Assembly: GCF_015207005.2 (NCBI RefSeq)
Contig: NZ_JADEXS020000001.1
Span: 7,959,001-8,023,000, forward strand
Direction of reading: 5' to 3'
Source: Desmonostoc muscorum LEGE 12446
Lineage (GTDB): Bacteria; Cyanobacteriota; Cyanobacteriia; Cyanobacteriales; Nostocaceae
Length of the DNA stretch: 64,000 bases
Positions 1 through 64,000 of this stretch are shown piece after piece. Positions within the stretch are counted from its first letter, which is position 1. Each line of letters begins with the position of its first letter. Position numbers and translations under genes: made by a program. The notes beneath the pieces were generated by a model. The model had not been told where the DNA came from. It saw only the letters and a list, made by a program, of their open reading frames with translations, and did not search any database.

Positions 1-747
1 GCCCATGCTGAAAGAATTGTCCGCACTGTTGGCGGTGATAATAATACCAAAAAACTCTGGGCTAGTGACCCGATGAAAGGTGATTACTTAGGTAAAAATT
101 TAGCAAGTCACGAAATTTATCAACAATCTTCATTTACTGACCAAATTTTTGGTAATACCTCAATTGCAAGTCGCATTCGCATTGAAGATGCACATCCAGT
201 TAATCTGACAGAATTGAAATTAGAAGAACGTAACGGTGTCGCCATTGACCGAGTATTTGGTTCTGTTGCAGTTGGCCCTTTCAATTATCAAGTTTGCACT
301 GCGGGAGAATTTAGTACTAAAATTCACCTCAAAAATTTTACATTGGCGCAACTTGGTTTAATTGGTTTGGTACTGCGTGATTTAAATGATGGTTGGTTTG
401 GGTTAGGTTTTGCAAAATCACGCGGTTTAGGTACGGTTCGAGTTCAATACAATAGCGCAGTTGTCCAGTATCCAGGATGTCAATTTGACTCTGAAACCAG
501 AAAAATTCGCCAACTGGGACATTCACAGGAATGGGACTCAACTTTTCTACTGGGAGTAGGAGAGTTTTTATCCCAACAAGAAGCAGGAAAATATGGTTTT
601 TCTAAACCAGATAATCAAGATTCTCCAATTCGTGCAGAGTCTATGGAATTAGATTTTGGTGTTCAACTTAAATGGGAAGGTGACACAGAATCTGGTGTAA
701 AAGATTTATTTATGCGTTCAGTTCGTGCATGGAGTAAGGAGGTTTAA
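1..747 (+). CDS. Type III CRISPR RAMP protein (Csm3/Cas7-like), 5'-truncated
   Basis: The reading frame is open from base 1, so the gene begins upstream of the window; a Met at 73 is internal. It is a RAMP-superfamily (Cas7/Csm3-like) backbone subunit of a type III effector, which binds crRNA in the interference complex. Visible support: FGNTSIASRIRIEDA (about residue 50 of the visible part), the segment EERNGVAIDRVFGSV followed by GPFNYQV, and the glycine-rich SRGLGTVRV typical of RAMP RNA-binding loops. The next three genes are packed tightly behind it (5 bp gap, then overlaps), so this is the start of the visible part of a cas operon. The subtype (III-D) is inferred from the next gene. Family sure, exact orthologue less so. 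Confidence 0.8.
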   Translation, partial: AHAERIVRTVGGDNNTKKLWASDPMKGDYLGKNLASHEIYQQSSFTDQIFGNTSIASRIRIEDAHPVNLTELKLEERNGVAIDRVFGSVAVGPFNYQVCTAGEFSTKIHLKNFTLAQLGLIGLVLRDLNDGWFGLGFAKSRGLGTVRVQYNSAVVQYPGCQFDSETRKIRQLGHSQEWDSTFLLGVGEFLSQQEAGKYGFSKPDNQDSPIRAESMELDFGVQLKWEGDTESGVKDLFMRSVRAWSKEV

Positions 748-752
748 GCTGC

Positions 753-1238
753 ATGAAAGAAGAATTTATTCTGGGGTATGTATATCATAAGCAATTGGTA
801 GCACATGATGAACTAAGTACTTTAATTAGTCACCCCTCTAACTCGCAAAGTTATTATTTTTTGCGTTATTCTCATGCTGTAAGTGGAATTTGTAGGAAAT
901 TGCCTGATGAAAGAGGAGAAATTGAAGGACAGCTATTTAATTCGATATATGAAATTAGATGGAAAAAATACAAGTCAGGATATGAAGTTTTAATCCTCAG
1001 TAAAGAAGAATTTCAATTAGTAGGCTTTGACAAATTAACTGGTGATTGGAAAATTTGCGATCGCAATGCTTATTGGCATAACCCAGAAGAAACAAGATTT
1101 CCTAAAGGTTTCACTTTTAAAGGTGAAAATAATCAACCTATCAAGCCTGAAAGTATATCAGTAAAACAAAGATATTTCCAAGATTCTGCTACTGCAACTA
1201 TTCATTTTGTCGCCTTAACGGTTAACGAAAATGACTAA
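753..1238 (+). CDS. Csx19-like type III-D CRISPR-associated protein
   Basis: 161 residues, 5 bp after the RAMP gene and overlapping the next gene by 8 bp, so it is translationally linked inside the cas operon. Its size, position and pattern (an N-terminal YVYHKQLVAHDEL stretch, a central IRWKKYKSGYEVLILS strand pair, then GDWKICDRNAYWHN) agree with what I recall of Csx19 (TIGR03984), a small protein of unknown mechanism restricted to type III-D loci. No nuclease or helicase motif is visible. The assignment rests on context and recall of the family; an unrelated small Cas accessory protein cannot be excluded. Confidence 0.5.
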   Translation: MKEEFILGYVYHKQLVAHDELSTLISHPSNSQSYYFLRYSHAVSGICRKLPDERGEIEGQLFNSIYEIRWKKYKSGYEVLILSKEEFQLVGFDKLTGDWKICDRNAYWHNPEETRFPKGFTFKGENNQPIKPESISVKQRYFQDSATATIHFVALTVNEND

Positions 1239-2304
1239 CACACCAAAACCTAAACCGCGAAAACCAGTACCTTCTCAGCCTCCATCCCGTGATGACTCTG
1301 GGGGAAGTAGCACACAAAAACCATATAAATTTGTTTCTTTTCCACAAGAACGCCCACGCTTAGAACATCCTGCTGGACACGATAAATTTGATAAAAATCG
1401 CCTGCACGGAACTTTGTTTTTAACACTTAAAGTGCAAACATCACTTCATGTTTCTACTGGTGTTGTTGTCCTTGGTAGCGATATTGCAACTCGTGTACCT
1501 TTAATTAAAACAATGGTACAAGGGCTTGATAAACATCTTCTAATTCAAGGAAGTTCTCTTAAAGGTTGCGTTCGTTCTGTATATGAAGCCATTACAAATA
1601 GTACCCTTGCAGTAGTCACTTCAAGATATCGGGATAAAATACCAAGCGAAAGATTACCATGTCGAAATAAGCAACAATTATGTCCTGCTAGTCAAGTATT
1701 TGGGGCTTTAGATTGGCAGGGATTAATTGAGTTTAATGATACGAAGTGTGAAAATATAGGTTTTAATACAGGGTTTATGCCTTCATTATATCGTCCCCGT
1801 CCTGAACCTGGCAGTGCATATTTTGACACCAGAGGAAAGGTTTCTGGACGTAAATTTTATTATCATACAATTCGTGCCATTGAGAAAGGCCAAAATCAAG
1901 GAATTGCAGTTCAACAAGCTGCAAAAGAATACACTTTTACTACTCAATTACAGTTTAAAAACCTGAAACCTGAAGAATTAGGAACACTCTTTGTTGTGCT
2001 GGGACAAGATTCTAATTATCCCATAGCTTTAAAAGTTGGTGGTGGTAAACCGATTGGGATGGGAACCATGACTGTAGAAGTCACCCAAGCGAGGATATTG
2101 CAAAATTTTGAGGATTTGCGATCGCACTACTCCACTTACACCCCCAATAACAATCATTTTCTCACAGAAGAAACACTACAAAAATTTATCGCCGCCCAAA
2201 TTAAAACAGCACATTCCCGACTTATTCAACTTCCCCAACTCCAACAACTCGCTGAAGTTCTACGCTACCCAACCGACCGCGAACCACCAGAAGGAATGTA
2301 TTAA
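1231..2304 (+). CDS. Type III CRISPR RAMP protein (second Cas7-like subunit)
   Basis: 357 residues. The start ATG (ATGACTAA) overlaps the stop of the preceding gene. A low-complexity, proline-rich N-terminus (residues 1-45) precedes a RAMP fold: LIQGSSLKGCVRSVYEAIT (residues about 105-123) is the characteristic SSLKG(x)R motif, FGALDWQGLIEF follows near residue 158, and KVGGGKPIGMGTM near residue 270 is the glycine-rich loop. Two cysteines (CRNKQQLC) sit between the first two motifs, where some RAMPs bind zinc. It should be another backbone subunit of the same effector complex. The next gene begins at the last base of its stop codon. Confidence 0.75.
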   Translation: MTNTPKPKPRKPVPSQPPSRDDSGGSSTQKPYKFVSFPQERPRLEHPAGHDKFDKNRLHGTLFLTLKVQTSLHVSTGVVVLGSDIATRVPLIKTMVQGLDKHLLIQGSSLKGCVRSVYEAITNSTLAVVTSRYRDKIPSERLPCRNKQQLCPASQVFGALDWQGLIEFNDTKCENIGFNTGFMPSLYRPRPEPGSAYFDTRGKVSGRKFYYHTIRAIEKGQNQGIAVQQAAKEYTFTTQLQFKNLKPEELGTLFVVLGQDSNYPIALKVGGGKPIGMGTMTVEVTQARILQNFEDLRSHYSTYTPNNNHFLTEETLQKFIAAQIKTAHSRLIQLPQLQQLAEVLRYPTDREPPEGMY

Positions 2305-2939
2305 TGTTGACTACAGAATCTTTAACAGAAGCCGAATCTCAACTTGCTCACAATTTAGCGATAACTTTGGTTAAAGAGGACACAGATGTTAATGAAGTAG
2401 GAAAAGTTATTGCATATCTGCGTAGCATTGTAGAGCAACCAGACGCAGGACGACGATTTTTTACCTATCTTAAAACTTTAGTTACTAATGGTAGGCAAAT
2501 TGGACACAGTGGCCGAACCACAGACTACTATCGCAATATCGAACGTGCGTGTAATCAGTACTTACAAAACCAACAAGCAAACGCTCAGACGATGTTAAAA
2601 ATTTTAGGCTGGGCGGTGCGTTTGATGCGGTATTACAAAGTTAGTCCCATTGAGGAAATATCTATTTCTCAAAGTACAGAATTTGAACAAATTTCTGAAC
2701 GTCAAGTGGAAATTGCGATCGTTTTTCAATCACAAAAGTTTGAAATTGATCAAGTTTTAGACGCTACCGTACTTGGTGTTAAGGGCAATAAGGTAACCTA
2801 TGAGATGCTGGGAGCTATTAAGCTCACTGAGAAAGAACCTAGAAAAGCAGCCTCTTTAAAGGAAGGACAGGTAGTAAAAGTGAAAATTAGCGCCCTCAAG
2901 GATGATGGAAGTATTAAAAGTGTCAGATTTACTGAGTGA
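2304..2939 (+). CDS. Putative type III small subunit (Csm2/Cas11-like) with C-terminal OB-like domain
   Basis: 211 residues, start ATG sharing one base with the stop of the RAMP gene (TAATG), the last gene of the operon. Residues 1-125 look all-helical, with GRRFFTYLKTLVTNGRQIG followed by SGRTTDYYRNIERAC, a pattern like the Csm2-type small subunit. Residues about 140-211 look like a beta-barrel (VLDATVLGVKGNKVTYEML and GQVVKVKISALKDDGSI), resembling an S1/TRAM OB fold. The small-subunit call is an inference from operon position and helix content; the OB part would be unusual for Cas11 proteins. No catalytic motif is visible. Confidence 0.45.
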   Translation: MLTTESLTEAESQLAHNLAITLVKEDTDVNEVGKVIAYLRSIVEQPDAGRRFFTYLKTLVTNGRQIGHSGRTTDYYRNIERACNQYLQNQQANAQTMLKILGWAVRLMRYYKVSPIEEISISQSTEFEQISERQVEIAIVFQSQKFEIDQVLDATVLGVKGNKVTYEMLGAIKLTEKEPRKAASLKEGQVVKVKISALKDDGSIKSVRFTE

Positions 2940-3010
2940 TTTTCTGGATTTTTGTTATTTATTACTTAGAATAGGATATGTAGTTTGATCACTAACCAAG
3001 TTATTTCCGT

Positions 3011-3472
3011 ATGGCTAAACACAACCGTGGTAAACCCCTAACACGAGACATAAATCTCAACTGTAAAGGTATAGATACCTACATAAATGATATGAAGACT
3101 TCATCCGCACGCCAAGAAACACTAAATACCAAAGTGAATAAAAAGCGCCCTCAGAAACAAAAGTCTTGGGAAAATCCTCGTTTCCACTGTAAAAAACTAC
3201 AGAAGATTTACGAGACTGGAGAAGGTTATCATAAATACACAGTAGCTGTTGTTGAGAACTTTTTTGAGAAGATGCAAATACTCGAGATGGTGAGCAACAA
3301 GTCGGATTTGTACCAATATAAGAATCTGGGGTTTCACAAGCTGGAAGAAGGAAAACGCAAGGGACACTATGCTGTATGGCTTACTGGCAATTGGCGGTTG
3401 ATTATGAAGATTGAAGAGGACGAAGTTAGCAAGTATCTTTTGATTATCGAGATTGTTGACTATCATCACTAG
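3011..3472 (+). CDS. HigB/RelE-family toxin with N-terminal extension
   Basis: 153 residues. From residue about 57 the protein follows the HigB-type RelE superfamily mRNA interferase pattern: FHCKKLQKIYETGEGYHKY, then DLYQYKNLGFHKLEEGKRKG, GNWRLIMKIEEDE and the family-typical ending IIEIVDYH. These toxins cleave mRNA on the ribosome. The first 56 residues are lysine-rich and not part of the usual family, which is about 95 residues; no in-frame start lies closer to the domain than the ATG at 3092, so the toxin either carries an extension or translation starts at 3092. It is followed 110 bp downstream by the cognate HigA-like antitoxin, the toxin-first order usual for higBA. Confidence 0.75.
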   Translation: MAKHNRGKPLTRDINLNCKGIDTYINDMKTSSARQETLNTKVNKKRPQKQKSWENPRFHCKKLQKIYETGEGYHKYTVAVVENFFEKMQILEMVSNKSDLYQYKNLGFHKLEEGKRKGHYAVWLTGNWRLIMKIEEDEVSKYLLIIEIVDYHH

Positions 3473-3582
3473 AAATTACCTCAGATAGTTTTTAGTCTTG
3501 ATTAACTGTAGAGATGCTTCGCCAGTGTCTCTACAACCTAGAATAGAGGAGATGCACTACATATCCTACAGGAAATGAAACA

Positions 3583-3873
3583 ATGCAACAGCGTTTAATA
3601 CCAGTAAAAGCTTTTCCGCCAGGAAGAATTTTACAAAAAGAAATAGAAGCCAGAAACTGGACGGAAGCTAATTTAGTAGCAATAGATAAGGATTTACCTG
3701 AAATTATTTCAGCAATTGTTCAGGATAAGCGGCAGATTACACTTGAAATTGCTGAAAAACTAGCAGAAGCTTTTGGTACTTCTGTTCAATCTTGGATAAA
3801 TTTAGAAAATAATTACCGATTATACCTTGCAAGAAAAGCTCTTGATTCTATTAAAAATCTATCTGAAATATGA
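3583..3873 (+). CDS. HigA-family antitoxin (XRE helix-turn-helix)
   Basis: 96 residues. The segment PPGRILQKEIEARNWTEANL followed by LAEAFGTSVQSWINLENNYR is the XRE/HigA helix-turn-helix with the family C-terminal motif (SxxxWxNLQxxYD-like). It should bind and neutralise the upstream HigB-like toxin and repress the pair. The two genes are separated by 110 bp holding a short inverted repeat (GTAGAGA at 3511 to TCTCTAC near 3535), longer than the spacing usual for higBA. Confidence 0.8.
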   Translation: MQQRLIPVKAFPPGRILQKEIEARNWTEANLVAIDKDLPEIISAIVQDKRQITLEIAEKLAEAFGTSVQSWINLENNYRLYLARKALDSIKNLSEI

Positions 3874-3889
3874 TATATTAAAATAATAA

Positions 3890-3984
3890 GTTCCTCGTAA
3901 GGGGACGGAAACAATTATCCGTGAGATGTTAGCCTACATATCATTTATGTGTACCCATCTCTTTCCCCGCAAGGGGACTAAAAC
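3890..3984 (+). CRISPR. Possible relic CRISPR: two degenerate repeats
   Basis: Two segments ending at 3912 and 3984 match at 18 of 23 positions: one reads ttcctcgtaaggggacgg plus aaac, the other tttccccgcaaggggact plus aaaac. Both hold the ccccgcaagggg hairpin core and the gaaac/aaaac 3' end seen in cyanobacterial CRISPR repeats. The ends are 72 bp apart, which fits a repeat of about 37 bp plus a spacer of about 35 bp. The 5' halves of the repeats do not match well, so this is a relic at most. It lies 1 kb after the type III genes. Confidence 0.35.
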
Positions 3985-4131
3985 TAACCAAATACATTGT
4001 ATTAGGTAACTGCTTTGTACCCAGCAGTTAGCCTTGTTTTTTGGAGCGATCGCTTTTATATTTTAAAAACAAACTGGCTACGCCAATGCCAAAGGCGATC
4101 GCACTTTTGATGAAGCTAAATCTGGCTGTAC

Positions 4132-4668
4132 TTACTGCTTAATCTTTGCTTCCTGCTCTAAAAACAAGTTGCCAATATCAAATAAAAGCTGCATAGTACC
4201 TTGGTAGCCAACCTTGGTAAGATGATTGTGATCTAAACGGTCAAAAATGGGAATTCCTTGACCATAGAGAGGAATTTTTAAGCGATGAGCGATCGCAACT
4301 GCGTGAGAATTGCTAATCAGCAAATCAGAACCAACCGCCAGTTGCTCAAAGTCTTCTAAATCACCAATGGTAACACTAGGAATCGGTAATTTTTCGAGTA
4401 CAGGAGAGCGTGTTGTCGTGACCGCGGCGTGAATCTGAACTCCTAGCGATCGCAAGAAATCAACCGTTGACCACAGTAAATCTGGTTCCAGCGCTACAGC
4501 AACTCCCTTGCAACCAAAGTAAAAGTGATTCTCCAACATTACATGCTGCAACTGACGGCGCTGATGGCGGTATTTGTCTGGTACGCTAACACCACTGATA
4601 TCCGCCAATGCTTGGAGAAATTTATCTACTGCTGTTAGTCCCGTTAATTCCCCAAACACCTCGTAAGG
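4132..4668 (-). pseudogene. nifN: nifN C-terminal fragment
   Basis: Only the last ~178 codons of a NifN-like protein (FeMo-cofactor scaffold subunit, normally about 440 residues) remain. Diagnostic stretches are FGELTGLTAVDKFLQALAD, RRQLQHVMLENHFYFGCK, VALEPDLLW, IPSVTIGDLEDFEQLA, LLISNSHAVAIAHRL and IPIFDRLDH. A GTG at 4659 could be read as a start, but homology continues upstream to about 4668, where the frame runs into a TAA inside a palindromic element. No other nif gene is nearby, so this is a broken or transposed copy rather than a working gene. Confidence 0.8.
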
Positions 4669-4672
4669 TATC

Positions 4673-4710
4673 AGGACTTACGCAACTGGCACGCCAGTTG
4701 CGTAAGTCCT
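4673..4710. repeat. 38-bp near-perfect palindrome (MITE or IS terminus-like)
   Basis: Two 18-bp arms (aggacttacgcaactggc and its complement) separated by 2 bp. The arm resembles terminal inverted repeats of cyanobacterial insertion sequences. It sits exactly at the break between the nifN fragment and the WD40 fragment, so it marks the junction of a deletion or transposon excision. Confidence 0.75.
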
Positions 4711-4943
4711 GTAGTGGTAGTATTGACGAGACTTGGCGTTTATGGAACCTGCAAGGTCAACCTCTTACTCCACCTTTTATCGGACATGACAGCGAAGTAA
4801 ATTCCATAGCCTTTAGTCCAGATAGCCAGATGATTGTTACTGGCAGTGGAAGTTTTAGCGACAATGATAATACTGTACGGTTAAAAGCAGCCTGTGAAAC
4901 TTGCCAAAAGCACATCTGGAGCAAGGCAGATTCGTCTTTTTAA
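4711..4943 (+). pseudogene. WD40-repeat protein fragment
   Basis: After the palindrome, the plus strand encodes DETWRLWNLQGQPLTPPFIG, then HDSEVNSIAFSPDSQMIVTG and DNDNTVRL, which is one and a half WD40 blades of the kind found in large cyanobacterial WD40 regulators. The homology ends abruptly near 4885 and unrelated codons follow up to the stop at 4943. No N-terminal part exists upstream. It is a fragment left by rearrangement and is not expected to be functional. Confidence 0.65.
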
Positions 4944-5051
4944 AGTTTGGTTTTGGATAATTGCTGTAACTCCTGAATTCTGACTCCTGACTTCTGACTT
5001 CTGCAAACTCTACTGCTACCCTAAACTTATATCACTCCAAAACTTGCAGCC

Positions 5052-5720
5052 ATGTCTGTCGCCAAAGATTTTGAACCCCCAAAAGATGTAATATTTCCAC
5101 CAGGAGATTTAGAAAGTAACGAACCGCCATTGGAAACATACCTACATTTGCAACAAATGTTGCTATTAATAAAATGCCTTGATTGGTGGTGGCGCGATCG
5201 TCAAGACTTCTTTTGTGCAGGTAATCTAACAATTTATTACAGTCCACGCCAACGCAAATCTGAAGATTTCCGGGGGCCAGATTTCTTTGTTGTGTTGGAT
5301 ACTGAACGCAAGCCCCGTGATAGCTGGGTCGTTTGGGAAGAATATGGTAAATATCCCAACTTGATTATAGAACTGCTTTCAGATTCCACCGCAGCGATCG
5401 ATAAAGGGCTAAAAAAACAAATTTACCAAGACATCTTCCGCACTCCTGAATATTTCTGGTTTGACCCCAAAAATTTAGAATTTGCTGGGTTTATCTTAGT
5501 TGGTGGTACTTATCAGCCCATAGAACCGAACCCTCAAGGATTATTCTGGAGTCAACAGCTAAGTTTGTACTTGGGTGTTTATGAAAATAAATTGCGTTAT
5601 TTTACCCCCCAAGGACAACTAATTCCCACACCTGAAGAAGCTGTTCAACAACAGACGCAACGCGCCGATCGCCTAGCAGCAAAACTGCGAGAATTAAATA
5701 TAGATCCAGAAAATTTATAA
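5052..5720 (+). CDS. Uma2-family (DUF820) putative endonuclease
   Basis: 222 residues of the Uma2/DUF820 family, PD-(D/E)XK-fold putative nucleases greatly expanded in cyanobacteria. Seen: GPDFFVVLDTERKP (acidic residue of the fold), NLIIELLSDSTAAIDKGLKK (E and K of the active-site core), YWFDPKNLEFAGF, and a C-terminal tail of charged helix (QTQRADRLAAKLRELNID). The cellular role of the family is not known to me. It stands alone between the nifN/WD40 scar and fdhD; 30 bp separate it from fdhD, so co-transcription is possible. Confidence 0.85.
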   Translation: MSVAKDFEPPKDVIFPPGDLESNEPPLETYLHLQQMLLLIKCLDWWWRDRQDFFCAGNLTIYYSPRQRKSEDFRGPDFFVVLDTERKPRDSWVVWEEYGKYPNLIIELLSDSTAAIDKGLKKQIYQDIFRTPEYFWFDPKNLEFAGFILVGGTYQPIEPNPQGLFWSQQLSLYLGVYENKLRYFTPQGQLIPTPEEAVQQQTQRADRLAAKLRELNIDPENL

Positions 5721-5750
5721 AAATTAATGATGCCTAGAATTTTATAGGTA

Positions 5751-6593
5751 ATGAATAAACAACCTGGTAGCAAAACCAAAGCGCAAGTTTGGGTTGTGGA
5801 AAATGGTAAAGTGCGATCGCGTTTAGACCATCTCACCACCGAAGAACCCTTAGAAATTCGCCTCGCCCCCTTCCAAAAAAGTGTAGCTGTTACCATGCGG
5901 ACACCTGGCGCAGATTTTGAACTTGCTGCTGGTTTCCTCTATGCTGAAGGAGTCGTTACCCGCAAAGAAGATATCCAACGTATTAGTTACTGCGTAGATG
6001 AGTCAGTAGATGGTGAGCAGCGATATAACATTGTAAATGTAGAACTGCGGCATGGATTAATTCCAGACTTACAGCCTTTGGAGCGTCATTTCTACACTAC
6101 TAGCGCCTGTGGAGTATGTGGTAAAGCAAGCCTTGAAGCTTTGCGTCTGCGGGGATGTCCAGTGATTCCTGCTGGTCTAACAGTAACACCTGATATCATC
6201 TACAGCCTACCAGATCAGCTCCGAGCTGCTCAAGGTATCTTCACCGCTACAGGAGGTTTGCACGCTGCGGCTACCTTCAATGCTCAAGGAAAGTTGTTAA
6301 ATCTGCACGAGGATGTTGGGCGTCACAATGCTTTAGATAAATTGATTGGTTCAGCATTTCTCAGTGACGAATTACCTTTAAATAACCATATTGTCTTAGT
6401 GAGTGGACGCTCTAGTTTTGAGATTTTGCAAAAGTCTGCAATTGCTGGAGTTCCCATTGTCTGCTCTGTTTCTGCTCCCAGCAGTTTAGCGGTATCTGTC
6501 GCCAAAGAATTTGGAATTACCTTAATTGGATTCTTGCGCGGAGAACGGTTTAATGTTTACACTGATTTGCAAAGAATAAAGGCTATAAATTGA
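5751..6593 (+). CDS. fdhD: Formate dehydrogenase accessory sulfurtransferase FdhD
   Basis: 280 residues, normal length. FdhD carries sulfur from a cysteine desulfurase to the molybdenum or tungsten cofactor of formate dehydrogenase-type enzymes. The signature TTSACGVCGKAS near residues 117-128 holds the two persulfide-carrying cysteines. TGGLHAAATF, HEDVGRHNALDKLIG and VSGRSSFEILQKSAIAGVPI are the conserved C-terminal blocks for nucleotide/cofactor binding. The ATG at 5751 gives an N-terminus with the VENGKVRSRLDHLTTEEPLE strand expected of the family. No formate dehydrogenase gene lies in the window. Confidence 0.93.
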   Translation: MNKQPGSKTKAQVWVVENGKVRSRLDHLTTEEPLEIRLAPFQKSVAVTMRTPGADFELAAGFLYAEGVVTRKEDIQRISYCVDESVDGEQRYNIVNVELRHGLIPDLQPLERHFYTTSACGVCGKASLEALRLRGCPVIPAGLTVTPDIIYSLPDQLRAAQGIFTATGGLHAAATFNAQGKLLNLHEDVGRHNALDKLIGSAFLSDELPLNNHIVLVSGRSSFEILQKSAIAGVPIVCSVSAPSSLAVSVAKEFGITLIGFLRGERFNVYTDLQRIKAIN

Positions 6594-6726
6594 AGAATAA
6601 TTCCGAATTCAGCAATCTTTCAGTATGGCGAAGGTATTGCTATAAAAACAAAATTACATTATCCAAACTTGATAATTAAAGCAATTCCTTGAGTCAATAT
6701 TTAATTACACTTACTTGTTGATAAAT

Positions 6727-7137
6727 ATGGTTTTTTCGTGCATTGATGCATTTGTTACTATAGCATCGGTCAATTGTGAAAACTTAGTGAATTTCTATAC
6801 AAAATTGCTGGAGCAAAAGCCGGTGACTTTGATTCCGAATGTCTATGCTGAGTTTCATTTGACTAGTATGCGGTTGGGTATTTTTAAACCAAAGGACACC
6901 AATGAATCGGAATTTGAAGTGATGTCTCTTGACTCGTCGCTTTGTGTCTATGGCAAAAGTAAGATAAGTTTATGTTTAGAGGTGAGTAACTTGGAAGATG
7001 CGATCGCCCACTTAACCGCTTTGGGCTATCCCCCACCAGGAAAGATTTCCATTGCTTCCCACGGCAGAGAGATTTATGCTTATGACCCTGATGGTAATCG
7101 TCTGATTTTACATGAAGCTAAAGGGAGTGCTGAGTGA
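6727..7137 (+). CDS. VOC-superfamily (glyoxalase/bleomycin-resistance fold) protein
   Basis: About 136 residues starting from ATG 6727 (a TTG at 6715 is also in frame). Pattern of a vicinal oxygen chelate domain: CIDAFVTIASVNCENLVNFY at the N-terminus, a central AEFHLTSMRLGIF strand pair, and the family-typical ending AYDPDGNRLILHE. VOC proteins bind a metal and act as lyases, dioxygenases or antibiotic-binding proteins; the substrate cannot be told here. It lies between fdhD and ylqF, all on the plus strand, but with spacers above 130 bp, so probably separately transcribed. Confidence 0.8.
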   Translation: MVFSCIDAFVTIASVNCENLVNFYTKLLEQKPVTLIPNVYAEFHLTSMRLGIFKPKDTNESEFEVMSLDSSLCVYGKSKISLCLEVSNLEDAIAHLTALGYPPPGKISIASHGREIYAYDPDGNRLILHEAKGSAE

Positions 7138-7204
7138 GCAATCAGGAGTCAGGAGTTAAGAATGAGGAGTTATTTTTCACTTTGCTCTTGCCTCTACCCT
7201 TCTA

Positions 7205-7253
7205 CTACCCAGTTCCCAGTCCCCAGTTCCCAGTCCCCAATCCCCAGTCCCTT
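7205..7253. repeat. Simple repeat, ccccagt-type
   Basis: Tandem copies of a roughly 8-bp unit (cccagtcc / cccaatcc) between the VOC gene and ylqF. The same unit recurs at many intergenic sites in the window and inside gcvP and cobN. Confidence 0.8.
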
Positions 7254-7293
7254 TGATTGGCAATAATTAATAATTGGTAGTTAATAAGAAACT

Positions 7294-8175
7294 ATGACCA
7301 TAACTCAAAACTATAAATTAAACCTAATTCAATGGTATCCAGGTCACATTGCCAAAGCTGAAAAGAAGCTTAAAGAACAGCTAAAACGCGTAGATGTGGT
7401 GTTTGAGGTACGAGACGCCCGGATTCCTTTAGGGACTCACCATCCCCAAATAGCTGAGTGGGTGGAGGGTAAGACACGGGTGTTGATACTCAACCGAGTA
7501 GATATGATTACGCCGCAAATGCGATCGCTTTGGATAGATTGGTTTAAACGTCAAGGAGAAACCCCTTATTTTACCAATGCTCAACATGGTAAAGGTATAG
7601 CAGAAGTGGCACGGGCAGCCCAAGCAGCTGGGGTAGAACTCAATAAAAGAAGAAGCGATCGCGGCATGTTACCCCGTCCAGTAAGGGCTGTAGTAATTGG
7701 TTTTCCCAATGTCGGTAAATCAGCTTTGATTAACCGTCTGTTAGGACGGCGAGTAGTAGAAAGTGCAGCCCGTCCTGGGGTAACTCGCCAACTCCGCTGG
7801 GTGCGAATTTCTGAACATTTGGAATTACTTGATGCTCCTGGTGTGATCCCCGCTAGGTTAGAAGACCAAGATGCAGCATTAAAATTAGCAATTTGTGATG
7901 ATATCGGTGAGGCATCTTACGATAATCAGCTCGTAGCAGCAGCCTTAGTAGATTTACTGAACTATTTGGAAGCTGTAGCCACAGATTTGTTACCAAAAAA
8001 ACCGCTAGAGTCCCGCTACCAACTCGATCCTGTATCTGAAACTGGAGATGTTTATTTGCACGCCTTGGCAGAGCATCGTTACAAAGGTGATGTAGAGCGA
8101 ACAGCAAGGCAACTTTTAACAGATTTTCGCAAGGGATTACTGGGTGAAATAGCTTTAGAAATACCACCAAATTAA
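7294..8175 (+). CDS. ylqF: Ribosome biogenesis GTPase YlqF (RbgA)
   Basis: 293 residues. Circularly permuted GTPase needed for late assembly of the 50S subunit. The motif order is permuted as expected: G4 (LNRVDMI, residue about 66) comes first, then G1 (GFPNVGKSALINRL, residue about 136), then G3 (DAPGVIPA, residue about 183). The N-terminus IQWYPGHIAKAEKKLKEQLK and VRDARIPLGTHHPQI are also family signatures. A hairpin at 8217-8248 probably ends transcription. Confidence 0.93.
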   Translation: MTITQNYKLNLIQWYPGHIAKAEKKLKEQLKRVDVVFEVRDARIPLGTHHPQIAEWVEGKTRVLILNRVDMITPQMRSLWIDWFKRQGETPYFTNAQHGKGIAEVARAAQAAGVELNKRRSDRGMLPRPVRAVVIGFPNVGKSALINRLLGRRVVESAARPGVTRQLRWVRISEHLELLDAPGVIPARLEDQDAALKLAICDDIGEASYDNQLVAAALVDLLNYLEAVATDLLPKKPLESRYQLDPVSETGDVYLHALAEHRYKGDVERTARQLLTDFRKGLLGEIALEIPPN

Positions 8176-8216
8176 ACTTTTTTGGGCATTTTGGAGCAGC
8201 ACTTTACTTTAGATAT

Positions 8217-8248
8217 AGGTCTGTTGTCAAAAATTTTGCAACAGACCT
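8217..8248. terminator. Probable bidirectional terminator
   Basis: Ten-base stem (AGGTCTGTTG pairing with CAACAGACCT) with a 12-base AT-rich loop, between the convergent ylqF and the minus-strand hypothetical gene. The flanks are AT-rich (aataattatt) but lack a clean U-run. Confidence 0.4.
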
Positions 8249-8792
8249 AATAATTATTATTACTATTAATTGGTGACTTGATTTTTTGGAAGTCCCTTAA
8301 AGGCAAGACTTCAAACAAAGTGCAAATCTTCACGACAGAACGAGGATGGTTGTGCCAAGCCTGGGGGAGAATAGCTTGAGCAGTTACAGCATCTGACCAA
8401 GTTAATAATCCATACCGGTTGACCTTTTGAACTAAGGGCTTTAAAATTCCTCTCCAAGGTCGATAGTTCCACAAAGATGATTTGCCCTCAACATCCAACA
8501 AATCGTATCCCAGTAGCTTTAATCTCGGATGATTTTCCGGAATCTTGTGTTTGTTTGCAGATGCAAACAATAGATAATATTGGTGGCTAGATACCGGACT
8601 TGGAAGCCAATCGAGCAACTCCCAGACTTGCTCTAATGAATCTAGACGAAAGTTGCGTGAATAACTAAGGTGTGGATTGCACCAAGAATCAATACTCCGA
8701 ATTTCATAACGAGCAGGCAAACCAAGATCGTTCGTATACTCTCTATATTCGTAGTCATCAAAAAACCTAATTACTCTCGTACTTAACCACAT
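8247..8792 (-). CDS. Hypothetical protein
   Basis: I do not recognise this gene. The open frame reaches back to a Met at 8879, but the first 29 codons of that longer form include the dispersed ccccagt-type repeat, so the ATG at 8792 (MWLSTRVIRFFDDYEYREY) is the likelier start, giving about 181 residues. The protein is soluble, rich in aromatic residues and arginine, with no signal peptide, membrane segment or catalytic motif I can name. Recurrent W/Y positions (NYRPWRGILKPLVQKVNRYG) suggest a folded globular protein. It is convergent with ylqF and isolated. Confidence 0.55.
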   Translation of the reverse strand: MWLSTRVIRFFDDYEYREYTNDLGLPARYEIRSIDSWCNPHLSYSRNFRLDSLEQVWELLDWLPSPVSSHQYYLLFASANKHKIPENHPRLKLLGYDLLDVEGKSSLWNYRPWRGILKPLVQKVNRYGLLTWSDAVTAQAILPQAWHNHPRSVVKICTLFEVLPLRDFQKIKSPINSNNNY

Positions 8793-8879
8793 TATTTGTA
8801 CTTTAGAGGTATAGCAAGGGACTGGGGACTCTTTACTGGGGACTGGGTGAAAAGTCTTTTTGTGTCTAGGTTTTATCAT

Positions 8880-9656
8880 CTGTTAATGTCCTAACCACCA
8901 AGGCTGTTGCTATATCTAAGAATAAATTTTTAACAAACTTCGGCGGGTTTAAGTCCCCGGCTCCACTCCTGAATTCTGCTGCATCTCATATATCAACATA
9001 CAGCTTATTAACAGCATAGTAAATTCCTTTTACAAAAGATCCTACTTTTCTTACTTTTCCCGCCTTTCCCACTTAAGGGACTTCCAAGGAAAAAAATATT
9101 CCATAGTAGGGGCGCACAGCTGTGCTACCCGAAAAATGTACAAATAATTTGGGATAATTTATTTTCTGGAAGTCCCTAATGTCATTGGTATTCCGAGTTT
9201 TGAGGGCAATGCCCTGAGAGATGAGAGATTGTTTTAAAAGTCATCCAGTATACTCCAAACCTCTCTGCTGCTGAGAGGCTTTGAAGCCCCAATTTCCTTG
9301 TAATCAAATAGAAATGCTATATGCACTAACTTTTATTCCTCAAATTTATGAAGAATTTCTCAAGGTATGATAAATACTTCTAACGAACCTCAAAGTTACT
9401 GACATAGACGAGGTAGCGATCGCCAGCTGGCCAACAGCTAGAAACGATATTTAGGGAGACTTGAACAGGCTTTTAGCTGAACTTGACACTAATTTACAGC
9501 TAGGCGTTCACACACGACACATCTTGTAATATTAAATACACGCAGTTGTCGGAATGCGGTTAACAGTGTCATAAAGAAAAGGTGAAGAGTTAACCTGTAG
9601 GGTATAACTTACCCAAGAGTTGCTTGCACCTGTAGCTTCAATGGATCATCACACTC
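8880..9656. other. Intergenic region with dispersed repeats
   Basis: Nearly 780 bp without a supportable gene. It holds a MITE-like element (9076-9177), a short palindrome near 9268-9285 (CCTCTC...GAGAGG) and, close to the next gene, presumably the promoter of the cyclase gene, which I could not place. Confidence 0.6.
9076..9177. repeat. MITE-like element, copy A
   Basis: About 102 bp bounded by inverted ends agggacttcca and tggaagtccct. A second copy lies at 27021-27123 with near-identical ends and interior (ggaaaaaaatattcca and gggataatttattttc). The middle carries part of a palindrome (gtaggggcgcacagctgtg). No ORF inside, so it is a non-autonomous element. Confidence 0.75.
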
Positions 9657-11303
9657 ATGACTGAACTCACCCTACGCCTACAAGAGGGAGATACCGAGAC
9701 AACGATCGCAGTTGACCAAGATGTATTTACAATTGGTCGTTTGCCAGAATGTAACTTGTACTTACCTTTTGCTGGAGTATCCCGCAACCATGCGCGTATT
9801 TTAAAAACGGCTGAAGGTATGTGGACTATTGAAGATCTGGGTAGCAAAAACGGCACCCAAGTAAATAAATATCTTGTCAACTGTCCCCAAGAGTTACATC
9901 ACGGTGATGTCGTTTGGCTGGGTAATGTTAGCCTGGTAGTGCTGCTCACAAATCCTGTTTCACAATCGACATTGGCACCAGAGTATGCGCCAACTTCGGA
10001 AACTAATGAGCAAAGAACAATCCTTCATAACGTCGAACAATTACAACAGCAATGGATTGCAGCTGATAGTAAGGATGGTAACATCAGCAATAAAGATAAA
10101 ACCATTGCGCGTCTTAAAGACTTAGTTGATATCGCCAAAAATCTTTGTGCGGCGGCGTCTATAGAAGAGATTTTTTCCCAGGTGCAACAAGTTGTATTTC
10201 GTTACCTTGATAGTATCGATCGCTTGGCATTATTAATTGATGTCAATGGTTGTGGGCACTTAGAGTTAGTAAATGCTGCCACCAGAAATGTTTCCCAACA
10301 CAAACATCTCCCTGCGGATGGTAGTTGGATTAGTCGTAGTATCTGTCAAAAGGTATTTGAAGAAAAAGTCGTCATTCAAACCGGTGATACTCATCAGGAC
10401 GAACGGTTTGCTAGCGAACAGAGTATTTTAGTCAAAGGCATTCGCAGTGCAATGGCAGTGCCTTTATGGGATGAAAATAAAGTCGTGGGTGTTCTTTATG
10501 CCGATGCTAATCTTTCTTCTTACCATTGGGCAAATGAAGGCGAGGAAGAACTGAGCTTTTTTTCAGCTTTAGCAAACCTTGTTGCTTCTAGCGTCCAGCG
10601 TTGGTTGCTGGTAGAAAAACTCAAAACTGAAGAAATGATTCGTCACCGACTAGAACGCTATCATTCCCCAGCAGTTGTACAGCAGTTGATATCTATAGGC
10701 GCGTCGCCAGATGGTCGATTAGCGCCTACAGAGAGCGAAATTAGTATTTTATTTGCGGATTTAGTTGGTTTTACAGCAATTTCTGAAAGATTAACACCAA
10801 CTGCGATCGCTCAATTATTAAATAATTTATTTGAAGAAATGCTTAAAGAAGTATTTACTTGCGGCGGCACTTTAGATAAATATATTGGCGATTGTATCAT
10901 GGCATTTTTTGGCGCTCCAGAACCACAACTAGATCATGCCAATCGCGCCGTGACTGCTGCTAAAGGAATGCTAAATCGTCTCGAACATCTCAATGCCAAT
11001 AATTTTTGGCAAGAACCCCTACAATTACGCATTGCAATTAATAGTGGTAAAGCCGTTGTGGGAGATGTTGGTAGTTCCCAAAGGGTAGACTATACAGCAT
11101 TAGGGGCGACAATTAATCTTGCCGCTCGTATGGAAGGAGTTTGTCCTCCAAGTGAATGCGTCATTAGTGAAGCCACCCATGCAATGCTTTCACAACCCTC
11201 AGATTTCCAGGAAATGGGAGATTTTCGTTTCAAAGGTATTGATAGATTAGTGAAAGTTTATCAGACAAAATTGCAGCCAGTATCAACAATTATTAGTCAT
11301 TAG
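9657..11303 (+). CDS. FHA-GAF adenylate cyclase (class III)
   Basis: 548 residues with three domains. An FHA domain (residues about 20-95: FTIGRLPECNLYLP, GVSRNHARI, DLGSKNGTQVN) binds phosphothreonine peptides. A GAF domain (about 165-310) is a likely small-ligand sensor. A class III cyclase domain (about 345-540) shows the metal-binding aspartate in ISILFADLVGFTAISE, LDKYIGD with the purine-recognising lysine, and VDYTALGATINLAARME. The lysine and threonine at the specificity positions point to ATP rather than GTP. No membrane segment, so a cytoplasmic cAMP-producing signalling protein controlled by phosphorylation and GAF input. Similar multidomain cyclases are common in Nostocales. Confidence 0.9.
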   Translation: MTELTLRLQEGDTETTIAVDQDVFTIGRLPECNLYLPFAGVSRNHARILKTAEGMWTIEDLGSKNGTQVNKYLVNCPQELHHGDVVWLGNVSLVVLLTNPVSQSTLAPEYAPTSETNEQRTILHNVEQLQQQWIAADSKDGNISNKDKTIARLKDLVDIAKNLCAAASIEEIFSQVQQVVFRYLDSIDRLALLIDVNGCGHLELVNAATRNVSQHKHLPADGSWISRSICQKVFEEKVVIQTGDTHQDERFASEQSILVKGIRSAMAVPLWDENKVVGVLYADANLSSYHWANEGEEELSFFSALANLVASSVQRWLLVEKLKTEEMIRHRLERYHSPAVVQQLISIGASPDGRLAPTESEISILFADLVGFTAISERLTPTAIAQLLNNLFEEMLKEVFTCGGTLDKYIGDCIMAFFGAPEPQLDHANRAVTAAKGMLNRLEHLNANNFWQEPLQLRIAINSGKAVVGDVGSSQRVDYTALGATINLAARMEGVCPPSECVISEATHAMLSQPSDFQEMGDFRFKGIDRLVKVYQTKLQPVSTIISH

Positions 11304-11436
11304 TCAGACAATTTTGGATTTTAGATTTTGGATTTTGGATTGAGCTTATACATATAGTATTAGTAGCGATTGTCTTGATATGAGTTCTATATATCGTCGC
11401 GTGTAGGGGCACGGCAATGTTTAACTGAACACAATA

Positions 11437-12060
11437 TTACACTTCTGTACCAGCCCGAAAAATTTGTTCTGTGGTCAAATTCAATTCTGGAAAAATTGAT
11501 GACTGGATGCGGTCATTTCCTCGAAATTTACTAACGCGATACTCACCTTCTTCTAAATAGCAAACTGAAATAGTCGGTTGTTTAGGCTTGCCAATAAATT
11601 CCCTACCGCCCAATGCTGCATAATCAACAATCCAATATTCCGGAATTCCCATTTGTTCATAATCAGCATATTTTTTCAGATAATCATCACGCCAATTCGT
11701 ACTGACTACCTCAATTACTAAAGAAATAGATGCTGCTTGGGTAACAGTTGATTGTTTTTTCCATAGAGGTTCATTAACTAAATTAGGCAGATTTAGGACT
11801 AGTACATCTGGCGAATAAGCTGATTCGTTATCAATTGGTTTAACTAATACTGTTTTTGGGATGAAATAACGAAGGTTTAAGCGACTATATTCTAAAGTGA
11901 TTTTTGTGGCTACAAATCCAATTACCTCTTCATGGTCGCCTGTTGGTTGGGGTATTTCAACAACTACTCCATCATATAGTTCGTAACGTTTTCCTGTGTT
12001 ATCTGGATATTTAGCAACGAATTCATCGAATGTAACTAGTTTGCGTAAAGCTTGAGTCAT
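11437..12060 (-). CDS. Uma2-family (DUF820) putative endonuclease
   Basis: 207 residues. Family features: LVTFDEFVAKYPDNTGKRYE and LYDGVVVEIPQPTGDHEEV at the N-terminus, SPDVLVLN (core aspartate), ISLVIEVVSTNWRDDYLKKY (core E and K), and MGIPEYWIVDYAALGG. This is a PD-(D/E)XK-fold putative nuclease of unknown role, a different paralogue from the one at 5052. Convergent with the cyclase gene. Upstream lies a remnant of another small gene. Confidence 0.85.
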   Translation of the reverse strand: MTQALRKLVTFDEFVAKYPDNTGKRYELYDGVVVEIPQPTGDHEEVIGFVATKITLEYSRLNLRYFIPKTVLVKPIDNESAYSPDVLVLNLPNLVNEPLWKKQSTVTQAASISLVIEVVSTNWRDDYLKKYADYEQMGIPEYWIVDYAALGGREFIGKPKQPTISVCYLEEGEYRVSKFRGNDRIQSSIFPELNLTTEQIFRAGTEV

Positions 12061-12239
12061 GGCTTAATTCCTCGAATTCTGAATTCTGTTAGCGCAGCTT
12101 GGCGTAGCCCATTCTGACTTCTGAATTCTGATATGGTAATTTTTACAGATTTTTTTGTGTCCATTTTGCTTCCATAGCAATCCTAAATGATTTGTGAGAC
12201 AAAACCAACGACAAATGACCAATGACAAAGGACAGTCAA

Positions 12240-12348
12240 CCCCAAAATTCTCACGAATTACAATTCCGGTTTCTTCTCCAGCCAAGATATAAATATTTCC
12301 GGTTCGTTCATCTAATGACAAAAAACTGATTTTTAAGTATAAATACAC
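12240..12348 (-). pseudogene. Truncated small ORF, DUF6888-like
   Basis: An ORF beginning at 12348 starts with ISFLSLDERTGNIYILAGEE, which resembles the C-terminal part of a small cyanobacterial family I recall as DUF6888. The homology then runs into the dispersed repeat gaccaatgacaaaggaca, after which the codons look random to the stop at 12064. Probably a remnant. The assignment is from memory and weak. Confidence 0.3.
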
Positions 12349-12509
12349 GACTGAATTGTATATATTACTTCAATTTTAATTGCGAAATTGTAATACTAAG
12401 CAGCGACTTCTTAACTAAAAGACTAGAATTTGGGTGGTGGCTTCCAGAATAGATCTGTGTAACACTAGGAAGCCAACAGTCAAGCTATTTTTTAACGGGA
12501 GGTCAGGTA

Positions 12510-13877
12510 ATGGCGATCGCCACGATTAATCCTGCCACTGGGGAAACTTTTCAAATCTTTGAGCCACTCAAGGATGCAGAAATTAACGCTAAACTCGATT
12601 TGGCGAATCAGGCTTTTGAACATTATCGCCAGACTAGTTTTTCTGAGCGATCGCACTGGTTACAAAAGGCTGCCGATATTTTAGAGCAAGACAAAGCAGA
12701 ATTTGCTAAATTAATGACTCTAGAAATGGGTAAGCCTTTTAAAGCTGCCATCGCCGAAGTCGAAAAATGCGCCGCCGTCTGTCGCTACTACGCCGAACAC
12801 GCCCCTGGTTTTTTGGCTGATGTTTCTGTCAAAACTGATGCCAGCCATAGTTTTGTTCGCTACCAGCCCTTAGGGGCGATTCTGGCAGTTATGCCCTGGA
12901 ATTTCCCCTTCTGGCAAGTTTTCCGCTTTGCTGCACCAGCACTCATGGCGGGAAATGTCGGCTTACTCAAACATGCTTCCAACGTGCCGCAGTGCGCCTT
13001 GGCAATAGAAGAAATTATTCGACGGGCAGGTTTTCCCGGAGGTGTATTTCAAACTTTATTGATTGGGGCTGCCAAAGTCGCCGACTTAATGGCAGACGAG
13101 AGGGTAAAAGCTGCAACCTTAACAGGAAGCGAACCAGCAGGCATATCCCTCGCCGTCGCCGCTGGGAAACAAATTAAAAAAACAGTTTTGGAATTGGGAG
13201 GAAGCGACCCATTTATTGTGTTAGAAAGTGCTGACTTAGAAGCAGCAGTTGTCACAGCTACTACAGCGCGGATGTTGAATAACGGGCAATCATGTATTGC
13301 AGCAAAACGTTTTATTATCGCAGAAGCGATCGCTGACAAATTTGAAAAATTGTTGTTAGATAAATTCGAGGCGCTGAAAGTGGGCGATCCCATGCAACCA
13401 GACACCGATATCGGGCCTCTGGCAACTCCTGGGATTCTCCAGGATTTAGACCAACAAGTGCAAACTGCTACCCAAAGCGGTGGGAAAGTCCTTATCGGTG
13501 GACATCCATTATTAGATCGTCCTGGAAACTTTTATCCGCCAACCATTATCATAGATATCCCGCCCAACACACCAATTGCCAAAGAAGAATTCTTTGGCCC
13601 AGTAGCTTTGTTATTCCGGGTTCCAGATATCGATGCTGCCATTAAACTTGCCAATGATAGCCCCTTTGGCTTAGGTGCAAGTGCTTGGACAACCAACGAT
13701 CAAGAACGCGATCGCTTGGTTGAAGAAATCCAAGCAGGTGCCGTATTTATCAACGGTATGGTCAAATCCGATCCCCGATTGCCCTTTGGTGGTATTAAGC
13801 GTTCTGGATATGGCAGAGAATTGAGTATCCAAGGTATACATGAGTTTGTCAACGTTAAAACTGTGTGGGTGAAGTGA
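12510..13877 (+). CDS. gabD: Succinate-semialdehyde dehydrogenase
   Basis: 455 residues of the aldehyde dehydrogenase superfamily. It oxidises succinic semialdehyde to succinate with NAD(P)+. Seen: general base glutamate in VLELGGSDPF (about residue 227), catalytic cysteine in NNGQSCIAAKRF (about residue 260), cofactor-binding MPWNFPFWQVFR and LTGSEPAG, and the C-terminal EEFFGPVALLFR. A strong ribosome-binding site (GGGAGG) precedes the ATG. The gene downstream on the same strand is the thiamine-dependent 2-oxoglutarate decarboxylase, so the pair converts 2-oxoglutarate to succinate, the cyanobacterial bypass replacing 2-oxoglutarate dehydrogenase. This partner makes succinic semialdehyde the likely substrate. 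Confidence 0.9.
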   Translation: MAIATINPATGETFQIFEPLKDAEINAKLDLANQAFEHYRQTSFSERSHWLQKAADILEQDKAEFAKLMTLEMGKPFKAAIAEVEKCAAVCRYYAEHAPGFLADVSVKTDASHSFVRYQPLGAILAVMPWNFPFWQVFRFAAPALMAGNVGLLKHASNVPQCALAIEEIIRRAGFPGGVFQTLLIGAAKVADLMADERVKAATLTGSEPAGISLAVAAGKQIKKTVLELGGSDPFIVLESADLEAAVVTATTARMLNNGQSCIAAKRFIIAEAIADKFEKLLLDKFEALKVGDPMQPDTDIGPLATPGILQDLDQQVQTATQSGGKVLIGGHPLLDRPGNFYPPTIIIDIPPNTPIAKEEFFGPVALLFRVPDIDAAIKLANDSPFGLGASAWTTNDQERDRLVEEIQAGAVFINGMVKSDPRLPFGGIKRSGYGRELSIQGIHEFVNVKTVWVK

Positions 13878-13881
13878 TTAG

Positions 13882-14082
13882 GGACTGGGGACTGGGGACT
13901 GGGGATTAGGGGCTAGGTATTAGGAAGTAAGTATTGGGATTAGGAATTAAAGATTACAAATTAGGTTTTGGGAAAGATATTTTTATTCCCCACTCCCCAG
14001 TCCCAGTCCTCACTTCCCAATCCCCAATCCCCAATCCCCCATCCCCAATCCCCAATCCCCAGTCCCCAGTCCCCAATATTAT
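13882..14082. repeat. Simple repeats between SSADH and 2-OGDC
   Basis: Plus-strand units ggggactggggatt (13882-13912) and their complement ccccaatccccagt (13988-14078) form two opposed blocks separated by an AT-rich stretch, so transcripts could fold into a long hairpin between the two genes. Confidence 0.75.
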
Positions 14083-14100
14083 CGCTAGTCAGGAAATAAA

Positions 14101-15744
14101 ATGAATACAGCAGAATTATTGGTGCAGTGCCTAGAAAATGAAGGAGTGCAATATATTTTTGGACTCCCTGGCGAAGAAAACCTGCATGTTTTGGAAGCGT
14201 TAAAACATTCTTCGATTAAATTTATTACAACTCGTCATGAACAAGGTGCAGCATTCATGGCGGATGTCTACGGACGGCTAACCGGAAAAGCCGGAGTGTG
14301 TCTTTCTACTCTTGGGCCTGGGGCAACCAACTTGATGACTGGGGTAGCAGATGCCAACCTCGATGGTGCGCCTTTAGTGGCGATTACCGGTCAAGTGGGA
14401 ACAGATAGAATGCACATTGAATCCCATCAATATTTAGATTTGGTGGCGATGTTTGCACCTGTTACCAAATGGAATAAGCAGATTGTGCGACCGAGTATTA
14501 CACCAGAAGTAGTGCGAAAAGCATTTAAGCGATCGCAATCTGAAAAACCTGGTGCAGTTCACATCGATTTGCCAGAAAATATTGCTGCCATGCCCGTAGA
14601 AGGCAAACCTTTGCGTAAAGATAATAGCGAAAAAACCTATGCATCTTTTGCTAGTATTCGGGCAGCAGCAGCCGCAATTTGCCAAGCAGTAAACCCATTA
14701 ATATTAGTAGGAAATGGGGCAATTCGCGCTCATGCAAGTGATGCCGTCACACAATTTGCCACCTTGCTGAATATACCTGTTGCTAATACCTTCATGGGTA
14801 AAGGCGTGATTCCCTACACACATCAATTAGCATTGTGGTCAGTGGGATTGCAGCAAAGAGACTTCATTACCTGTGGATTTGATAATACAGATTTAGTAAT
14901 TGCGATCGGCTATGATTTGATAGAATTTTCCCCCAAAAAATGGAATCGTGACGGCAAAATTCCAGTTGTGCATATAGGGTTAAATCCAGCGGAAATTGAT
15001 AGTAGTTATATTCCTGATGCCGAAGTCGTGGGAGACATTTCTGATTCCCTCTATGAAATCTTAAAATTAGCAGACCGACAAGGAAAACCCGATCCCTTTG
15101 CCATCAGTTTACGAGCAGATATTCGCGCTGATTACGAACAGTACGCCCATGATGATGGATTTCCCATTAAACCGCAAAAGTTAATTTATGACTTAAGGCA
15201 AGTGATGGGCCCAGATGATATCGTCATCTCCGATGTTGGCGCACATAAAATGTGGATGGCGCGTCATTATCACTGCCATAGCCCCAACACTTGTATTATT
15301 TCCAATGGCTTTGCCGCAATGGGCATTGCGATTCCTGGTGCCTTAGCAGCAAAACTCGTTCATCCCAAACGCAAAATTGTTGCTGTAACTGGCGATGGCG
15401 GCTTTATGATGAATTCCCAAGAATTAGAAACCGCCTTGCGTGTTGGTACGCCCTTTGTCACCATCATCTTTAATGACGGTGGCTATGGATTAATTGAGTG
15501 GAAACAAGAAAATCAATTTGGCAAAGGAAACTCATCTTTTGTGCATTTTGGTAATCCTGATTTTGTCAAATTAGCCGAAAGCATGGGTTTAAAAGGTTAC
15601 CGAGTTGAATCAGCTTTAGATTTAATTCCCACACTCAAAGAAGCCCTCGCTCAAGATGTACCCGCCGTCATAGATTGTCCTGTAGACTATCGGGAGAATC
15701 ACCGCTTTAGCCAAAAAGCCGGCGAGTTGAGTTGTGCGCTGTAA
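14101..15744 (+). CDS. 2-oxoglutarate decarboxylase (acetolactate synthase-like ThDP enzyme)
   Basis: 547 residues of the ThDP-dependent acetohydroxyacid synthase-like family. Seen: the ThDP-activating glutamate in TTRHEQGAAFMADVYG (near residue 49), the central FAD-like domain, and the cofactor motif VTGDGGFMMNSQELETA (near residue 430). It would usually be annotated as an acetolactate synthase large subunit. Its place next to succinate-semialdehyde dehydrogenase matches the cyanobacterial 2-oxoglutarate decarboxylase/SSADH pair known from Synechococcus PCC 7002 (A2770/A2771), so I call it 2-oxoglutarate decarboxylase. Function is inferred from this pairing. Two hairpins follow the stop. Confidence 0.82.
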   Translation: MNTAELLVQCLENEGVQYIFGLPGEENLHVLEALKHSSIKFITTRHEQGAAFMADVYGRLTGKAGVCLSTLGPGATNLMTGVADANLDGAPLVAITGQVGTDRMHIESHQYLDLVAMFAPVTKWNKQIVRPSITPEVVRKAFKRSQSEKPGAVHIDLPENIAAMPVEGKPLRKDNSEKTYASFASIRAAAAAICQAVNPLILVGNGAIRAHASDAVTQFATLLNIPVANTFMGKGVIPYTHQLALWSVGLQQRDFITCGFDNTDLVIAIGYDLIEFSPKKWNRDGKIPVVHIGLNPAEIDSSYIPDAEVVGDISDSLYEILKLADRQGKPDPFAISLRADIRADYEQYAHDDGFPIKPQKLIYDLRQVMGPDDIVISDVGAHKMWMARHYHCHSPNTCIISNGFAAMGIAIPGALAAKLVHPKRKIVAVTGDGGFMMNSQELETALRVGTPFVTIIFNDGGYGLIEWKQENQFGKGNSSFVHFGNPDFVKLAESMGLKGYRVESALDLIPTLKEALAQDVPAVIDCPVDYRENHRFSQKAGELSCAL

Positions 15745-15750
15745 AAAATC

Positions 15751-15787
15751 TTGTAGAGACGCGATGAATTGCGTCTCTACAATTTTT
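15751..15787 (+). terminator. Rho-independent terminator of 2-OGDC
   Basis: Twelve-base perfect stem (TTGTAGAGACGC) with an 8-base loop followed by TTTTT. The hairpin is also a member of the dispersed gagacgcgat...atcgcgtctc palindrome family, here adopted as a terminator. Confidence 0.65.
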
Positions 15788-15792
15788 CGTAG

Positions 15793-15825
15793 GGTGCGTT
15801 AGCCTTTGGCATAACGCACCTTTTT
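15793..15825 (+). terminator. Second hairpin with U-run
   Basis: Nine-base stem GGTGCGTTA / TAACGCACC with a 10-base loop and a TTTTT tail, 6 bp after the first terminator. Also a common cyanobacterial dispersed repeat. Confidence 0.5.
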
Positions 15826-15860
15826 ACTGAGCTTAATTTATAGATATATTTCTTCTCCTT

Positions 15861-15899
15861 CTTTGCGTCCTTTGCGTCCTTTGCGGTTCGTTAAAAAAA
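15861..15899. repeat. Dispersed repeat (ctttgcgtcc-type), copy 1
   Basis: Two near-tandem ctttgcgtc units followed by ctttgcggttcgttaaaa. The same sequence recurs at 26927-26963. Both copies lie just before a 21-bp tandem array. Confidence 0.75.
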
Positions 15900-15903
15900 C
15901 CAC

Positions 15904-16281
15904 GAGGCTCAAAAACTCATCGCCGAGTATTAAAGACTCGTCCGCGAGTATTAAAGACTCATCGTCGAGTATCAAAGACTCGTTCACGAGTATCAAAGAC
16001 TCGTCGCCGAGTATCAAAGACTCGTTCACGAGTATTAAAGACTCGTTCACGAGTATCAAAGACTCATTCACGAGTATCAAAGACTCGTTCACGAGTATTA
16101 AAGACTCGTTCACGAGTATCAAAGACTCATTCACGAGTATCAAAGACTCGTCGCCGAGTATCAAAGACTCGTTCACGAGTATCAAAGACTCGTTCACGAG
16201 TATCAAAGACTCGTTCACGAGTATCAAAGACTCATTCACGAGTATCAAAGACTCATTCACGAGTATCAAAGACTCATTTGC
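15904..16281. repeat. Tandem array of 18 units of 21 bp
   Basis: Eighteen units in exact 21-bp register. The constant part is gagtatcaaagact; the variable part alternates between cgttcac, cgtcgcc, cgtccgc, cattcac and similar. Across unit borders most copies form a short hairpin (ACTCG...CGAGT), and several changes preserve pairing. Because 21 is a multiple of three, both strands stay open (FTSIKDS on plus, LILVNES on minus), but neither ORF has a supportable start or homology, so I treat it as non-coding. Confidence 0.9.
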
Positions 16282-16388
16282 AAGAAGTTAGAAGTTTTTG
16301 ATTCTAATTCATCACTTACAGCAGATTGCAACAGGCGTGAGGTACAGATAATCGTAGGGAACATGGCTGTGCCCCTACCCGTATACTC

Positions 16389-16625
16389 CTAATTAATCCT
16401 CTTCTGGCCAGAACTTGTACTTTCCTGCTTTTGAGCAACATTCTCTACTGCATTGCATTGCCTTTTGTCAATATCTGACTTAATAATGAGTCCCTTAGTA
16501 GTGAGCGCTATTTCCACTCGGTATTGACCATTCACCATTTGAATCGCAGCGTAAGTTACAGTACCAAACATCATCACACCACAAAGTGATAAAGTAATTT
16601 GTAAAACTCTCAATTCTCGTTTCAT
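16389..16625 (-). CDS. Small secreted or membrane-anchored hypothetical protein
   Basis: 78 residues. N-terminal MKRELRVLQITLSLCGVMMF, continuing GTVTYAA, is a signal peptide or single membrane anchor with a possible cleavage after TYAA. The mature part (MVNGQYRVEIALTTKGLII) is a short beta-like stretch followed by a polar tail with one cysteine. I do not recognise a family. It is divergent from the ATPase gene at 16841, with 215 bp between. Confidence 0.5.
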   Translation of the reverse strand: MKRELRVLQITLSLCGVMMFGTVTYAAIQMVNGQYRVEIALTTKGLIIKSDIDKRQCNAVENVAQKQESTSSGQKRIN

Positions 16626-16840
16626 TTTTAAAGCCTTTAACTCGTTACATTCTCATTACAACTTGCTGCTAGTTGAGAACTGAGTTGAGAAATAGTCACC
16701 GATTAGACGAGTTGTTAGTTGATTATCAGTTAAGTTCAGGATGACTCTAATTTCTAGAGTGCAAAAGGCGATCGCTCAACAGCAAAGCTATTTAGCTAGT
16801 ATAAAAACCTGATATACTCACAGCAGATTCTCCATGAAGA

Positions 16841-17929
16841 ATGATGGCGCGATCGCTGCGAGTAGCCCCAGAGTATATTGAAAAAGTCAAGTCAGCACCT
16901 GGGCGCAATGGCTATCCCAGCCAGCAGTCCTTGGCTAGTGATGTCGGGTTTTCTCTCTCCACAGTCAAAAGCTTCCTCAATGGCAAACCTATTGACTATC
17001 TGAATTTTATAGAAATTAGCAGTAAATTGGGTTTCAAGTGGCAAGAAATTGCATACAAAGAACTTGAACCAACTAACAGCGAAGCATCACCCTTCATCAC
17101 AGGCGCACCCATCACCCAACCCCGTTACTTTTTTGGACGCGAAAAAGAATTAAAACGCCTCTTCAACTTACTCAAACGCCATCCCCTACAAAACGCCGCC
17201 ATTATCGGCAAAAAGCGCAGCGGTAAAACATCCCTGCTGCACTACCTAAAAAATATCACCACCACCCCAGCACAACAGTTGCGTCCTGAGCAAAAATCTG
17301 ACTGGCTACCCCATCCAGAAAATTACCATTGGATTTTTGTAGACTTACAAGACGCACGAATGCAAAGCCGAGAAGGTTTACTCAAATACATCCTAGAATC
17401 ACTGAAAATGCAAGTGCCAACACCTTGCGATTTAGATCATTTCATGGATGTAGTCAGCGATAAATTGCATTCTCCCACAGTCATCTTATTGGATGAAATT
17501 GGCGTTGGCTTGCAACGGTGTCCAGAATTAGATGATGGCTTTTGGGAGAGTTTGCGGTCTTTAGCAACTAACCACACAGGTGGAAATCTGGCGTTTATCT
17601 TAGCTACCCCCGAATCACCAATAGAACTAGCACACAACACAGGACACAGTTCGCCCTTTTTCAATATTTTCGGCTACACCGCATATCTGGGAGCATTGAC
17701 TCAGATAGAAGCACGGGAACTGATAGCGAGTTCGCCCATTGCCTTGACTGACGAAGATGTAGAGTGGATTTTGACACAAAGTTGCTGCTGGCCACTGTTG
17801 TTACAAATTCTGTGTAGAGAAAGATTATTTAACTTAGAAGAAGGGGAGAATAATGATAATTGGCGTGAGGAAGGATTAATACAAATGAAACCATTTGCTG
17901 ATTTATTAGATTCAGAACTAGCAGAGTAA
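16841..17929 (+). CDS. HTH domain plus AAA-like (STAND-type) ATPase
   Basis: 362 residues. Residues about 25-65 form a helix-turn-helix (QSLASDVGFSLSTVKSFLNG). An AAA-like ATPase follows: Walker A GKKRSGKTSLL near residue 123, Walker B VILLDEIG near 215, and a C-terminal helical part (TDEDVEWILTQSCCWPLLLQ) of the kind that closes ORC1/STAND-type modules. The large gene at 18587 carries a related ATPase with the same PLLLQ/PFLVQ-LLC ending. Likely a regulator or defence-type switch; no effector domain is present. It is only 2 bp upstream of a VapB-like gene and therefore probably co-transcribed with it. Confidence 0.75.
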   Translation: MMARSLRVAPEYIEKVKSAPGRNGYPSQQSLASDVGFSLSTVKSFLNGKPIDYLNFIEISSKLGFKWQEIAYKELEPTNSEASPFITGAPITQPRYFFGREKELKRLFNLLKRHPLQNAAIIGKKRSGKTSLLHYLKNITTTPAQQLRPEQKSDWLPHPENYHWIFVDLQDARMQSREGLLKYILESLKMQVPTPCDLDHFMDVVSDKLHSPTVILLDEIGVGLQRCPELDDGFWESLRSLATNHTGGNLAFILATPESPIELAHNTGHSSPFFNIFGYTAYLGALTQIEARELIASSPIALTDEDVEWILTQSCCWPLLLQILCRERLFNLEEGENNDNWREEGLIQMKPFADLLDSELAE

Positions 17930-17931
17930 CT

Positions 17932-18150
17932 ATGAAAGCACACCGAATTGAAACAAAGTTAACTCAAAACGGAACCTTGATTCTTGAGGATTTACCTTTT
18001 CAGGCAGGCGAAACAGTAGAAATCATTATTTTAGAACGTTTGCCCCAACCTTCAGAATCTAATCCTTATCCTTTACGGGGAACAGTTATTCGCTATGACG
18101 ATCCTTTCGAGCCTCCAGTACCTATAGAGGATTGGGAAGTCTTGCAATGA
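17932..18150 (+). CDS. Antitoxin-like small protein (VapB-type partner)
   Basis: 72 residues. N-terminal strand pattern RIETKLTQNGTLILEDLPFQ then AGETVEIIILER resembles the AbrB-like or DUF2281-type antitoxins that precede PIN toxins; the rest is an acidic, proline-containing tail (FEPPVPIEDWEVL) suited to wrapping a toxin. Its stop overlaps the ATG of the PIN-domain gene (ATGA), strong evidence for a co-translated toxin-antitoxin pair. Confidence 0.7.
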   Translation: MKAHRIETKLTQNGTLILEDLPFQAGETVEIIILERLPQPSESNPYPLRGTVIRYDDPFEPPVPIEDWEVLQ

Positions 18151-18536
18151 TAATCTTAGATACTCATATTTGGATTTGGTGGATAGATAATAGTGAACGA
18201 CTAAACCAGAAATATCGAAATTGGATTGAAGAATATCAATCTCAAGGACTAGGAGTCAGCATTATTTCTTGTTGGGAAATTGCCAAACTGGTTGAGAATC
18301 GCAAACTTGCTTTTTCAATTTCAGTTGACGAGTGGATAACAGCAGCTTTAGCTTATCCAGGAGTGCAGCTACTCGAACTGACAATTCCAATTATCCTTGA
18401 ATCAACCAAACTCACAGGTTTTCACAAAGATCCATCTGACCAGCTTATTGTAGCCACTGCCAGAATTTACGACTGTCCGTTACTAACTGCTGACGCCAAA
18501 ATTCTGGCATATTCCGGGGTGCAAACTCTTAAATAA
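18147..18536 (+). CDS. VapC-family PIN-domain toxin
   Basis: About 129 residues from the ATG at 18147, which overlaps the antitoxin stop; an upstream in-frame ATG at 18132 is less likely. PIN RNase core: MIILDTHIWIWWI (first Asp), ISCWEIAKLVENRKLAF (Glu), KDPSDQLIVATARIYDCPLL (DPxD) and TADAKIL (last Asp). These acidic residues bind Mg2+ and cleave RNA. The pair sits between two related ATPases, which is unusual for a simple vapBC module. Confidence 0.88.
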   Translation: MIILDTHIWIWWIDNSERLNQKYRNWIEEYQSQGLGVSIISCWEIAKLVENRKLAFSISVDEWITAALAYPGVQLLELTIPIILESTKLTGFHKDPSDQLIVATARIYDCPLLTADAKILAYSGVQTLK

Positions 18537-18586
18537 ATATCAACAAAGTGCCCCATTGTATCATCAATAATCACAAGGCAAGTTAA

Positions 18587-20959
18587 ATGCCTAACAACAT
18601 ATTCCAAAACGCCTACACTGATGCACCGCAACAGCACCCCAACTTAATCCTCGGTAGCCTGCAACTGCTTTTCTGGCTTTTCTTCCGTCCCACAGCTTGG
18701 CGTAACCACCTCAAAGGCATTGACCCCAATTTAAACTCTGATATTTCTTTAATTTTCTTTATTCTGATTTGCTTTATCTTGAGGGGGGAATGGCGAAATC
18801 TTCGACTGTGCCAACTGTTTATCCAGGTATATTTAATCTTACCTATCCTGACTAACTTACTACTAGGGTTGGTGCTTTGGGTATTAGGTGAACCAATCGC
18901 AACTATAGCTGATCGCGTGGTGCGAGGTGTACAGGGAAACGTAGTGCTAAGTGTGTTTTTCGGCGTGTTCTTGGGTGTGCTGCTAAACGTAGCGTTCTGT
19001 ATGATGTTCGCTCTGGTGTTTGGTATGGTGTTCAGCCTCACGGGAGGTGTCGCGTTCAGCCTGGCAGGAGGCGTACCAGGAGAAGTGGCGGCAGGTGTAG
19101 TGTTAGGTATGGCATTTGGCATGGCGGGAGGCGTAGCGGGAGGCGTGAGACAAAGTATGACCTTCGGTGTAGCGTTCAGCGCGGCGTTCGTTGGTGTGGT
19201 GTTTGGCATTGGGGGAGGTGTGGCATTCGGCGTTCTGGCAGGTGTGGCCTTCGGCGTAGGAGTCACTATTAATTCATGGCTATCTGTCTTATCCTTTCCA
19301 TTTCTCACCAGCTGGAATTACCTTCTCTATAGGCTAGACAAAAGGCGTAATGCTAAAAGCCCGTGTTTATTGCGCTTTCACTCCGCCTTCTGGGATGAGT
19401 GGCAACGTTTACATCTACCTGGCTTAGATAAGCATCTCCTCTTCGTAATCACACATAATCCAGTTGAAGGCAAAGCAGCTTTAGAATATCTCAGTACCAG
19501 CCGCCAGCGCTGGGCGGCTCAAGCTGTACAAATTGAACTGGATGCACGCAGTTTACAAGACTGTGCTGATGTTGAAACTATCCGCGAAGCTCATCATATT
19601 TTATTAATTGACGAAATAGAGAATGAACTTAGCTCTACCCGCATACTAAAAATCTTTAGCCGTATCAGCGAGGATGTTGATGCTGCTCTTAATCAAGCAA
19701 GTTATTATAACCAGCGCTTAGTCCTGAGAGCTTTTGTAGATAAATTAAATCTAGAGTTGGAAAACTTCGCTCGTCGCAGCGACAAATATACAGTCCGTTT
19801 CTATCCTATTCTCAAAAGTTGGGGTGAGATAGCTACCAACCATATAGATGAACTGGCTAAAATTACTGAACAGCGCCAAGAAATTGACTCGCCTTACATC
19901 ATCGGCGTACCCCTTACAGAGGAACAGAAAATTTTTACAGGGCGTAATGACATTGGCGCACGCATTGAGCAACTACTTTTAGACCGCCGTCGTCCACCTC
20001 TGCTACTATACGGTCAGCGACGCATGGGTAAAACTTCCCTCCTCAATAACATCGGAAAGTTACTCCCCAATACCATCATCCCCATGTTTATAGACTTGCA
20101 AGGCGCACCTTCATCAGCGAGCGACCATGCAGGTTTTCTCTATAATCTCGCTAGAGAGATGGAGAAGTCAGCAAAAAAGCAAGGTTTAACTCTACCATCC
20201 CTAGCCCGCGAAGTCCTAAAATCTGACCCCTTCACTTATTTCTATGAATGGCTAGATAAAGTAGAACAAGCTCTAGAGCGAAATACCGCCTTACTAGCGC
20301 TAGATGAATTCGAGGTGCTAGACAACGCCATAGCCAAAGGTCGCTTTGACGAACAAGATGTTTTGGGAATGCTGCGTCACCTCATCCAACATCGTCCCCG
20401 TTTCAAGGTGTTACTGGCTGGCTCCCATACTATCGAAGAATATCAGCGCTGGGCTAGTTATCTCATTAATGTCCAAGTTGTGCATATCTCTTATCTCAAA
20501 GAAGCGGAAGCACGACAATTAATTGAACGTCCCGTTAAAGATTTTACTCTGCGCTATGAACCCAATGCTGTTGAGCGAGTACTGCAACTCACCCGTTGTC
20601 ACCCATTCTTAGTACAACTACTCTGCGCGGAAATTATTGTTCTTAAAAACGAGCAAGACCCCTCTATCCGGCGATTTGCAACCTTAGCTGATGTGGAAGC
20701 AGCGATACCAGAAGCTTTGCAAAGTGGGGGCTTTTTCTTCGCTGACATTCAAAATAACCAAGTGGACGCCACTGGACAAGCTATTTTACGTTTTATCGCT
20801 GCTCAAGGGGAAGGGGCTATAGTCAGGCGCGAAAGTTTATTACAACGGTCTCCTGATGCTGAGATTACACTCAAATTGCTGTTGCAACGTGAGTTAATTG
20901 AGGAAGTTGAGGATGGCTATTGCTTCCAGGTAGAGTTAATTCGTCGTTGGTTTGTCTAA
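18587..20959 (+). CDS. Membrane protein with glycine-rich repeats and AAA-like ATPase domain
   Basis: 790 residues. Residues about 35-235 are hydrophobic with repeated GVAFG/GGVAGG/GMAFG motifs, forming several membrane helices in a tandem-like array. A linker domain (about 240-450) follows, then FTGRNDIGARIEQLL and an AAA-like ATPase: Walker A GQRRMGKTSLLNN near 477, Walker B LLALDEFEVL near 570, and the C-terminal TRCHPFLVQLLCAEI. The end (ESLLQRSPDAEITLKLLLQR) looks like a winged helix. The architecture resembles cyanobacterial STAND-like ATPases anchored to the membrane. It is co-directional with the ATPase-VapBC genes, 50 bp after vapC. Confidence 0.75.
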   Translation: MPNNIFQNAYTDAPQQHPNLILGSLQLLFWLFFRPTAWRNHLKGIDPNLNSDISLIFFILICFILRGEWRNLRLCQLFIQVYLILPILTNLLLGLVLWVLGEPIATIADRVVRGVQGNVVLSVFFGVFLGVLLNVAFCMMFALVFGMVFSLTGGVAFSLAGGVPGEVAAGVVLGMAFGMAGGVAGGVRQSMTFGVAFSAAFVGVVFGIGGGVAFGVLAGVAFGVGVTINSWLSVLSFPFLTSWNYLLYRLDKRRNAKSPCLLRFHSAFWDEWQRLHLPGLDKHLLFVITHNPVEGKAALEYLSTSRQRWAAQAVQIELDARSLQDCADVETIREAHHILLIDEIENELSSTRILKIFSRISEDVDAALNQASYYNQRLVLRAFVDKLNLELENFARRSDKYTVRFYPILKSWGEIATNHIDELAKITEQRQEIDSPYIIGVPLTEEQKIFTGRNDIGARIEQLLLDRRRPPLLLYGQRRMGKTSLLNNIGKLLPNTIIPMFIDLQGAPSSASDHAGFLYNLAREMEKSAKKQGLTLPSLAREVLKSDPFTYFYEWLDKVEQALERNTALLALDEFEVLDNAIAKGRFDEQDVLGMLRHLIQHRPRFKVLLAGSHTIEEYQRWASYLINVQVVHISYLKEAEARQLIERPVKDFTLRYEPNAVERVLQLTRCHPFLVQLLCAEIIVLKNEQDPSIRRFATLADVEAAIPEALQSGGFFFADIQNNQVDATGQAILRFIAAQGEGAIVRRESLLQRSPDAEITLKLLLQRELIEEVEDGYCFQVELIRRWFV

Positions 20960-20963
20960 ATTT

Positions 20964-21980
20964 TCAGAATTTATTAAACCCAGCAGAACGACGATAAAGT
21001 AACCAGATAAACAGCGGTGAACCTAGCAAGGCGGTGACGGAACCTACTGGTAGTTCTACTGCTCCTAATCTAGAGAGTAAATCTGCAAAGGTGAGTAACC
21101 ATGCACCACCAAGGGCGGAAAGTGGCAAAACAAAGCGGTGATCTGTACCAACGAGCAGCCGGACAGCGTGAGGGACAACAAGGCCGACAAATCCAATTAA
21201 GCCGCTGATGCTGACTGCACCTGCGGCTAATAATGTGGCGACACCACCAATTAATAGGCGCGATCGCGTTAACGAAATTCCCAATCCCACAGCCAAATCA
21301 TCACCCAAAGCCAACACGTTCACCGATCGCGCCAGCAAGCATCCCCCCACCAATGCAACGATGATGTAAGGGCTAGCAGTGGAAATTTCTTGCCAACCCC
21401 GTCCGTTGAGGCTACCAACTAACCAACTCAGCGCAATTTGAATTTGACCGTCTTCAGCTAACAGCAGCAATGTACTTTGCACAGCACCAAATAAAGAACT
21501 GATCGCCACCCCGCCTAAAATCAATCGCTCAACTGAAATTCCTGACCCCGCACGACCGAGTAAAATGACGATCGCTGAAGTCAAAATTGCACCTATCCAG
21601 GCGGCTAGAGGAATGGCGATGGGGAATATTTGCCACACAATCATCAAAATTACAATTAATCCTGCACCCGCAGAAATGCCGAGAATAAAAGGATCGGCAA
21701 GACTATTGCGTAACATTCCTTGCAGCAACGCTCCTGACATACCCAAAGCAGCACCGACGATGAGAGCCGCACAAATGCGTGGGAGACGCAAATCCCAGAG
21801 AATTGTCTGTTTAATCGGATCGCCTTCCCGAAGAATAGCTTGCCAAAACTCAGACATACTCAAAGGTACTGCTCCTTGGGAAAGCGATAGCGCTAGCGTT
21901 ACCACCAGTCCTACACCAAAGATTAAAATAGCCCAGAGTACGCGGTATTTACTGAAAATTTTCTGAAATAGTCTTTTCAT
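20964..21980 (-). CDS. FecCD-family ABC transporter permease (iron/siderophore or cobalamin)
   Basis: 338 residues with the multi-helix pattern of the FecCD/BtuC family. Seen: RLPRICAALIVGAALGMSGA (family signature), LLQGMLRNSLADPFILGISA, GLISLTRSR-type helices, and GLIGFVGLVVPHAVRLLVGT near residue 265. It imports ferric siderophores, heme or B12 with a binding protein and an ATPase, neither of which is in the window. The stop lies 4 bp from the stop of the convergent ATPase gene, so the transcripts must overlap. Substrate cannot be told. Confidence 0.9.
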   Translation of the reverse strand: MKRLFQKIFSKYRVLWAILIFGVGLVVTLALSLSQGAVPLSMSEFWQAILREGDPIKQTILWDLRLPRICAALIVGAALGMSGALLQGMLRNSLADPFILGISAGAGLIVILMIVWQIFPIAIPLAAWIGAILTSAIVILLGRAGSGISVERLILGGVAISSLFGAVQSTLLLLAEDGQIQIALSWLVGSLNGRGWQEISTASPYIIVALVGGCLLARSVNVLALGDDLAVGLGISLTRSRLLIGGVATLLAAGAVSISGLIGFVGLVVPHAVRLLVGTDHRFVLPLSALGGAWLLTFADLLSRLGAVELPVGSVTALLGSPLFIWLLYRRSAGFNKF

Positions 21981-21994
21981 TAATTAAGGGGGAG

Positions 21995-22160
21995 TGAGGG
22001 GGATGAGGGAGATGAGGGAGATGAGGGAGATGAGGGAGTCGGAGATTGTGACACAGTTTGTCTATGGAATAGTCACGGACATAATTTTAGAGCTGATTAC
22101 CCAATCCCCAATCCCCAGTCCCCAATCCCCAGTCTCCAATCCCCAGTCCCCAGTCCCCAA
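21995..22160. repeat. Simple repeats (gatgaggga and ccccagt types)
   Basis: Five copies of a 9-bp unit (gatgaggga) at 21999-22040 and a ccccaatccccagt block at 22099-22160, between the permease start and the end of the PhyH gene. Confidence 0.75.
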
Positions 22161-22162
22161 TC

Positions 22163-23005
22163 CTAACCATAAGCGCCGCCGGGAAGAAATCCTAACAGTT
22201 GCTTCAATCTTGGGTTTGCATCTTCATAGCAGTGACTAGGCATTTGATAATTCATAAAGGGTGCATATTTATGTCCAACCAGTCTCTTGGCATAAGTAAT
22301 CTGGGTAATGTAGCGAGTGGTAGACGAAGAGTTTCTAGAGCCTCTGTGCCATACCTGATTATTAAAACAAACGGCAGAACCCATTGCTCCCAAGCAGCTA
22401 TAAATTCGGTCTTCATATCCTGAAATATCGCCGTCGCACAACTTACCAAATAGATGAGATCCTGGAATCACTTGAGTTGGGCCATTTTCTTGAGATAATA
22501 CATCCGTTAGGTAGTAATTCACTGTGAATGCAAGAACATTCAAGCGAATATTAGTTAAGGGTTTCCCATCAAGGGAAATTACATGGGGTGTATCGTCTTG
22601 ATGCCATGCATTTTTAGCTAATCCGTCAGTTTCTGGAGGAATTTTAAATGAGTTATTGTGAATAACATGAATTATATTAGCATTGGGAATACCATCATGG
22701 ATTGAGTAGCCTGTTCCATTTGCTCCACCAATTAAATGTTCTGCAAATGTCACCATTGGCTCTAAGTCAAAAAGCTTTAAATTCTGCTGAGAATGCTCGA
22801 ACATTCGCTTGATTATTTTCTTTGATTTTTGATAATTTTTTCCTTCAGTCTTCTTGAGGTTTTCATCTAAATCATTTCTTAAAATCTCACACTGTTCGGG
22901 TGTCAAGACATTGGGAATCACGAGGAACCCATTAGTATGAAAATATTCAATCCATTCATTTAATTGCTCTGTAGTTGGCTGCTTACCAGCTAGATATTCA
23001 GGCAT
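22163..23005 (-). CDS. Phytanoyl-CoA dioxygenase (PhyH) family Fe(II)/2-oxoglutarate oxygenase
   Basis: 280 residues. Typical PhyH N-terminus (FHTNGFLVIPNVLTPEQCEI). The iron-binding facial triad is visible as AWHQDDTPH (HxD) and VWHRGSRN (distal His), with SSTTRYITQ providing the arginine that binds 2-oxoglutarate. NGPTQVIPGSHL is the usual loop between them. Cytoplasmic hydroxylase; the substrate of such cyanobacterial enzymes ranges from lipids to small natural products and cannot be told here. Isolated gene, no biosynthetic neighbours. Confidence 0.88.
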   Translation of the reverse strand: MPEYLAGKQPTTEQLNEWIEYFHTNGFLVIPNVLTPEQCEILRNDLDENLKKTEGKNYQKSKKIIKRMFEHSQQNLKLFDLEPMVTFAEHLIGGANGTGYSIHDGIPNANIIHVIHNNSFKIPPETDGLAKNAWHQDDTPHVISLDGKPLTNIRLNVLAFTVNYYLTDVLSQENGPTQVIPGSHLFGKLCDGDISGYEDRIYSCLGAMGSAVCFNNQVWHRGSRNSSSTTRYITQITYAKRLVGHKYAPFMNYQMPSHCYEDANPRLKQLLGFLPGGAYG

Positions 23006-23182
23006 CTTAATTCCTTGTTGTACTGAGTCAACACTATTTTAGAATGTCTAAAAAGATAAAGGGCGATCGCCACTGGTTTTTCTCTCAGCAAAAGTTATCC
23101 GCAGTAGCGATCGCCACCACTTGACCATGTTGGAGATTTACTGCTTAAATCCTAATGACTGGTAATAATTGGAGGCAAATTA

Positions 23183-24097
23183 ATGGTTTCGGATGGTGAA
23201 ACAATCACAGGTGCAACTACTTTTAGCCCTCACCCTCTGTTTGGGTTAGTCAACAGCTATAAAACGACTATTCCCACTAACGGAGATTCCGCAGATATTT
23301 ACTTTCCTGTCATTCCCAGTTCAAATATCAATCAAATCAAAACTCCCATTGCTTTATTCTTACCTGGTTCGCGTGTTGATATATCTCAATATTCTCAATT
23401 TGCTAATATCGTAGCCAGTTACGGATTTACAGTGGTTGTTCCTGAGCATATTCGTTCTTTACCAGATTTTGGATTTAGTGGTTTAGTACCAGAAGCATCA
23501 CAAATTTCTCATGTTCTAGATTTTATGGTGACAGAAAACTCCAATCCCAATTCACCAATTGCAGGTACTCTGGATTTGGATAAACTAGTATTATTAGGAC
23601 ACTCTTTCGGTGGTGCAGTTGGTTTGACAGCCATTGACAACTCTTGTATTTATCCAGTTTGTGAAGGTGAATTTCAACGTCCTCAACAGTTACAGGCAGC
23701 AGCTTTTTTTGCTACTAATACATTTGTCGGTATCGGAAAATTTATCCCAATTAGAAATCAAGGGATTCCCATAGCTTTAATCTTAGGAAGTCAAGATGGC
23801 TCATCAGTCACTCCCCAAACAACACAAACAAGTTATGATTTAATTCAAGAATCTCCAAAAGCATTAATTACCATAGAGGGTGCCAATCATTATGGCATCA
23901 CAAATATTAATAATCCTCCTGGCGCAAGACCAGACCCAAATATCCCAACTTTGACACAGGAGAAATCCATTGAAACCATCGCTCGTTGGAGTGCGCTTTT
24001 TTTGCTGGCTCATACACTTGGCGATCGCAGTGCCTTGGATTATGTGAATAATACAGGTGATACTTTGGATGAAAATGTCACCGTGACTCGCCATTGA
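23183..24097 (+). CDS. Alpha/beta hydrolase (chlorophyllase/PAF-acetylhydrolase-like)
   Basis: 304 residues. Alpha/beta hydrolase fold with nucleophile elbow GHSFGGAVG, an acid in LGSQDGSS and the catalytic His in EGANHYGITN. The N-terminal half (PIALFLPGSRVDISQYSQFA) resembles the chlorophyllase and platelet-activating-factor acetylhydrolase group. No clear signal peptide. Likely an esterase or lipase; substrate unknown. The ATG at 23183 is preceded by a GGAGG-type ribosome-binding site, which fixes the start. Confidence 0.82.
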   Translation: MVSDGETITGATTFSPHPLFGLVNSYKTTIPTNGDSADIYFPVIPSSNINQIKTPIALFLPGSRVDISQYSQFANIVASYGFTVVVPEHIRSLPDFGFSGLVPEASQISHVLDFMVTENSNPNSPIAGTLDLDKLVLLGHSFGGAVGLTAIDNSCIYPVCEGEFQRPQQLQAAAFFATNTFVGIGKFIPIRNQGIPIALILGSQDGSSVTPQTTQTSYDLIQESPKALITIEGANHYGITNINNPPGARPDPNIPTLTQEKSIETIARWSALFLLAHTLGDRSALDYVNNTGDTLDENVTVTRH

Positions 24098-24162
24098 AGA
24101 GGACACGGGGACGGGGAGAATGACAAATTCCCAATGCCCCATGCCCAATGCCCAATGCCCAA

Positions 24163-24786
24163 CTACATCAACTCCAGTCCACCTCGATAGCCAGTGACAA
24201 TGCGGCTACCATCCTTGAGAATGTGGACTTCGATTTGGTCGCTAGCCCAGGTAATTTGGTCAGAGAGGGCAGCGTTAAATATATGAATTCGTTGGTTGCT
24301 AGAAGAAACTGGAGAGGTGGGAGAATTAATTGCCAGAGATTGTACGAAAGGTCCGTCAATTAAGATATCGAGTTGTTCTAACAATTCTTGGGAACCTGGG
24401 GGCGCAGATTCAGACTGTAGTTGCTTCAGGGTGAACCCAGTAAAAGACATGACATTTAATCCAGCAGCTTTTATCTTACGAGCTAAAGATGCTAGCGTCG
24501 GGGCTTGCCAAAAGGGTTCTCCACCAGAGAACGTTACACCCGTGTTCCGAGGGTTACAGAGAATGTTCTCGGCAAGGGTATCAACAGCAACAAGTTGGTT
24601 AGCCTCAAATGACCAGGAGTCAGGATTAAAGCAGCCAGGACACTCACGCGGACAACCTTGCACCCAGATGACTGCACGACAACCAGGCCCATTGACTTCT
24701 GACTCATCAACGTAACCCATAATATTGAGATAGCCAGAGGGAATTTCCGTGAGTGCTAGTGATGGGTCAGTTGGCTTAGTTTCCAT
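24163..24786 (-). CDS. NrdG-like radical-SAM activating enzyme (4Fe-4S single cluster)
   Basis: 207 residues. The motif GCPRECPGC gives cysteines 45, 49 and 52 (CxxxCxxC) for a radical-SAM [4Fe-4S] cluster, and VTFSGGEPFWQ near residue 90 is the GGE motif that binds S-adenosylmethionine. The small size fits the activase group of NrdG (anaerobic ribonucleotide reductase activator) rather than a full radical-SAM enzyme. No NrdD-type reductase lies nearby, so the target glycyl-radical enzyme or peptide is unknown. Convergent with the hydrolase gene. Confidence 0.85.
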   Translation of the reverse strand: METKPTDPSLALTEIPSGYLNIMGYVDESEVNGPGCRAVIWVQGCPRECPGCFNPDSWSFEANQLVAVDTLAENILCNPRNTGVTFSGGEPFWQAPTLASLARKIKAAGLNVMSFTGFTLKQLQSESAPPGSQELLEQLDILIDGPFVQSLAINSPTSPVSSSNQRIHIFNAALSDQITWASDQIEVHILKDGSRIVTGYRGGLELM

Positions 24787-25179
24787 CTCTTTAACTCCTT
24801 TTAAAGCCGTTGCCTGTTAACTATATAACTATAGCGAAATATTGTAATCCTTAACCTTAGTAAGGAACTCAGGCTTTTTGTCGGACTTTGTACTCAATCA
24901 CTACTTAAAATGGTGTTTTTGATGTTCAGTTTTGCTACTAACATCAATGTGAAGAATGATTGTGACAGATGCAATACTCAAAGCAATTCCCTGCAACTCT
25001 GTAACGGTGAATTCAAAGTAGCAAATTAACAAATTCTGGGGGTTTAAGTCCCCTGCTTCTAACAAGCGGCAAGTTTTGTGGCTCTTTCTAAATCCCCCTT
25101 GCAAAACTTAATTACGAATTACGAATTACGAATTACGAATTACGAATTACGAATTACGAATTACGAATTACGAATTATT
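24787..25179. other. Intergenic region ending in a heptanucleotide repeat
   Basis: No supportable gene. It holds dispersed-repeat sequence (gggggtttaagtcccctgc near 25038) and, at its end, the AATTACG tandem repeat. Confidence 0.6.
25110..25177. repeat. STRR heptanucleotide tandem repeat (AATTACG, about 9.7 copies)
   Basis: Nine perfect copies of AATTACG and a partial tenth. Seven-base short tandemly repeated repetitive (STRR) sequences are a known mark of heterocyst-forming cyanobacteria. It begins 3 bp beyond the stop of a small minus-strand ORF. Confidence 0.95.
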
Positions 25180-25347
25180 TTAACTCGCGTGTTCCCAATC
25201 ACTCAGTAATTCATGCTGCTGTACTATTTTCTTGGATTTGCGGAATGGTACTTTCGGAGTACCAATACTCATCCCAGGAAAAGACTGTTTTTTGGTCTTG
25301 GTGGGTCTGTTTTCTTGTGTGGTTGAACTGATTTCGGTAGTTTTCAT
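25180..25347 (-). CDS. Small hypothetical protein (55 residues)
   Basis: An ATG at 25347 opens 55 codons ending in TAA at 25180. The product is strongly basic in the middle (TKTKKQSFPG and FRKSKKIVQQ) and ends in LLSDWEHAS. Low-complexity Thr/Ser N-terminus, two PK/PF patches, one Trp, no cysteine, no signal peptide. No convincing ribosome-binding site. I do not recognise it. It reads away from the window start, in the same direction as the NrdG-like gene about 390 bp further on, which would allow the two to be related, but this is only a suggestion. Confidence 0.35.
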   Translation of the reverse strand: MKTTEISSTTQENRPTKTKKQSFPGMSIGTPKVPFRKSKKIVQQHELLSDWEHAS

Positions 25348-25725
25348 TGGAAATTAGATGTTTAATTAAAACTTCAGCACCAATCTATAACATCAATTTT
25401 CAAATGGCAAATTTCTGAAGAAGGATAAAAAATAGACATGCAACTGCCAAAGGTATATTTTGTTATACAGATGTTTTTGTTTGCATCAAGTAGAAAGTGA
25501 CAGGCAAATAAATCATCCTGTCTTCATCTCTTTGGGTTCATGATATTTACCCTGGAAGATCCCCCCAAGCTCCCTTAAAAAGCTAGAGTATACACACAAG
25601 TCTCTTGACCTGCACTTTTTATATGATGTCCAGTTAAAGACTTATCATTTAGGCTGATGGGGAGATACGGGGACGCTCTCACGTGCTGAGATTTTAATGC
25701 AATACAGTTCAGTTAAGCCTTTCTT
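25348..25725. other. Intergenic region left of the insertion sequence
   Basis: No gene seen. It includes AT-rich sequence and, at 25716-25725, the left copy of the 10-bp target duplication of the ISAs1-family element. Confidence 0.6.
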
Positions 25726-25730
25726 CAGGG

Positions 25731-26273
25731 CTATTTCATTCTAAAAAGCTGCTTGAGTGTGTCTAGTCCAAAAGAACATAAACGTTGAGCTTGTGCCATA
25801 TTTTTAAACATATTGTTTCGGTATAAATTGAGTGAAAAATTGCGAGTGAGCGCAAAAATCTGAGGTAAGGGTGTAGTGCGAATTCGGGATGCATCTTCAC
25901 CTTGGGTAACGTCCCGAACGTAATGAACTTTATTCTCAACACCCCAATATCCTCTGATTCGTTCAGCTATTTGTTGAGCCGTTTCAGTTAGAGATGAAAT
26001 GTAATAACGAGTCTCAGTAGTTACTTCAATTACATTGTGTGTGAAAACCTGACGTTCTGATTTGACTTGAATCAAAGTGGTAAGTCCAGGCCAAGGACGA
26101 ATACCATCAAGATTTTGACAAATACTGACATGTCGCTTTTCGATTCGACCATGACCTTTATTTATCTGCTCAAAAGAAAATTCCGGTGTAAAATTAGTTT
26201 TGATATCTTTGAATAAACTAGGTTGATTCCCTTTCAAGGCAGCAATATAATCATTGCCACTGTTGATAATCAA
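25731..26273 (-). CDS. ISAs1-family transposase, C-terminal part
   Basis: 180 codons overlapping the N-terminal ORF by 4 bp. It continues the transposase: GNDYIAALKGNQPSLF, then RIRGYWGVENKVHYVRDVTQ and EDASRI, the ISAs1 block that holds the catalytic glutamate. Its internal Met is not a credible independent start, because translation of the homologous frame begins before it at the A8 run. It ends 5 bp inside the left terminal repeat. Confidence 0.85.
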   Translation of the reverse strand: MIINSGNDYIAALKGNQPSLFKDIKTNFTPEFSFEQINKGHGRIEKRHVSICQNLDGIRPWPGLTTLIQVKSERQVFTHNVIEVTTETRYYISSLTETAQQIAERIRGYWGVENKVHYVRDVTQGEDASRIRTTPLPQIFALTRNFSLNLYRNNMFKNMAQAQRLCSFGLDTLKQLFRMK

Positions 26274-26833
26274 CTCACAAGTTTTTTTTGTGTATTAATA
26301 GCATCAAAGGCAAAAACTACTCCCCTGAGAGCCAGTTTCTCAATCAACTCAGGTAATGCTTTTATTTCGTTGGTTTTGGCATCAACTTCAAACGGTTCTA
26401 AAATCAATCCTCGCTCTACAAGGTAAGCACTGACCAACATAATTGCTGGGTGGGAATCAGAATGTGGATTATCATTTTCTACTTGATATGAGCCTTTGAG
26501 GACTTTACCATCCATACCAACAGTTTCTCCAGGCAGTGGTTTGATGTCAAAGAAATTCGCAAGGCATACGGAATACTCTTCGTAATTTATGTGTAATAAA
26601 TTACGACGGACTGTACTGTAAGAAGGAAGCCTATTCTTTGTCGGTTTCAAGAGGTCTATCAACTCCTCACGGTAGCTTGAAATCCAATCTCCAATTGCTA
26701 GAAATCCTTTATTGCCTGCGGCGATCGCCAATGTGAACAGCGCAAGACATAATGGTAGAGTATGTCGCTGTCCGGCGCGGCGACGGGGGTCTTCTAGACC
26801 TGCAAAAGCTTTGATAATTTCGATTTCAGACAC
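26270..26833 (-). CDS. ISAs1-family transposase, N-terminal part
   Basis: 187 codons. MSEIEIIKAFAGLEDPRRRA is the ISAs1 N-terminal DDE_Tnp_1-associated domain. The first catalytic aspartate is in ETVGMDGKVLKGS and the second in VVFAFDAINTQKK. The frame then reaches eight adenines and stops four codons later (LVS). Adding one base, or slipping back one, restores the homologous frame that continues into the next ORF. So this is either an inactivated transposase or one made by frameshift or transcriptional slippage. Confidence 0.85.
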   Translation of the reverse strand: MSEIEIIKAFAGLEDPRRRAGQRHTLPLCLALFTLAIAAGNKGFLAIGDWISSYREELIDLLKPTKNRLPSYSTVRRNLLHINYEEYSVCLANFFDIKPLPGETVGMDGKVLKGSYQVENDNPHSDSHPAIMLVSAYLVERGLILEPFEVDAKTNEIKALPELIEKLALRGVVFAFDAINTQKKLVS

Positions 26834-26926
26834 GGTAGTAGATACTTGAAGTAGAGCTGGCGATGAATTCTACCATATTGCGTCTACATTTAGAATGAAA
26901 TAGCCCTGAGCCTTTCTTTCTTCTCT

Positions 26927-26963
26927 TTGCGTCCTTTGCGTCCTTTGCGGTTCGTTAAAAAAA
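26927..26963. repeat. Dispersed repeat (ctttgcgtcc-type), copy 2
   Basis: Same sequence as 15861-15899 (ctttgcgtcctttgcg, then ctttgcggttcgttaaaa). It carried the insertion site of the ISAs1 element. Confidence 0.75.
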
Positions 26964-27020
26964 TTGAATTTGACCAAGAGTTTTAGCCTTAACACCAAGT
27001 GTATTGGATTTTAATAATAA

Positions 27021-27123
27021 GGGACTTCCAAGGAAAAAAATATTCCATCCCTGTAGGGGCGCACAGCTGTGCGCCCCTACAAATGTACAAACAATTTGGG
27101 ATAATTTATTTTCTGGAAGTTCC
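27021..27123. repeat. MITE-like element, copy B
   Basis: About 103 bp, ends gggacttcca and tggaagttcc; interior nearly the same as copy A at 9076-9177, but with a complete 28-bp palindrome (27053-27080) in the middle, gtaggggcgcacag and its complement. Confidence 0.8.
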
Positions 27124-27147
27124 TAAGTAATTAGCCGGACTTGATAT

Positions 27148-27376
27148 GATGCATCGCCCTGCACCTTTGATGCATCGCTCTGCACCTTTGATGCATCGCT
27201 CTGCACCTTTGATGCATCGCTCTGCACCTTTGATGCATCGACTTGCACCTTTGATGCATCGACCTGCACCTTTGATGCATCGACTTGCACCTTTGATGCA
27301 TCGACCTGCACCTTTGATGCATCGACTTGCACCTTTGATGCATCGACTTGCACCTTTGATGCATCGACTTGCAAAA
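27148..27376. repeat. Tandem array of 11 units of 21 bp
   Basis: Ten full units and one partial in exact 21-bp register, unit gatgcatcgacttgcacctt plus t, with the palindrome GATGCATC in each. Variable positions are three bases (ccc, ctc, act, acc). It is open on both strands as heptapeptide repeats (QVDASKV on minus), but without a supportable start. It is unrelated in sequence to the array at 15904 yet has the same period. Confidence 0.9.
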
Positions 27377-27390
27377 ACTAACTTACCCTA

Positions 27391-27530
27391 CGTTACCCAA
27401 CAACATATTAATTGCAGCTAAAAACTGTTGACTTTTTATCAGTTGACAGCATACTATATAAATAATGGAAAAGCCTTCGGCAGATATACCCCCTTCTCCA
27501 AAGATATTCGTTACTAATTTCAGACTTAGC
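27391..27530. repeat. 140-bp direct duplication, copy 1
   Basis: Nearly the same as 27536-27676, differing by a few bases and one indel near the start; five bases separate the copies. Recognisable inside: gttgactttttatcagttga and aaaagccttcggcagatata. The second copy ends at the 3' end of the broken NB-ARC/TPR gene. Confidence 0.9.
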
Positions 27531-27535
27531 TCTGT

Positions 27536-27676
27536 CGTTACGCAACAACATAATTAATTGCAGCCAAAAACTGTTGACTTTTTATCAGTTGACAGCATAC
27601 TATATAAATAATGGAAAAGCCTTCGGCAGATATACCCCCTTCTCCAAAGATATTCGTTACTAATTTCAGACTTAGC
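27536..27676. repeat. 140-bp direct duplication, copy 2
   Basis: Second copy of the tandem duplication beginning at 27391. It abuts the end of the broken NB-ARC/TPR gene, which suggests the unit is downstream flank duplicated during the gene's decay. Confidence 0.9.
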
Positions 27677-28693
27677 GCCGCAGCAGCACAAAAGCAATTA
27701 AGCCAACCAAAAAACAAAACGCGAACTTTACCCAAGGCTGTTGGATAAATTGGATGAATCTCTCTTTTATGCCGTTTGTTGGTGCGGGTGATGAGTTGAT
27801 TTTGGCGATGCGAGTTTGGGCGTATTCTTGCAATGGTGCATAGTTAATGGTGGCGGCGAGTTCAGCCGCATGATTTAAGGAATTAATTGCGGCGTTTGAG
27901 TCTCCCATATTTAACTGGACATTGGCGATAAATATAGATTACGACTTTGATTGTAGATACTGCCAATTTAGATGTAGAGGTTTTACGCTTGCTGGAGATA
28001 GTCAAGTGCTATTGTCGGGTTTTCTTGTAACTTACCGAATTCTTGCAGAACGTTGGCTTCCCCCAAGCGATCGCCGATATCGCGGTAGAATTGCAAAGCT
28101 TGTTGGTAGTGTTCTAAAGCTTCTTCACTGCGAGAACCGAACCAACGCACCCAAAATTGAGCATAAACTTCATCCCGCCATTGTCCATCATCTTGCAGCA
28201 AAGTTTCTAGGTTATCCAAAACCAGCAAATATTTTTCTGTTTGCAAACAATGACAAACCGCAACTAATAAATCTTCTGGTTTTTCCGGTGCTGGTTTCTC
28301 CAACTTATCCAACAGCCAGCGTCCCCAAACATCAAAAGGATACGCATCACTAAAACTTACCCAAAGCTGTTGGGGAAAACCTGCGGCTACAGTTTCACAT
28401 AATTTAGCAACCAACGCCGACTTTCCATAACCACCCGTAGCCGTCACACCAATCAAACGCACGTTGCTTGCATGTAACCATTGCTGCAATTGGCAAAGTT
28501 CCTCACTGCGTCCTTGCCAATGACTAGTATCAGGATGCAGTGAGTTGATAACCTGACTGGAAGCATTTGACTTTATCCGTTGCCCTACGGACGAATCCAG
28601 TCAAGGCTGTGGCGGATTGCCATAGTAGTTGTTATTAGTTACATTACCAAATGTATTAGTATTGCTATGACCAGTCTTGGCTTGATAATTCTG
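27672..28693 (-). pseudogene. NB-ARC/TPR protein, broken
   Basis: Remnant of a nucleotide-binding NB-ARC plus TPR regulator of the kind abundant in filamentous cyanobacteria. From the 5' end: a linker (TNTFGNVTNNNYYGNPPQP), an in-frame TGA at 28601-28603, then SHWQGRSEELCQLQQWL, P-loop GVTATGGYGKSALVAKL, Walker B YLLVLDNLETLL. An internal deletion then fuses the domain directly to TPR sequence (SEEALEHYQQALQFYRDIGD), a stop follows at 27983, and a shifted frame continues with NVQLNMGDSNAAINSLNHAA and a C-terminal membrane helix (FAFCFLVGLIAFVLLRR). Nonsense codon, deletion and frameshift together rule out a working protein. Confidence 0.85.
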
Positions 28694-28797
28694 TCCGCAA
28701 ATTCCCCAATCCCCAATCCCCAATCCCTTTTGTCCCACCATTTGGTAAGTTAGTACATAGTCTGAAACAATAGCAGTTATCACAAGAGGGGATTACG

Positions 28798-29976
28798 TTG
28801 AGTCACCATCCAGATGCCATTGCACCGCACGGTGGACAGTTGGTTAACCGTATCGCCACACCAGAACAAAGAGAGGAATTTCTCTCAAAAGCTGATTTTT
28901 TGCCGCGAGTGCAACTTGACGATCGCGCCGTTTCTGATTTAGAAATGATAGCGATCGGTGGTTTTAGTCCACTCACGGGTTTTATGAACCAAGAAGACTA
29001 CGATCGCACTGTCACAGAAATGCGACTAGCTAATGGTTTTGTGTGGTCAATACCAATTACACTGTCGGTAGCCGAAGAAGTAGCTTCCCCTCTCAAAGAA
29101 GGCGGCTTGATTCGTCTAGATAACCCCGCAGGGCGGTTTATTGGAGTTTTGCAACTCACCCAAAAATATCACTACGACAAAACCCGCGAGGCAATTAATG
29201 TCTACCGCACTGATGATGCAAATCATCCTGGTGTGCAGGTACTCTATAACCAAGGTTCAGTACATCTGGCTGGTGATATCTGGCTATTGCAACGCGAATC
29301 CCATCCCCAGTTTCCCACTTACCAAATAGATCCAGCAGCTTCACGGCAAATCTTTCGTGAAAATGGCTGGAAAACCATTGTCGGTTTCCAAACTCGCAAC
29401 CCCATCCACCGCGCCCACGAATACATCCAAAAGTGCGCCTTAGAAACAGTAGATGCTCTATTTTTGCATCCATTGGTCGGGGCAACTAAAGATGATGATA
29501 TTGCCGCCGACGTGCGGATGCGCTGCTATGAAATTTTGCTGGAACATTACTACCCAAGCGATCGCGTGATTTTGGCAATTAATCCCGCCGCAATGCGTTA
29601 TGCTGGTCCTCGTGAAGCAATATTCCATGCTTTAGTCCGCAAAAACTACGGCTGTACTCACTTTATCGTGGGACGGGATCACGCAGGCGTTGGTGACTAT
29701 TATGGCACTTATGATGCTCAATACATCTTTGACGAATTTGAGCCAAGTGAATTAGGCATCGTGCCCATGAAATTTGAACACGCTTTCTACTGTACTCGTA
29801 CCAAGCAGATGGCGACGACTAAAACCAGTCCCAGCAAGCCAGAAGAACGCGTTCACCTATCGGGAACCAAAGTCAGGGAAATGCTGCGACGCGGTGAGTT
29901 ACCTCCACCAGAATTTTCCCGCCCGGAAGTAGCCGCAGAATTGGCGCGGGCAATGCGGATACAAGTGTCGGTTTAG
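28798..29976 (+). CDS. sat: Sulfate adenylyltransferase
   Basis: 392 residues, single-domain ATP sulfurylase. It makes adenosine 5'-phosphosulfate from ATP and sulfate, the first step of sulfate assimilation. Seen: the PUA-like N-terminus ([19 protein letters not shown]), the active-site [19 protein letters not shown] with the HxxH-type ATP motif, and [12 protein letters not shown]. The start is TTG at 28798, preceded by GAGGGG; the [12 protein letters not shown] start is the family norm. No cysD/cysN or APS kinase nearby. Confidence 0.95.
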
Positions 29977-29982
29977 GGCATT

Positions 29983-30105
29983 GGAAGGTGTGGGAGGTGT
30001 GGGAGGTGTGGGAGGCTAGGAAGCTTTTTTCTAATCTCCCCACACTCCCCCATCCTCCCACACTCCCCACACTCCCCACTCCCCACTCCCCACTCCCCCT
30101 TTACA
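29983..30105. repeat. Simple repeats after sat
   Basis: Tandem gtgtgggag units (29989-30016) followed by complementary ccccacact/ccccactcccc units (30043-30103); opposed blocks that could fold back and end transcription. Confidence 0.75.
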
Positions 30106-30162
30106 CTACAGGCCTCAAACCTTTAAGCTGCTAGCTGGTAGGCTGAGAACTGGTAGCTAATT

Positions 30163-32337
30163 ATGAAACGGCGCACGTTTTTAAACAGAATTGGCTCAAT
30201 ACTCACCGTATTGGGACTAACTGAAGCAGAGTGGTTGACTTTGGGAAATCGCTATTACTATGCTTTGGCACAACCCAGTCCGCGCAAGTTGGCATTGTTA
30301 ATCGGTATTAACCAATACCCCAAAATTACCGCCCTCAGTGGTTGTCTCACGGATGTCGAACTTCAAAGAGAACTTTTGATTCATCGCTTTGGCTTCCAAA
30401 GGTCAGATATTCTCACCTTGACTGAGGAACAAGCCAGCAGGGAATTCATTGAGGCGGCTTTTTTAGACCATCTGGGCAAGCAAACTCAACCTGGTGATGT
30501 GGTTGTATTCCACTTTAGCGGCTACGGCAGCCGTGTCAAATTGGAAACATCGCCGGAGACAATGCAAAATGCTCTGGTGTCAGCTAATGAAAGTCAGATT
30601 GCACAAGATGAAAAAATAGTCAATTATTTATTAGAAGAAACTTTACTATTATTATTGCGATCGCTCCCTACTAACCAAGTCACAGCAGTATTAGATACTA
30701 GCTATGATGCGCCTAGTTCAGTCATGGGTTTAAAAATTCGTGCCCTCCAGGAGTCACCAGAAGCCAAGCTCATAGCAGAGGAACTCGATTTTCTCCAACA
30801 GCTGAAAACTCAAAAATCCCTCAGCACTCCTGTTGTGTTAACAGCTACCTCAAATCCCAAGCAGTCAGCGAGGGAAGCGCTGTTTTCTGGTTTTAGTGCC
30901 GGGTTATTTACCTACGCCTTGACCCAGTATTTATGGGAAACTACCCCAGCGACCAAAATTCAAGTCGCCCTTTCTCATGTGGAAAATTCTCTGTCTAAAA
31001 TGGGTAGCAAACAGCAACCAGAGTTATTAAGTACACAGAAAAATCAATATGCAGACACCTTACATGTAACGTCTCTAGTCCCAGACAGTAACATTGGTGC
31101 AGAGGGCGTGGTGAGAGCCATTGAAGAAGATGGCAAAACAGTGCAGCTGTGGTTGGCAGGATTACCTCCCCAAGTGCTGCTATACTACGGAGTTAATTCT
31201 CGATTCACTCTAGCAACAACAGAGCAATTAGTATTGCGATCGCGCAGTGGGTTAACAGCAAAAGCCCAAATTGCCAAAATTGAAGGTGCAACTGAGGTGC
31301 AAGTCGGGCAACTTGTCCAAGAAGCAGTCCGCGTTTTACCAAAAAATATTAACTTAATAATTGGTCTGGATACTCGACTGGAAAGAATTGAACGAGTAGA
31401 TGCCACAAGTGGCTTTGCCGCTACTGCCCATGTGTCCACCGTAGTCGCAGGGGAACAACCAGCGGATTATATATTTGGTAAACTCCAGCAAACATCTAGT
31501 CGCTATGGATTATTTACTCTTGAAGGCGAATTAATTCCCAACACCGCAGGCGAAGTTGGCGAAGCTGTAAAAGTGGCAGTACTACGGTTGGCACCAAAAT
31601 TATCTACCTTGCTAGCAGCCAAGTTATGGCGACTCACACAAAATGAAGGTTCTTCGGGCCTAGCAATCAAAGCAAGCCTAGAGATAATTAGTGGCACATC
31701 ATCTCAGGTGTTAACGCAACGCCAAACACTGCGAACTCTCACTTGGGAAAAATCACTCTCCACAGACGCGATGAATCGCGTCTCTACCAAATCGCCACAG
31801 ACGAGATTAATTGCGTCTCTACCCACTCCTACTGTGCCTATTGGTAGTCGAATGCAGTATCGTTTGGAAAATCAAAGCGATCGCCCAGTATATTTAATCT
31901 TGCTAGGATTAAAAAATAATCAGACAGCAATTGCCTTCTACTCTTGGGAAACTCCCCTAGAACCAAACACTACAGACACCAAGCCCCTGTTTCGGGAAGT
32001 TGTCATCGCCCCAGGTGAAACCCTCACCTTACCCCAAACAAATGCTGGTTCTGAATGGGTAATTCCAGCGCCAGCCTTCTTTTCGGAACAACAACTAATT
32101 TTTAGTATTGCCCCCTTCAGTGCAACTCTCGCAGTCTTGAACACTACAAAGTATCCCACACCCGACCAGCAACCAATTGCCCCATTGTTGAAATCGTTAG
32201 ATGTTGTCCAAGCCTTGCTACAAGATTTACATAACGCCAGCGCCATCAAAGCCGAGATGAACGGTACAGCAGCCGACTCATATATTTTGGATGTGAATAA
32301 TTGGGCAAGTTTTAGCTTTAATTTTCAGGTTGTGTAA
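30163..32337 (+). CDS. Caspase-fold protein without catalytic dyad (pseudo-orthocaspase)
   Basis: 724 residues. N-terminus KRRTFLNRIGSILTVLGL is a Tat-like or membrane signal. Residues about 40-290 form a C14 caspase p20-like domain (KLALLIGINQYPKITALSGC, PGDVVVFHFSG). The usual catalytic HxG (SGHGS) reads SGYGS, and the usual D-x-C-H-S reads DTSYDAP, so both His and Cys are replaced, by Tyr and Ser. The long C-terminal part (about 300-724) is beta-rich with no domain I can name. The protein is probably proteolytically inactive and may act as a scaffold or regulator. Two palindromic repeats are inserted in frame at residues about 533-553. Confidence 0.85.
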   Translation: MKRRTFLNRIGSILTVLGLTEAEWLTLGNRYYYALAQPSPRKLALLIGINQYPKITALSGCLTDVELQRELLIHRFGFQRSDILTLTEEQASREFIEAAFLDHLGKQTQPGDVVVFHFSGYGSRVKLETSPETMQNALVSANESQIAQDEKIVNYLLEETLLLLLRSLPTNQVTAVLDTSYDAPSSVMGLKIRALQESPEAKLIAEELDFLQQLKTQKSLSTPVVLTATSNPKQSAREALFSGFSAGLFTYALTQYLWETTPATKIQVALSHVENSLSKMGSKQQPELLSTQKNQYADTLHVTSLVPDSNIGAEGVVRAIEEDGKTVQLWLAGLPPQVLLYYGVNSRFTLATTEQLVLRSRSGLTAKAQIAKIEGATEVQVGQLVQEAVRVLPKNINLIIGLDTRLERIERVDATSGFAATAHVSTVVAGEQPADYIFGKLQQTSSRYGLFTLEGELIPNTAGEVGEAVKVAVLRLAPKLSTLLAAKLWRLTQNEGSSGLAIKASLEIISGTSSQVLTQRQTLRTLTWEKSLSTDAMNRVSTKSPQTRLIASLPTPTVPIGSRMQYRLENQSDRPVYLILLGLKNNQTAIAFYSWETPLEPNTTDTKPLFREVVIAPGETLTLPQTNAGSEWVIPAPAFFSEQQLIFSIAPFSATLAVLNTTKYPTPDQQPIAPLLKSLDVVQALLQDLHNASAIKAEMNGTAADSYILDVNNWASFSFNFQVV

Positions 32338-32393
32338 CTAATGCCCTATTTTCATCAATCAGAATTAGGAAAATCCTGATACATATAGATAAC

Positions 32394-32421
32394 GTAGGGG
32401 CGCACAGCTGTGCGCCCCTAC
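32394..32421. repeat. 28-bp perfect palindrome
   Basis: Arms gtaggggcgcacag and its complement; the same palindrome is inside MITE copy B (27053-27080) and partly in copy A. It lies 57 bp after the caspase-like stop, between it and the convergent gcvP. Confidence 0.9.
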
Positions 32422-32523
32422 CGAGGTATCTGTATCAACTTTAAAGTGAAATGGTATTACGTATCGGCGATCGCCACAGTGATAGAGTTAGGAATTGAAA
32501 CTCCTAACTCTTCACTTAGTTAG

Positions 32524-35472
32524 TTAATAAGCGTCCATTGGCAGACAAGAACAAACAAAATTCCTATCCCCAAAAGCTGCATCAATGCGGCTAACAGCAG
32601 GCCAGAATTTATGTTCACGTGTCCAAGGTGCAGGGTAAGCAGCTTGTTCACGGGAATAGGGATGATGCCATTCCCCAGTGAGCAAACTTTCAGCAGTATG
32701 GGGTGCGTTCTTCAAAAGATTATCTTGGATATCTACTTTGCCTGATTCTATTTCGGCAATTTCTTGGCGAATAGCAATCAAGGCTTCGCAGAAACGATCT
32801 AACTCTTGTTTCGATTCGCTTTCTGTTGGTTCCACCATGATTGTACCAGCCACAGGCCAGGAAACAGTCGGCGCATGGAAACCATAATCCATCAAACGCT
32901 TAGCAACGTCATCGATTTCGATCGCTGCGGATTTTTTGAGCGATCGTAAATCTAAAATACATTCATGGGCAACTAAACCATTTTTCCCTTGATATAAAAC
33001 GGGATAGTAAGATTCAAGTTTCTTGGCGATGTAGTTAGCGTTGAGAATTGCCACTTTGGTTGCTTGGGTTAAACCAGCTGTACCCATCATCGCAATGTAC
33101 ATCCAAGAAATCACCAAAATACTCGCACTACCCCAAGGCGCAGCCGCCACAGCACCGAGATGCTGGTTACTGGGTATTTCTTCCTTCCCAGTCCCCAGTC
33201 CCCAGTCCCCAGTCCCTACCACAGCATGTCCAGGTAGGAACGGCACAAGATGAGAAGCAACACCAATAGGCCCCATACCAGGACCACCGCCACCGTGGGG
33301 AATACAGAAAGTTTTGTGCAAGTTTAAGTGACACACATCCGCGCCAATATCCCCAGGACGACAAATTCCTACTTGGGCATTCATATTTGCCCCATCCATG
33401 TAAACTTGTCCACCGTGGGCATGAACAACTGCACAGATTTCCTTAATTGACTCTTCAAAAACACCGTGAGTCGAGGGATATGTCACCATTAAGGCGGCGA
33501 GTTCATGACCGTGTTTTTCTGCCTTAGCCTTCAGGTCATCAACGTCAATGTTACCTTGTGAATCACAAGCAACTCCCACTACCTTCATGCCGCACATTAC
33601 CGCACTTGCTGGGTTTGTCCCATGTGCTGAGGTGGGAATCAAACAGACATTGCGGTATCCTTCTTGCCGATTTTCGTGATACTGGCGAATTACTAAAAGT
33701 CCGGCGTATTCACCTTGAGAACCCGCGTTTGGTTGCAGAGAAATTCCCGCAAAACCAGTAATTTCAGCTAACCATGCCTCAAGTTGCTCAAACAGGATTT
33801 GATAACCCTGGGTTTGGGATGGCGGGGCAAAAGGATGAATCTTGCCAAATTCGTCCCAAGTTACCGGAATCATCTCAGCAGTCGCATTCAACTTCATTGT
33901 GCAAGAACCCAAGGGAATCATCGATGTTGTTAGCGACAAGTCCTTGCTTTCTAGCTTGTGGAGATAGCGCAATAACTCTGTTTCTGAGTGATAGCGGTTA
34001 AAGACTGTGTGAGTTAGGTAACTGCTTTGACGAGGGAAGGGGAGATGGCCAGATGAGGGAGATGAGGGAGAAATCCATTCTTCCAAGCCCAAAGGTAGTT
34101 CTTTTTCTCCTGCGAAGATTCCCAAGATGTCAAGCACATCATCTACTGTGGTAGTTTCATTCAACGAAATACCAACAGCAGTTGCATCAAAAATCCGCAA
34201 GTTAATTTGAAGTTGTTCGGAAGCTGCCAGAATATCTTCTAGATTGTGTGTTCCCAGTTCTACTCGCAGGGTATCAAAGAAATATTCAGAACTAATTTTG
34301 TAACCCAAACGCTTGAGTCCTTCTGCCAGCAACACCGTTAGGGAGTGGATATTTTCGGCAATTTGCTTGAGTCCAGCAGGGCCATGATAAACGGCGTACA
34401 TACTCGCTATCACTGCCAGTAGCACCTGTGCTGTGCAGATATTACTGGTAGCTTTTTCTCGGCGAATATGTTGTTCGCGGGTTTGTAAGGCGAGACGTAA
34501 TGCAGGGTTGCCACGAGCATCTTTTGATACTCCCACAATTCGCCCTGGAACCGATCGCTTATACTCTTCTTTGGTAGCGAAGTATGCCGCATGAGGTCCC
34601 CCAAACCCCAAGGGAATACCGAAGCGTTGGGTGCTACCCACAGCAATGTCAGCGCCAAATTCCCCAGGAGGGGTGAGTAAAGTTAAACTTAAGGGATCTG
34701 CTGCTACCGTCACCAATGCACCCTGAGCATGGGCTTTTTCAATAAAAGCGCGGTAATCGTAAACGGTGCCGTCACTCGCGGGATATTGCAGAAGGGCGCC
34801 AAAAATTGGTTCCTGGAAATCAAATGTTTGATGATCGCCAATAATGATATTAATCCCCAATGGCTGAGCGCGAGTCTGCAACACATCAATGGTTTGGGGA
34901 TGGCAATCACGAGAGACGAAATAGCCATTTGCGTGATTTTTAGAAACACCATAGCTGAGGCTCATGGCTTCTGCGGCGGCTGTGGCTTCATCCAATAATG
35001 AAGCATTGGCAATTTCCAAACCTGTGAGGTCGATAATCAGGGTTTGGAAATTCAACAGTGCTTCCAATCGTCCTTGGGCGATTTCTGGCTGATAAGGAGT
35101 GTAAGCAGTATACCAACCAGGGTTTTCTAGGATATTACGTCCAATGACTGGAGGGGTAATACTCTCGTAATATCCCATACCAATATATGAGCGGAAAACC
35201 TGATTTTTGCCAGCAACTTTTTTTAATAATGCCAGTGCTGCATATTCACTTTCTGCTTCTGGTAACTTGAGCGGTTCCTTGAGCCGAATTGCCTGGGGTA
35301 CTGTTTGGTCGATGAGGGCATCTAAACTAGAAAACCCCAAGACTCCAAGCATTTGCTCGATGTCATCGGAGTTGGGACCAATGTGTCTTGGCGCAAAACT
35401 ACTTAACTTTTGACTCGTTTCGTCTACGAAATGGCGATCGCTAGACTTCAGAATAGGGAGATTTGATACCAC
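32524..35472 (-). CDS. gcvP: Glycine dehydrogenase (decarboxylating), P protein
   Basis: 982 residues. P protein of the glycine cleavage system; it decarboxylates glycine on pyridoxal phosphate and passes the aminomethyl group to lipoyl-GcvH. Seen: N-terminal [40 protein letters not shown], and the PLP lysine in [20 protein letters not shown]. The protein is somewhat longer than usual because two simple-repeat stretches are inserted in frame: [13 protein letters not shown] (33186-33216) and [12 protein letters not shown] (34034-34071). Last gene of the operon gcvT-gcvH-gcvP, with repeats in the spacer before it. In cyanobacteria the system serves photorespiratory glycine and C1 metabolism. 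Confidence 0.96.
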
Positions 35473-35574
35473 AAATTACTCTCCAGATGATACTATTTAA
35501 TATTTTGCAACAAATACTGATAAGAAGTGAGTGTAATTTATCAATTTATCTAAATTTGATGACTTAATCTTTCT

Positions 35575-35745
35575 GGGGAGTAGGGAGTGGGGAGTAGGGA
35601 GTGGGGAGTGGGGGAGATGAGGGGTATTAGGGAAATGGGGGTGTGGGGAGATTATAAAAAAGTTCCCCACCCTTCCTACACTCCCAGTTCCCAGTCCCCA
35701 TTCCCCATTCCCCCATCCCCCCATTCCCCACTCCCTACTCCCCTT
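35575..35745. repeat. Simple repeats between gcvH and gcvP
   Basis: Block of ggggagtagggagtgggg (35575-35612) and a complementary block cccattccccactccc (35695-35745), able to form a long imperfect hairpin in the gcvH-gcvP spacer. Confidence 0.75.
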
Positions 35746-36121
35746 CTACCAAGGCACGGTATTGATCGGCAGTCAAGGCATCATTTAGTTCATCGGCGTC
35801 GTTGACACGCACTTTTAAAAACCATCCTTCACCGTAAGGGTCATCTGTCACTAGTTCGGGGCCGTCAATCACAGCATCATTGCGTTCTACCACTGTGCCA
35901 GTCATAGGTGAATTCAGTGTTTCAACGGCTTTCACTGATTCAATAGTGCCAAAACTGTCTTCTTTTGTCAGTAAATCACCAATTTCTGGCAGTTCCACAA
36001 ATACGATATCACCCAATTGGTTTACGGCATACTCAGTAACACCAATGGTGGCAATATCGCCATCTAGTCGCACGTATTCATGAGAATCCAGGTATCTTAA
36101 ATCTTCAGGATATTCAGCCAT
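35735..36121 (-). CDS. gcvH: Glycine cleavage system H protein
   Basis: 128 residues, normal length. Lipoyl carrier that shuttles the aminomethyl group from P to T protein. The lipoylated lysine is K64 in [16 protein letters not shown]. The ending [20 protein letters not shown] is typical. Lipoate would be supplied by lipoyl synthase (lipA at 46796). Lies between gcvT (181 bp upstream) and gcvP. Confidence 0.96.
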
Positions 36122-36302
36122 ATCACTTCCTCTCCCTTATCAAACAATTTATTGTCCCAATGGTCATCGAACCCATATCTGGTAATGAACCTGACTGTAG
36201 ATTGAGTAACTCACAAAAGCGGTGTTGAGCAATGACTGAAATTCAGTACTCGCAACTGGACACCACTGAAAACACATTATTCCTTAAAAACCTCAGCACT
36301 TA

Positions 36303-37439
36303 TCAGTTAGTTACACGATTTTTTGAGCGATAGAAGGGACGTTTAACTACAACTGCTGGGTAAGCTTTGCCGCGAATATCAACTTCTAATTGCTGACCAA
36401 CGGCTGCTAGCTTGGTGGGAACGTAGGCTAAAGCAATGGGATAACCAAGTGTGAGCGACAAAGTACCGCTGGTAACTTCTCCCAGAACTTTACCTGCTGA
36501 TAGAATTTGGTAGCCATGACGAGCAATGTTGCGTCCTTGGGTTTGCAAACCTACCAAGCGCCGCTGCACTCCCTCGGCTTTTTGCTGTTCCAAAACCGCC
36601 CTACCAATAAAATCGCCTTTGGTATCTAGGTGAACTAGCCAGCCCAAACCTGCTTCTAAGGGTGTGGTACTGTCATCGATGTCTTGTCCGTAAAGTGCCA
36701 TTGCTGCTTCTAGCCGCAGGGTATCTCTCGCACCGAGTCCACAAGGGATGACACCAGCGTTATGGAGACTTTGCCATAACTCTACTGCCACATCAGGATC
36801 TACCATCACCTCAAAGCCATCTTCTCCCGTGTAGCCTGTGCGGGCTATGAAGGCTGGTTTACCCAATACCGTTGCTTGGAGGTGACCGAATGCTTTGATT
36901 GCTTGTAAATCTTCTTGTACTAAAGGTTGGAGATATTTAATAGCTTTTGGCCCTTGCACGGCTATTAAGGCTTTTTCTGGTGAAAGGTCTTGGAATTGCA
37001 CCTGATTTTGATCGAGGTGTTGCAATAGCCATGCTTTGTCTTTGGCAGTGGTTGCTGCATTGACTATAATAAATACCCTCTGTTTACCAGTGGTATCTTC
37101 ACCTTGATGATAAACAATGATGTCGTCAATAATTCCCCCTTGGGGATTTAACAAGACGGTGTATTGTGCTTGACCAGGTTGCAACCGACTCAAGTCTGAG
37201 GGTACTAAAGACTGGAGTTGGGATATGAGGTTTTTCCCTTGGAGGGTAAATTTACCCATGTGGGAAATATCGAACATTCCGGCTGTATTTCTTACAGCTT
37301 CGTGTTCGCGGGTAATGCCACTAAATTGTACCGGCATTTCCCAACCACCAAAGCTGGTAAAGCGTGCTTTGAGTTCTACACCCAATTGATATAAAGCAGT
37401 TCGCGCCAAGGATTGGGCGTTGTCTTCTTGATTAGCCAC
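36303..37439 (-). CDS. gcvT: Aminomethyltransferase (glycine cleavage T protein)
   Basis: 378 residues. Transfers the methylene from aminomethyl-lipoyl-GcvH to tetrahydrofolate, releasing ammonia. Seen: MPVQFSGITREHEAVRNTAG and MFDISHMGKF at the start, IARTGYTGEDGFEVMV, LGARDTLRLEAAMALYGQD and a C-terminal GEVTSGTLSLTLGYPIALAY. First gene of the gcv operon. I saw no glycine riboswitch upstream; the region 37440-37600 contains only a palindromic repeat. Confidence 0.96.
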   Translation of the reverse strand: MANQEDNAQSLARTALYQLGVELKARFTSFGGWEMPVQFSGITREHEAVRNTAGMFDISHMGKFTLQGKNLISQLQSLVPSDLSRLQPGQAQYTVLLNPQGGIIDDIIVYHQGEDTTGKQRVFIIVNAATTAKDKAWLLQHLDQNQVQFQDLSPEKALIAVQGPKAIKYLQPLVQEDLQAIKAFGHLQATVLGKPAFIARTGYTGEDGFEVMVDPDVAVELWQSLHNAGVIPCGLGARDTLRLEAAMALYGQDIDDSTTPLEAGLGWLVHLDTKGDFIGRAVLEQQKAEGVQRRLVGLQTQGRNIARHGYQILSAGKVLGEVTSGTLSLTLGYPIALAYVPTKLAAVGQQLEVDIRGKAYPAVVVKRPFYRSKNRVTN

Positions 37440-37517
37440 AGGTATTTATGCGATCGCACCTCAACATCTATCTATCCTACGAGATGCTTTCCCCTTTGAG
37501 AGAATATCCTAACTCTT

Positions 37518-37545
37518 GTAGAGACGCGATTAATCGCGTCTCTAC
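37518..37545. repeat. 28-bp palindrome (gagacgcgattaatcgcgtctc family)
   Basis: Perfect palindrome with arms gtagagacgcgatt. Other members in the window: 15751-15782, 31763-31787 and 31797-31822 (inside a gene), 47731-47757, 59378-59399 and 60619-60683. Confidence 0.9.
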
Positions 37546-37614
37546 CTCACTCAACACTCTCTACAAGGTTTAATAGTTAATGGTGGAAATGTTGAGATTT
37601 GTTAATTTAACATT

Positions 37615-38109
37615 ATGAAGTATCGGCAAATACTAGCTAGCTTTGTTTTAGCTATAGCTCTTTTTGTTTTTCCCCTCTCGGCGCAGGCTGCAAGTTCTTC
37701 CAGTATTACCCGTTCTGCTGGAGACAACCTTCAAAGCAGGGATTACTCTGGTCAAAGTTTAATAGGGACTGAGTTTACCAACGTCGATTTAGAAAATGCT
37801 AACTTTAGCAATGCTGACTTACGCGGCGTTGTATTTAATGGTACTGTCTTAGAGGGAGTAAATCTGCATGGTGCAGATTTTACTAATGGCATAGCCTATC
37901 TGGCAAGATTTAAGAACGCTGATTTAAGTGATGCAGTCTTGAGTGAGGCAATGATGCTGCGTTCTATATTTGACAATGTTGATATTACTGGTGCTGATTT
38001 CACAAATGCAGTTTTAGATGGAACGCAAGTCAAAAAACTCTGCGTTAAGGCAAGTGGTGTCAATTCTAAAACTGGTGTGGATACCCGTGAGTCTTTAGGA
38101 TGTAAGTAG
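37615..38109 (+). CDS. Pentapeptide-repeat protein, probably thylakoid-lumenal or periplasmic
   Basis: 164 residues. Signal peptide residues 1-26 ([20 protein letters not shown]) with a clear AxA cleavage site. Residues about 50-135 are pentapeptide repeats of the A(D/N)LxX type ([47 protein letters not shown]), folding as a right-handed quadrilateral beta-helix. Two cysteines (KKLC, ESLGC) near the C-terminus could form a disulfide, which is consistent with export. Similar lumenal proteins exist in cyanobacteria and chloroplasts; function unclear. Divergent from gcvT. Confidence 0.88.
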
Positions 38110-38539
38110 AACTTTACCATACTCAGTGCTGTACATGGATAGCGGGGCGTTTAGCCCGTGCTGAGTGCTGAGTAAGAAAAAGAATACTCAGTACTTTTGC
38201 ACTCGGGTTTTTGCCCCGCCCCTTGTGGAGCCACTTGCTCATGGGGTTTCCCCCATGAGCAAGTGGCGTGGCGGAATCTTTTTGTCTTGAGTTGTTTGAT
38301 ACCCCGATGCCACTTGCTTTATGCCGGGAAACCCGTCCACCGTAGTGGCTCCCCCTTGTGGGCGGTTTTTCACGCTCTTTGCCGAGGCACTCGGAACTCA
38401 GCACTTTATAGTAGTATAAATGTACTCAATCAGTTCAATCGACAGATGAAAGATATAATTCTACAACAAATTGATTTCCAACAGTCAACAGCCAAAATTT
38501 CAGTACATTAATGGTGTTTAATTGTAGCGATCTGCCTAG
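38110..38539. other. Intergenic region with palindromic repeat block
   Basis: Contains several inverted repeats, the clearest at 38231-38266 (16-bp arms ccacttgctcatgggg). Both strands have open frames through it, but codons simply follow the palindromes and no homology is visible. I call no gene here. Confidence 0.6.
38231..38266. repeat. Inverted repeat, 16-bp arms
   Basis: Arms ccacttgctcatgggg and its complement around a 4-base loop (tttc). Part of a larger palindromic block 38150-38400 that is probably a dispersed element. Confidence 0.85.
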
Positions 38540-40894
38540 TTAAGCTACTATGTCCTGTGAATACAAATACTGCTGAAACCCGATAAATACTTCACTGATA
38601 TTCGCAACGCTCCCTAGTTCTTCAACAGCATCACGAACAGTATGATATTTCAACTCTAACAGTTGGGGTAATTTAGTGCGATCGAGTTCCCCCACCCCAG
38701 CTTTGATGTATTGTTCGAGTATAAAGTCGAGAAATTCTTGCTGTTTGCCGATATAGCGCGAGAAAATTAATGATTTGTGAGCGAGGACACGCTCTCGGCG
38801 GCTTATAGGTGGTGAGGCATAGGCGATATAAGCCAGCACATCATATAAATCGCTTTTCTGGGCATCAATCAGGCGACTAATTTCTGTGAGTTGTTCTTCC
38901 CCGTAGCCCTTCTCTGCCAGTCCTTCTAATAAAGCTCTACGGGTGTCAGGGCGACTCCAGATTGCTCTTAATTCGTCTTCATCTGTGAATAGTTCAGGAA
39001 TTTCACCAAAGAGACGTTGCACAAATTCTGCGGCGCTCATAGGTCTACCGTCCGGACTCCAGAAGCTGGTGGATATTCGGTGCTGGAGAGTTCGTTCTTT
39101 ACCATCAGCGAGTTTGATTTTGATGGTTTTGGGGTTGGGAACTTCTGCAATTTCGTTTCTATTTTTGCCTCTATTTATACCACTATCTGTTGTAGAGTCG
39201 TTGTATGCGCCTGATTGCTCTCCCCCTCTGGCAATTTTGACGAGAACAGGTTCCTGGGGTTCACCATCCCATTCAGGATCGTTGAAGTGTTCGTAGGCTT
39301 TGACGAAATCATAAATAGTGAAGTAGTCTTTCCCTTCAAATAGGCGAGTACCGCGACCGATTATTTGCTTAAATTCAATCATTGAGTTGATGGGACGCAT
39401 CAACACAATGTTACGAACATTCCGAGCATCAACCCCAGTGGATAGTTTGTGGGAAGTTGTGAGAATGGTAGGAATATTCTTCTCATTGTCTTGAAAGTTG
39501 CTGAGGTGTTGTTCGCCTAGTTTCCCATCATCTGCGGTGACGCGGACACAGTAATTAGGGTTACTGCTAATCTTCATTTGGTTGATTAAATCTCGCACAG
39601 CTAAAGCGTGGGGTTGGTTGGCGCAAAACACCAGAGTTTTTTGATTTTGGTCGATTTCTTCCATGAACAGCTGCACCCGGTAGCGTTCACGATCGGCAAT
39701 TTCAATGATGCGGTTGAAGTCGTCTTCAGTGTAGGTTCTGGCTTCGTCTACTGCACCTTCGATCAGTTCATCTTCGGTGCTGTAAATATATTCATCTAGG
39801 TTAGTTTCGATTTGCCTGACTTTAAAGGGAGTAAGAAACCCGTCGTTGATGCCGTCTTTGAGGGCGTAGGTATAGACTGGCTCACCAAAGTAGGCGTAGG
39901 TGTCTGCATTATATTTTCGTTTAGGAGTGGCGGTGAGTCCCAGTTGTACTGCTGGGGAGAAGTATTCTAAAATGCCCCGCCAGGTGCTTTCGTCACTGGC
40001 TCCGCCTCGGTGACATTCATCAATGATGATGAAGTCAAAGAAGTCGGGGGGATAGTCGCTGAATTTGGGCGTAGGATTGCCAGCCTCGTCCCGTCCGGTC
40101 ATAAAAGTCTGGAAAATCGTAAAAAAGATACTGCCATTTTTGGGGACTCGACCCCGTTTTTTGATGGCTTCGGGGTCGATGCGGACGAGGGCATCGTCGG
40201 GGAAGGCAGAGAATGAGTTATAGGCTTGGTTGGCTAAGATATTGCGATCGCTTAAAAACAAAATTCGCGGACGACGGGTAGGTTTTCTGCTAAGATTCCA
40301 ACGGCTTTGAAAGAGTTTCCAGGCGAGTTGGAAGGCGATGAAGGTTTTACCTGTGCCTGTTGCCATTGTTAACAAAATCCGGTTTTTTCCTTGGCAGATT
40401 GCTTCTAGAACGTGTTTAATGGCATTGTGTTGATAATAACGGGCTTCCCATGTGCCACTTTTGTCTTCAAAGGGGATGGCAGCAAAGCGATCGCGCCACT
40501 CATTATTTTCGCTAAAGGTCGCTTCCCACAGTTGATCCGGGGTGGGATATTGGTTGATGTAGCCTTCTGCCCCTGTGTGCATATCTACTTGGTAGATGCC
40601 GATGCCATTTGTGGAGTAGGCGAATCGAGTCTGCAACTTTTCGGCGTATTTTTTGGCTTGCCCTAAACCTTCTGTATCTCGTAAGTCGCGTTTTTTCGCT
40701 TCGATGACGGCGAGTTTTTCACCACGATAAACCAGGACATAATCGGCGATGTCTGATTGAGCGCGTTTACCATTGCCAACTAAGCGACCAGGGGCAATAA
40801 CTTCGCGGCGGATGCGACTATCTTCAATAACTCCCCAGCCTGCGGTTTTGAGTGCGGGGTCAATTAGTTCGGCACGGGTTTCGGCTTCGTTCAT
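38540..40894 (-). CDS. hsdR: Type I restriction endonuclease subunit R
   Basis: I place the start at ATG 40894 (MNEAETRAELIDPALKTAGW), giving about 784 residues; the open frame extends to 41050, but the extra codons are not family-like. N-terminal nuclease domain with YRGEKLAVIEAKKRDLRD (core E and K), then SF2 translocase motifs: Walker A TMATGTGKTFIAFQ (about residue 175), FIIIDECHRGGASDES (DEAH-like) and QIIGRGTRLFEG (motif VI). The size suits the EcoAI-like subgroup. Works with HsdM and HsdS to translocate and cut unmethylated DNA. hsdMS lie on the same strand 2 kb upstream, separated by an oppositely oriented two-gene cassette. Confidence 0.93.
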   Translation of the reverse strand: MNEAETRAELIDPALKTAGWGVIEDSRIRREVIAPGRLVGNGKRAQSDIADYVLVYRGEKLAVIEAKKRDLRDTEGLGQAKKYAEKLQTRFAYSTNGIGIYQVDMHTGAEGYINQYPTPDQLWEATFSENNEWRDRFAAIPFEDKSGTWEARYYQHNAIKHVLEAICQGKNRILLTMATGTGKTFIAFQLAWKLFQSRWNLSRKPTRRPRILFLSDRNILANQAYNSFSAFPDDALVRIDPEAIKKRGRVPKNGSIFFTIFQTFMTGRDEAGNPTPKFSDYPPDFFDFIIIDECHRGGASDESTWRGILEYFSPAVQLGLTATPKRKYNADTYAYFGEPVYTYALKDGINDGFLTPFKVRQIETNLDEYIYSTEDELIEGAVDEARTYTEDDFNRIIEIADRERYRVQLFMEEIDQNQKTLVFCANQPHALAVRDLINQMKISSNPNYCVRVTADDGKLGEQHLSNFQDNEKNIPTILTTSHKLSTGVDARNVRNIVLMRPINSMIEFKQIIGRGTRLFEGKDYFTIYDFVKAYEHFNDPEWDGEPQEPVLVKIARGGEQSGAYNDSTTDSGINRGKNRNEIAEVPNPKTIKIKLADGKERTLQHRISTSFWSPDGRPMSAAEFVQRLFGEIPELFTDEDELRAIWSRPDTRRALLEGLAEKGYGEEQLTEISRLIDAQKSDLYDVLAYIAYASPPISRRERVLAHKSLIFSRYIGKQQEFLDFILEQYIKAGVGELDRTKLPQLLELKYHTVRDAVEELGSVANISEVFIGFQQYLYSQDIVA

Positions 40895-40907
40895 ATTTCG
40901 CTCATCT

Positions 40908-40996
40908 CGATTTGCGATAAAACACTTTTTTTGCTTGTTCTGCAAGGGTTTGAGGATTTGAGGGCTACTAAGATCGATTTGCGATAAAACACTTTT
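40908..40996. promoter_or_regulatory. Pair of 22-bp direct repeats upstream of hsdR
   Basis: The same 22 bp (cgatttgcgataaaacac plus tttt) occur at 40908-40929 and 40975-40996, spaced by 67 bp, just before the chosen hsdR start. They could be operator sites in the divergent spacer between hsdR and the cassette, or the trace of a local duplication. Confidence 0.4.
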
Positions 40997-41319
40997 ATGC
41001 CCAAAAAGGGAGATAGCCAGCATAACGGGTAGAGCTTGATTCAGATTCATCTGTCTTGATCAAGCCAGCTTCTTTAGTTGCTCCTATGATGTGGGAAACG
41101 GTTTCTACATATCCCGTAGCGTTTGGTTAGACAATTCGTTGATTTTTGACATACAACAGGCAAAAACGCTGGTAGCAGCTATGATGTCAGCAAAATGTGA
41201 AAGCCCAGAAATTTTACAGATTTTGTTTAGCATTTGTAGTAAATTAATGCTAGTAGTCTAGTAACTAAGTTATTAAGTATACAATTGAATTTGTTTTTAT
41301 ATCCAAAAAGCAAAGGGTA
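40997..41319. other. Divergent spacer between hsdR and the cassette
   Basis: AT-rich, no gene seen. It must hold promoters for hsdR (minus) and for the cassette gene at 41320 (plus). I could not place them. Confidence 0.5.
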
Positions 41320-41733
41320 ATGTATTCAAAACACTTCCCCGATGACTGTCCTCCATCGCAATCTGATATTGCATCGGGAGAGTTTTACAGGTTTATTAAC
41401 AAGGCTCATGAAACACCCCAACCACAAGATTTCTTATCTTGGCGACAAGAAAATCCAAATAAGGAATGTCCTGCGAGTATATCTGAATGTCAAGTCTGTG
41501 GTTTATCAATTCATTCATCATTGGATGATGCAAAAAATCTATCTCTGAGAATTCCGCGTTTTAAGAAGATGAAAATAGCTAAGGGTAGTTTGAGCGAGGA
41601 ACTAGGAAGAATACAACATACTCCGTCAAGGAATGAAAAATCACATCATACTTGGTGGATACCAGAGAATACAGAACCTTATAAGGTGTTTGAGATAATT
41701 GATTTAAAACAACAAGATTCTAATAAAATATAA
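41320..41733 (+). CDS. Hypothetical protein, first gene of cassette in R-M locus
   Basis: 137 residues, family not named by me. Features: N-terminal MYSKHFPDDCPPSQSDIASG, a central ECQVCGLSIHSSLDDAKNL (CxxC, which might bind metal with other Cys/His residues), a basic patch (RFKKMKIAKG) and a C-terminal SHHTWWIPENTEPYKVFEI. Nine bp before the next gene, so both form an operon. Direction is opposite to the hsd genes. Low GC and AT-rich codons compared with the core genes suggest transfer. Role unknown; its location argues for defence. Confidence 0.7.
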   Translation: MYSKHFPDDCPPSQSDIASGEFYRFINKAHETPQPQDFLSWRQENPNKECPASISECQVCGLSIHSSLDDAKNLSLRIPRFKKMKIAKGSLSEELGRIQHTPSRNEKSHHTWWIPENTEPYKVFEIIDLKQQDSNKI

Positions 41734-41742
41734 GTTATAAAC

Positions 41743-42948
41743 ATGAGTTTTTTGCCGGAACGAACAATACTAGGACAGCTTGAAATTATAGAAGTCTACG
41801 ACTTTTATGATAAGCCAGTGTTGTTTTCCTGTAAAAATAAATCGGGATTAATTTTTATTGTAATTTGTGTAGATAGTTCTGATGTTGCTGAGATATGGTT
41901 ATATGCTCCCATGTCTTCATCTAGATTTCAAAACCTAGCTCAGGGTAAATTTGAGCTTAGAGATATATTTAATAATACAGAAGATGGTTTTGTATATCAT
42001 GTAGAAATCCCTTATGAAGAAGGGATGAATGTTGTTGTAAAAACTGTTAATTGCAATGAAATTCCAGATGAATATTTGCCAGGATTAGGGCAAGTTATTC
42101 AGGCTGAAGATAATTGCAATCATACTAATATTGAAACGGTTTCTATTCAAAAAAGAAGAGAAATAATTAATTTTGTTTTACAGTTTCCAGAGGAAGAGAT
42201 TACAGAAGCTCCTGTGGGTGATTTAGGGTTAATTTTATCTTCATTACAAGAAACAATTGATGCTATCGGTCAAATCAAGCTAGGTAAATCAGAAAGCCAC
42301 ATAATACAACCAGAAGTAAAGCAAAAGACTCAAGTTGTTATGTCTGGTGTATTTAGTGGCTCATTTGGAATGCGCCTGGAAGGAACTGTATATGCAGAAG
42401 ATAGTTTAGGTTTAGGAGAGTCTTTCTTAGGGCAATGCTTAAAAGAATTTATACAGTTAATAAATCTTGGGGCAAATACAGAGGAATTGCCAGCTAAATT
42501 AAATGTATTAAAAAAGAAAACAGCTTTTAAATATACTGAGTTTTTAACAGCTTTAACTAGAATTGGAATAAGTAAATTACACATAGATTGGGCTTCTCCT
42601 GGTCAAAAGGTACAAATGGGAGAAATAGAACAAGAAACTGTATTTAAAGTTCTTGATGTTATCAAGAATACTAAGTTAAGAGCAGAAACAGAAATTTGTG
42701 TAAATGTAAAATTGACTCAGATTAGTTACAGTAGTAAAACATTAACTTTACAAGAAGTCGGTTCTAAGAAAAAATACAAATGCTTGATAGCAGATTCGGC
42801 TATGAAAGATGTAGAAACTATTAGCAGAAATAGAGTTTATGTAGCCACTATTCAAGAGTATGTTATTGTATCTACTGTTCTGAATAAGGAAAAGCACGAA
42901 TATGAATTATTAAGTTTAAAGTTAGAAGCAGAATCAGAAAATATATAA
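41743..42948 (+). CDS. DUF6575-like protein, second gene of cassette
   Basis: 401 residues. The N-terminal ~120 residues (ILGQLEIIEVYDFYDKPVLF, SCKNKSGLIFIVICVD, EIWLYAPMSSSRFQNLAQGK) match my recollection of DUF6575. The middle (IQKRREIINFVLQFPEEEIT onwards) is mixed alpha/beta, and the C-terminal region (LTLQEVGSKKKYKCLIADSA) looks like a small beta-barrel. No nuclease, ATPase or methylase motif is visible. AT-rich like the previous gene. It ends 37 bp from the stop of hsdS (convergent). Probably an accessory or independent defence component; this is inference from position. Confidence 0.65.
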   Translation: MSFLPERTILGQLEIIEVYDFYDKPVLFSCKNKSGLIFIVICVDSSDVAEIWLYAPMSSSRFQNLAQGKFELRDIFNNTEDGFVYHVEIPYEEGMNVVVKTVNCNEIPDEYLPGLGQVIQAEDNCNHTNIETVSIQKRREIINFVLQFPEEEITEAPVGDLGLILSSLQETIDAIGQIKLGKSESHIIQPEVKQKTQVVMSGVFSGSFGMRLEGTVYAEDSLGLGESFLGQCLKEFIQLINLGANTEELPAKLNVLKKKTAFKYTEFLTALTRIGISKLHIDWASPGQKVQMGEIEQETVFKVLDVIKNTKLRAETEICVNVKLTQISYSSKTLTLQEVGSKKKYKCLIADSAMKDVETISRNRVYVATIQEYVIVSTVLNKEKHEYELLSLKLEAESENI

Positions 42949-42984
42949 ACTTGAGATCGTTGCTTTATTGCGTTAAATAATCTT

Positions 42985-44280
42985 TCATGCTGCAATTTCC
43001 TCTTTAGCAGTTTTAGGGGTGTCTGCGGTGAGTTCGCCAGTGAAGGCTTTTTGCAGGATCGATTGTTTGAGTTCATTGAGTGCAGTGATTTTTTGTGTGT
43101 AAATCGCTTCGAGACGTTGACTTTCAGTGGCTATCTCGTTAATGTTTGCAACAATAGCTTTTTGCTCTGAAAATTTAGGAAAACTAATTGTGATTGATGA
43201 AAGCCCCTGTTGGTTAAGACTACTAATGCTAATTCCGCCACCACTTTCTATTAGCTGTTTTCGGATATGCCTAGATTTTAGAGAGTAGACTATAAACTGG
43301 GGATAAATATTCTCACTTTCTATGCGAATTCTAATTGTGAAGCCAGAGTGTGAGGTTTTTTGAGATAGATCACCTGCTAGTACACAACGCCCTATTAATT
43401 CTTTATTGCCATTGGAACGAACAGTTAATATATCTCCTTTGCGAAGGATATCTATTTCCTTTAACTCTGCATCTATGGTCACGGAATCTAATTGATCTTC
43501 CTGAATCCAAAAATAGTTTTGAAAATCTTTAACGCCGACAATCTTGATTGACTCACCTTTACTACTTTTTGTGAAGTTTAGACCATTTCTAAAAGTTGCT
43601 ATATCTCCTAACTTTTTCTCTGTCCACCCTTTGCCTTTCTTGGTAAAGATGGCGTTTAGATAGCTTTCAAATAGTTCGCTGGCATTGGTGAGGTTTTTTT
43701 CGGTGTTTGCGATCGCTCTATCAATCCCCTCAAACGCCTCATTCAGATTATCTGCTATAGCTTTTTGCTCAACTATAGTTGGAGGGAATCGAATTGATAT
43801 AGCACCTAATTTATTTGGAGATGTATGTCGAACTTTAACTCCTGAAGCACTACTTTGAACTGCTGCTCTAAATTCTTGAGTGTTGAACAGATGAAAGAAA
43901 AAATCGTTATGCCAGTCAATTCCATCAAAAACTTGTACAAGTCCAAGACGTTGATTGTGTAGAAATCTGTTTGACTCAGGAACAATTAGAGGGCTGCCAA
44001 GAAGTCCAGGAGCTTGTTCTGTCATGGCGAAAAGGAAATCACCTTTCTTGAGAATAAAACCATTAGGAATTTTGCCAATATAATATTTTGTCTTTTCACC
44101 TTGCTCACGATATCCACCACTCTCATAGAAGGAGCCTGGTGTGAGTAATACATAATCAGATTCTTCAGAAGTAAAAAATTGGCTCTTAAAAGCAAACCCA
44201 TGCTTTATCAAGCAAATCTCTCCTAATTTCTTTTCAATCCATCCTTTTGGTAATGTTTTACTATTCATTCTCAACGACAT
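42985..44280 (-). CDS. hsdS: Type I restriction specificity subunit S
   Basis: 431 residues with the two-repeat HsdS design. First target-recognition domain begins LPKGWIEKKLGEICLIKHGF; a coiled-coil conserved region follows (EQKAIADNLNEAFEGIDRAI); the second domain starts GKGWTEKKLGDIATFRNGLN and ends with EQKAIVANINEIATESQRLE plus a coiled coil. It determines the bipartite DNA site for both methylation and cleavage. Its start overlaps the end of hsdM by 10 bp, so the two are co-translated. The recognised sequence cannot be predicted. Confidence 0.93.
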   Translation of the reverse strand: MSLRMNSKTLPKGWIEKKLGEICLIKHGFAFKSQFFTSEESDYVLLTPGSFYESGGYREQGEKTKYYIGKIPNGFILKKGDFLFAMTEQAPGLLGSPLIVPESNRFLHNQRLGLVQVFDGIDWHNDFFFHLFNTQEFRAAVQSSASGVKVRHTSPNKLGAISIRFPPTIVEQKAIADNLNEAFEGIDRAIANTEKNLTNASELFESYLNAIFTKKGKGWTEKKLGDIATFRNGLNFTKSSKGESIKIVGVKDFQNYFWIQEDQLDSVTIDAELKEIDILRKGDILTVRSNGNKELIGRCVLAGDLSQKTSHSGFTIRIRIESENIYPQFIVYSLKSRHIRKQLIESGGGISISSLNQQGLSSITISFPKFSEQKAIVANINEIATESQRLEAIYTQKITALNELKQSILQKAFTGELTADTPKTAKEEIAA

Positions 44281-45791
44281 ACCATTTCCCCAATTCCAGC
44301 CAAAATTTCTGCACTCTCCGCATCTAAAGCCGCAATTTCATCCAAAATTTCCTGCGGTTCTCGTAACTTCGATTCCTCAGTCTTATTCGGATTCTTCACC
44401 GACAAATCAAACGTCACCCGATCCACATCAGCAATATCCACCAGCCAAGACTTTTCCGACTCTGCAAAGGTAGCCTGAAACTCCACAAACTCGCGCAAAT
44501 CCTCATCATTCAGCGCATTTGTTTTCCCCAAACTACGCCCCGGATCGAGTTGGTAATACCAAATTTTCTGAGTAGCCATCCCCTGAGTTAAAGGTTTTCC
44601 CTGAGAAAATAAAGGCATTCCCTGAACGGAGTCGAAGGGCTTTCCTTTCTCAAAAAACAGCACCACTGTTTTCACCCCCGCACCGATAAAAGTCCCACTC
44701 GGACAATCTAAAATGGTGTGCAAATTGCAACTACTCAAAAGCTCTTGACGCAATGCCCGCGAAGCATTGTCCGAATTTGACAGGAATGTATTTTTGATTA
44801 CTACCGCAGCCCTACCGCCTATCTTCAGCATTTTGATGAAATGCTGCAAAAACAGAAACGCTGTTTCCCCAGTTTTAATCGGGAAATTCTGCTGTACTTC
44901 CTTGCGTTCCTTCCCCCCAAATGGCGGATTAGCCAAGATGACATCAAAACGATTCTTGTCTTGAATATCACTGAGATTTTCCGTCAGCGTGTTGGTGTGG
45001 ATAATATTCGGCGCATCAATGCCATGCAAAATCATATTCATGATGGCAATCACATACGCCAAACTTTTCTTTTCTTTACCCGTAAACGTATGTTTTTGAA
45101 GAATCTCAAGCTCTTTTGTTGTCAGCTTACCCCGACGTAAATAGTCGTAACTCTCGCACAAAAACCCAGCCGAACCACAAGCCCCATCATAAATGCGATC
45201 GCCAATCTTCGGCTTCACCACCTGAATCATTGCCCGAATCAACGGACGCGGCGTGTAATATTCCCCACCATTACGCCCTGCATTACCCATATTTTTGATT
45301 TTGGCTTCATAGAGATGCGATAGCTCGTGTTTCTCCTGTTGCGATCGAAACCGTAGCTCATCAATATATTCCAGCGCATCCCGTAAGCTGTAGCCGCTTT
45401 GAAACCTATTCTTAATCTCGCTAAAAATTTCCCCAATCTTGTATTCGATTGTATCTGGACTAGTAGCCCGTTGCTTAAAACTCTGTAAATATGGGAATAA
45501 CTTGCGGTTGACATAATCAATCAGATCATCGCCAATCAGCGCATTATCATGATCCAATGTACCATCCGCTTTTTTCGGTGCTGCCCAAGATGACCAGCGA
45601 TGCGCCTCATCAATAATAAATTCGTATGGCTTGCCAGCCAGTTCCGCCTCTAGCGCCCTTTCCTGCTCCAAATCATCCAAATACTTCAGAAACAGCAGCC
45701 AAGAGGTTTGCTCCGTGTAATCTAACTCTGTAGTACAACCCGCCTCTTTCCAGAGAACATCATCAATATTTTTAAAAGTTTGCTCAAACAT
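44271..45791 (-). CDS. hsdM: Type I restriction DNA methyltransferase subunit M
   Basis: 506 residues. N-terminal HsdM helical domain (FEQTFKNIDDVLWKEAGCTT), SAM-binding motif I YDGACGSAGFL (about residue 200) and the N6-adenine catalytic motif ILANPPFGG (about residue 283). With HsdS it modifies host DNA; with HsdR it restricts foreign DNA. Residues about 383-402 (GKPFDSVQGMPLFSQGKPL) are not family-like: they come from the dispersed repeat ccctgaacggagtcgaaggg (44620-44639) inserted in frame. The gene starts 35 bp from the cas12k remnant. Confidence 0.93.
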   Translation of the reverse strand: MFEQTFKNIDDVLWKEAGCTTELDYTEQTSWLLFLKYLDDLEQERALEAELAGKPYEFIIDEAHRWSSWAAPKKADGTLDHDNALIGDDLIDYVNRKLFPYLQSFKQRATSPDTIEYKIGEIFSEIKNRFQSGYSLRDALEYIDELRFRSQQEKHELSHLYEAKIKNMGNAGRNGGEYYTPRPLIRAMIQVVKPKIGDRIYDGACGSAGFLCESYDYLRRGKLTTKELEILQKHTFTGKEKKSLAYVIAIMNMILHGIDAPNIIHTNTLTENLSDIQDKNRFDVILANPPFGGKERKEVQQNFPIKTGETAFLFLQHFIKMLKIGGRAAVVIKNTFLSNSDNASRALRQELLSSCNLHTILDCPSGTFIGAGVKTVVLFFEKGKPFDSVQGMPLFSQGKPLTQGMATQKIWYYQLDPGRSLGKTNALNDEDLREFVEFQATFAESEKSWLVDIADVDRVTFDLSVKNPNKTEESKLREPQEILDEIAALDAESAEILAGIGEMVCR

Positions 45792-45825
45792 TTAGCCTTA
45801 CTGTGGGATTTTTAATATTAATAGC

Positions 45826-46388
45826 TTGGCTCAGATTTTGCACCTACAAGGTGAAATGAGCGTGCGATTAGTTAAGAATAAGGAACAAAAAGAGGATCTT
45901 ACTGAGAAACAGCTATGTCGTCTACAAGGTGAGCGAACTAAGAGGGAAGCACTTAACCAAACCTTTCCTAATTATCCTAGTAAACCTCTGTATCAAGGTA
46001 AATCTAGTATTATCGTTGGTGTTAGTTTTGGACTAGATAAAGCAGCCACAGTAGCTGTGGTAGATGCTGCCAAAAAGAAAGTTTTAGCATATCCTAGCAC
46101 TAAACAACTACTTGGTAAAAATTACAAGCTTCTCAATCGCCAGCGGAAAAAACAACAACGCCTATCTCACGAAGATCACAAAGCTCAGAAACGAAATGCA
46201 CCCAATGATTTTGGTGAATTACATTTAGGTGATATGTCGATAGATTATTGGCTGATGCAATTATTGCGATCGCCAAAACCTATCAAGCAGGCAGCATAGT
46301 TATCCCAAAACTCCGCTATATACGTGAGCAAATCAGTAGTGAAATCCAATCCAGAGCAGAGTTGAAAGCAAATTTTTGTTGTTACTAG
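45826..46388 (+). pseudogene. cas12k: cas12k fragment (type V-K CAST effector), frameshifted
   Basis: The sequence reads PSKPLYQGKSSIIVGVSFGL, TVAVVDAAKKKVLAYPST, KQLLGKNYKLLNRQRKKQQR and LSHEDHKAQKRNAPNDFGE, which I recognise as the RuvC-like middle of Cas12k. Near 46232 one base is missing; in the next frame homology continues as YVDRLLADAIIAIAKTYQAG, SIVIPKLRYIREQISSEIQ and stops at TAG 46386-46388. The N-terminal two thirds and the extreme C-terminus are absent, so the gene is dead. The open frame before the shift would end at 46299. No tnsB, tnsC, tniQ or tracrRNA region is seen. Confidence 0.85.
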
Positions 46389-46408
46389 GTGAAATATTTG
46401 TTTGAATT

Positions 46409-46445
46409 AGGAGGGTTGAAAGCCGCACTTCGTTCGGGAGACTGC
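46409..46445 (+). ncRNA. Delocalised CAST crRNA unit: repeat end plus tRNA-matching spacer
   Basis: The string aggagggttgaaag (46409-46422) ends like V-K CRISPR repeats (gggttgaaag). The next bases, ccgcacttcgttcggga (46423-46439), match the tRNA-Pro gene at 16 of 17 positions, mismatch at position 1. In the tRNA gene the matching site follows GGTA (46641-46638 on the minus strand), a valid GTN-type PAM for V-K systems. This is the organisation of a homing crRNA that directs a CAST to a tRNA gene. Transcription is not shown and the tracrRNA is missing. Confidence 0.75.
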
Positions 46446-46508
46446 CGACACTGTGCATAGTCAGATCAATGCGACTTCAATTAGGAAAATCATCTCTAGA
46501 AAAATTAT

Positions 46509-46583
46509 GACAAATAATTTGTCGTTTTAGACTTTTTGACAAATAATGTGTCGTCACAGACAAATAATTTGTCGCTCTACACA
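46509..46583. mobile_element. Transposon end of a type V-K CAST with three TnsB-like sites
   Basis: Three copies of a 16-bp element: gacaaataatttgtcg at 46509-46524 and 46559-46574, and gacaaataatgtgtcg at 46538-46553. Read from the tRNA, the end starts TGTAGAGCGACAAATTATTT, resembling V-K CAST ends (TGTACA...GACAAATTA...TGTC). The terminal TGT lies at 46581 or 46583, 3-5 bp from the tRNA 3' end and about 54-56 bp from the PAM, the distance expected for Cas12k-directed insertion. Only this end is recognisable in the window. Confidence 0.75.
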
Positions 46584-46585
46584 AA

Positions 46586-46659
46586 TCGGGATGACTGGAT
46601 TCGAACCAGCGGCCCCTTCGTCCCGAACGAAGTGCGCTACCAAGCTGCGCCACATCCCG
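46586..46659 (-). tRNA. tRNA-Pro (CGG)
   Basis: 74 nt cloverleaf: acceptor CGGGATG/CATCCCG with discriminator A, D-arm GCGC/GCGC, anticodon stem CTTCG/CGAAG enclosing the loop TTCGGGA (anticodon CGG), and T-arm with TTCGAAT. CCA is not encoded. The V-K CAST end directly abuts its 3' side and the homing spacer matches its anticodon-arm region. Confidence 0.95.
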
Positions 46660-46795
46660 CCATAAAAACGGCACTATAAAACCAAAATATCACAACCCGT
46701 GGCAAATGACAAAATTACATCTATATATAATCAATTCACCAAAGGCTTTGCTTGCTAACATTAAATTTGTATAACTTTAGTGGTCAAAGCGGATT

Positions 46796-47674
46796 GTGAC
46801 TGTAAAACCAGACTGGTTGCGGGTGAAAGCACCTGGGCGTGAGCGCATCGGTAACGTTAAAGACATTTTGCGGGATTTAGCTCTCAATACAGTTTGCGAG
46901 GAAGCGTCCTGTCCGAATATTGGTGAATGCTTCAACGCTGGTACTGCCACGTTTTTGATTATGGGACCGGCTTGTACACGCGCTTGTCCCTACTGCGATA
47001 TTGATTTTGAGAAAAAACCCAAACCATTAGACCCCACCGAACCTGCACGACTAGCGGAAGCTGTTCGCCGCATGAAACTTAATCATGTGGTAATCACTTC
47101 TGTAAACCGAGATGATTTGCCAGATGGTGGCGCATCTCAATTTGTGGGGTGTATTGATGCAGTTCGTAACGTCTCACCCAACACCACAATTGAAGTGCTA
47201 ATTCCTGACTTGTGCGGTAATTGGAATGCTTTAGAGTTGATTCTCCAAGCTGCACCAGAGGTGTTAAACCATAACACGGAAACCATCCCCCGTTTGTATC
47301 GCCGGGTGCGTCCCCAAGGAAATTACGATCGCACATTAGAATTATTGCAGCGAACTCGCCAACTTTCTCCTAGCACCTACACTAAATCCGGTATCATGGT
47401 TGGACTCGGTGAAACTGACGCCGAAATCCGTCAAGTCATGCAAGACTTGCGATCTGTAGATTGCGACATTTTAACAATTGGGCAATACCTCCAACCCAGT
47501 CAAAAACACCTGAAAGTAAATGATTTTATCCACCCAGAACAATTTGCTGCTTGGAAGGCATTCGGCGAAGAAATAGGATTTTTACAAGTTGTTTCTTCAC
47601 CATTGACAAGAAGCTCATATCATGCAGAACAAGTCAGGGAATTAATGGAACGTAATCCCCGCAGTCAATTTTAG
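46796..47674 (+). CDS. lipA: Lipoyl synthase
   Basis: 292 residues. Radical-SAM enzyme that inserts two sulfurs into octanoyl groups to make lipoyl cofactors, for example on GcvH. Both iron-sulfur clusters are visible: auxiliary cluster [12 protein letters not shown] (C34, C39, C45) and radical-SAM cluster CTRACPYC (C60, C64, C67). The start is GTG at 46796. Family ending [13 protein letters not shown] (with the serine ligand of the auxiliary cluster). The length is in the normal range. Confidence 0.96.
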
Positions 47675-47825
47675 ATTTTAGATTTTAGATTTTAGATTGG
47701 TGAGTGAAGAGATGGAGAAATGGGGAGTTTGTAGAGACGCGATTCATCGCGTCTGTATGGGAATGGGGAGTGTGAAAGAAAAATTTTTATCTTTCCTTGT
47801 GGGCGCAACTCATGGAGTCTCTTGA

Positions 47826-48779
47826 GTGATGACTAATCCAAAATCCGAAATCCAAAATCCAAAATCCGTTGCCATTCTGGGTGCGGGTGCTTGGGGTACG
47901 GCGCTGGCAAATCTAGCAGCGGCCAATGGCCATGAGGTGCGTGTCTGGTCGCGTCACGGTTCCCAAACTCTCGAAGCAGTAGTCAAAGATGTCCACATAA
48001 TCCTGTCAGCTATCTCCATGACAGGTGTCAGGGATGTTGCTTCTCAAGTCCACTCTTTCCCTCTTTCTCCAGAGACAATTTTTGTCACAGCAACCAAAGG
48101 CTTAGACCCCCAAACCACCTGTACGCCGTCGCAAATTTGGCAAACAATATTCCCTAACCATGCAGTAGTTGTTCTGTCAGGGCCGAATTTATCTAAAGAA
48201 ATTCAAATGCAATTACCAGCAGCAACTGTGGTAGCCAGTAATATCCCCACGGCTGCTGAGCTAGTGCAGTTAGTATTTTCCTCACATCGTTTCCGGGTAT
48301 ATACCAATTCAGATCCCCTTGGTGTGGAACTAGGGGGAACTTTGAAAAATGTGATTGCGATCGCCGCTGGTGTGTGCGATGGTTTACAACTAGGAACCAA
48401 TGCCAAAGCTGCTTTAGTCACCCGTGGACTTACAGAAATAATTCGCGTCGGTAACAACTGGGGCGCAAAGACGGGAACATTTTATGGTTTATCGGGTCTA
48501 GGAGATCTGTTAGCAACCTGCAACAGTCCCTTAAGTCGCAATTACCAAGTCGGCTATCAGCTAGCTGGTGGTAAGACACTTACAGAAATTCTCACAAATT
48601 TACAAGGAACCGCTGAGGGAGTTAACACTTGTCGGGTTTTGATACAACGAGCCAAGCAACAAAACATTGCTGTGCCAATTACCGAGCAAGTTTATCACCT
48701 ACTTCAGGGTCAAATCACACCCCGACAAGCACTTGATGAACTAATGTTACGAGATATCAAGCCTGAGTATAACTACTAG
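47826..48779 (+). CDS. gpsA: Glycerol-3-phosphate dehydrogenase [NAD(P)+]
   Basis: 317 residues. Makes sn-glycerol-3-phosphate for lipid synthesis. Rossmann motif AILGAGAWGTALANLAA; catalytic lysine in LGGTLKNVIAIAAG; substrate block YGLSGLGDLLATCNSPLSRN. The first 13 residues (MTNPKSEIQNPKS) are encoded by the dispersed repeat aaatccaaaatcc; an ATG inside the repeat serves as the start, and translation may begin at either 47826 or 47829. No other in-frame start precedes the Rossmann strand. Confidence 0.94.
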   Translation: MMTNPKSEIQNPKSVAILGAGAWGTALANLAAANGHEVRVWSRHGSQTLEAVVKDVHIILSAISMTGVRDVASQVHSFPLSPETIFVTATKGLDPQTTCTPSQIWQTIFPNHAVVVLSGPNLSKEIQMQLPAATVVASNIPTAAELVQLVFSSHRFRVYTNSDPLGVELGGTLKNVIAIAAGVCDGLQLGTNAKAALVTRGLTEIIRVGNNWGAKTGTFYGLSGLGDLLATCNSPLSRNYQVGYQLAGGKTLTEILTNLQGTAEGVNTCRVLIQRAKQQNIAVPITEQVYHLLQGQITPRQALDELMLRDIKPEYNY

Positions 48780-48784
48780 TGGTT

Positions 48785-48950
48785 TGAGATGAGGACACGG
48801 GGACACGGAGACGCGGGGACACGGGGACACGGAGACCTTGGAACAGGCGGAATTTATCACGAACACTCTCCGCGTTCCCAGGTCTTCTTCCCTCCCCGCG
48901 TCAGAGCGTCTCCCACTCCCCGCGTCTTCTTCCCCCTCCGCCACTAATCA
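48785..48950. repeat. Simple repeats (ggacacgg-type)
   Basis: Units ggggacacgg/gagacgcg (48790-48835) and the complementary ccccgcgtc (48890-48940), after the gpsA stop. Confidence 0.7.
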
Positions 48951-49384
48951 GTTCTATCTGATCTATTAGTTAAACTTATTACCAAATAATCCTGAGAAAA
49001 AATTGGTAAATCGTCAGGATATTACTTTGGTAGCCATGTAAATGTGACTATGACAATTATAAACAAGATATTCACTGAATTATGTTTATACCGCGTTACA
49101 AAAGTAACTATCAAAAACCATCAAATTTGAAATCTTAACTAAGTAGTTTAGATATTGAAAGCCTCGCTGCACAATTGAATAGCTATTGGTTCAATTAGAA
49201 GCTTAGCAGCCGATTAAGTTCAGTAATACTGTATCCAATCAAACCATTCCATTGAATTTCTCAAAAAAATTGTAATGGAATTCTCTACCGTGTTAGTTCA
49301 TCGTGAATCACGGGAACAATAGCAACAGTTGAATAGCTGACCGTAATCTTAAAGCTGACCCTAATCTATTGTTACCTGGAGCCA
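48951..49384. other. Long AT-rich leader region upstream of sigC
   Basis: No ORF. It should carry the sigC promoter and a long 5' untranslated region; I could not place the promoter with confidence. Confidence 0.4.
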
Positions 49385-50647
49385 TTGAGACGTTTTATGC
49401 CAGCAACATCTTTTTATGCAGATGCCGCCTACAATACCCAAAAGTCCCGCCAGGTTTTGGACTCGGATCTCACGGTTGATGAAAGTGAGTTATCGGTAGA
49501 TGATTTACAGGAGCTAGAAATGGCTTCTGTTGACCATACTAACTTTGCCGCTAGCGCTAACCGCCGTAGTACAGATCTTGTACGTCTATATCTTCAGGAA
49601 ATCGGTCGGGTTAGGTTGTTAGGTCGAGATGAAGAGGTTTCAGAAGCTCAAAAAGTTCAGCGCTACTTGCGGATGCGGATAGTACTTGCTAATGCCGCAA
49701 AGCAAGGAGATGAGGTAATTTCGCCTTATCAGAAGTTAATTGAAGTCCAAGAGCGTCTAACTTCCGAACTAGGACATCGCCCGTCTTTGGAAAGGTGGGC
49801 TGCCACTGCTGGTGTCATGGTATCGGATCTCAGACCGATTTTGGCAGATGGCAAACGTCGCTGGGCTGAAATCGCTAAGTTGACAGTAGAAGAGTTGGAG
49901 CAAGTTCAGTCCCAAGGACTCCAGGCAAAAGAACACATGATTAAGGCTAATCTTCGCCTGGTTGTGTCTGTTGCTAAGAAGTACCAAAATCGTGGTTTGG
50001 AATTGTTGGATTTAGTCCAAGAAGGTACTCTTGGTTTGGAGAGGGCTGTAGAAAAATTTGACCCAACTAAGGGTTATCGCTTCAGTACCTATGCTTACTG
50101 GTGGATTCGTCAGGGAATTACACGGGCGATCGCTACTTCTAGTCGCACAATCCGCCTACCTGTTCATATTACAGAAAAGTTAAACAAAATCAAAAAAGCC
50201 CAGCGCAAAATTGCTCAAGAAAAAGGTCGCACCCCGACTCTAGAGGATCTAGCTGCTGAGTTGGAAATGACACCTACACAAGTACGTGAAGTTTTGTTGC
50301 GGGTTCCTCGCTCCGTGTCTTTGGAAACCAAGGTAGGCAAGGATAAAGATACTGAGTTAGGAGAATTACTGGAAACTGACAATGTAACTCCAGAAGAAAT
50401 GTTAATGCGAGAATCTTTACAAAAAGACTTGCATCATCTTCTCTCGGATTTGACTAGTCGGGAACGCGACGTAATTTTGATGCGATTTGGTTTGGCAGAT
50501 GGTCATCCTTACTCTTTAGCAGAAATTGGCCGCGCTCTCGATTTATCCCGCGAACGAGTACGACAAATTGAATCCAAGGCTTTGCAAAAGCTACGCCAAC
50601 CCAAGCGCCGGAACCTTATCCGCGATTATTTGGAGTCTCTAAGTTAG
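49385..50647 (+). CDS. sigC: Group 2 RNA polymerase sigma factor, SigC-like
   Basis: 420 residues, sigma-70 family. Region 1.2 (STDLVRLYLQEIGRVRLLGR), region 2 with the -10 recognition helix (YRFSTYAYWWIRQGITRAIA), region 3 and region 4 helix-turn-helix (YSLAEIGRALDLSRERVRQI) are complete. The position directly upstream of furA matches the Anabaena order sigC-furA, which supports the SigC name. Group 2 sigma factors are non-essential and respond to nutrient stress; SigC in Anabaena is linked to nitrogen stress and heterocysts. ATG at 49385; ATG 49397 is an alternative. A strong terminator follows. Confidence 0.88.
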   Translation: MRRFMPATSFYADAAYNTQKSRQVLDSDLTVDESELSVDDLQELEMASVDHTNFAASANRRSTDLVRLYLQEIGRVRLLGRDEEVSEAQKVQRYLRMRIVLANAAKQGDEVISPYQKLIEVQERLTSELGHRPSLERWAATAGVMVSDLRPILADGKRRWAEIAKLTVEELEQVQSQGLQAKEHMIKANLRLVVSVAKKYQNRGLELLDLVQEGTLGLERAVEKFDPTKGYRFSTYAYWWIRQGITRAIATSSRTIRLPVHITEKLNKIKKAQRKIAQEKGRTPTLEDLAAELEMTPTQVREVLLRVPRSVSLETKVGKDKDTELGELLETDNVTPEEMLMRESLQKDLHHLLSDLTSRERDVILMRFGLADGHPYSLAEIGRALDLSRERVRQIESKALQKLRQPKRRNLIRDYLESLS

Positions 50648-50683
50648 TCAATGGTTATTTGTCATTAGTCATCTGTTAGAAAG

Positions 50684-50714
50684 TCTGAGCGGAGGAAACC
50701 TCCGCTCAGATTTT
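50684..50714 (+). terminator. Rho-independent terminator after sigC
   Basis: Twelve-base stem TCTGAGCGGAGG / CCTCCGCTCAGA, loop AAA, followed by TTTT. It separates sigC from furA transcription. Confidence 0.75.
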
Positions 50715-50958
50715 GCGCTTTGTCATTTGAAAAATTTACCTGACAAGTTACTAGCGACAAATGACTGTATTTGATCCCCAGACATAAAACTTATTAGAAG
50801 CTTATAGCTAATTATTTGCATCTAAGCATACAGCACTTTCCCCAGACCTTTGTTCAGAATCTCTTGAAGGTGGGGATCAATTGTTAGCTGAGTTATTTAT
50901 CAAGATTTGATTAATTTTTCTTGATCATTTAGTAAAGATTCTCAATAGGCAATGATTG

Positions 50959-50988
50959 TTGCAAATTGCTCCCAAGATTTGTTATATT
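50959..50988 (+). promoter_or_regulatory. Candidate furA promoter
   Basis: TTGCAA at 50959-50964 and TATATT at 50983-50988, 18 bp apart, 34 bp before the furA start. The surrounding AT-rich sequence could hold Fur boxes (FurA autoregulation is known in Anabaena), but none is obvious by eye. Confidence 0.35.
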
Positions 50989-51022
50989 CTCAACTAACAG
51001 GCTTTGTTGAGAAATATTAGCT

Positions 51023-51478
51023 ATGACTGCTTACACAACTACTTCACTCAAGGCAGAACTGAACGAACGAGGCTGGCGTTTGACTCCCCAGCGCGAAACA
51101 ATTTTACACATTTTTCAAGAACTTCCGCAAGGTGAACATTTGAGTGCGGAAGATCTTTATCATCGGTTAGAAACTGATGGTGAAGGGATCAGTCTGTCAA
51201 CTATTTATCGGACTTTGAAGTTGATGGCCAGAATGGGGATTCTACGGGAATTAGAACTGGGTGAGGGACATAAGCATTATGAACTCAACCAGCCTTATCC
51301 CCATCACCACCATCACCTAATTTGTGTTCGCTGTAACTCAACCATTGAGTTTAAAAATGACTCAATTTTAAAAATTGGGGCAAAAACTGCTCAAAAAGAA
51401 GGTTTTCACTTACTTGACTGTCAAATGACCATCCATGCGGTGTGTCCCAAGTGCCAACGAGCGCTGATGCCGCTTTAG
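51023..51478 (+). CDS. furA: Ferric uptake regulator FurA
   Basis: 151 residues, the exact length and near-complete pattern of Anabaena FurA: TSLKAELNERGWRLTPQRET, a winged helix-turn-helix with ISLSTIYRTLKLMARMGILR, the histidine-rich YPHHHHHLIC and two CxxC motifs (CVRC and CPKC). It is a global iron-dependent repressor and also binds heme in Anabaena. The downstream convergent peptidoglycan-binding gene corresponds to alr1690 of Anabaena, whose read-through transcript is antisense to furA. Confidence 0.94.
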   Translation: MTAYTTTSLKAELNERGWRLTPQRETILHIFQELPQGEHLSAEDLYHRLETDGEGISLSTIYRTLKLMARMGILRELELGEGHKHYELNQPYPHHHHHLICVRCNSTIEFKNDSILKIGAKTAQKEGFHLLDCQMTIHAVCPKCQRALMPL

Positions 51479-51610
51479 GATTTGGGTAGATAAAAAAACG
51501 AAACTACTCAAACTAACCAAATAAATGGAATTCTGAGCAGTTCCTTTCTTTGCTGTTACTGGAGGCAAGCAAGCAGTTGAGGACTGATACTAACAACACC
51601 AAAGCGGATG

Positions 51611-52747
51611 CTAGAAGCGTCCGCTCTTAAGATCCTTGAGGCTAATGCCGTAGAATTCCTGGGCTTGTTTAATTGCTTTTTTGGTGTCATCTGCCATCAC
51701 ACCGTTGAGCTTACCTTTATAAAAACCGCGCTCCCGTAATCGCGTTTGGATTTCCAGGACACTAAACTCGCTTTTAGGGGCAGTATTTATTGATCTGTAT
51801 AACTTAGCTCTAGTAGTTGGGCCAGCAACCCCACTTGCTGCCAAGAAATTAGCTGCCTGAAATCTCTTGACAGCATCCGCAGTGTAGGGACCATAGTAGC
51901 CATTTGGCTCTCCCTCTAAATACCCTGCCTGAATTAGGTGTTCTTGAAGCAATCTAACTGGCTCACCGCGATCGCCAAGGCGGAGTTTATCTCGATTTAC
52001 TACCTTTTTAGGAGCTTCTTCTCCATCACCAACGCCAGCTGGCGGCAATTTACCTAATGTTGCCGGGCCAACAACCCCATCAACACTTAAGTTGTAAGAA
52101 TCTTGGAAGCGCTTAACAGCTTCTTCAGTAATTGGGCCAAATATTCCTGTGGCGTTTCCGTAATAAAAGCCTGCAACTCTTAACCGTTCTTGCAAAACCC
52201 TGACATTTTCGCCTTCATCTCCCTTCATTAGGTAGTTGGAATTGCGGCGTTGGTTGGTTGCTGAACTAGCTGAACTCGTAGTGCTAGTTTTTTTAGCTTG
52301 TGTAGTCGCAGCAGTCGTTTTTTTCGCTGTAGTTGTGGAACTAGGCTTTTTAGCTTGCCAGTCTTCTAATTTTTCTAGGGTGGTTGGTCCGACAACACCG
52401 TTTACTTGTATGCCAGCAGCCTTTTGGAAACGCCGCACAGATTGTTCTGTGGATACGTCATACACTTCGGTGATGGGAGCTTGGTAAAAACCTGCTGATT
52501 TTAATTTTTGTTGTAAATTCCTGACAGAAGGCCCTTGATCGCCTTTTTCCAGTGCCATGACGCTGCTGACAGCACTGAGAATCGACAAAGACAAAGCAAG
52601 GGGCAGCATATACTTCCAAGCCTTTCCAGAAAGCCGTTTCCAGTCTGGTGCAGTTGCTTTGTTAAACAAAGAACTGAACGAAATCAATTCACTGGGTGTG
52701 CCGTCTTCGTAGGCGTAAGCTAGGTGTAAATACGCTAGATTCTCCAT
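51611..52747 (-). CDS. Peptidoglycan-binding protein (PG_binding_1 repeats), alr1690-like
   Basis: 378 residues. A membrane segment at about residues 46-64 (MLPLALSLSILSAVSSVMAL) precedes three clear peptidoglycan-binding domains (GDQGPSVRNLQQKLKSAGFY, GDEGENVRVLQERLRVAGFY and GDRGEPVRLLQEHLIQAGY) and a partial fourth (LEIQTRLRERGFYKG). A Thr/Ser/Lys linker joins the first two. It binds cell-wall glycans at the periplasmic face. It converges on furA with a 132-bp gap, so its transcript can run into furA antisense, as the alpha-furA RNA does in Anabaena. Only 9 bp follow the cobN stop, so it may be co-transcribed with cobN. Confidence 0.9.
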   Translation of the reverse strand: MENLAYLHLAYAYEDGTPSELISFSSLFNKATAPDWKRLSGKAWKYMLPLALSLSILSAVSSVMALEKGDQGPSVRNLQQKLKSAGFYQAPITEVYDVSTEQSVRRFQKAAGIQVNGVVGPTTLEKLEDWQAKKPSSTTTAKKTTAATTQAKKTSTTSSASSATNQRRNSNYLMKGDEGENVRVLQERLRVAGFYYGNATGIFGPITEEAVKRFQDSYNLSVDGVVGPATLGKLPPAGVGDGEEAPKKVVNRDKLRLGDRGEPVRLLQEHLIQAGYLEGEPNGYYGPYTADAVKRFQAANFLAASGVAGPTTRAKLYRSINTAPKSEFSVLEIQTRLRERGFYKGKLNGVMADDTKKAIKQAQEFYGISLKDLKSGRF

Positions 52748-52756
52748 ATTTTTTTC

Positions 52757-54064
52757 CTACACCATTGATTTTTCTTCGATAACTGCTTCAGCTTGATGTA
52801 CTAGGTTTCTCAAAGCTTCTAATGTTCCTATATTTACATCCTCCCATAAATTGCGCTTGTGTGCTTCTAATAATCTTTCGGCAATATCACGCAGTGCGTA
52901 AGGATTCTTTTCCTCAATGAATTCCAAGACTACTGGATCGAGTAAATAAGCCTCTACAATGCCTTGATACATATAATCTTCGACACATTTAGTTGTAGCA
53001 TCGTAGGCGAATAAATAGTCTACCGTCGCAGCCATTTCAAAAGCACCTTTATACCCATGACGCATAACTCCTGCAATCCACTTGGGATTAACTACGCGAG
53101 AACGATACACCCGTGCGATTTCTTCTTTCAGTTGGCGAACGCGTGGTTGGGCGGGTATAGAATTATCTCCAAAATAAGTTTGAGGATTTTTTCCCTGTAG
53201 AGAACGCACCGCCGCCGTTAAGCCTCCCTGAAATTGGTAATAATCATCAGAATCGAGCAGGTCATGTTCGCGGTTGTCTTGATTGTGGAGTACAACTTGC
53301 ATTTGGGCTAGGCGTTGCTCGAAGATTTCGGGAGTGGGGAGTGGGGAGTGGGGAATGGGGACGGGGGACTGGGGACTGGGGATTGGGGGCTGGGTATTAG
53401 GAAGAATTTCTGCTCCTCTGCCCCCCTGCTCCTCTGCCCCCCTGCCTCCCTGCTCCCCTGCTCCTGAGGAATAGGCGTAAGAACTCCAGTTGATGTAGGC
53501 GCGGGCTAAATCTTGGTCATCTGTCCAGTTTTGCGATTCAATTAAACCTTGGAGTCCGGCGCCGTAAGCACCTGGACGAGAACCAAAGATGCGATAAAGC
53601 GATCGCTCTTTTGCCGTTTCTAAAGTTAAACCTTGTTGAGTCCACAAATCAGTCTCTTGGCGAACTGCAACGGCGAGGGGGTTTTGTTCTGGCGGTTCAT
53701 CCAAGTTTGCCACTGCTGTCACTGCTTGAGCGAATAAATCAATTAAGTTGGGAAATGCATCGCGGAAGAATCCGGAAATTCGCAAGGTGACATCTACACG
53801 GGGACGCCCTAAAATCGCCAGAGGTAAAATTTCAAAATCCACCACCCGCCGTGCTGCACCATCCCACAGGGGTCTGACTCCCAGTAAAGCCAAGGCCTCG
53901 GCAATATCATCACCTCCAGTTCTCATGGTGGCAGTTCCCCACAATGATAAACCTAGTGTTTTGGGATACTCACCATGTTCTTGAGTGTAATATTCAACCA
54001 GGGTTTCAGCGGCTTTTCTGCCGATATCCCAAGCTGTTTCTGTGGGAATGGCGCGAATATCCAC
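52757..54064 (-). CDS. cobN: Cobaltochelatase subunit CobN, C-terminal part
   Basis: 435 codons from the first in-frame start, but the homologous frame extends upstream to about 54236 (VLNWIRDRLLPALQQTDQEI, then THLLHGLDGGYVPSAPSG). It continues the large ATP-dependent cobaltochelatase subunit: YPKTLGLSLWGTATMRTGGD and DDIAEALALLGVRPLWDGAA are family blocks. Residues about 200-245 (EQGGRGAEILPNTQPPIPSP and so on) come from a simple-repeat insertion at 53329-53468 and keep the frame. The GTG at 54064 is therefore not a real start. The upstream half lies in another frame (54183-56939). Confidence 0.9.
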   Translation of the reverse strand: MDIRAIPTETAWDIGRKAAETLVEYYTQEHGEYPKTLGLSLWGTATMRTGGDDIAEALALLGVRPLWDGAARRVVDFEILPLAILGRPRVDVTLRISGFFRDAFPNLIDLFAQAVTAVANLDEPPEQNPLAVAVRQETDLWTQQGLTLETAKERSLYRIFGSRPGAYGAGLQGLIESQNWTDDQDLARAYINWSSYAYSSGAGEQGGRGAEEQGGRGAEILPNTQPPIPSPQSPVPIPHSPLPTPEIFEQRLAQMQVVLHNQDNREHDLLDSDDYYQFQGGLTAAVRSLQGKNPQTYFGDNSIPAQPRVRQLKEEIARVYRSRVVNPKWIAGVMRHGYKGAFEMAATVDYLFAYDATTKCVEDYMYQGIVEAYLLDPVVLEFIEEKNPYALRDIAERLLEAHKRNLWEDVNIGTLEALRNLVHQAEAVIEEKSMV

Positions 54065-54182
54065 AGAATAAAAGTTTCTCCCCGTTGGTAGAACTTCCGG
54101 GCGTCCGCGGGTGGGTGCGCCAGATGGGGCGCTGGGGACATAACCGCCATCAAGTCCGTGTAATAAATGGGTAATTTCTTGG

Positions 54183-56939
54183 TCAGTTTGTTGTAAAGCG
54201 GGAAGCAGGCGATCGCGTATCCAGTTGAGAACGGTGGGGAGTGGGGAGTGGGGAGTGGGGAGTGGGGGGATGGGGGGATGAGGGAGATGAGGGGGATGAG
54301 GGGGATGGTGAGACGGGGAATTCTGAATTCTGAGTTCTGAGTTCTGAGTTCTGGCTGATGAGTTTTTCTACTAAAAGGGCGGCGTGTTGTTCTAGGACTT
54401 CAACAATATCACCGATGGTGCGACATTCTGTGCCATTGACTACTGAATATTGACCACTAGTCATGGACAAGTCTGCTGTGAGGGGGTCGAAGTCTAGACC
54501 CCAATCCTGGGCTATGGCGCGGGTAATGCCTAAAGAATAGCGATTGGGTATGCGAGCGATCGCTACTATTAAATCCCTTAGTTGCTGTCCTTGGGGACAT
54601 TGCCCAAAAATGTGTAAGCCATCACGGATTTGAGCTTCTTTGAGTTCACAAAGATAACCATCTAAAGAATTCAAAATTAAAAATTCTGAATTTAAAATTT
54701 CTGCGTTTTGGATTCCTAAATCCAGATGTAAATTTTCTTGAAGAATCAATTCGCGGATGCGATCGCGAATCACTGGTAAACGGGAAGGATCTAAACTTTC
54801 CGCTTCATAATACTCATCAATTAAATTTTCTAACTGTTGCAAAGAACCGTAGAGTTCCGCACGAGTCATGGGTGGCGTCAGGTGATCTATAATCACTGCT
54901 TGGGCGCGACGTTTGGCTTGGGAACCCTCACCAGGGTCATTGACAATAAACGGGTAGAGGTGGGGAAGTGCGCCGAAAGCTACTTCTGGGTAACAATTAC
55001 TTGATAAAGCCACACTTTTACCGGGTAGCCATTCTAAATTTCCGTGTTTGCCCACATGAACTACAGCATCAGCACCAAAACATTCTCTAACCCAATAGTA
55101 AAAAGCTAAATAAGCATGAGTTGGCTCTAAATCCGGCGCATGATAATTCAAACTGGGGTCATTATCATAGCCCCTTGGTGGCTGAATTCCCACGAAAATG
55201 TTGCCGAGTTGAATTCCTGGAACGGGGATTGGGGATTGGGGATTGGGGATTGGGGATTGGGGACTGGGGATTGGAGATTGGATATTGCTCTTGTCTCCCC
55301 CGTTTTCCTTTTCCCCAGTCCCTAGTCCCCAGTCCCCAGTCCCCAGTCCCCACCTTTCACTAATACCTTGCTGCACGGCTGGTGGCAATGAAGCGAAATA
55401 CTCTTGATATTCTGTCCAAGAGACACTTTGCTGCACCGGATGCCATTCTTGACTTTCCGGATCGTTGGTTACGCCAGATGTTAGCCGTTGAATCAACTCA
55501 TCTCCTTGAGCAGGTGGATTTTCTACTTGATACCCGGCTTGGTGTAAAGCTTGCAGGATTTCTGTGCAACTAGCTGGGGTATCGAGTCCCACACCATTAG
55601 CAAGGCGTCCATTGCGGTTGGGGTAATTTGCCAGAATTAGGGCAATTCGCCGCTCTTGGGGTGGTTTTGAACGCAGACGCACCCAATTTGCTGCTAGTTG
55701 AGCAACAAACTCGATGCGATCGCTCACTGGTTCATAAACTACCACATCTGTCTCTAAATCGGAATTACGAGTTTGAACTGCTTTAAAAGACACAGCACGA
55801 GTAATAATCCGCCCATCTACTTCTGGTAGCGCTACATTCATCCCAATATCGCGGGGAGAAAGTCCTTGAAACTGTAACTCCCACTGTTCAACTGATCCGC
55901 CACTGAGGATAACCTGGAATACAGGCACATCTAATTTTTGCCACAGTTCGGTTTGGGGTGTTTCGCTCTCCAACCTTGCTAAAGAAAAACTGGTGGTATT
56001 CAGCAGCAGCGCAATTGGTTCGCCTTCTTTGGGTTGAAAAAATTCACTCAACTCAATTTGAACATCTGGTTCACGCAATGACGAAACAAAAACTGGCACA
56101 GGTTGTAAATTTTTCTGTACTAAAGCTTGGCATAAAGCATCAATTACCTTAGTGTTTCCCGCTAAATAATGGGCGCGGTAGAAAAGTATGCCGACTTTGG
56201 GCATGGGGCATTGGGCATGGGGCATTGGGCATTGGGCATTGGGCATTGGGCATGGGGCATTGGTTATCCTTTCTCCCCCTGCCTCCCCTGCTCCCCCTGC
56301 TCCCCCTGCTCCCTCATCCCCCTCATCCCCCTCATCCCCCTCATCCCCCTCATCCCCCTCACTCCCCACTCCCCACTCCCCACTCCCCACTCCCCATTCA
56401 TACAATCCCACACGCGGTATGCGCTGGGGTAATGGAGGATTGTATGCAGTTGACAAACAAGTGTCGGCGATAAATTGCAGAGCATTCACGAAATTTTCTA
56501 CTCCGCCTTCGCTAAAATACTGCCATACCTGGTTAACAATACCCAAAGGCACAGTAGAGTGGGATATCAAGTCGGGATCAAGACTGTCGTCTCCGGGCAT
56601 TACAATAAGGGTTGTACCATTACGTTGCACAATTTCCTGCACTACTTCTAAGCCATAAGCCCAGTAGGAACGTCCTCCTAACAGGCGTAGAATGATTACC
56701 TGGGCAAGTTCTAAAACTTGCTCTGCGTAAGTATCTATACTTAATTGTTGCTGCAATTGCAATAAGTTGGCGACTCTGAATGTAGGAAAGGGTGCAGGTA
56801 ATTTGCCAACGGCAGCTGCCAAGGTTTGAATATCGGTATCAGCAGCCGTAATCAACACCAGAGTCGCTGGAGTTTGTTCTACAAAAATTAAACTCTCTGA
56901 CTGATTCAATCCACCCGATATGCCACTAATACGATGCAT
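54183..56939 (-). CDS. cobN: Cobaltochelatase subunit CobN, N-terminal part
   Basis: 918 codons. CobN inserts cobalt into the corrin ring in aerobic B12 synthesis with CobS/CobT-like partners. Clear blocks: VHVGKHGNLEWLPGKSVALS, FGALPHLYPFIVNDPGEGSQ, AKRRAQAVIIDHLTPPMTRA. Four simple-repeat stretches interrupt it, at 56200-56398, 55219-55356, 54664-54715 and 54232-54352. The first three keep the frame; at the fourth the frame is lost and translation ends after 16 meaningless codons, while homology continues in the frame of 52757-54064. So the gene is either broken, rescued by frameshifting, or affected by a sequencing error in the G-run at about 54270. No cobalamin riboswitch is visible upstream. 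Confidence 0.9.
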   Translation of the reverse strand: MHRISGISGGLNQSESLIFVEQTPATLVLITAADTDIQTLAAAVGKLPAPFPTFRVANLLQLQQQLSIDTYAEQVLELAQVIILRLLGGRSYWAYGLEVVQEIVQRNGTTLIVMPGDDSLDPDLISHSTVPLGIVNQVWQYFSEGGVENFVNALQFIADTCLSTAYNPPLPQRIPRVGLYEWGVGSGEWGVGSEGDEGDEGDEGDEGDEGAGGAGGAGEAGGERITNAPCPMPNAQCPMPHAQCPMPKVGILFYRAHYLAGNTKVIDALCQALVQKNLQPVPVFVSSLREPDVQIELSEFFQPKEGEPIALLLNTTSFSLARLESETPQTELWQKLDVPVFQVILSGGSVEQWELQFQGLSPRDIGMNVALPEVDGRIITRAVSFKAVQTRNSDLETDVVVYEPVSDRIEFVAQLAANWVRLRSKPPQERRIALILANYPNRNGRLANGVGLDTPASCTEILQALHQAGYQVENPPAQGDELIQRLTSGVTNDPESQEWHPVQQSVSWTEYQEYFASLPPAVQQGISERWGLGTGDWGLGTGEKENGGDKSNIQSPIPSPQSPIPNPQSPIPVPGIQLGNIFVGIQPPRGYDNDPSLNYHAPDLEPTHAYLAFYYWVRECFGADAVVHVGKHGNLEWLPGKSVALSSNCYPEVAFGALPHLYPFIVNDPGEGSQAKRRAQAVIIDHLTPPMTRAELYGSLQQLENLIDEYYEAESLDPSRLPVIRDRIRELILQENLHLDLGIQNAEILNSEFLILNSLDGYLCELKEAQIRDGLHIFGQCPQGQQLRDLIVAIARIPNRYSLGITRAIAQDWGLDFDPLTADLSMTSGQYSVVNGTECRTIGDIVEVLEQHAALLVEKLISQNSELRTQNSEFPVSPSPSSPSSPSSPHPPTPHSPLPTPHRSQLDTRSPASRFTTN

Positions 56940-57296
56940 AATCTTTTATTACCGTCTTAAACTGTTGGTTAGTACACAAAGAAAAAAGGAGTCAGAATGG
57001 GCTATGTCCCGCTACGCTAACAGAATTCAGAATTCAGAAGACTCCACCCATAAACGGATAGAGTTTTAATAAGGAAGAATTTTGAACTTTTTTTCGCCCA
57101 TAAGGAGACGAAGTTTTGATTAATACTCAGACACTCGCGGACTGGGCGAATCCTACTCTATCACCCACTCAAACTCCCATTTATTCTGAATTCTGTTAGC
57201 GCAGCGGGACATAGCCCATTCCGACTTCTAAGTTCTTCTGAAGAAAAACAAACTTTCGTCCCTGCATTCAGCCCCCTCTTACCACAATGATTGAAA
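56940..57296. other. Divergent intergenic region cobN / histidine kinase with large inverted repeat
   Basis: No gene. Inverted copies of about 45 bp occur at 56990-57035 and 57183-57229 (gggctatgtcccgct...taacagaattcagaat), bracketing about 150 bp. Each copy belongs to a dispersed repeat also present at 12070-12130. Confidence 0.8.
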
Positions 57297-59378
57297 ATGC
57301 TGAGTTCTCCTGATTTGAGCTTTTCTCGAACCTTGCCTATTGTTGTATTCAATCAGCTTGGGGAATTGTTAGAGCAGATGGCTCAAACGGTGGGAAGTCC
57401 AGCTTTGGTAATAACAGAAGCTGTGTTGGCGTCGATTCGCATACCTGTGGAGTGGGAAAGGCAAAGGTTTACAGTAGTAGTTTCTGAGCAGTTTAGTGGG
57501 CTGTTGGTGGGGAATTTGGAGGTAGATGAGGGAGAACAACTACCTACTCAGAACTCTTATACAGACGGGATTAATGGCGTCTCTGCTACATTGACATTTA
57601 ATTTAGAGGCGATCGCCTCTTTTGTGTTGGAATTGAGAGATTTGTTTGAGTGCAATTCTGATACTCACCAAAATCTCGAACGTTATCGCCAAGTTATTAG
57701 ACCTAATGATCCTACACTCCAAAGTCAATTCACGCTGTTGTTATTAGAATATTTTCTAACTCAGCCAAACCAAGAAATAATACCACCTCCAAGTGTAATT
57801 GGACCGGCTGTTTATATTTGTCAGCCAGTGGAAGATGCCCTAAAAAAACAAATTTCCCAAGAACAACTGTTAAATCAGGTAACAACGCAGATCCGCAAAA
57901 GCCTTGATTTGCCAGTAATTATGGCAACGGCAATTACACAGGTGCGTGAGTTTCTAGAATTAGACAGATTAGTAATTTATAAATTTCCGGGTTCCAAAGT
58001 CAAGACTCAAGAATACCAGTTTGATAGTATTGATTTCTATGGCACGGCACTACCTACAACAGAGGGAATTTTAGCTAGTGGTATCAAATCTGAAATTTCA
58101 ATTCGAGGAAGCCAAGGCTCGGATTTTTCCACTAATAATGATAATGGTAGACCCCCGCTTTCTCTGTCAGTAAATAGTCAATCTCTACCAGAAGAGTATC
58201 AAAAGTATCGCGGTTATATTGTCTATGAAGCCCGTGCTAAAGATGGTATTACATCGGTATTGAATTACAGAGAAAAAAATTGTTTTTTCCCAACCTCTCA
58301 ATGTTGGGAAAAGTATCGCCAGGGCTTTACTTTAGCTGTGGATGATATCGAAAAAACCTATGCTTTAGAAGAGTGTTTGTTAAATTTTTTAAGGGAATGC
58401 CAAGTCCGGGCAAAGTTGGCTGCACCGATTATCTTTGAGGAAAAACTCTGGGGATTGCTAATTGCTCATCAGTGCGATCGCCCACGTCAGTGGACTGATA
58501 GCGAAAAAAAGTTGCTGAGTTCCATCGCTGAACAATTAGCGATCGCCATTCACCAAGCGGAGTTAATGCAAACCCTCACCCAAGAAAAACAAACCCTGGA
58601 AGAACGAGTCATTGAACGTACAAGGGCGCTACGCGATGCCCTCCTCGCCGCCGAAGCTGCTAGCCGCCTTAGAAGTGAATTTCTCGCTACCATCAGCCAT
58701 GAATTACTCACGCCTTTAACTTATGTGATTGGGATGTCTTCGACGTTGTTACGCTGGCCTTTGGGTGAATTAAGTCAACGACAACGGGATTATTTGCAAA
58801 CAATCCACGACAGTGGAGAACATTTATTAGAAATGATTAATGACATCCTCGATTTATCACAAATCGAGGCTGGAAAGACAGCTTTAAATATTTCGGAATT
58901 TTCTTTGGTGAGTGTTGCACAAAGAACTGTGGAATCATTACAACAAAAAGCAACAAGCGAACAAGTAAATCTCAAACTTGATTTGCAAATTGATCCAAAG
59001 CGCGATCGCTTTACCGCCGATTCTGAACGATTAGAACAAGTTCTCTGGAATTTATTAACCAATGCGATTAAATTTACCCCCGAAAATGGCAGCGTTACTT
59101 TGCGTCTTTGGGTGGAAGACGACACCGCTATTTTTCAAGTGGAAGATACTGGAATTGGCATTCCTGAAGAAAAATTACCATTATTGTTTGAGAAATTTCA
59201 GCAACTCGATACACCCTATCGCCGCCGCTACGAAGGTACCGGATTGGGACTAGCTTTAACTAAACAACTTGTAGAACTCCATCGGGGTCGAATTGAAGTA
59301 GAATCAACCGTGAGTGTTGGCTCAATTTTTACTGTGTGGATACCAACTCAGACAATGAAAGTACCCAATAGTCACTAG
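57297..59378 (+). CDS. GAF-domain sensor histidine kinase
   Basis: 693 residues from the ATG at 57297 (a TTG at 57291 is also in frame). N-terminal domain (about 1-160; TLPIVVFNQLGELLEQMAQT) of unknown type, maybe a DICT-like sensor. GAF domain (about 195-425: MATAITQVREFLELDRLVIY, AAPIIFEEKLWGLLIAHQC), with no clear bilin-binding cysteine. Coiled coil, then HisKA with H-box FLATISHELLTPLTYVIG and HATPase N/G boxes (LEQVLWNLLTNAIKF, VEDTGIGIPEE, GTGLGLALTKQLV). No response regulator next to it. The stop is inside a palindromic repeat that may end transcription. Confidence 0.9.
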   Translation: MLSSPDLSFSRTLPIVVFNQLGELLEQMAQTVGSPALVITEAVLASIRIPVEWERQRFTVVVSEQFSGLLVGNLEVDEGEQLPTQNSYTDGINGVSATLTFNLEAIASFVLELRDLFECNSDTHQNLERYRQVIRPNDPTLQSQFTLLLLEYFLTQPNQEIIPPPSVIGPAVYICQPVEDALKKQISQEQLLNQVTTQIRKSLDLPVIMATAITQVREFLELDRLVIYKFPGSKVKTQEYQFDSIDFYGTALPTTEGILASGIKSEISIRGSQGSDFSTNNDNGRPPLSLSVNSQSLPEEYQKYRGYIVYEARAKDGITSVLNYREKNCFFPTSQCWEKYRQGFTLAVDDIEKTYALEECLLNFLRECQVRAKLAAPIIFEEKLWGLLIAHQCDRPRQWTDSEKKLLSSIAEQLAIAIHQAELMQTLTQEKQTLEERVIERTRALRDALLAAEAASRLRSEFLATISHELLTPLTYVIGMSSTLLRWPLGELSQRQRDYLQTIHDSGEHLLEMINDILDLSQIEAGKTALNISEFSLVSVAQRTVESLQQKATSEQVNLKLDLQIDPKRDRFTADSERLEQVLWNLLTNAIKFTPENGSVTLRLWVEDDTAIFQVEDTGIGIPEEKLPLLFEKFQQLDTPYRRRYEGTGLGLALTKQLVELHRGRIEVESTVSVGSIFTVWIPTQTMKVPNSH

Positions 59379-59440
59379 AGACGCGATTAATCGCGTCTGT
59401 ACAAGAATTATGTTCCCTGCCCAATGCCCAATACCCTAAA

Positions 59441-60271
59441 TTATTTTGAGGCTAAAGTAATTAGGATTTTTTCAAAAACTTTTAATGCATGTTCCTTGCC
59501 ATTGTCTCTGGTGAAAATGGTAAAATTAGGGTGAGAATTGATTTCAATTAACCAATATTGGTTATCTTTATCTAATACGATATCTAACCCACCATAATCA
59601 AGGTCTAATTCTTCAAAAATCGGTCTGGCAAAGTTATCAATCTCTGACAATATTTTGGGATCGCTGATATATTTGGCTTTTGCGCCATCCCAGTGGAGAG
59701 GACTTAAGTTACCTATAAAATTCGCGTTAGTTATATCTTTTTCATAGAGTAGAACTAACTCTTTATTTAAGAAAACTGCTCTATATTCAGATTTAATGTG
59801 AATTAATTCTTGGGCAATAGCGACGTAATCATACTTGCTATTAAGATTAAAAATCTCTTTTAAAGCATTTTCAATTTCATCTTGATTCTGGCATAAAAAG
59901 ACGTTATGTCCGCTTGAACCAGAATTTCTTTTTACAATCACAGGTGTTTCAAAATTTTCCTGAATTTCTAAGATAATATCTTCAATAGTTGGAAATTTTA
60001 AGTACATCTTGTATTTTGGATCGCAAAGAGGTGAAAGAAACCCCATTGTGCGAGGAAGTTTAATTTTTTTATTTAAAAGATGATAAGTATATTCCTTATC
60101 TCTGACAATTTTTGCCACTGCTTGATTAATTAACGGAGTGCTATAATTACAAAAGTAGTGGTGTTTATTATTAAATTTTACTTTGATTAAATTTTCAGCA
60201 GGATAAATAATTTCATAGCTGATATTTAAGTTTTCACAGGCTTGGAGTAATAACGAAACGTTGTCTAACAT
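59441..60271 (-). CDS. ATP-grasp enzyme (RimK-like)
   Basis: 276 residues. ATP-grasp fold: ETPVIVKRNSGSSGHNVF is the glycine-rich ATP loop, IAQELIHIKSEYRAVFLN the central strand, and LDYGGLDIVLDKDNQYWLIE plus INSHPNFTIF the Mg-binding E and N residues. Such enzymes form amide bonds from a carboxylate and an amine via acyl phosphate. The substrate cannot be told; no peptide precursor or biosynthetic neighbour is evident. AT-rich gene and flanks compared with its neighbours hint at transfer. Confidence 0.82.
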   Translation of the reverse strand: MLDNVSLLLQACENLNISYEIIYPAENLIKVKFNNKHHYFCNYSTPLINQAVAKIVRDKEYTYHLLNKKIKLPRTMGFLSPLCDPKYKMYLKFPTIEDIILEIQENFETPVIVKRNSGSSGHNVFLCQNQDEIENALKEIFNLNSKYDYVAIAQELIHIKSEYRAVFLNKELVLLYEKDITNANFIGNLSPLHWDGAKAKYISDPKILSEIDNFARPIFEELDLDYGGLDIVLDKDNQYWLIEINSHPNFTIFTRDNGKEHALKVFEKILITLASK

Positions 60272-60783
60272 AAATGCTTGAAGTTCAGCTTGGTAGATTA
60301 AGTGTTTATATGAATTCGCAAAAAAAAAGTTAGCTGAAATTGATAAATATCAATTGAGCGCTTTTTATGATTTAGTGAATTATATTTTATTAAAGCTTTT
60401 TAGAAAAGCCATTCTATAAAATACACCTATTTAGTAGATAATGCAACAGTTTGTCGTCAATTTTGCAGTGGATACAAAAAGGTGATAAACATAGATTTTA
60501 CACTTAAGCAAAAAAGTGTATTATTTACAGCAGAATTCAGAATTAGAATAAGCTCCAGACCCAATACTGTCCGGTTAAAGTTTTTTGATCAAAATTTGAT
60601 CAAAATTCTATATGACAAAGACGCGATAAATCGCCGTCTCTACAAGTAATTGATTGTTGTAGAGACGGCGATTTATCGCGTCTCTTGCTTAACGTTGGGA
60701 TTTTTAGGGCGTTGCACAAACAAGGGATGAAATTTAGGTAATGAAATCTAAAAACCCTTTATAAAAAGATGCAACACCAATTT
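60272..60783. other. Intergenic region with long hairpin
   Basis: AT-rich, no gene seen. It contains the long hairpin at 60619-60683. Confidence 0.6.
60619..60683. repeat. Hairpin with 27-bp perfect stem
   Basis: Arms 60619-60645 and 60657-60683 (agacgcgataaatcgccgtc and beyond), loop of 11 bases. It is formed by two opposed copies of the gagacgcg palindrome family. Confidence 0.9.
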
Positions 60784-61719
60784 TTAAGTTGTTGTTGAAG
60801 CTGTTGCTTGTCGTTTAAAAATTACCATTTGGGTACCAACAACTGGATTACGTGCTATCAGGCGATTTTGAGAGTCGATAATTTCTAAATGAGTAAAATC
60901 AAGTTGTTGAGAGCGTTGTAAAATTTCGGCAGCAAGTTTATCCTGTTGAGATTCTGGGAGAGTGTACCAATCGTCGCTAATTTTGACAGTGAGATTACTC
61001 GTGCGGAAGTTGGCTTGAATTGACTTTATCAGACCTGAGGCAATGCGATCGCTAATTTCAGCTACCTGATTTTCAATAGCCACAATTAAGGCTTGTTCAG
61101 GAGTCAATTCTATGGTTGGTGTTGGCGTAGGCGTTGGCGTGGGAATTACTTCCGGTTCTGGTGGCGGGGGTATAATTTCCTCTGGTGGCTGTTGGGCTTC
61201 TGGCGGTGGCGGCGTAATTTCCTCTGGTGGTTGCTGTGCTTCCGGGGGCGGCGTAATTTCCTCTGGTGGCTGTGGTTCTGGTGCGACTGATTCCGGCGGA
61301 GTAGTTATCGTTGGTGTTGGGATGGGAACCTCCTCAACCGGGGGAAGTGTTGCTACTTCCGTAGGTTTACCAGTAAAAATAGTCGTAGTTGTCCAAACCA
61401 GAATTACCGCAATTCCAGTAACAATTCCGGTCAAAGCTGTATCTGATAACTTTGTTGATAAATTTGATGGCAAAAATAAACGGACTGTCCTTAATAGTCC
61501 ACCCCACCACAACTGAAGCCGCTGCAAAAAACTGGGAGTTTCCCCAGCACCAGGTGGGGGCGCTGTCTCCAGTTTTTGGACTGTTACTTCTAAAACCCCA
61601 ATTGTTCCTCTCAGAAGTTGGATAATTTTAGCCTTCCAAATTGGCTGAACTCTCTGGTAAGGTTTTTGGGGAGGTTGAGTTACCTGCTCATCAGTCGGTT
61701 TTGGATTGTCTTGTGACAT
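60784..61719 (-). CDS. Proline-rich membrane protein, conserved hypothetical
   Basis: 311 residues. A cytoplasmic N-terminal part (about 1-90), one membrane helix (about 94-114: TGIVTGIAVILVWTTTTIF), a long Pro/Glu/Thr linker with near-identical repeats (PPEEITPPPEAQQPPEEITP), and a C-terminal domain of about 110 residues (LTPEQALIVAIENQVAEISD onwards) on the other side of the membrane. The linker repeats are rod-like, so the protein could span the periplasm. No enzymatic motif. Divergent from the metallophosphoesterase gene. Confidence 0.7.
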   Translation of the reverse strand: MSQDNPKPTDEQVTQPPQKPYQRVQPIWKAKIIQLLRGTIGVLEVTVQKLETAPPPGAGETPSFLQRLQLWWGGLLRTVRLFLPSNLSTKLSDTALTGIVTGIAVILVWTTTTIFTGKPTEVATLPPVEEVPIPTPTITTPPESVAPEPQPPEEITPPPEAQQPPEEITPPPPEAQQPPEEIIPPPPEPEVIPTPTPTPTPTIELTPEQALIVAIENQVAEISDRIASGLIKSIQANFRTSNLTVKISDDWYTLPESQQDKLAAEILQRSQQLDFTHLEIIDSQNRLIARNPVVGTQMVIFKRQATASTTT

Positions 61720-61854
61720 GGAACTTTCACCAAAAGCAGCGAATCAAAGACAAACAACGTACATTATTACTGGTGCTGCCTCTTTTGCCTTAATGTATCA
61801 CTTCATTGCACATTACTTCTGCGGAAACGGACTATTTATTAAATTTGGTGAATT

Positions 61855-62766
61855 ATGAGCTTGAAACGCCGTCAATTTTTATTTTTAAGTAGCCTGGGCG
61901 CCATCGGTACAGGATTTTTGGGCTGGATGTTAAATCATCAAAGTGCTGATATTAGCGATTCCACAACAGCCATAGCCGCCAACCCACCGAAAAAAGACTT
62001 GTTATTACGTTTTGTGTCTGTTGCAGATACAGGAACCGGCGCTAAAGGACAGTATGCTGTGGCTGGGGCAATGAATTTTTATCACAAACAAAATCCTTAC
62101 AATTTAGTCGTTTTAGCTGGAGATAACATTTACAATAACGGCGAAATTGAGAAAATTAGTGCAGTTTTTGAGCGTCCTTATCAAGGTTTACTCAAGCAAG
62201 GTGTCAAATTTCAAGCTTGTTTAGGTAATCACGATATTCGGACTGCAAATGGCGAACCACAGCTGAAGTATGTCGGCTTTAATATGAACGGAAGACGATA
62301 TTATACATTTCGCCGTGGAACTGTACAATTTTTCGCTTTAGATACTAATAGTAATGCTGATTGGAAAAACCAGCTAGCTTGGTTAGAAAAAGAATTAAGT
62401 CGCAGTAATGCAGCTTGGAAAGTTGTATTTGGTCATCATCCAATTTATGCATCTGGTGTTTATGGAAGTAATCCAGAGTTTATTAAAACTTTTACTCCGC
62501 TGTTTGAAAAATACGGTGTTCAAGTTTATATCAATGGACACGAACATCATTATGAACGCACGCGTGCAATTAATGGAACGACTTATTTAGTTACTGGTGG
62601 GGGTGCTGGTACGCGTCCTGTAGGGCGTTCCGAGTGGACAGAATATTCTGCCGAGAGGTTGAGTTTTGCGGCGTATGAAGTGTATCCAGATAGAATAGAA
62701 GTAAGTGCGATCGCTACTGATAATCGCATCTTTGATAAAGGTATTATTCAATTAAAATCGGCGTAG
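61855..62766 (+). CDS. Metallophosphoesterase, exported (purple acid phosphatase-like)
   Basis: 303 residues. N-terminal LKRRQFLFLSSLGAIGTGF is a Tat-type signal. Calcineurin-like motifs in order: VADTGTGAKGQ (Asp), VVLAGDNIYNNG (GD), LGNHDIR (GNHD), VVFGHHPIYASG (H) and INGHEHHYERT (GHxH). Two metals would be bound by these residues. Likely a periplasmic phosphatase that releases phosphate from organic esters. The next gene starts 7 bp after its stop, so the two may be co-transcribed. Confidence 0.9.
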   Translation: MSLKRRQFLFLSSLGAIGTGFLGWMLNHQSADISDSTTAIAANPPKKDLLLRFVSVADTGTGAKGQYAVAGAMNFYHKQNPYNLVVLAGDNIYNNGEIEKISAVFERPYQGLLKQGVKFQACLGNHDIRTANGEPQLKYVGFNMNGRRYYTFRRGTVQFFALDTNSNADWKNQLAWLEKELSRSNAAWKVVFGHHPIYASGVYGSNPEFIKTFTPLFEKYGVQVYINGHEHHYERTRAINGTTYLVTGGGAGTRPVGRSEWTEYSAERLSFAAYEVYPDRIEVSAIATDNRIFDKGIIQLKSA

Positions 62767-62773
62767 TTAGACA

Positions 62774-63307
62774 ATGAATCAGCCAGATATTCCTGCTGCA
62801 ATCGCCAATATTATAGAATCATCTCCAACACCGGATGTTCTATTTTCTGAACTGTTACCGGCTGTGGGTGAGTTTTTGCAGTGCGATCGATGTTTTCTAT
62901 ATTTACACAATCCCCAGAGGAATCTTGGTAGAGTTGCCTTTTGTTGGGTTCGCACACCAGATTTTCCGACAATTTATACTGAAAATTGGCAACCGCAACC
63001 CCTATCTTTTTCAGATGAAGATCCGATGTTTGCCGCTGCACTGCATGGCAAACCCTCAATCTTTGTAGAAGATGTGGAAACGGCTGATTCTAAAATTTTA
63101 AATCGCAAATTTGAACAGGATAATTTTGGGCATCGCGCCCTGATTCATGCCCATATTCAACAGGATGGTCAACTCTGGGGTGTTTTACAACCATGCATTT
63201 TTGGTCATCCCAGAATTTGGACTGAGTATGAACGGGTGGTGATTAATAATATTGTGCAAAAAATCACACCTTTGACAGTTGATTATGTCAAGTCTGCTTT
63301 TGATTAG
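62774..63307 (+). CDS. Single GAF-domain protein
   Basis: 177 residues. GAF pattern: ELLPAVGEFLQCDRCFLYLH and GHRALIHAHIQQDGQLWGVL, then EYERVVINNIVQKI as the closing helix. The cysteines are in QCDRCF, not in the canonical cyanobacteriochrome site, so pigment binding is unclear. No output domain, so it may act as a small ligand or redox sensor for another protein. Seven bp after the phosphatase gene. Confidence 0.82.
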   Translation: MNQPDIPAAIANIIESSPTPDVLFSELLPAVGEFLQCDRCFLYLHNPQRNLGRVAFCWVRTPDFPTIYTENWQPQPLSFSDEDPMFAAALHGKPSIFVEDVETADSKILNRKFEQDNFGHRALIHAHIQQDGQLWGVLQPCIFGHPRIWTEYERVVINNIVQKITPLTVDYVKSAFD

Positions 63308-63347
63308 CTGTTTTATGTAACGCTTTATCAGCGTCAGGGTGTGGGTT

Positions 63348-63650
63348 TTAAGCAAGTTCTTTAGGTGACATTTTAATTTCTATTTTTTGATTTAAAGCTG
63401 CTGCAATCCGAGCCAACATAGACAAAGAATGTCCCTCATAGTCAGCATCTTCCAATCGAGCAATGACTGACTGGGTAGTACCGATTAAATCGGCTAGTTG
63501 TTGCTGGGTTAGTCCTTCTTGTTTGCGTGCATCGTAGATGATTTGAGATACTTGAGCATTTAAAGATGATTCTCTAACCATCTGCTGTAATTCTGGATCT
63601 GACTTCATCATTCTTTTAATGATTTTCAGTGCATCATTAGTTTTCTTCAT
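63348..63650 (-). CDS. XRE-family antitoxin
   Basis: 100 residues. HTH pattern QEGLTQQQLADLIGTTQSVI followed by ARLEDADYEGHSLSMLARIA, the common antitoxin form of XRE regulators that follows Gp49-like/HigB toxins. Its start overlaps the 3' end of the toxin gene by 14 bp, so it is translationally coupled. Confidence 0.85.
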   Translation of the reverse strand: MKKTNDALKIIKRMMKSDPELQQMVRESSLNAQVSQIIYDARKQEGLTQQQLADLIGTTQSVIARLEDADYEGHSLSMLARIAAALNQKIEIKMSPKELA

Positions 63651-64000
63651 CTGTTTCTTCCTCTGGTTCGATATAAGTATGAACTTCTGAATTGAGTATG
63701 AATAAATTTTTGTATGTTAATGCTAAATCAATTTCTGGATCTGGAACTTGGTTATCCTCTTTAATGATGGCATGAGCTAAAATTACTACGTTTTGACCAT
63801 GAAAAAAATATAGAATTCTATACTGTATTCTGACGTGCTTGGCTCTTAGTTCATAAATACCATCACGCAGAAAATCTGCGGCGGGTCGTCTTAATTCAAA
63901 ACCATACTCAGCTAATTGCTCAATTCTGGCGATGCAGTTCGCATATCCCTTACGATCTTGTTTGAGTAATTTGTTTAGCCACTTTAAGACTGGAACTTCT
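63637..64000 (-). CDS. RelE/HigB-like (phage Gp49-like) toxin, cut by window edge
   Basis: The minus strand is open from the window end to a TAA at 63637-63639, about 120 codons. It reads LNKLLKQDRKGYANCIARIE, ELRRPAADFLRDGIYELRAK, RIQYRILYFFHGQNVVILAH and AIIKEDN, the pattern of the Gp49/HigB-like RelE-superfamily toxins (DUF891). The 5' end is outside the window. Toxin-first order with an overlapping XRE antitoxin confirms the pair. The C-terminal ~40 residues (about from IDLALTYKN) are acidic and longer than usual. Confidence 0.82.
   Translation of the reverse strand, partial: EVPVLKWLNKLLKQDRKGYANCIARIEQLAEYGFELRRPAADFLRDGIYELRAKHVRIQYRILYFFHGQNVVILAHAIIKEDNQVPDPEIDLALTYKNLFILNSEVHTYIEPEEETDEEN

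Follow-up and report, generated by a model that had tools for sequence, protein, structure and literature searches.

The window, by which we mean the whole stretch of 64,000 nt analysed here, contains a tRNA-Pro gene flanked by the end of a CRISPR repeat and a short copy of the gene's own sequence. This raises the question of whether a type V-K CAST was guided by RNA to this gene and kept the guide, as proposed in the initial annotation. The delocalised crRNA of type V-K CASTs is said to go back to Saito et al. 2021. Homing of V-K elements to tRNA genes via separate guides is described in PMC11406308 and PMC11656645. In PMC9938897, such anchors comprise a truncated repeat (R*) of ~12 nt, a spacer usually of 17 nt, a GTN PAM and a tRNA gene directed toward the transposon, with a PAM-to-left-end distance of 46–82 nt in all cases but one; that paper also mentions twelve degenerated Cas12k proteins.

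An anchor guide matching tRNA-Pro

The guide and its target were located by sequence as follows, R* being defined as in PMC9938897.

46410..46422, + strand: truncated CRISPR repeat R* (GGAGGGTTGAAAG)
46415..46422, + strand: 3' end of R*, GTTGAAAG
46423..46439, + strand: 17-nt anchor spacer CCGCACTTCGTTCGGGA, matching tRNA-Pro at 16/17 positions
46586..46659, − strand: tRNA-Pro (CGG), the attachment gene, directed toward the transposon
46621..46637, − strand: protospacer of the anchor, within the tRNA-Pro anticodon arm, by sequence match
46638..46640, − strand: PAM GTA (GTN)

The truncated repeat stands near the left end of the element and outside the array, and its spacer matches a site just outside that end, in a tRNA gene as is usual for anchors. 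The 16-nt match, the GTN PAM and the mismatch at the first spacer base had all been claimed beforehand and were found as described, the sole mismatch being a C in the spacer against a G in the tRNA. The recommended shuffling check was also performed. Exact matches to the tRNA reached no more than 11 nt, both in 2000 dinucleotide shuffles of 46300–46581 and among 2987 random 30-mers from the window, compared to the 16 nt observed. A plasmid search with 46300–46600 as the query returned zero matches.

The left end and its distance from the PAM

46509..46581, − strand: CAST left end with three GACAAATNATNTGTC repeats (46509–46523, 46538–46552 and 46559–46573), each an exact match on at least one strand

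Reading the left end as TGTAGAGC puts its outermost base at 46581, and reading it as TGTGTAG puts that base at 46583. The PAM-to-end distance is accordingly 56 or 54 nt, in agreement with the annotated 54–56 bp and inside the published range. This left end is of the GACAAATAATTTGTC type, which is shared by elements in two other genomes (G024, L118; G043, L116). It carries the TnsB-type repeats of a functional CAST, which we take to be bound by TnsB. With up to two mismatches the end-repeat pattern occurs seven times in the window, a count reached by 6 of 100 shuffles. The repeat count alone is therefore no proof, and the distinctive part is the three exact places within 65 nt at the end.

A scan of the window with this one consensus gave no second cluster of end repeats, and no right end was found. 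Since no 5-bp target-site duplication was established either, the left end alone indicates the insertion spot. The sequence TGTACA near 38130 was considered as a right end and rejected by eye, because some of the flanking sequence is repeated at other places in the genome, the end-repeat cluster is missing after it and the preceding 5 nt differ from the 5 nt outside the left end.

Remains of cas12k and adjoining genes

45832..46361, + strand: cas12k relic with a middle part of the gene matching ShCas12k residues ~399–526 (E 2.5e-36), then a frameshift near 46233 and further codons to 46361
46362..46368, + strand: TTGAAAG, the 3'-most 7 nt of the terminal CRISPR repeat, joined directly to cas12k
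46369..46409, + strand: stretch between the last CRISPR repeat and R*
38540..45791, − strand: type I restriction-modification set (hsdR 38540–41050, hsdS 42985–44280, hsdM 44271–45791)
41320..42948, + strand: two frames between hsdR and hsdS

The cas12k relic is cut at both sides, leaving no complete Cas12k, and had zero matches in Pfam. At the upstream joint, the region upstream of hsdM, which is close to a Mojavia contig, passes into cas12k between ~45832 and ~45882. At the 3' joint (46361/46362), the window reads as cas12k through GCAGAG and then continues as TTGAAAGCAAATTTTTGTTG, whereas G085 has a full last repeat followed by CAAATTTTTGTTG, and two other loci (L033 and L035) continue as cas12k across the same point. 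Because cas12k runs directly into the end of the last repeat, the tracrRNA and CRISPR array appear from this comparison to have been deleted at 46361/46362, which fits the annotated absence of a tracrRNA. Deletion through an 8-nt microhomology, GTTGAAAG, between cas12k and the repeat was ruled out; L033 and L035 read GAGAAGAAATG at that point, and so the joint shares ~1 nt.

The hsdR, hsdS and hsdM frames are uninterrupted and fill most of 38540–45791, adjoining the dead CAST end; they are probable CAST cargo. Positions 44278–45877 (hsdM) are 94% identical to a Mojavia pulchra contig. The same contig also carries a V-K element whose guide has another target (L038). On the left, the gcvT and pentapeptide-repeat genes lie in DNA that is conserved in relatives. 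This DNA stops near 38118 and did not turn up in the sequence next to tRNA-Pro from 20 relatives, which may place the remnant at a rearrangement breakpoint near that position. On the right, the order of tRNA-Pro, lipoyl synthase (lipA) and glycerol-3-phosphate dehydrogenase is kept in 19/20 genus members (all except L075). Leftward, similarity to those members stops at the edge of the transposon, or a little further in when they have a similar end.

The same guide in relatives

The R* end plus spacer, with the first base free and at most one mismatch elsewhere, was searched for in 387 genomes, the host included. Matches were found at 48 sites in 45 genomes (47 sites in 44/386 without the host), compared to none in the 387 genomes for a reversed-pattern control. 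The R* core in relatives is GGTTGAAAG, present with the spacer at the 47 other sites (at most one mismatch). The first spacer base is the tRNA-matching G at 47/47 of these sites, and the C is private to the window copy. Since 0/47 other sites have it, the C looks like decay and not design, and decay is probably how it arose.

Gene content was counted at those 41 of the 47 sites for which 7 kb or more of upstream sequence was available (L097, L107, L121, L129, L130 and L133 were dropped). By tblastn (E 1e-5), stop-to-stop Cas12k frames of at least 641 aa are present at 19 of them and fragments at 5, and at 17 none was detected; orphan anchors without detectable cas12k are common (17/41). TnsC and TnsB matches persist at two cas12k-less anchor sites (L092 and L131). 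This guide is also present at this tRNA in relatives whose Cas12k is full-length, in answer to the call for a search of intact relatives. Three of their tRNA-Pro CASTs (G010, G039 and G269) are like the window in the R* core GGTTGAAAG, the target, the PAM and every spacer base except the first. Unlike the window, they have full-length Cas12k and TniQ and TnsC matches; TnsB is complete in the G269 piece and partial in that of G039, and the G010 piece ends before it.

Over the 45 sites that have an exact adjacent target, including the window (54 nt by this measure), the PAM and the first TGT are 52–64 nt apart. Four rows without such a target were left out of this count, namely the G375 and G242 sites (one counted twice), where a stacked neighbour separates the anchor from the tRNA, and G084, where the tRNA differs at 2 positions. 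Anchors mismatched to an adjacent target occur in 6/45 genomes (G000, G196, G188, G069, G006 and G084). Such anchors were found in 3/6 genomes without a TniQ match versus 3/39 with one (Fisher p = 0.024, relatedness uncorrected), in a comparison where the guide search admitted one mismatch only, the tRNA itself differs in G084 of the TniQ-positive group, some TniQ matches are fragments (e.g. G021, G071 and G268), and G195, among the six TniQ-negative genomes, is listed as 38% contaminated. In the case of L088 (G017) and L055 (G085), a TGTACATTCGC terminus was seen by eye to abut a cut CRISPR repeat on the far side of the array, as though the repeat had received the end by joining or by insertion.

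Origin of the guide and of the left end

The guide and the left end that it adjoins need not have the same history. Stacked CASTs carrying the same anchor at tRNA-Pro could have recombined within the R*-anchor sequence with deletion of the intervening DNA, which would leave the cas12k and anchor of one element beside the left end of another. We consider such a mosaic a serious possibility, at somewhat less than even odds. Positions 46361–46439 (79 nt) share 97% identity with G085, where the element has a TTCGCAAATT-type left end, and this similarity ends at the spacer end; 46445–46482 (38 nt) are 92% identical to the G242 element (L126), whose sequence before the anchor differs from that of the window. 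Stacked elements with the same anchor do occur in G242 (L126) and G375 (L135 and L093), and there the old left end soon meets the end repeats of the neighbour and a tnsB-like frame (33% identity for the L126 TnsB match). However, this is one decayed case, similarity over so short a range can mislead, and a lineage with such a combination may be unsampled.

From these similarities, recombination within the anchor may reasonably be inferred. Because the sequences before and after the anchor resemble different lineages, both of which carry the same spacer, the present spacer may not be the one that placed the present left end. The original claim that the element landed here by RNA-guided homing and kept the guide is supported, with the correction that the guide and the present left end may stem from two elements. 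A broader proposal is suggested by the stacking of elements from different lineages at one tRNA with the same ~30-nt sequence: the repeat-anchor could act as a recombination joint that swaps CAST ends and clears the machinery, with orphan anchors persisting and losing their fit after the machinery has gone, in line with the contrast in mismatched anchors between genomes without and with a TniQ match. We regard this as unlikely, and no account of anchor recombination was found in the literature searched, most subscription papers being outside its reach.

Transposition machinery in the host

Besides a left end, a functional CAST would have a complete Cas12k, a tracrRNA with its array, and tnsB, tnsC and tniQ. 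None of these last three genes had a match in positions 27916–47915 of the window. TniQ gave 0 matches in the whole host assembly, and the same search was positive in 39/45 anchor genomes. The TniQ query is fallible, since it misses G195, whose two anchors have full-length Cas12k together with TnsB and TnsC matches; because it can miss a V-K TniQ, the absence of machinery in the host is judged from TniQ, TnsC and TnsB jointly. The best host matches to TnsB and TnsC (tblastn) lie elsewhere in the genome, cover part of the query and are 26% and 33% identical. Beside V-K anchors, TnsB matches are 33–100% and TnsC matches 29–100% identical, most being above the host values. By this measure the host matches probably belong to other transposons. 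Pfam supports all three queries (TniQ, TniB and Mu-transpos_C); in NCBIfam, the TniQ and TnsC queries matched no family, and the TnsB query matched only transposase families, below their cut-offs.

A second V-K relic is present in the host at a tRNA-Cys gene (G000:C1 near 6,208,500; L002/L136). It is like the window in having a degenerate cas12k and a retained anchor, and differs in that the anchor matches at 17/17 positions and that a tracrRNA-like region, seemingly whole, and scraps of an array remain (by eye). The perfect 17-nt anchor and tracrRNA region of this relic, together with the partial TnsB-like and TnsC-like matches, could be taken to mean that the guide in the window still serves in trans for another CAST in the cell. 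This is very improbable, as the tRNA-Cys cas12k has three stops and was the only other match with the window relic as query, there is no TniQ, and the TnsB-like and TnsC-like identities are low.

Mobile elements often duplicate the ends of tRNA genes, and the 16-nt match might on that ground have nothing to do with CRISPR and be a repeat derived from a tRNA or an att duplication made by an integrase. The chance of this is close to nil: the copy is inverted, internal to the gene (anticodon arm), placed after a CRISPR repeat end beside cas12k remains and repeated as the same guide at the sites of relatives, and because the spacer and the tRNA hold the only two copies of the 16-mer in the 9.6-Mb, 12-contig host assembly, a dispersed tRNA-derived repeat, named at the outset as what would overturn the homing proposal, is excluded there.

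A decayed V-K CAST at tRNA-Pro

The reading that best accounts for the locus is that a V-K CAST homed by an anchor crRNA to tRNA-Pro and then decayed to its present remains, to which we assign a probability of about 0.94. Spacer, PAM, distance and orientation support RNA-guided homing with the guide kept, as originally proposed; counted against it are the missing right end, the lack of a target-site duplication and the one spacer mismatch. By a mechanism that is established for the family and that we infer for the window element, a crRNA consisting of the truncated repeat and 17-nt spacer, complementary to the anticodon arm of tRNA-Pro, would act with Cas12k, tracrRNA, TniQ, TnsC and TnsB to direct insertion ~56 nt past the GTN PAM. 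The insertion would fall downstream of the tRNA gene and leave the gene undamaged. Later deletions would then have taken the tracrRNA, the array and the greater part of cas12k, the right end and the transposition genes would have been lost as well, and the spacer would have gained its mismatch while the restriction-modification cargo survived. The order of these events is our reconstruction, drawn from remains that are directly observed, as is the missing clear V-K TniQ, TnsC and TnsB in the host.

The element is very probably dead, because its cas12k is a frameshifted fragment, its tracrRNA and array are deleted and the searches of the host yielded no clear V-K TniQ, TnsC or TnsB. The guide is most likely now a fossil. 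The window and the published V-K anchors are alike in the truncated repeat, the 17-nt spacer, the GTN PAM, the orientation of the tRNA and the range of distance; the window differs in the mismatch at spacer base 1, the degenerate cas12k and the deleted tracrRNA and array, and, as compared to a published V-K CAST, in that the right end and transposition genes were not found in it. The arrangement is thus already published, and the window copy is a decayed example of it.

What the locus offers is a fossil of RNA-guided homing, in which spacer, PAM and distance are still legible after decay, although searches of the host genome gave no clear V-K machinery. The 48 sites with one common guide are a ready set on which to test how guides of V-K elements are retained, shared or lost, but the principle has already been published.
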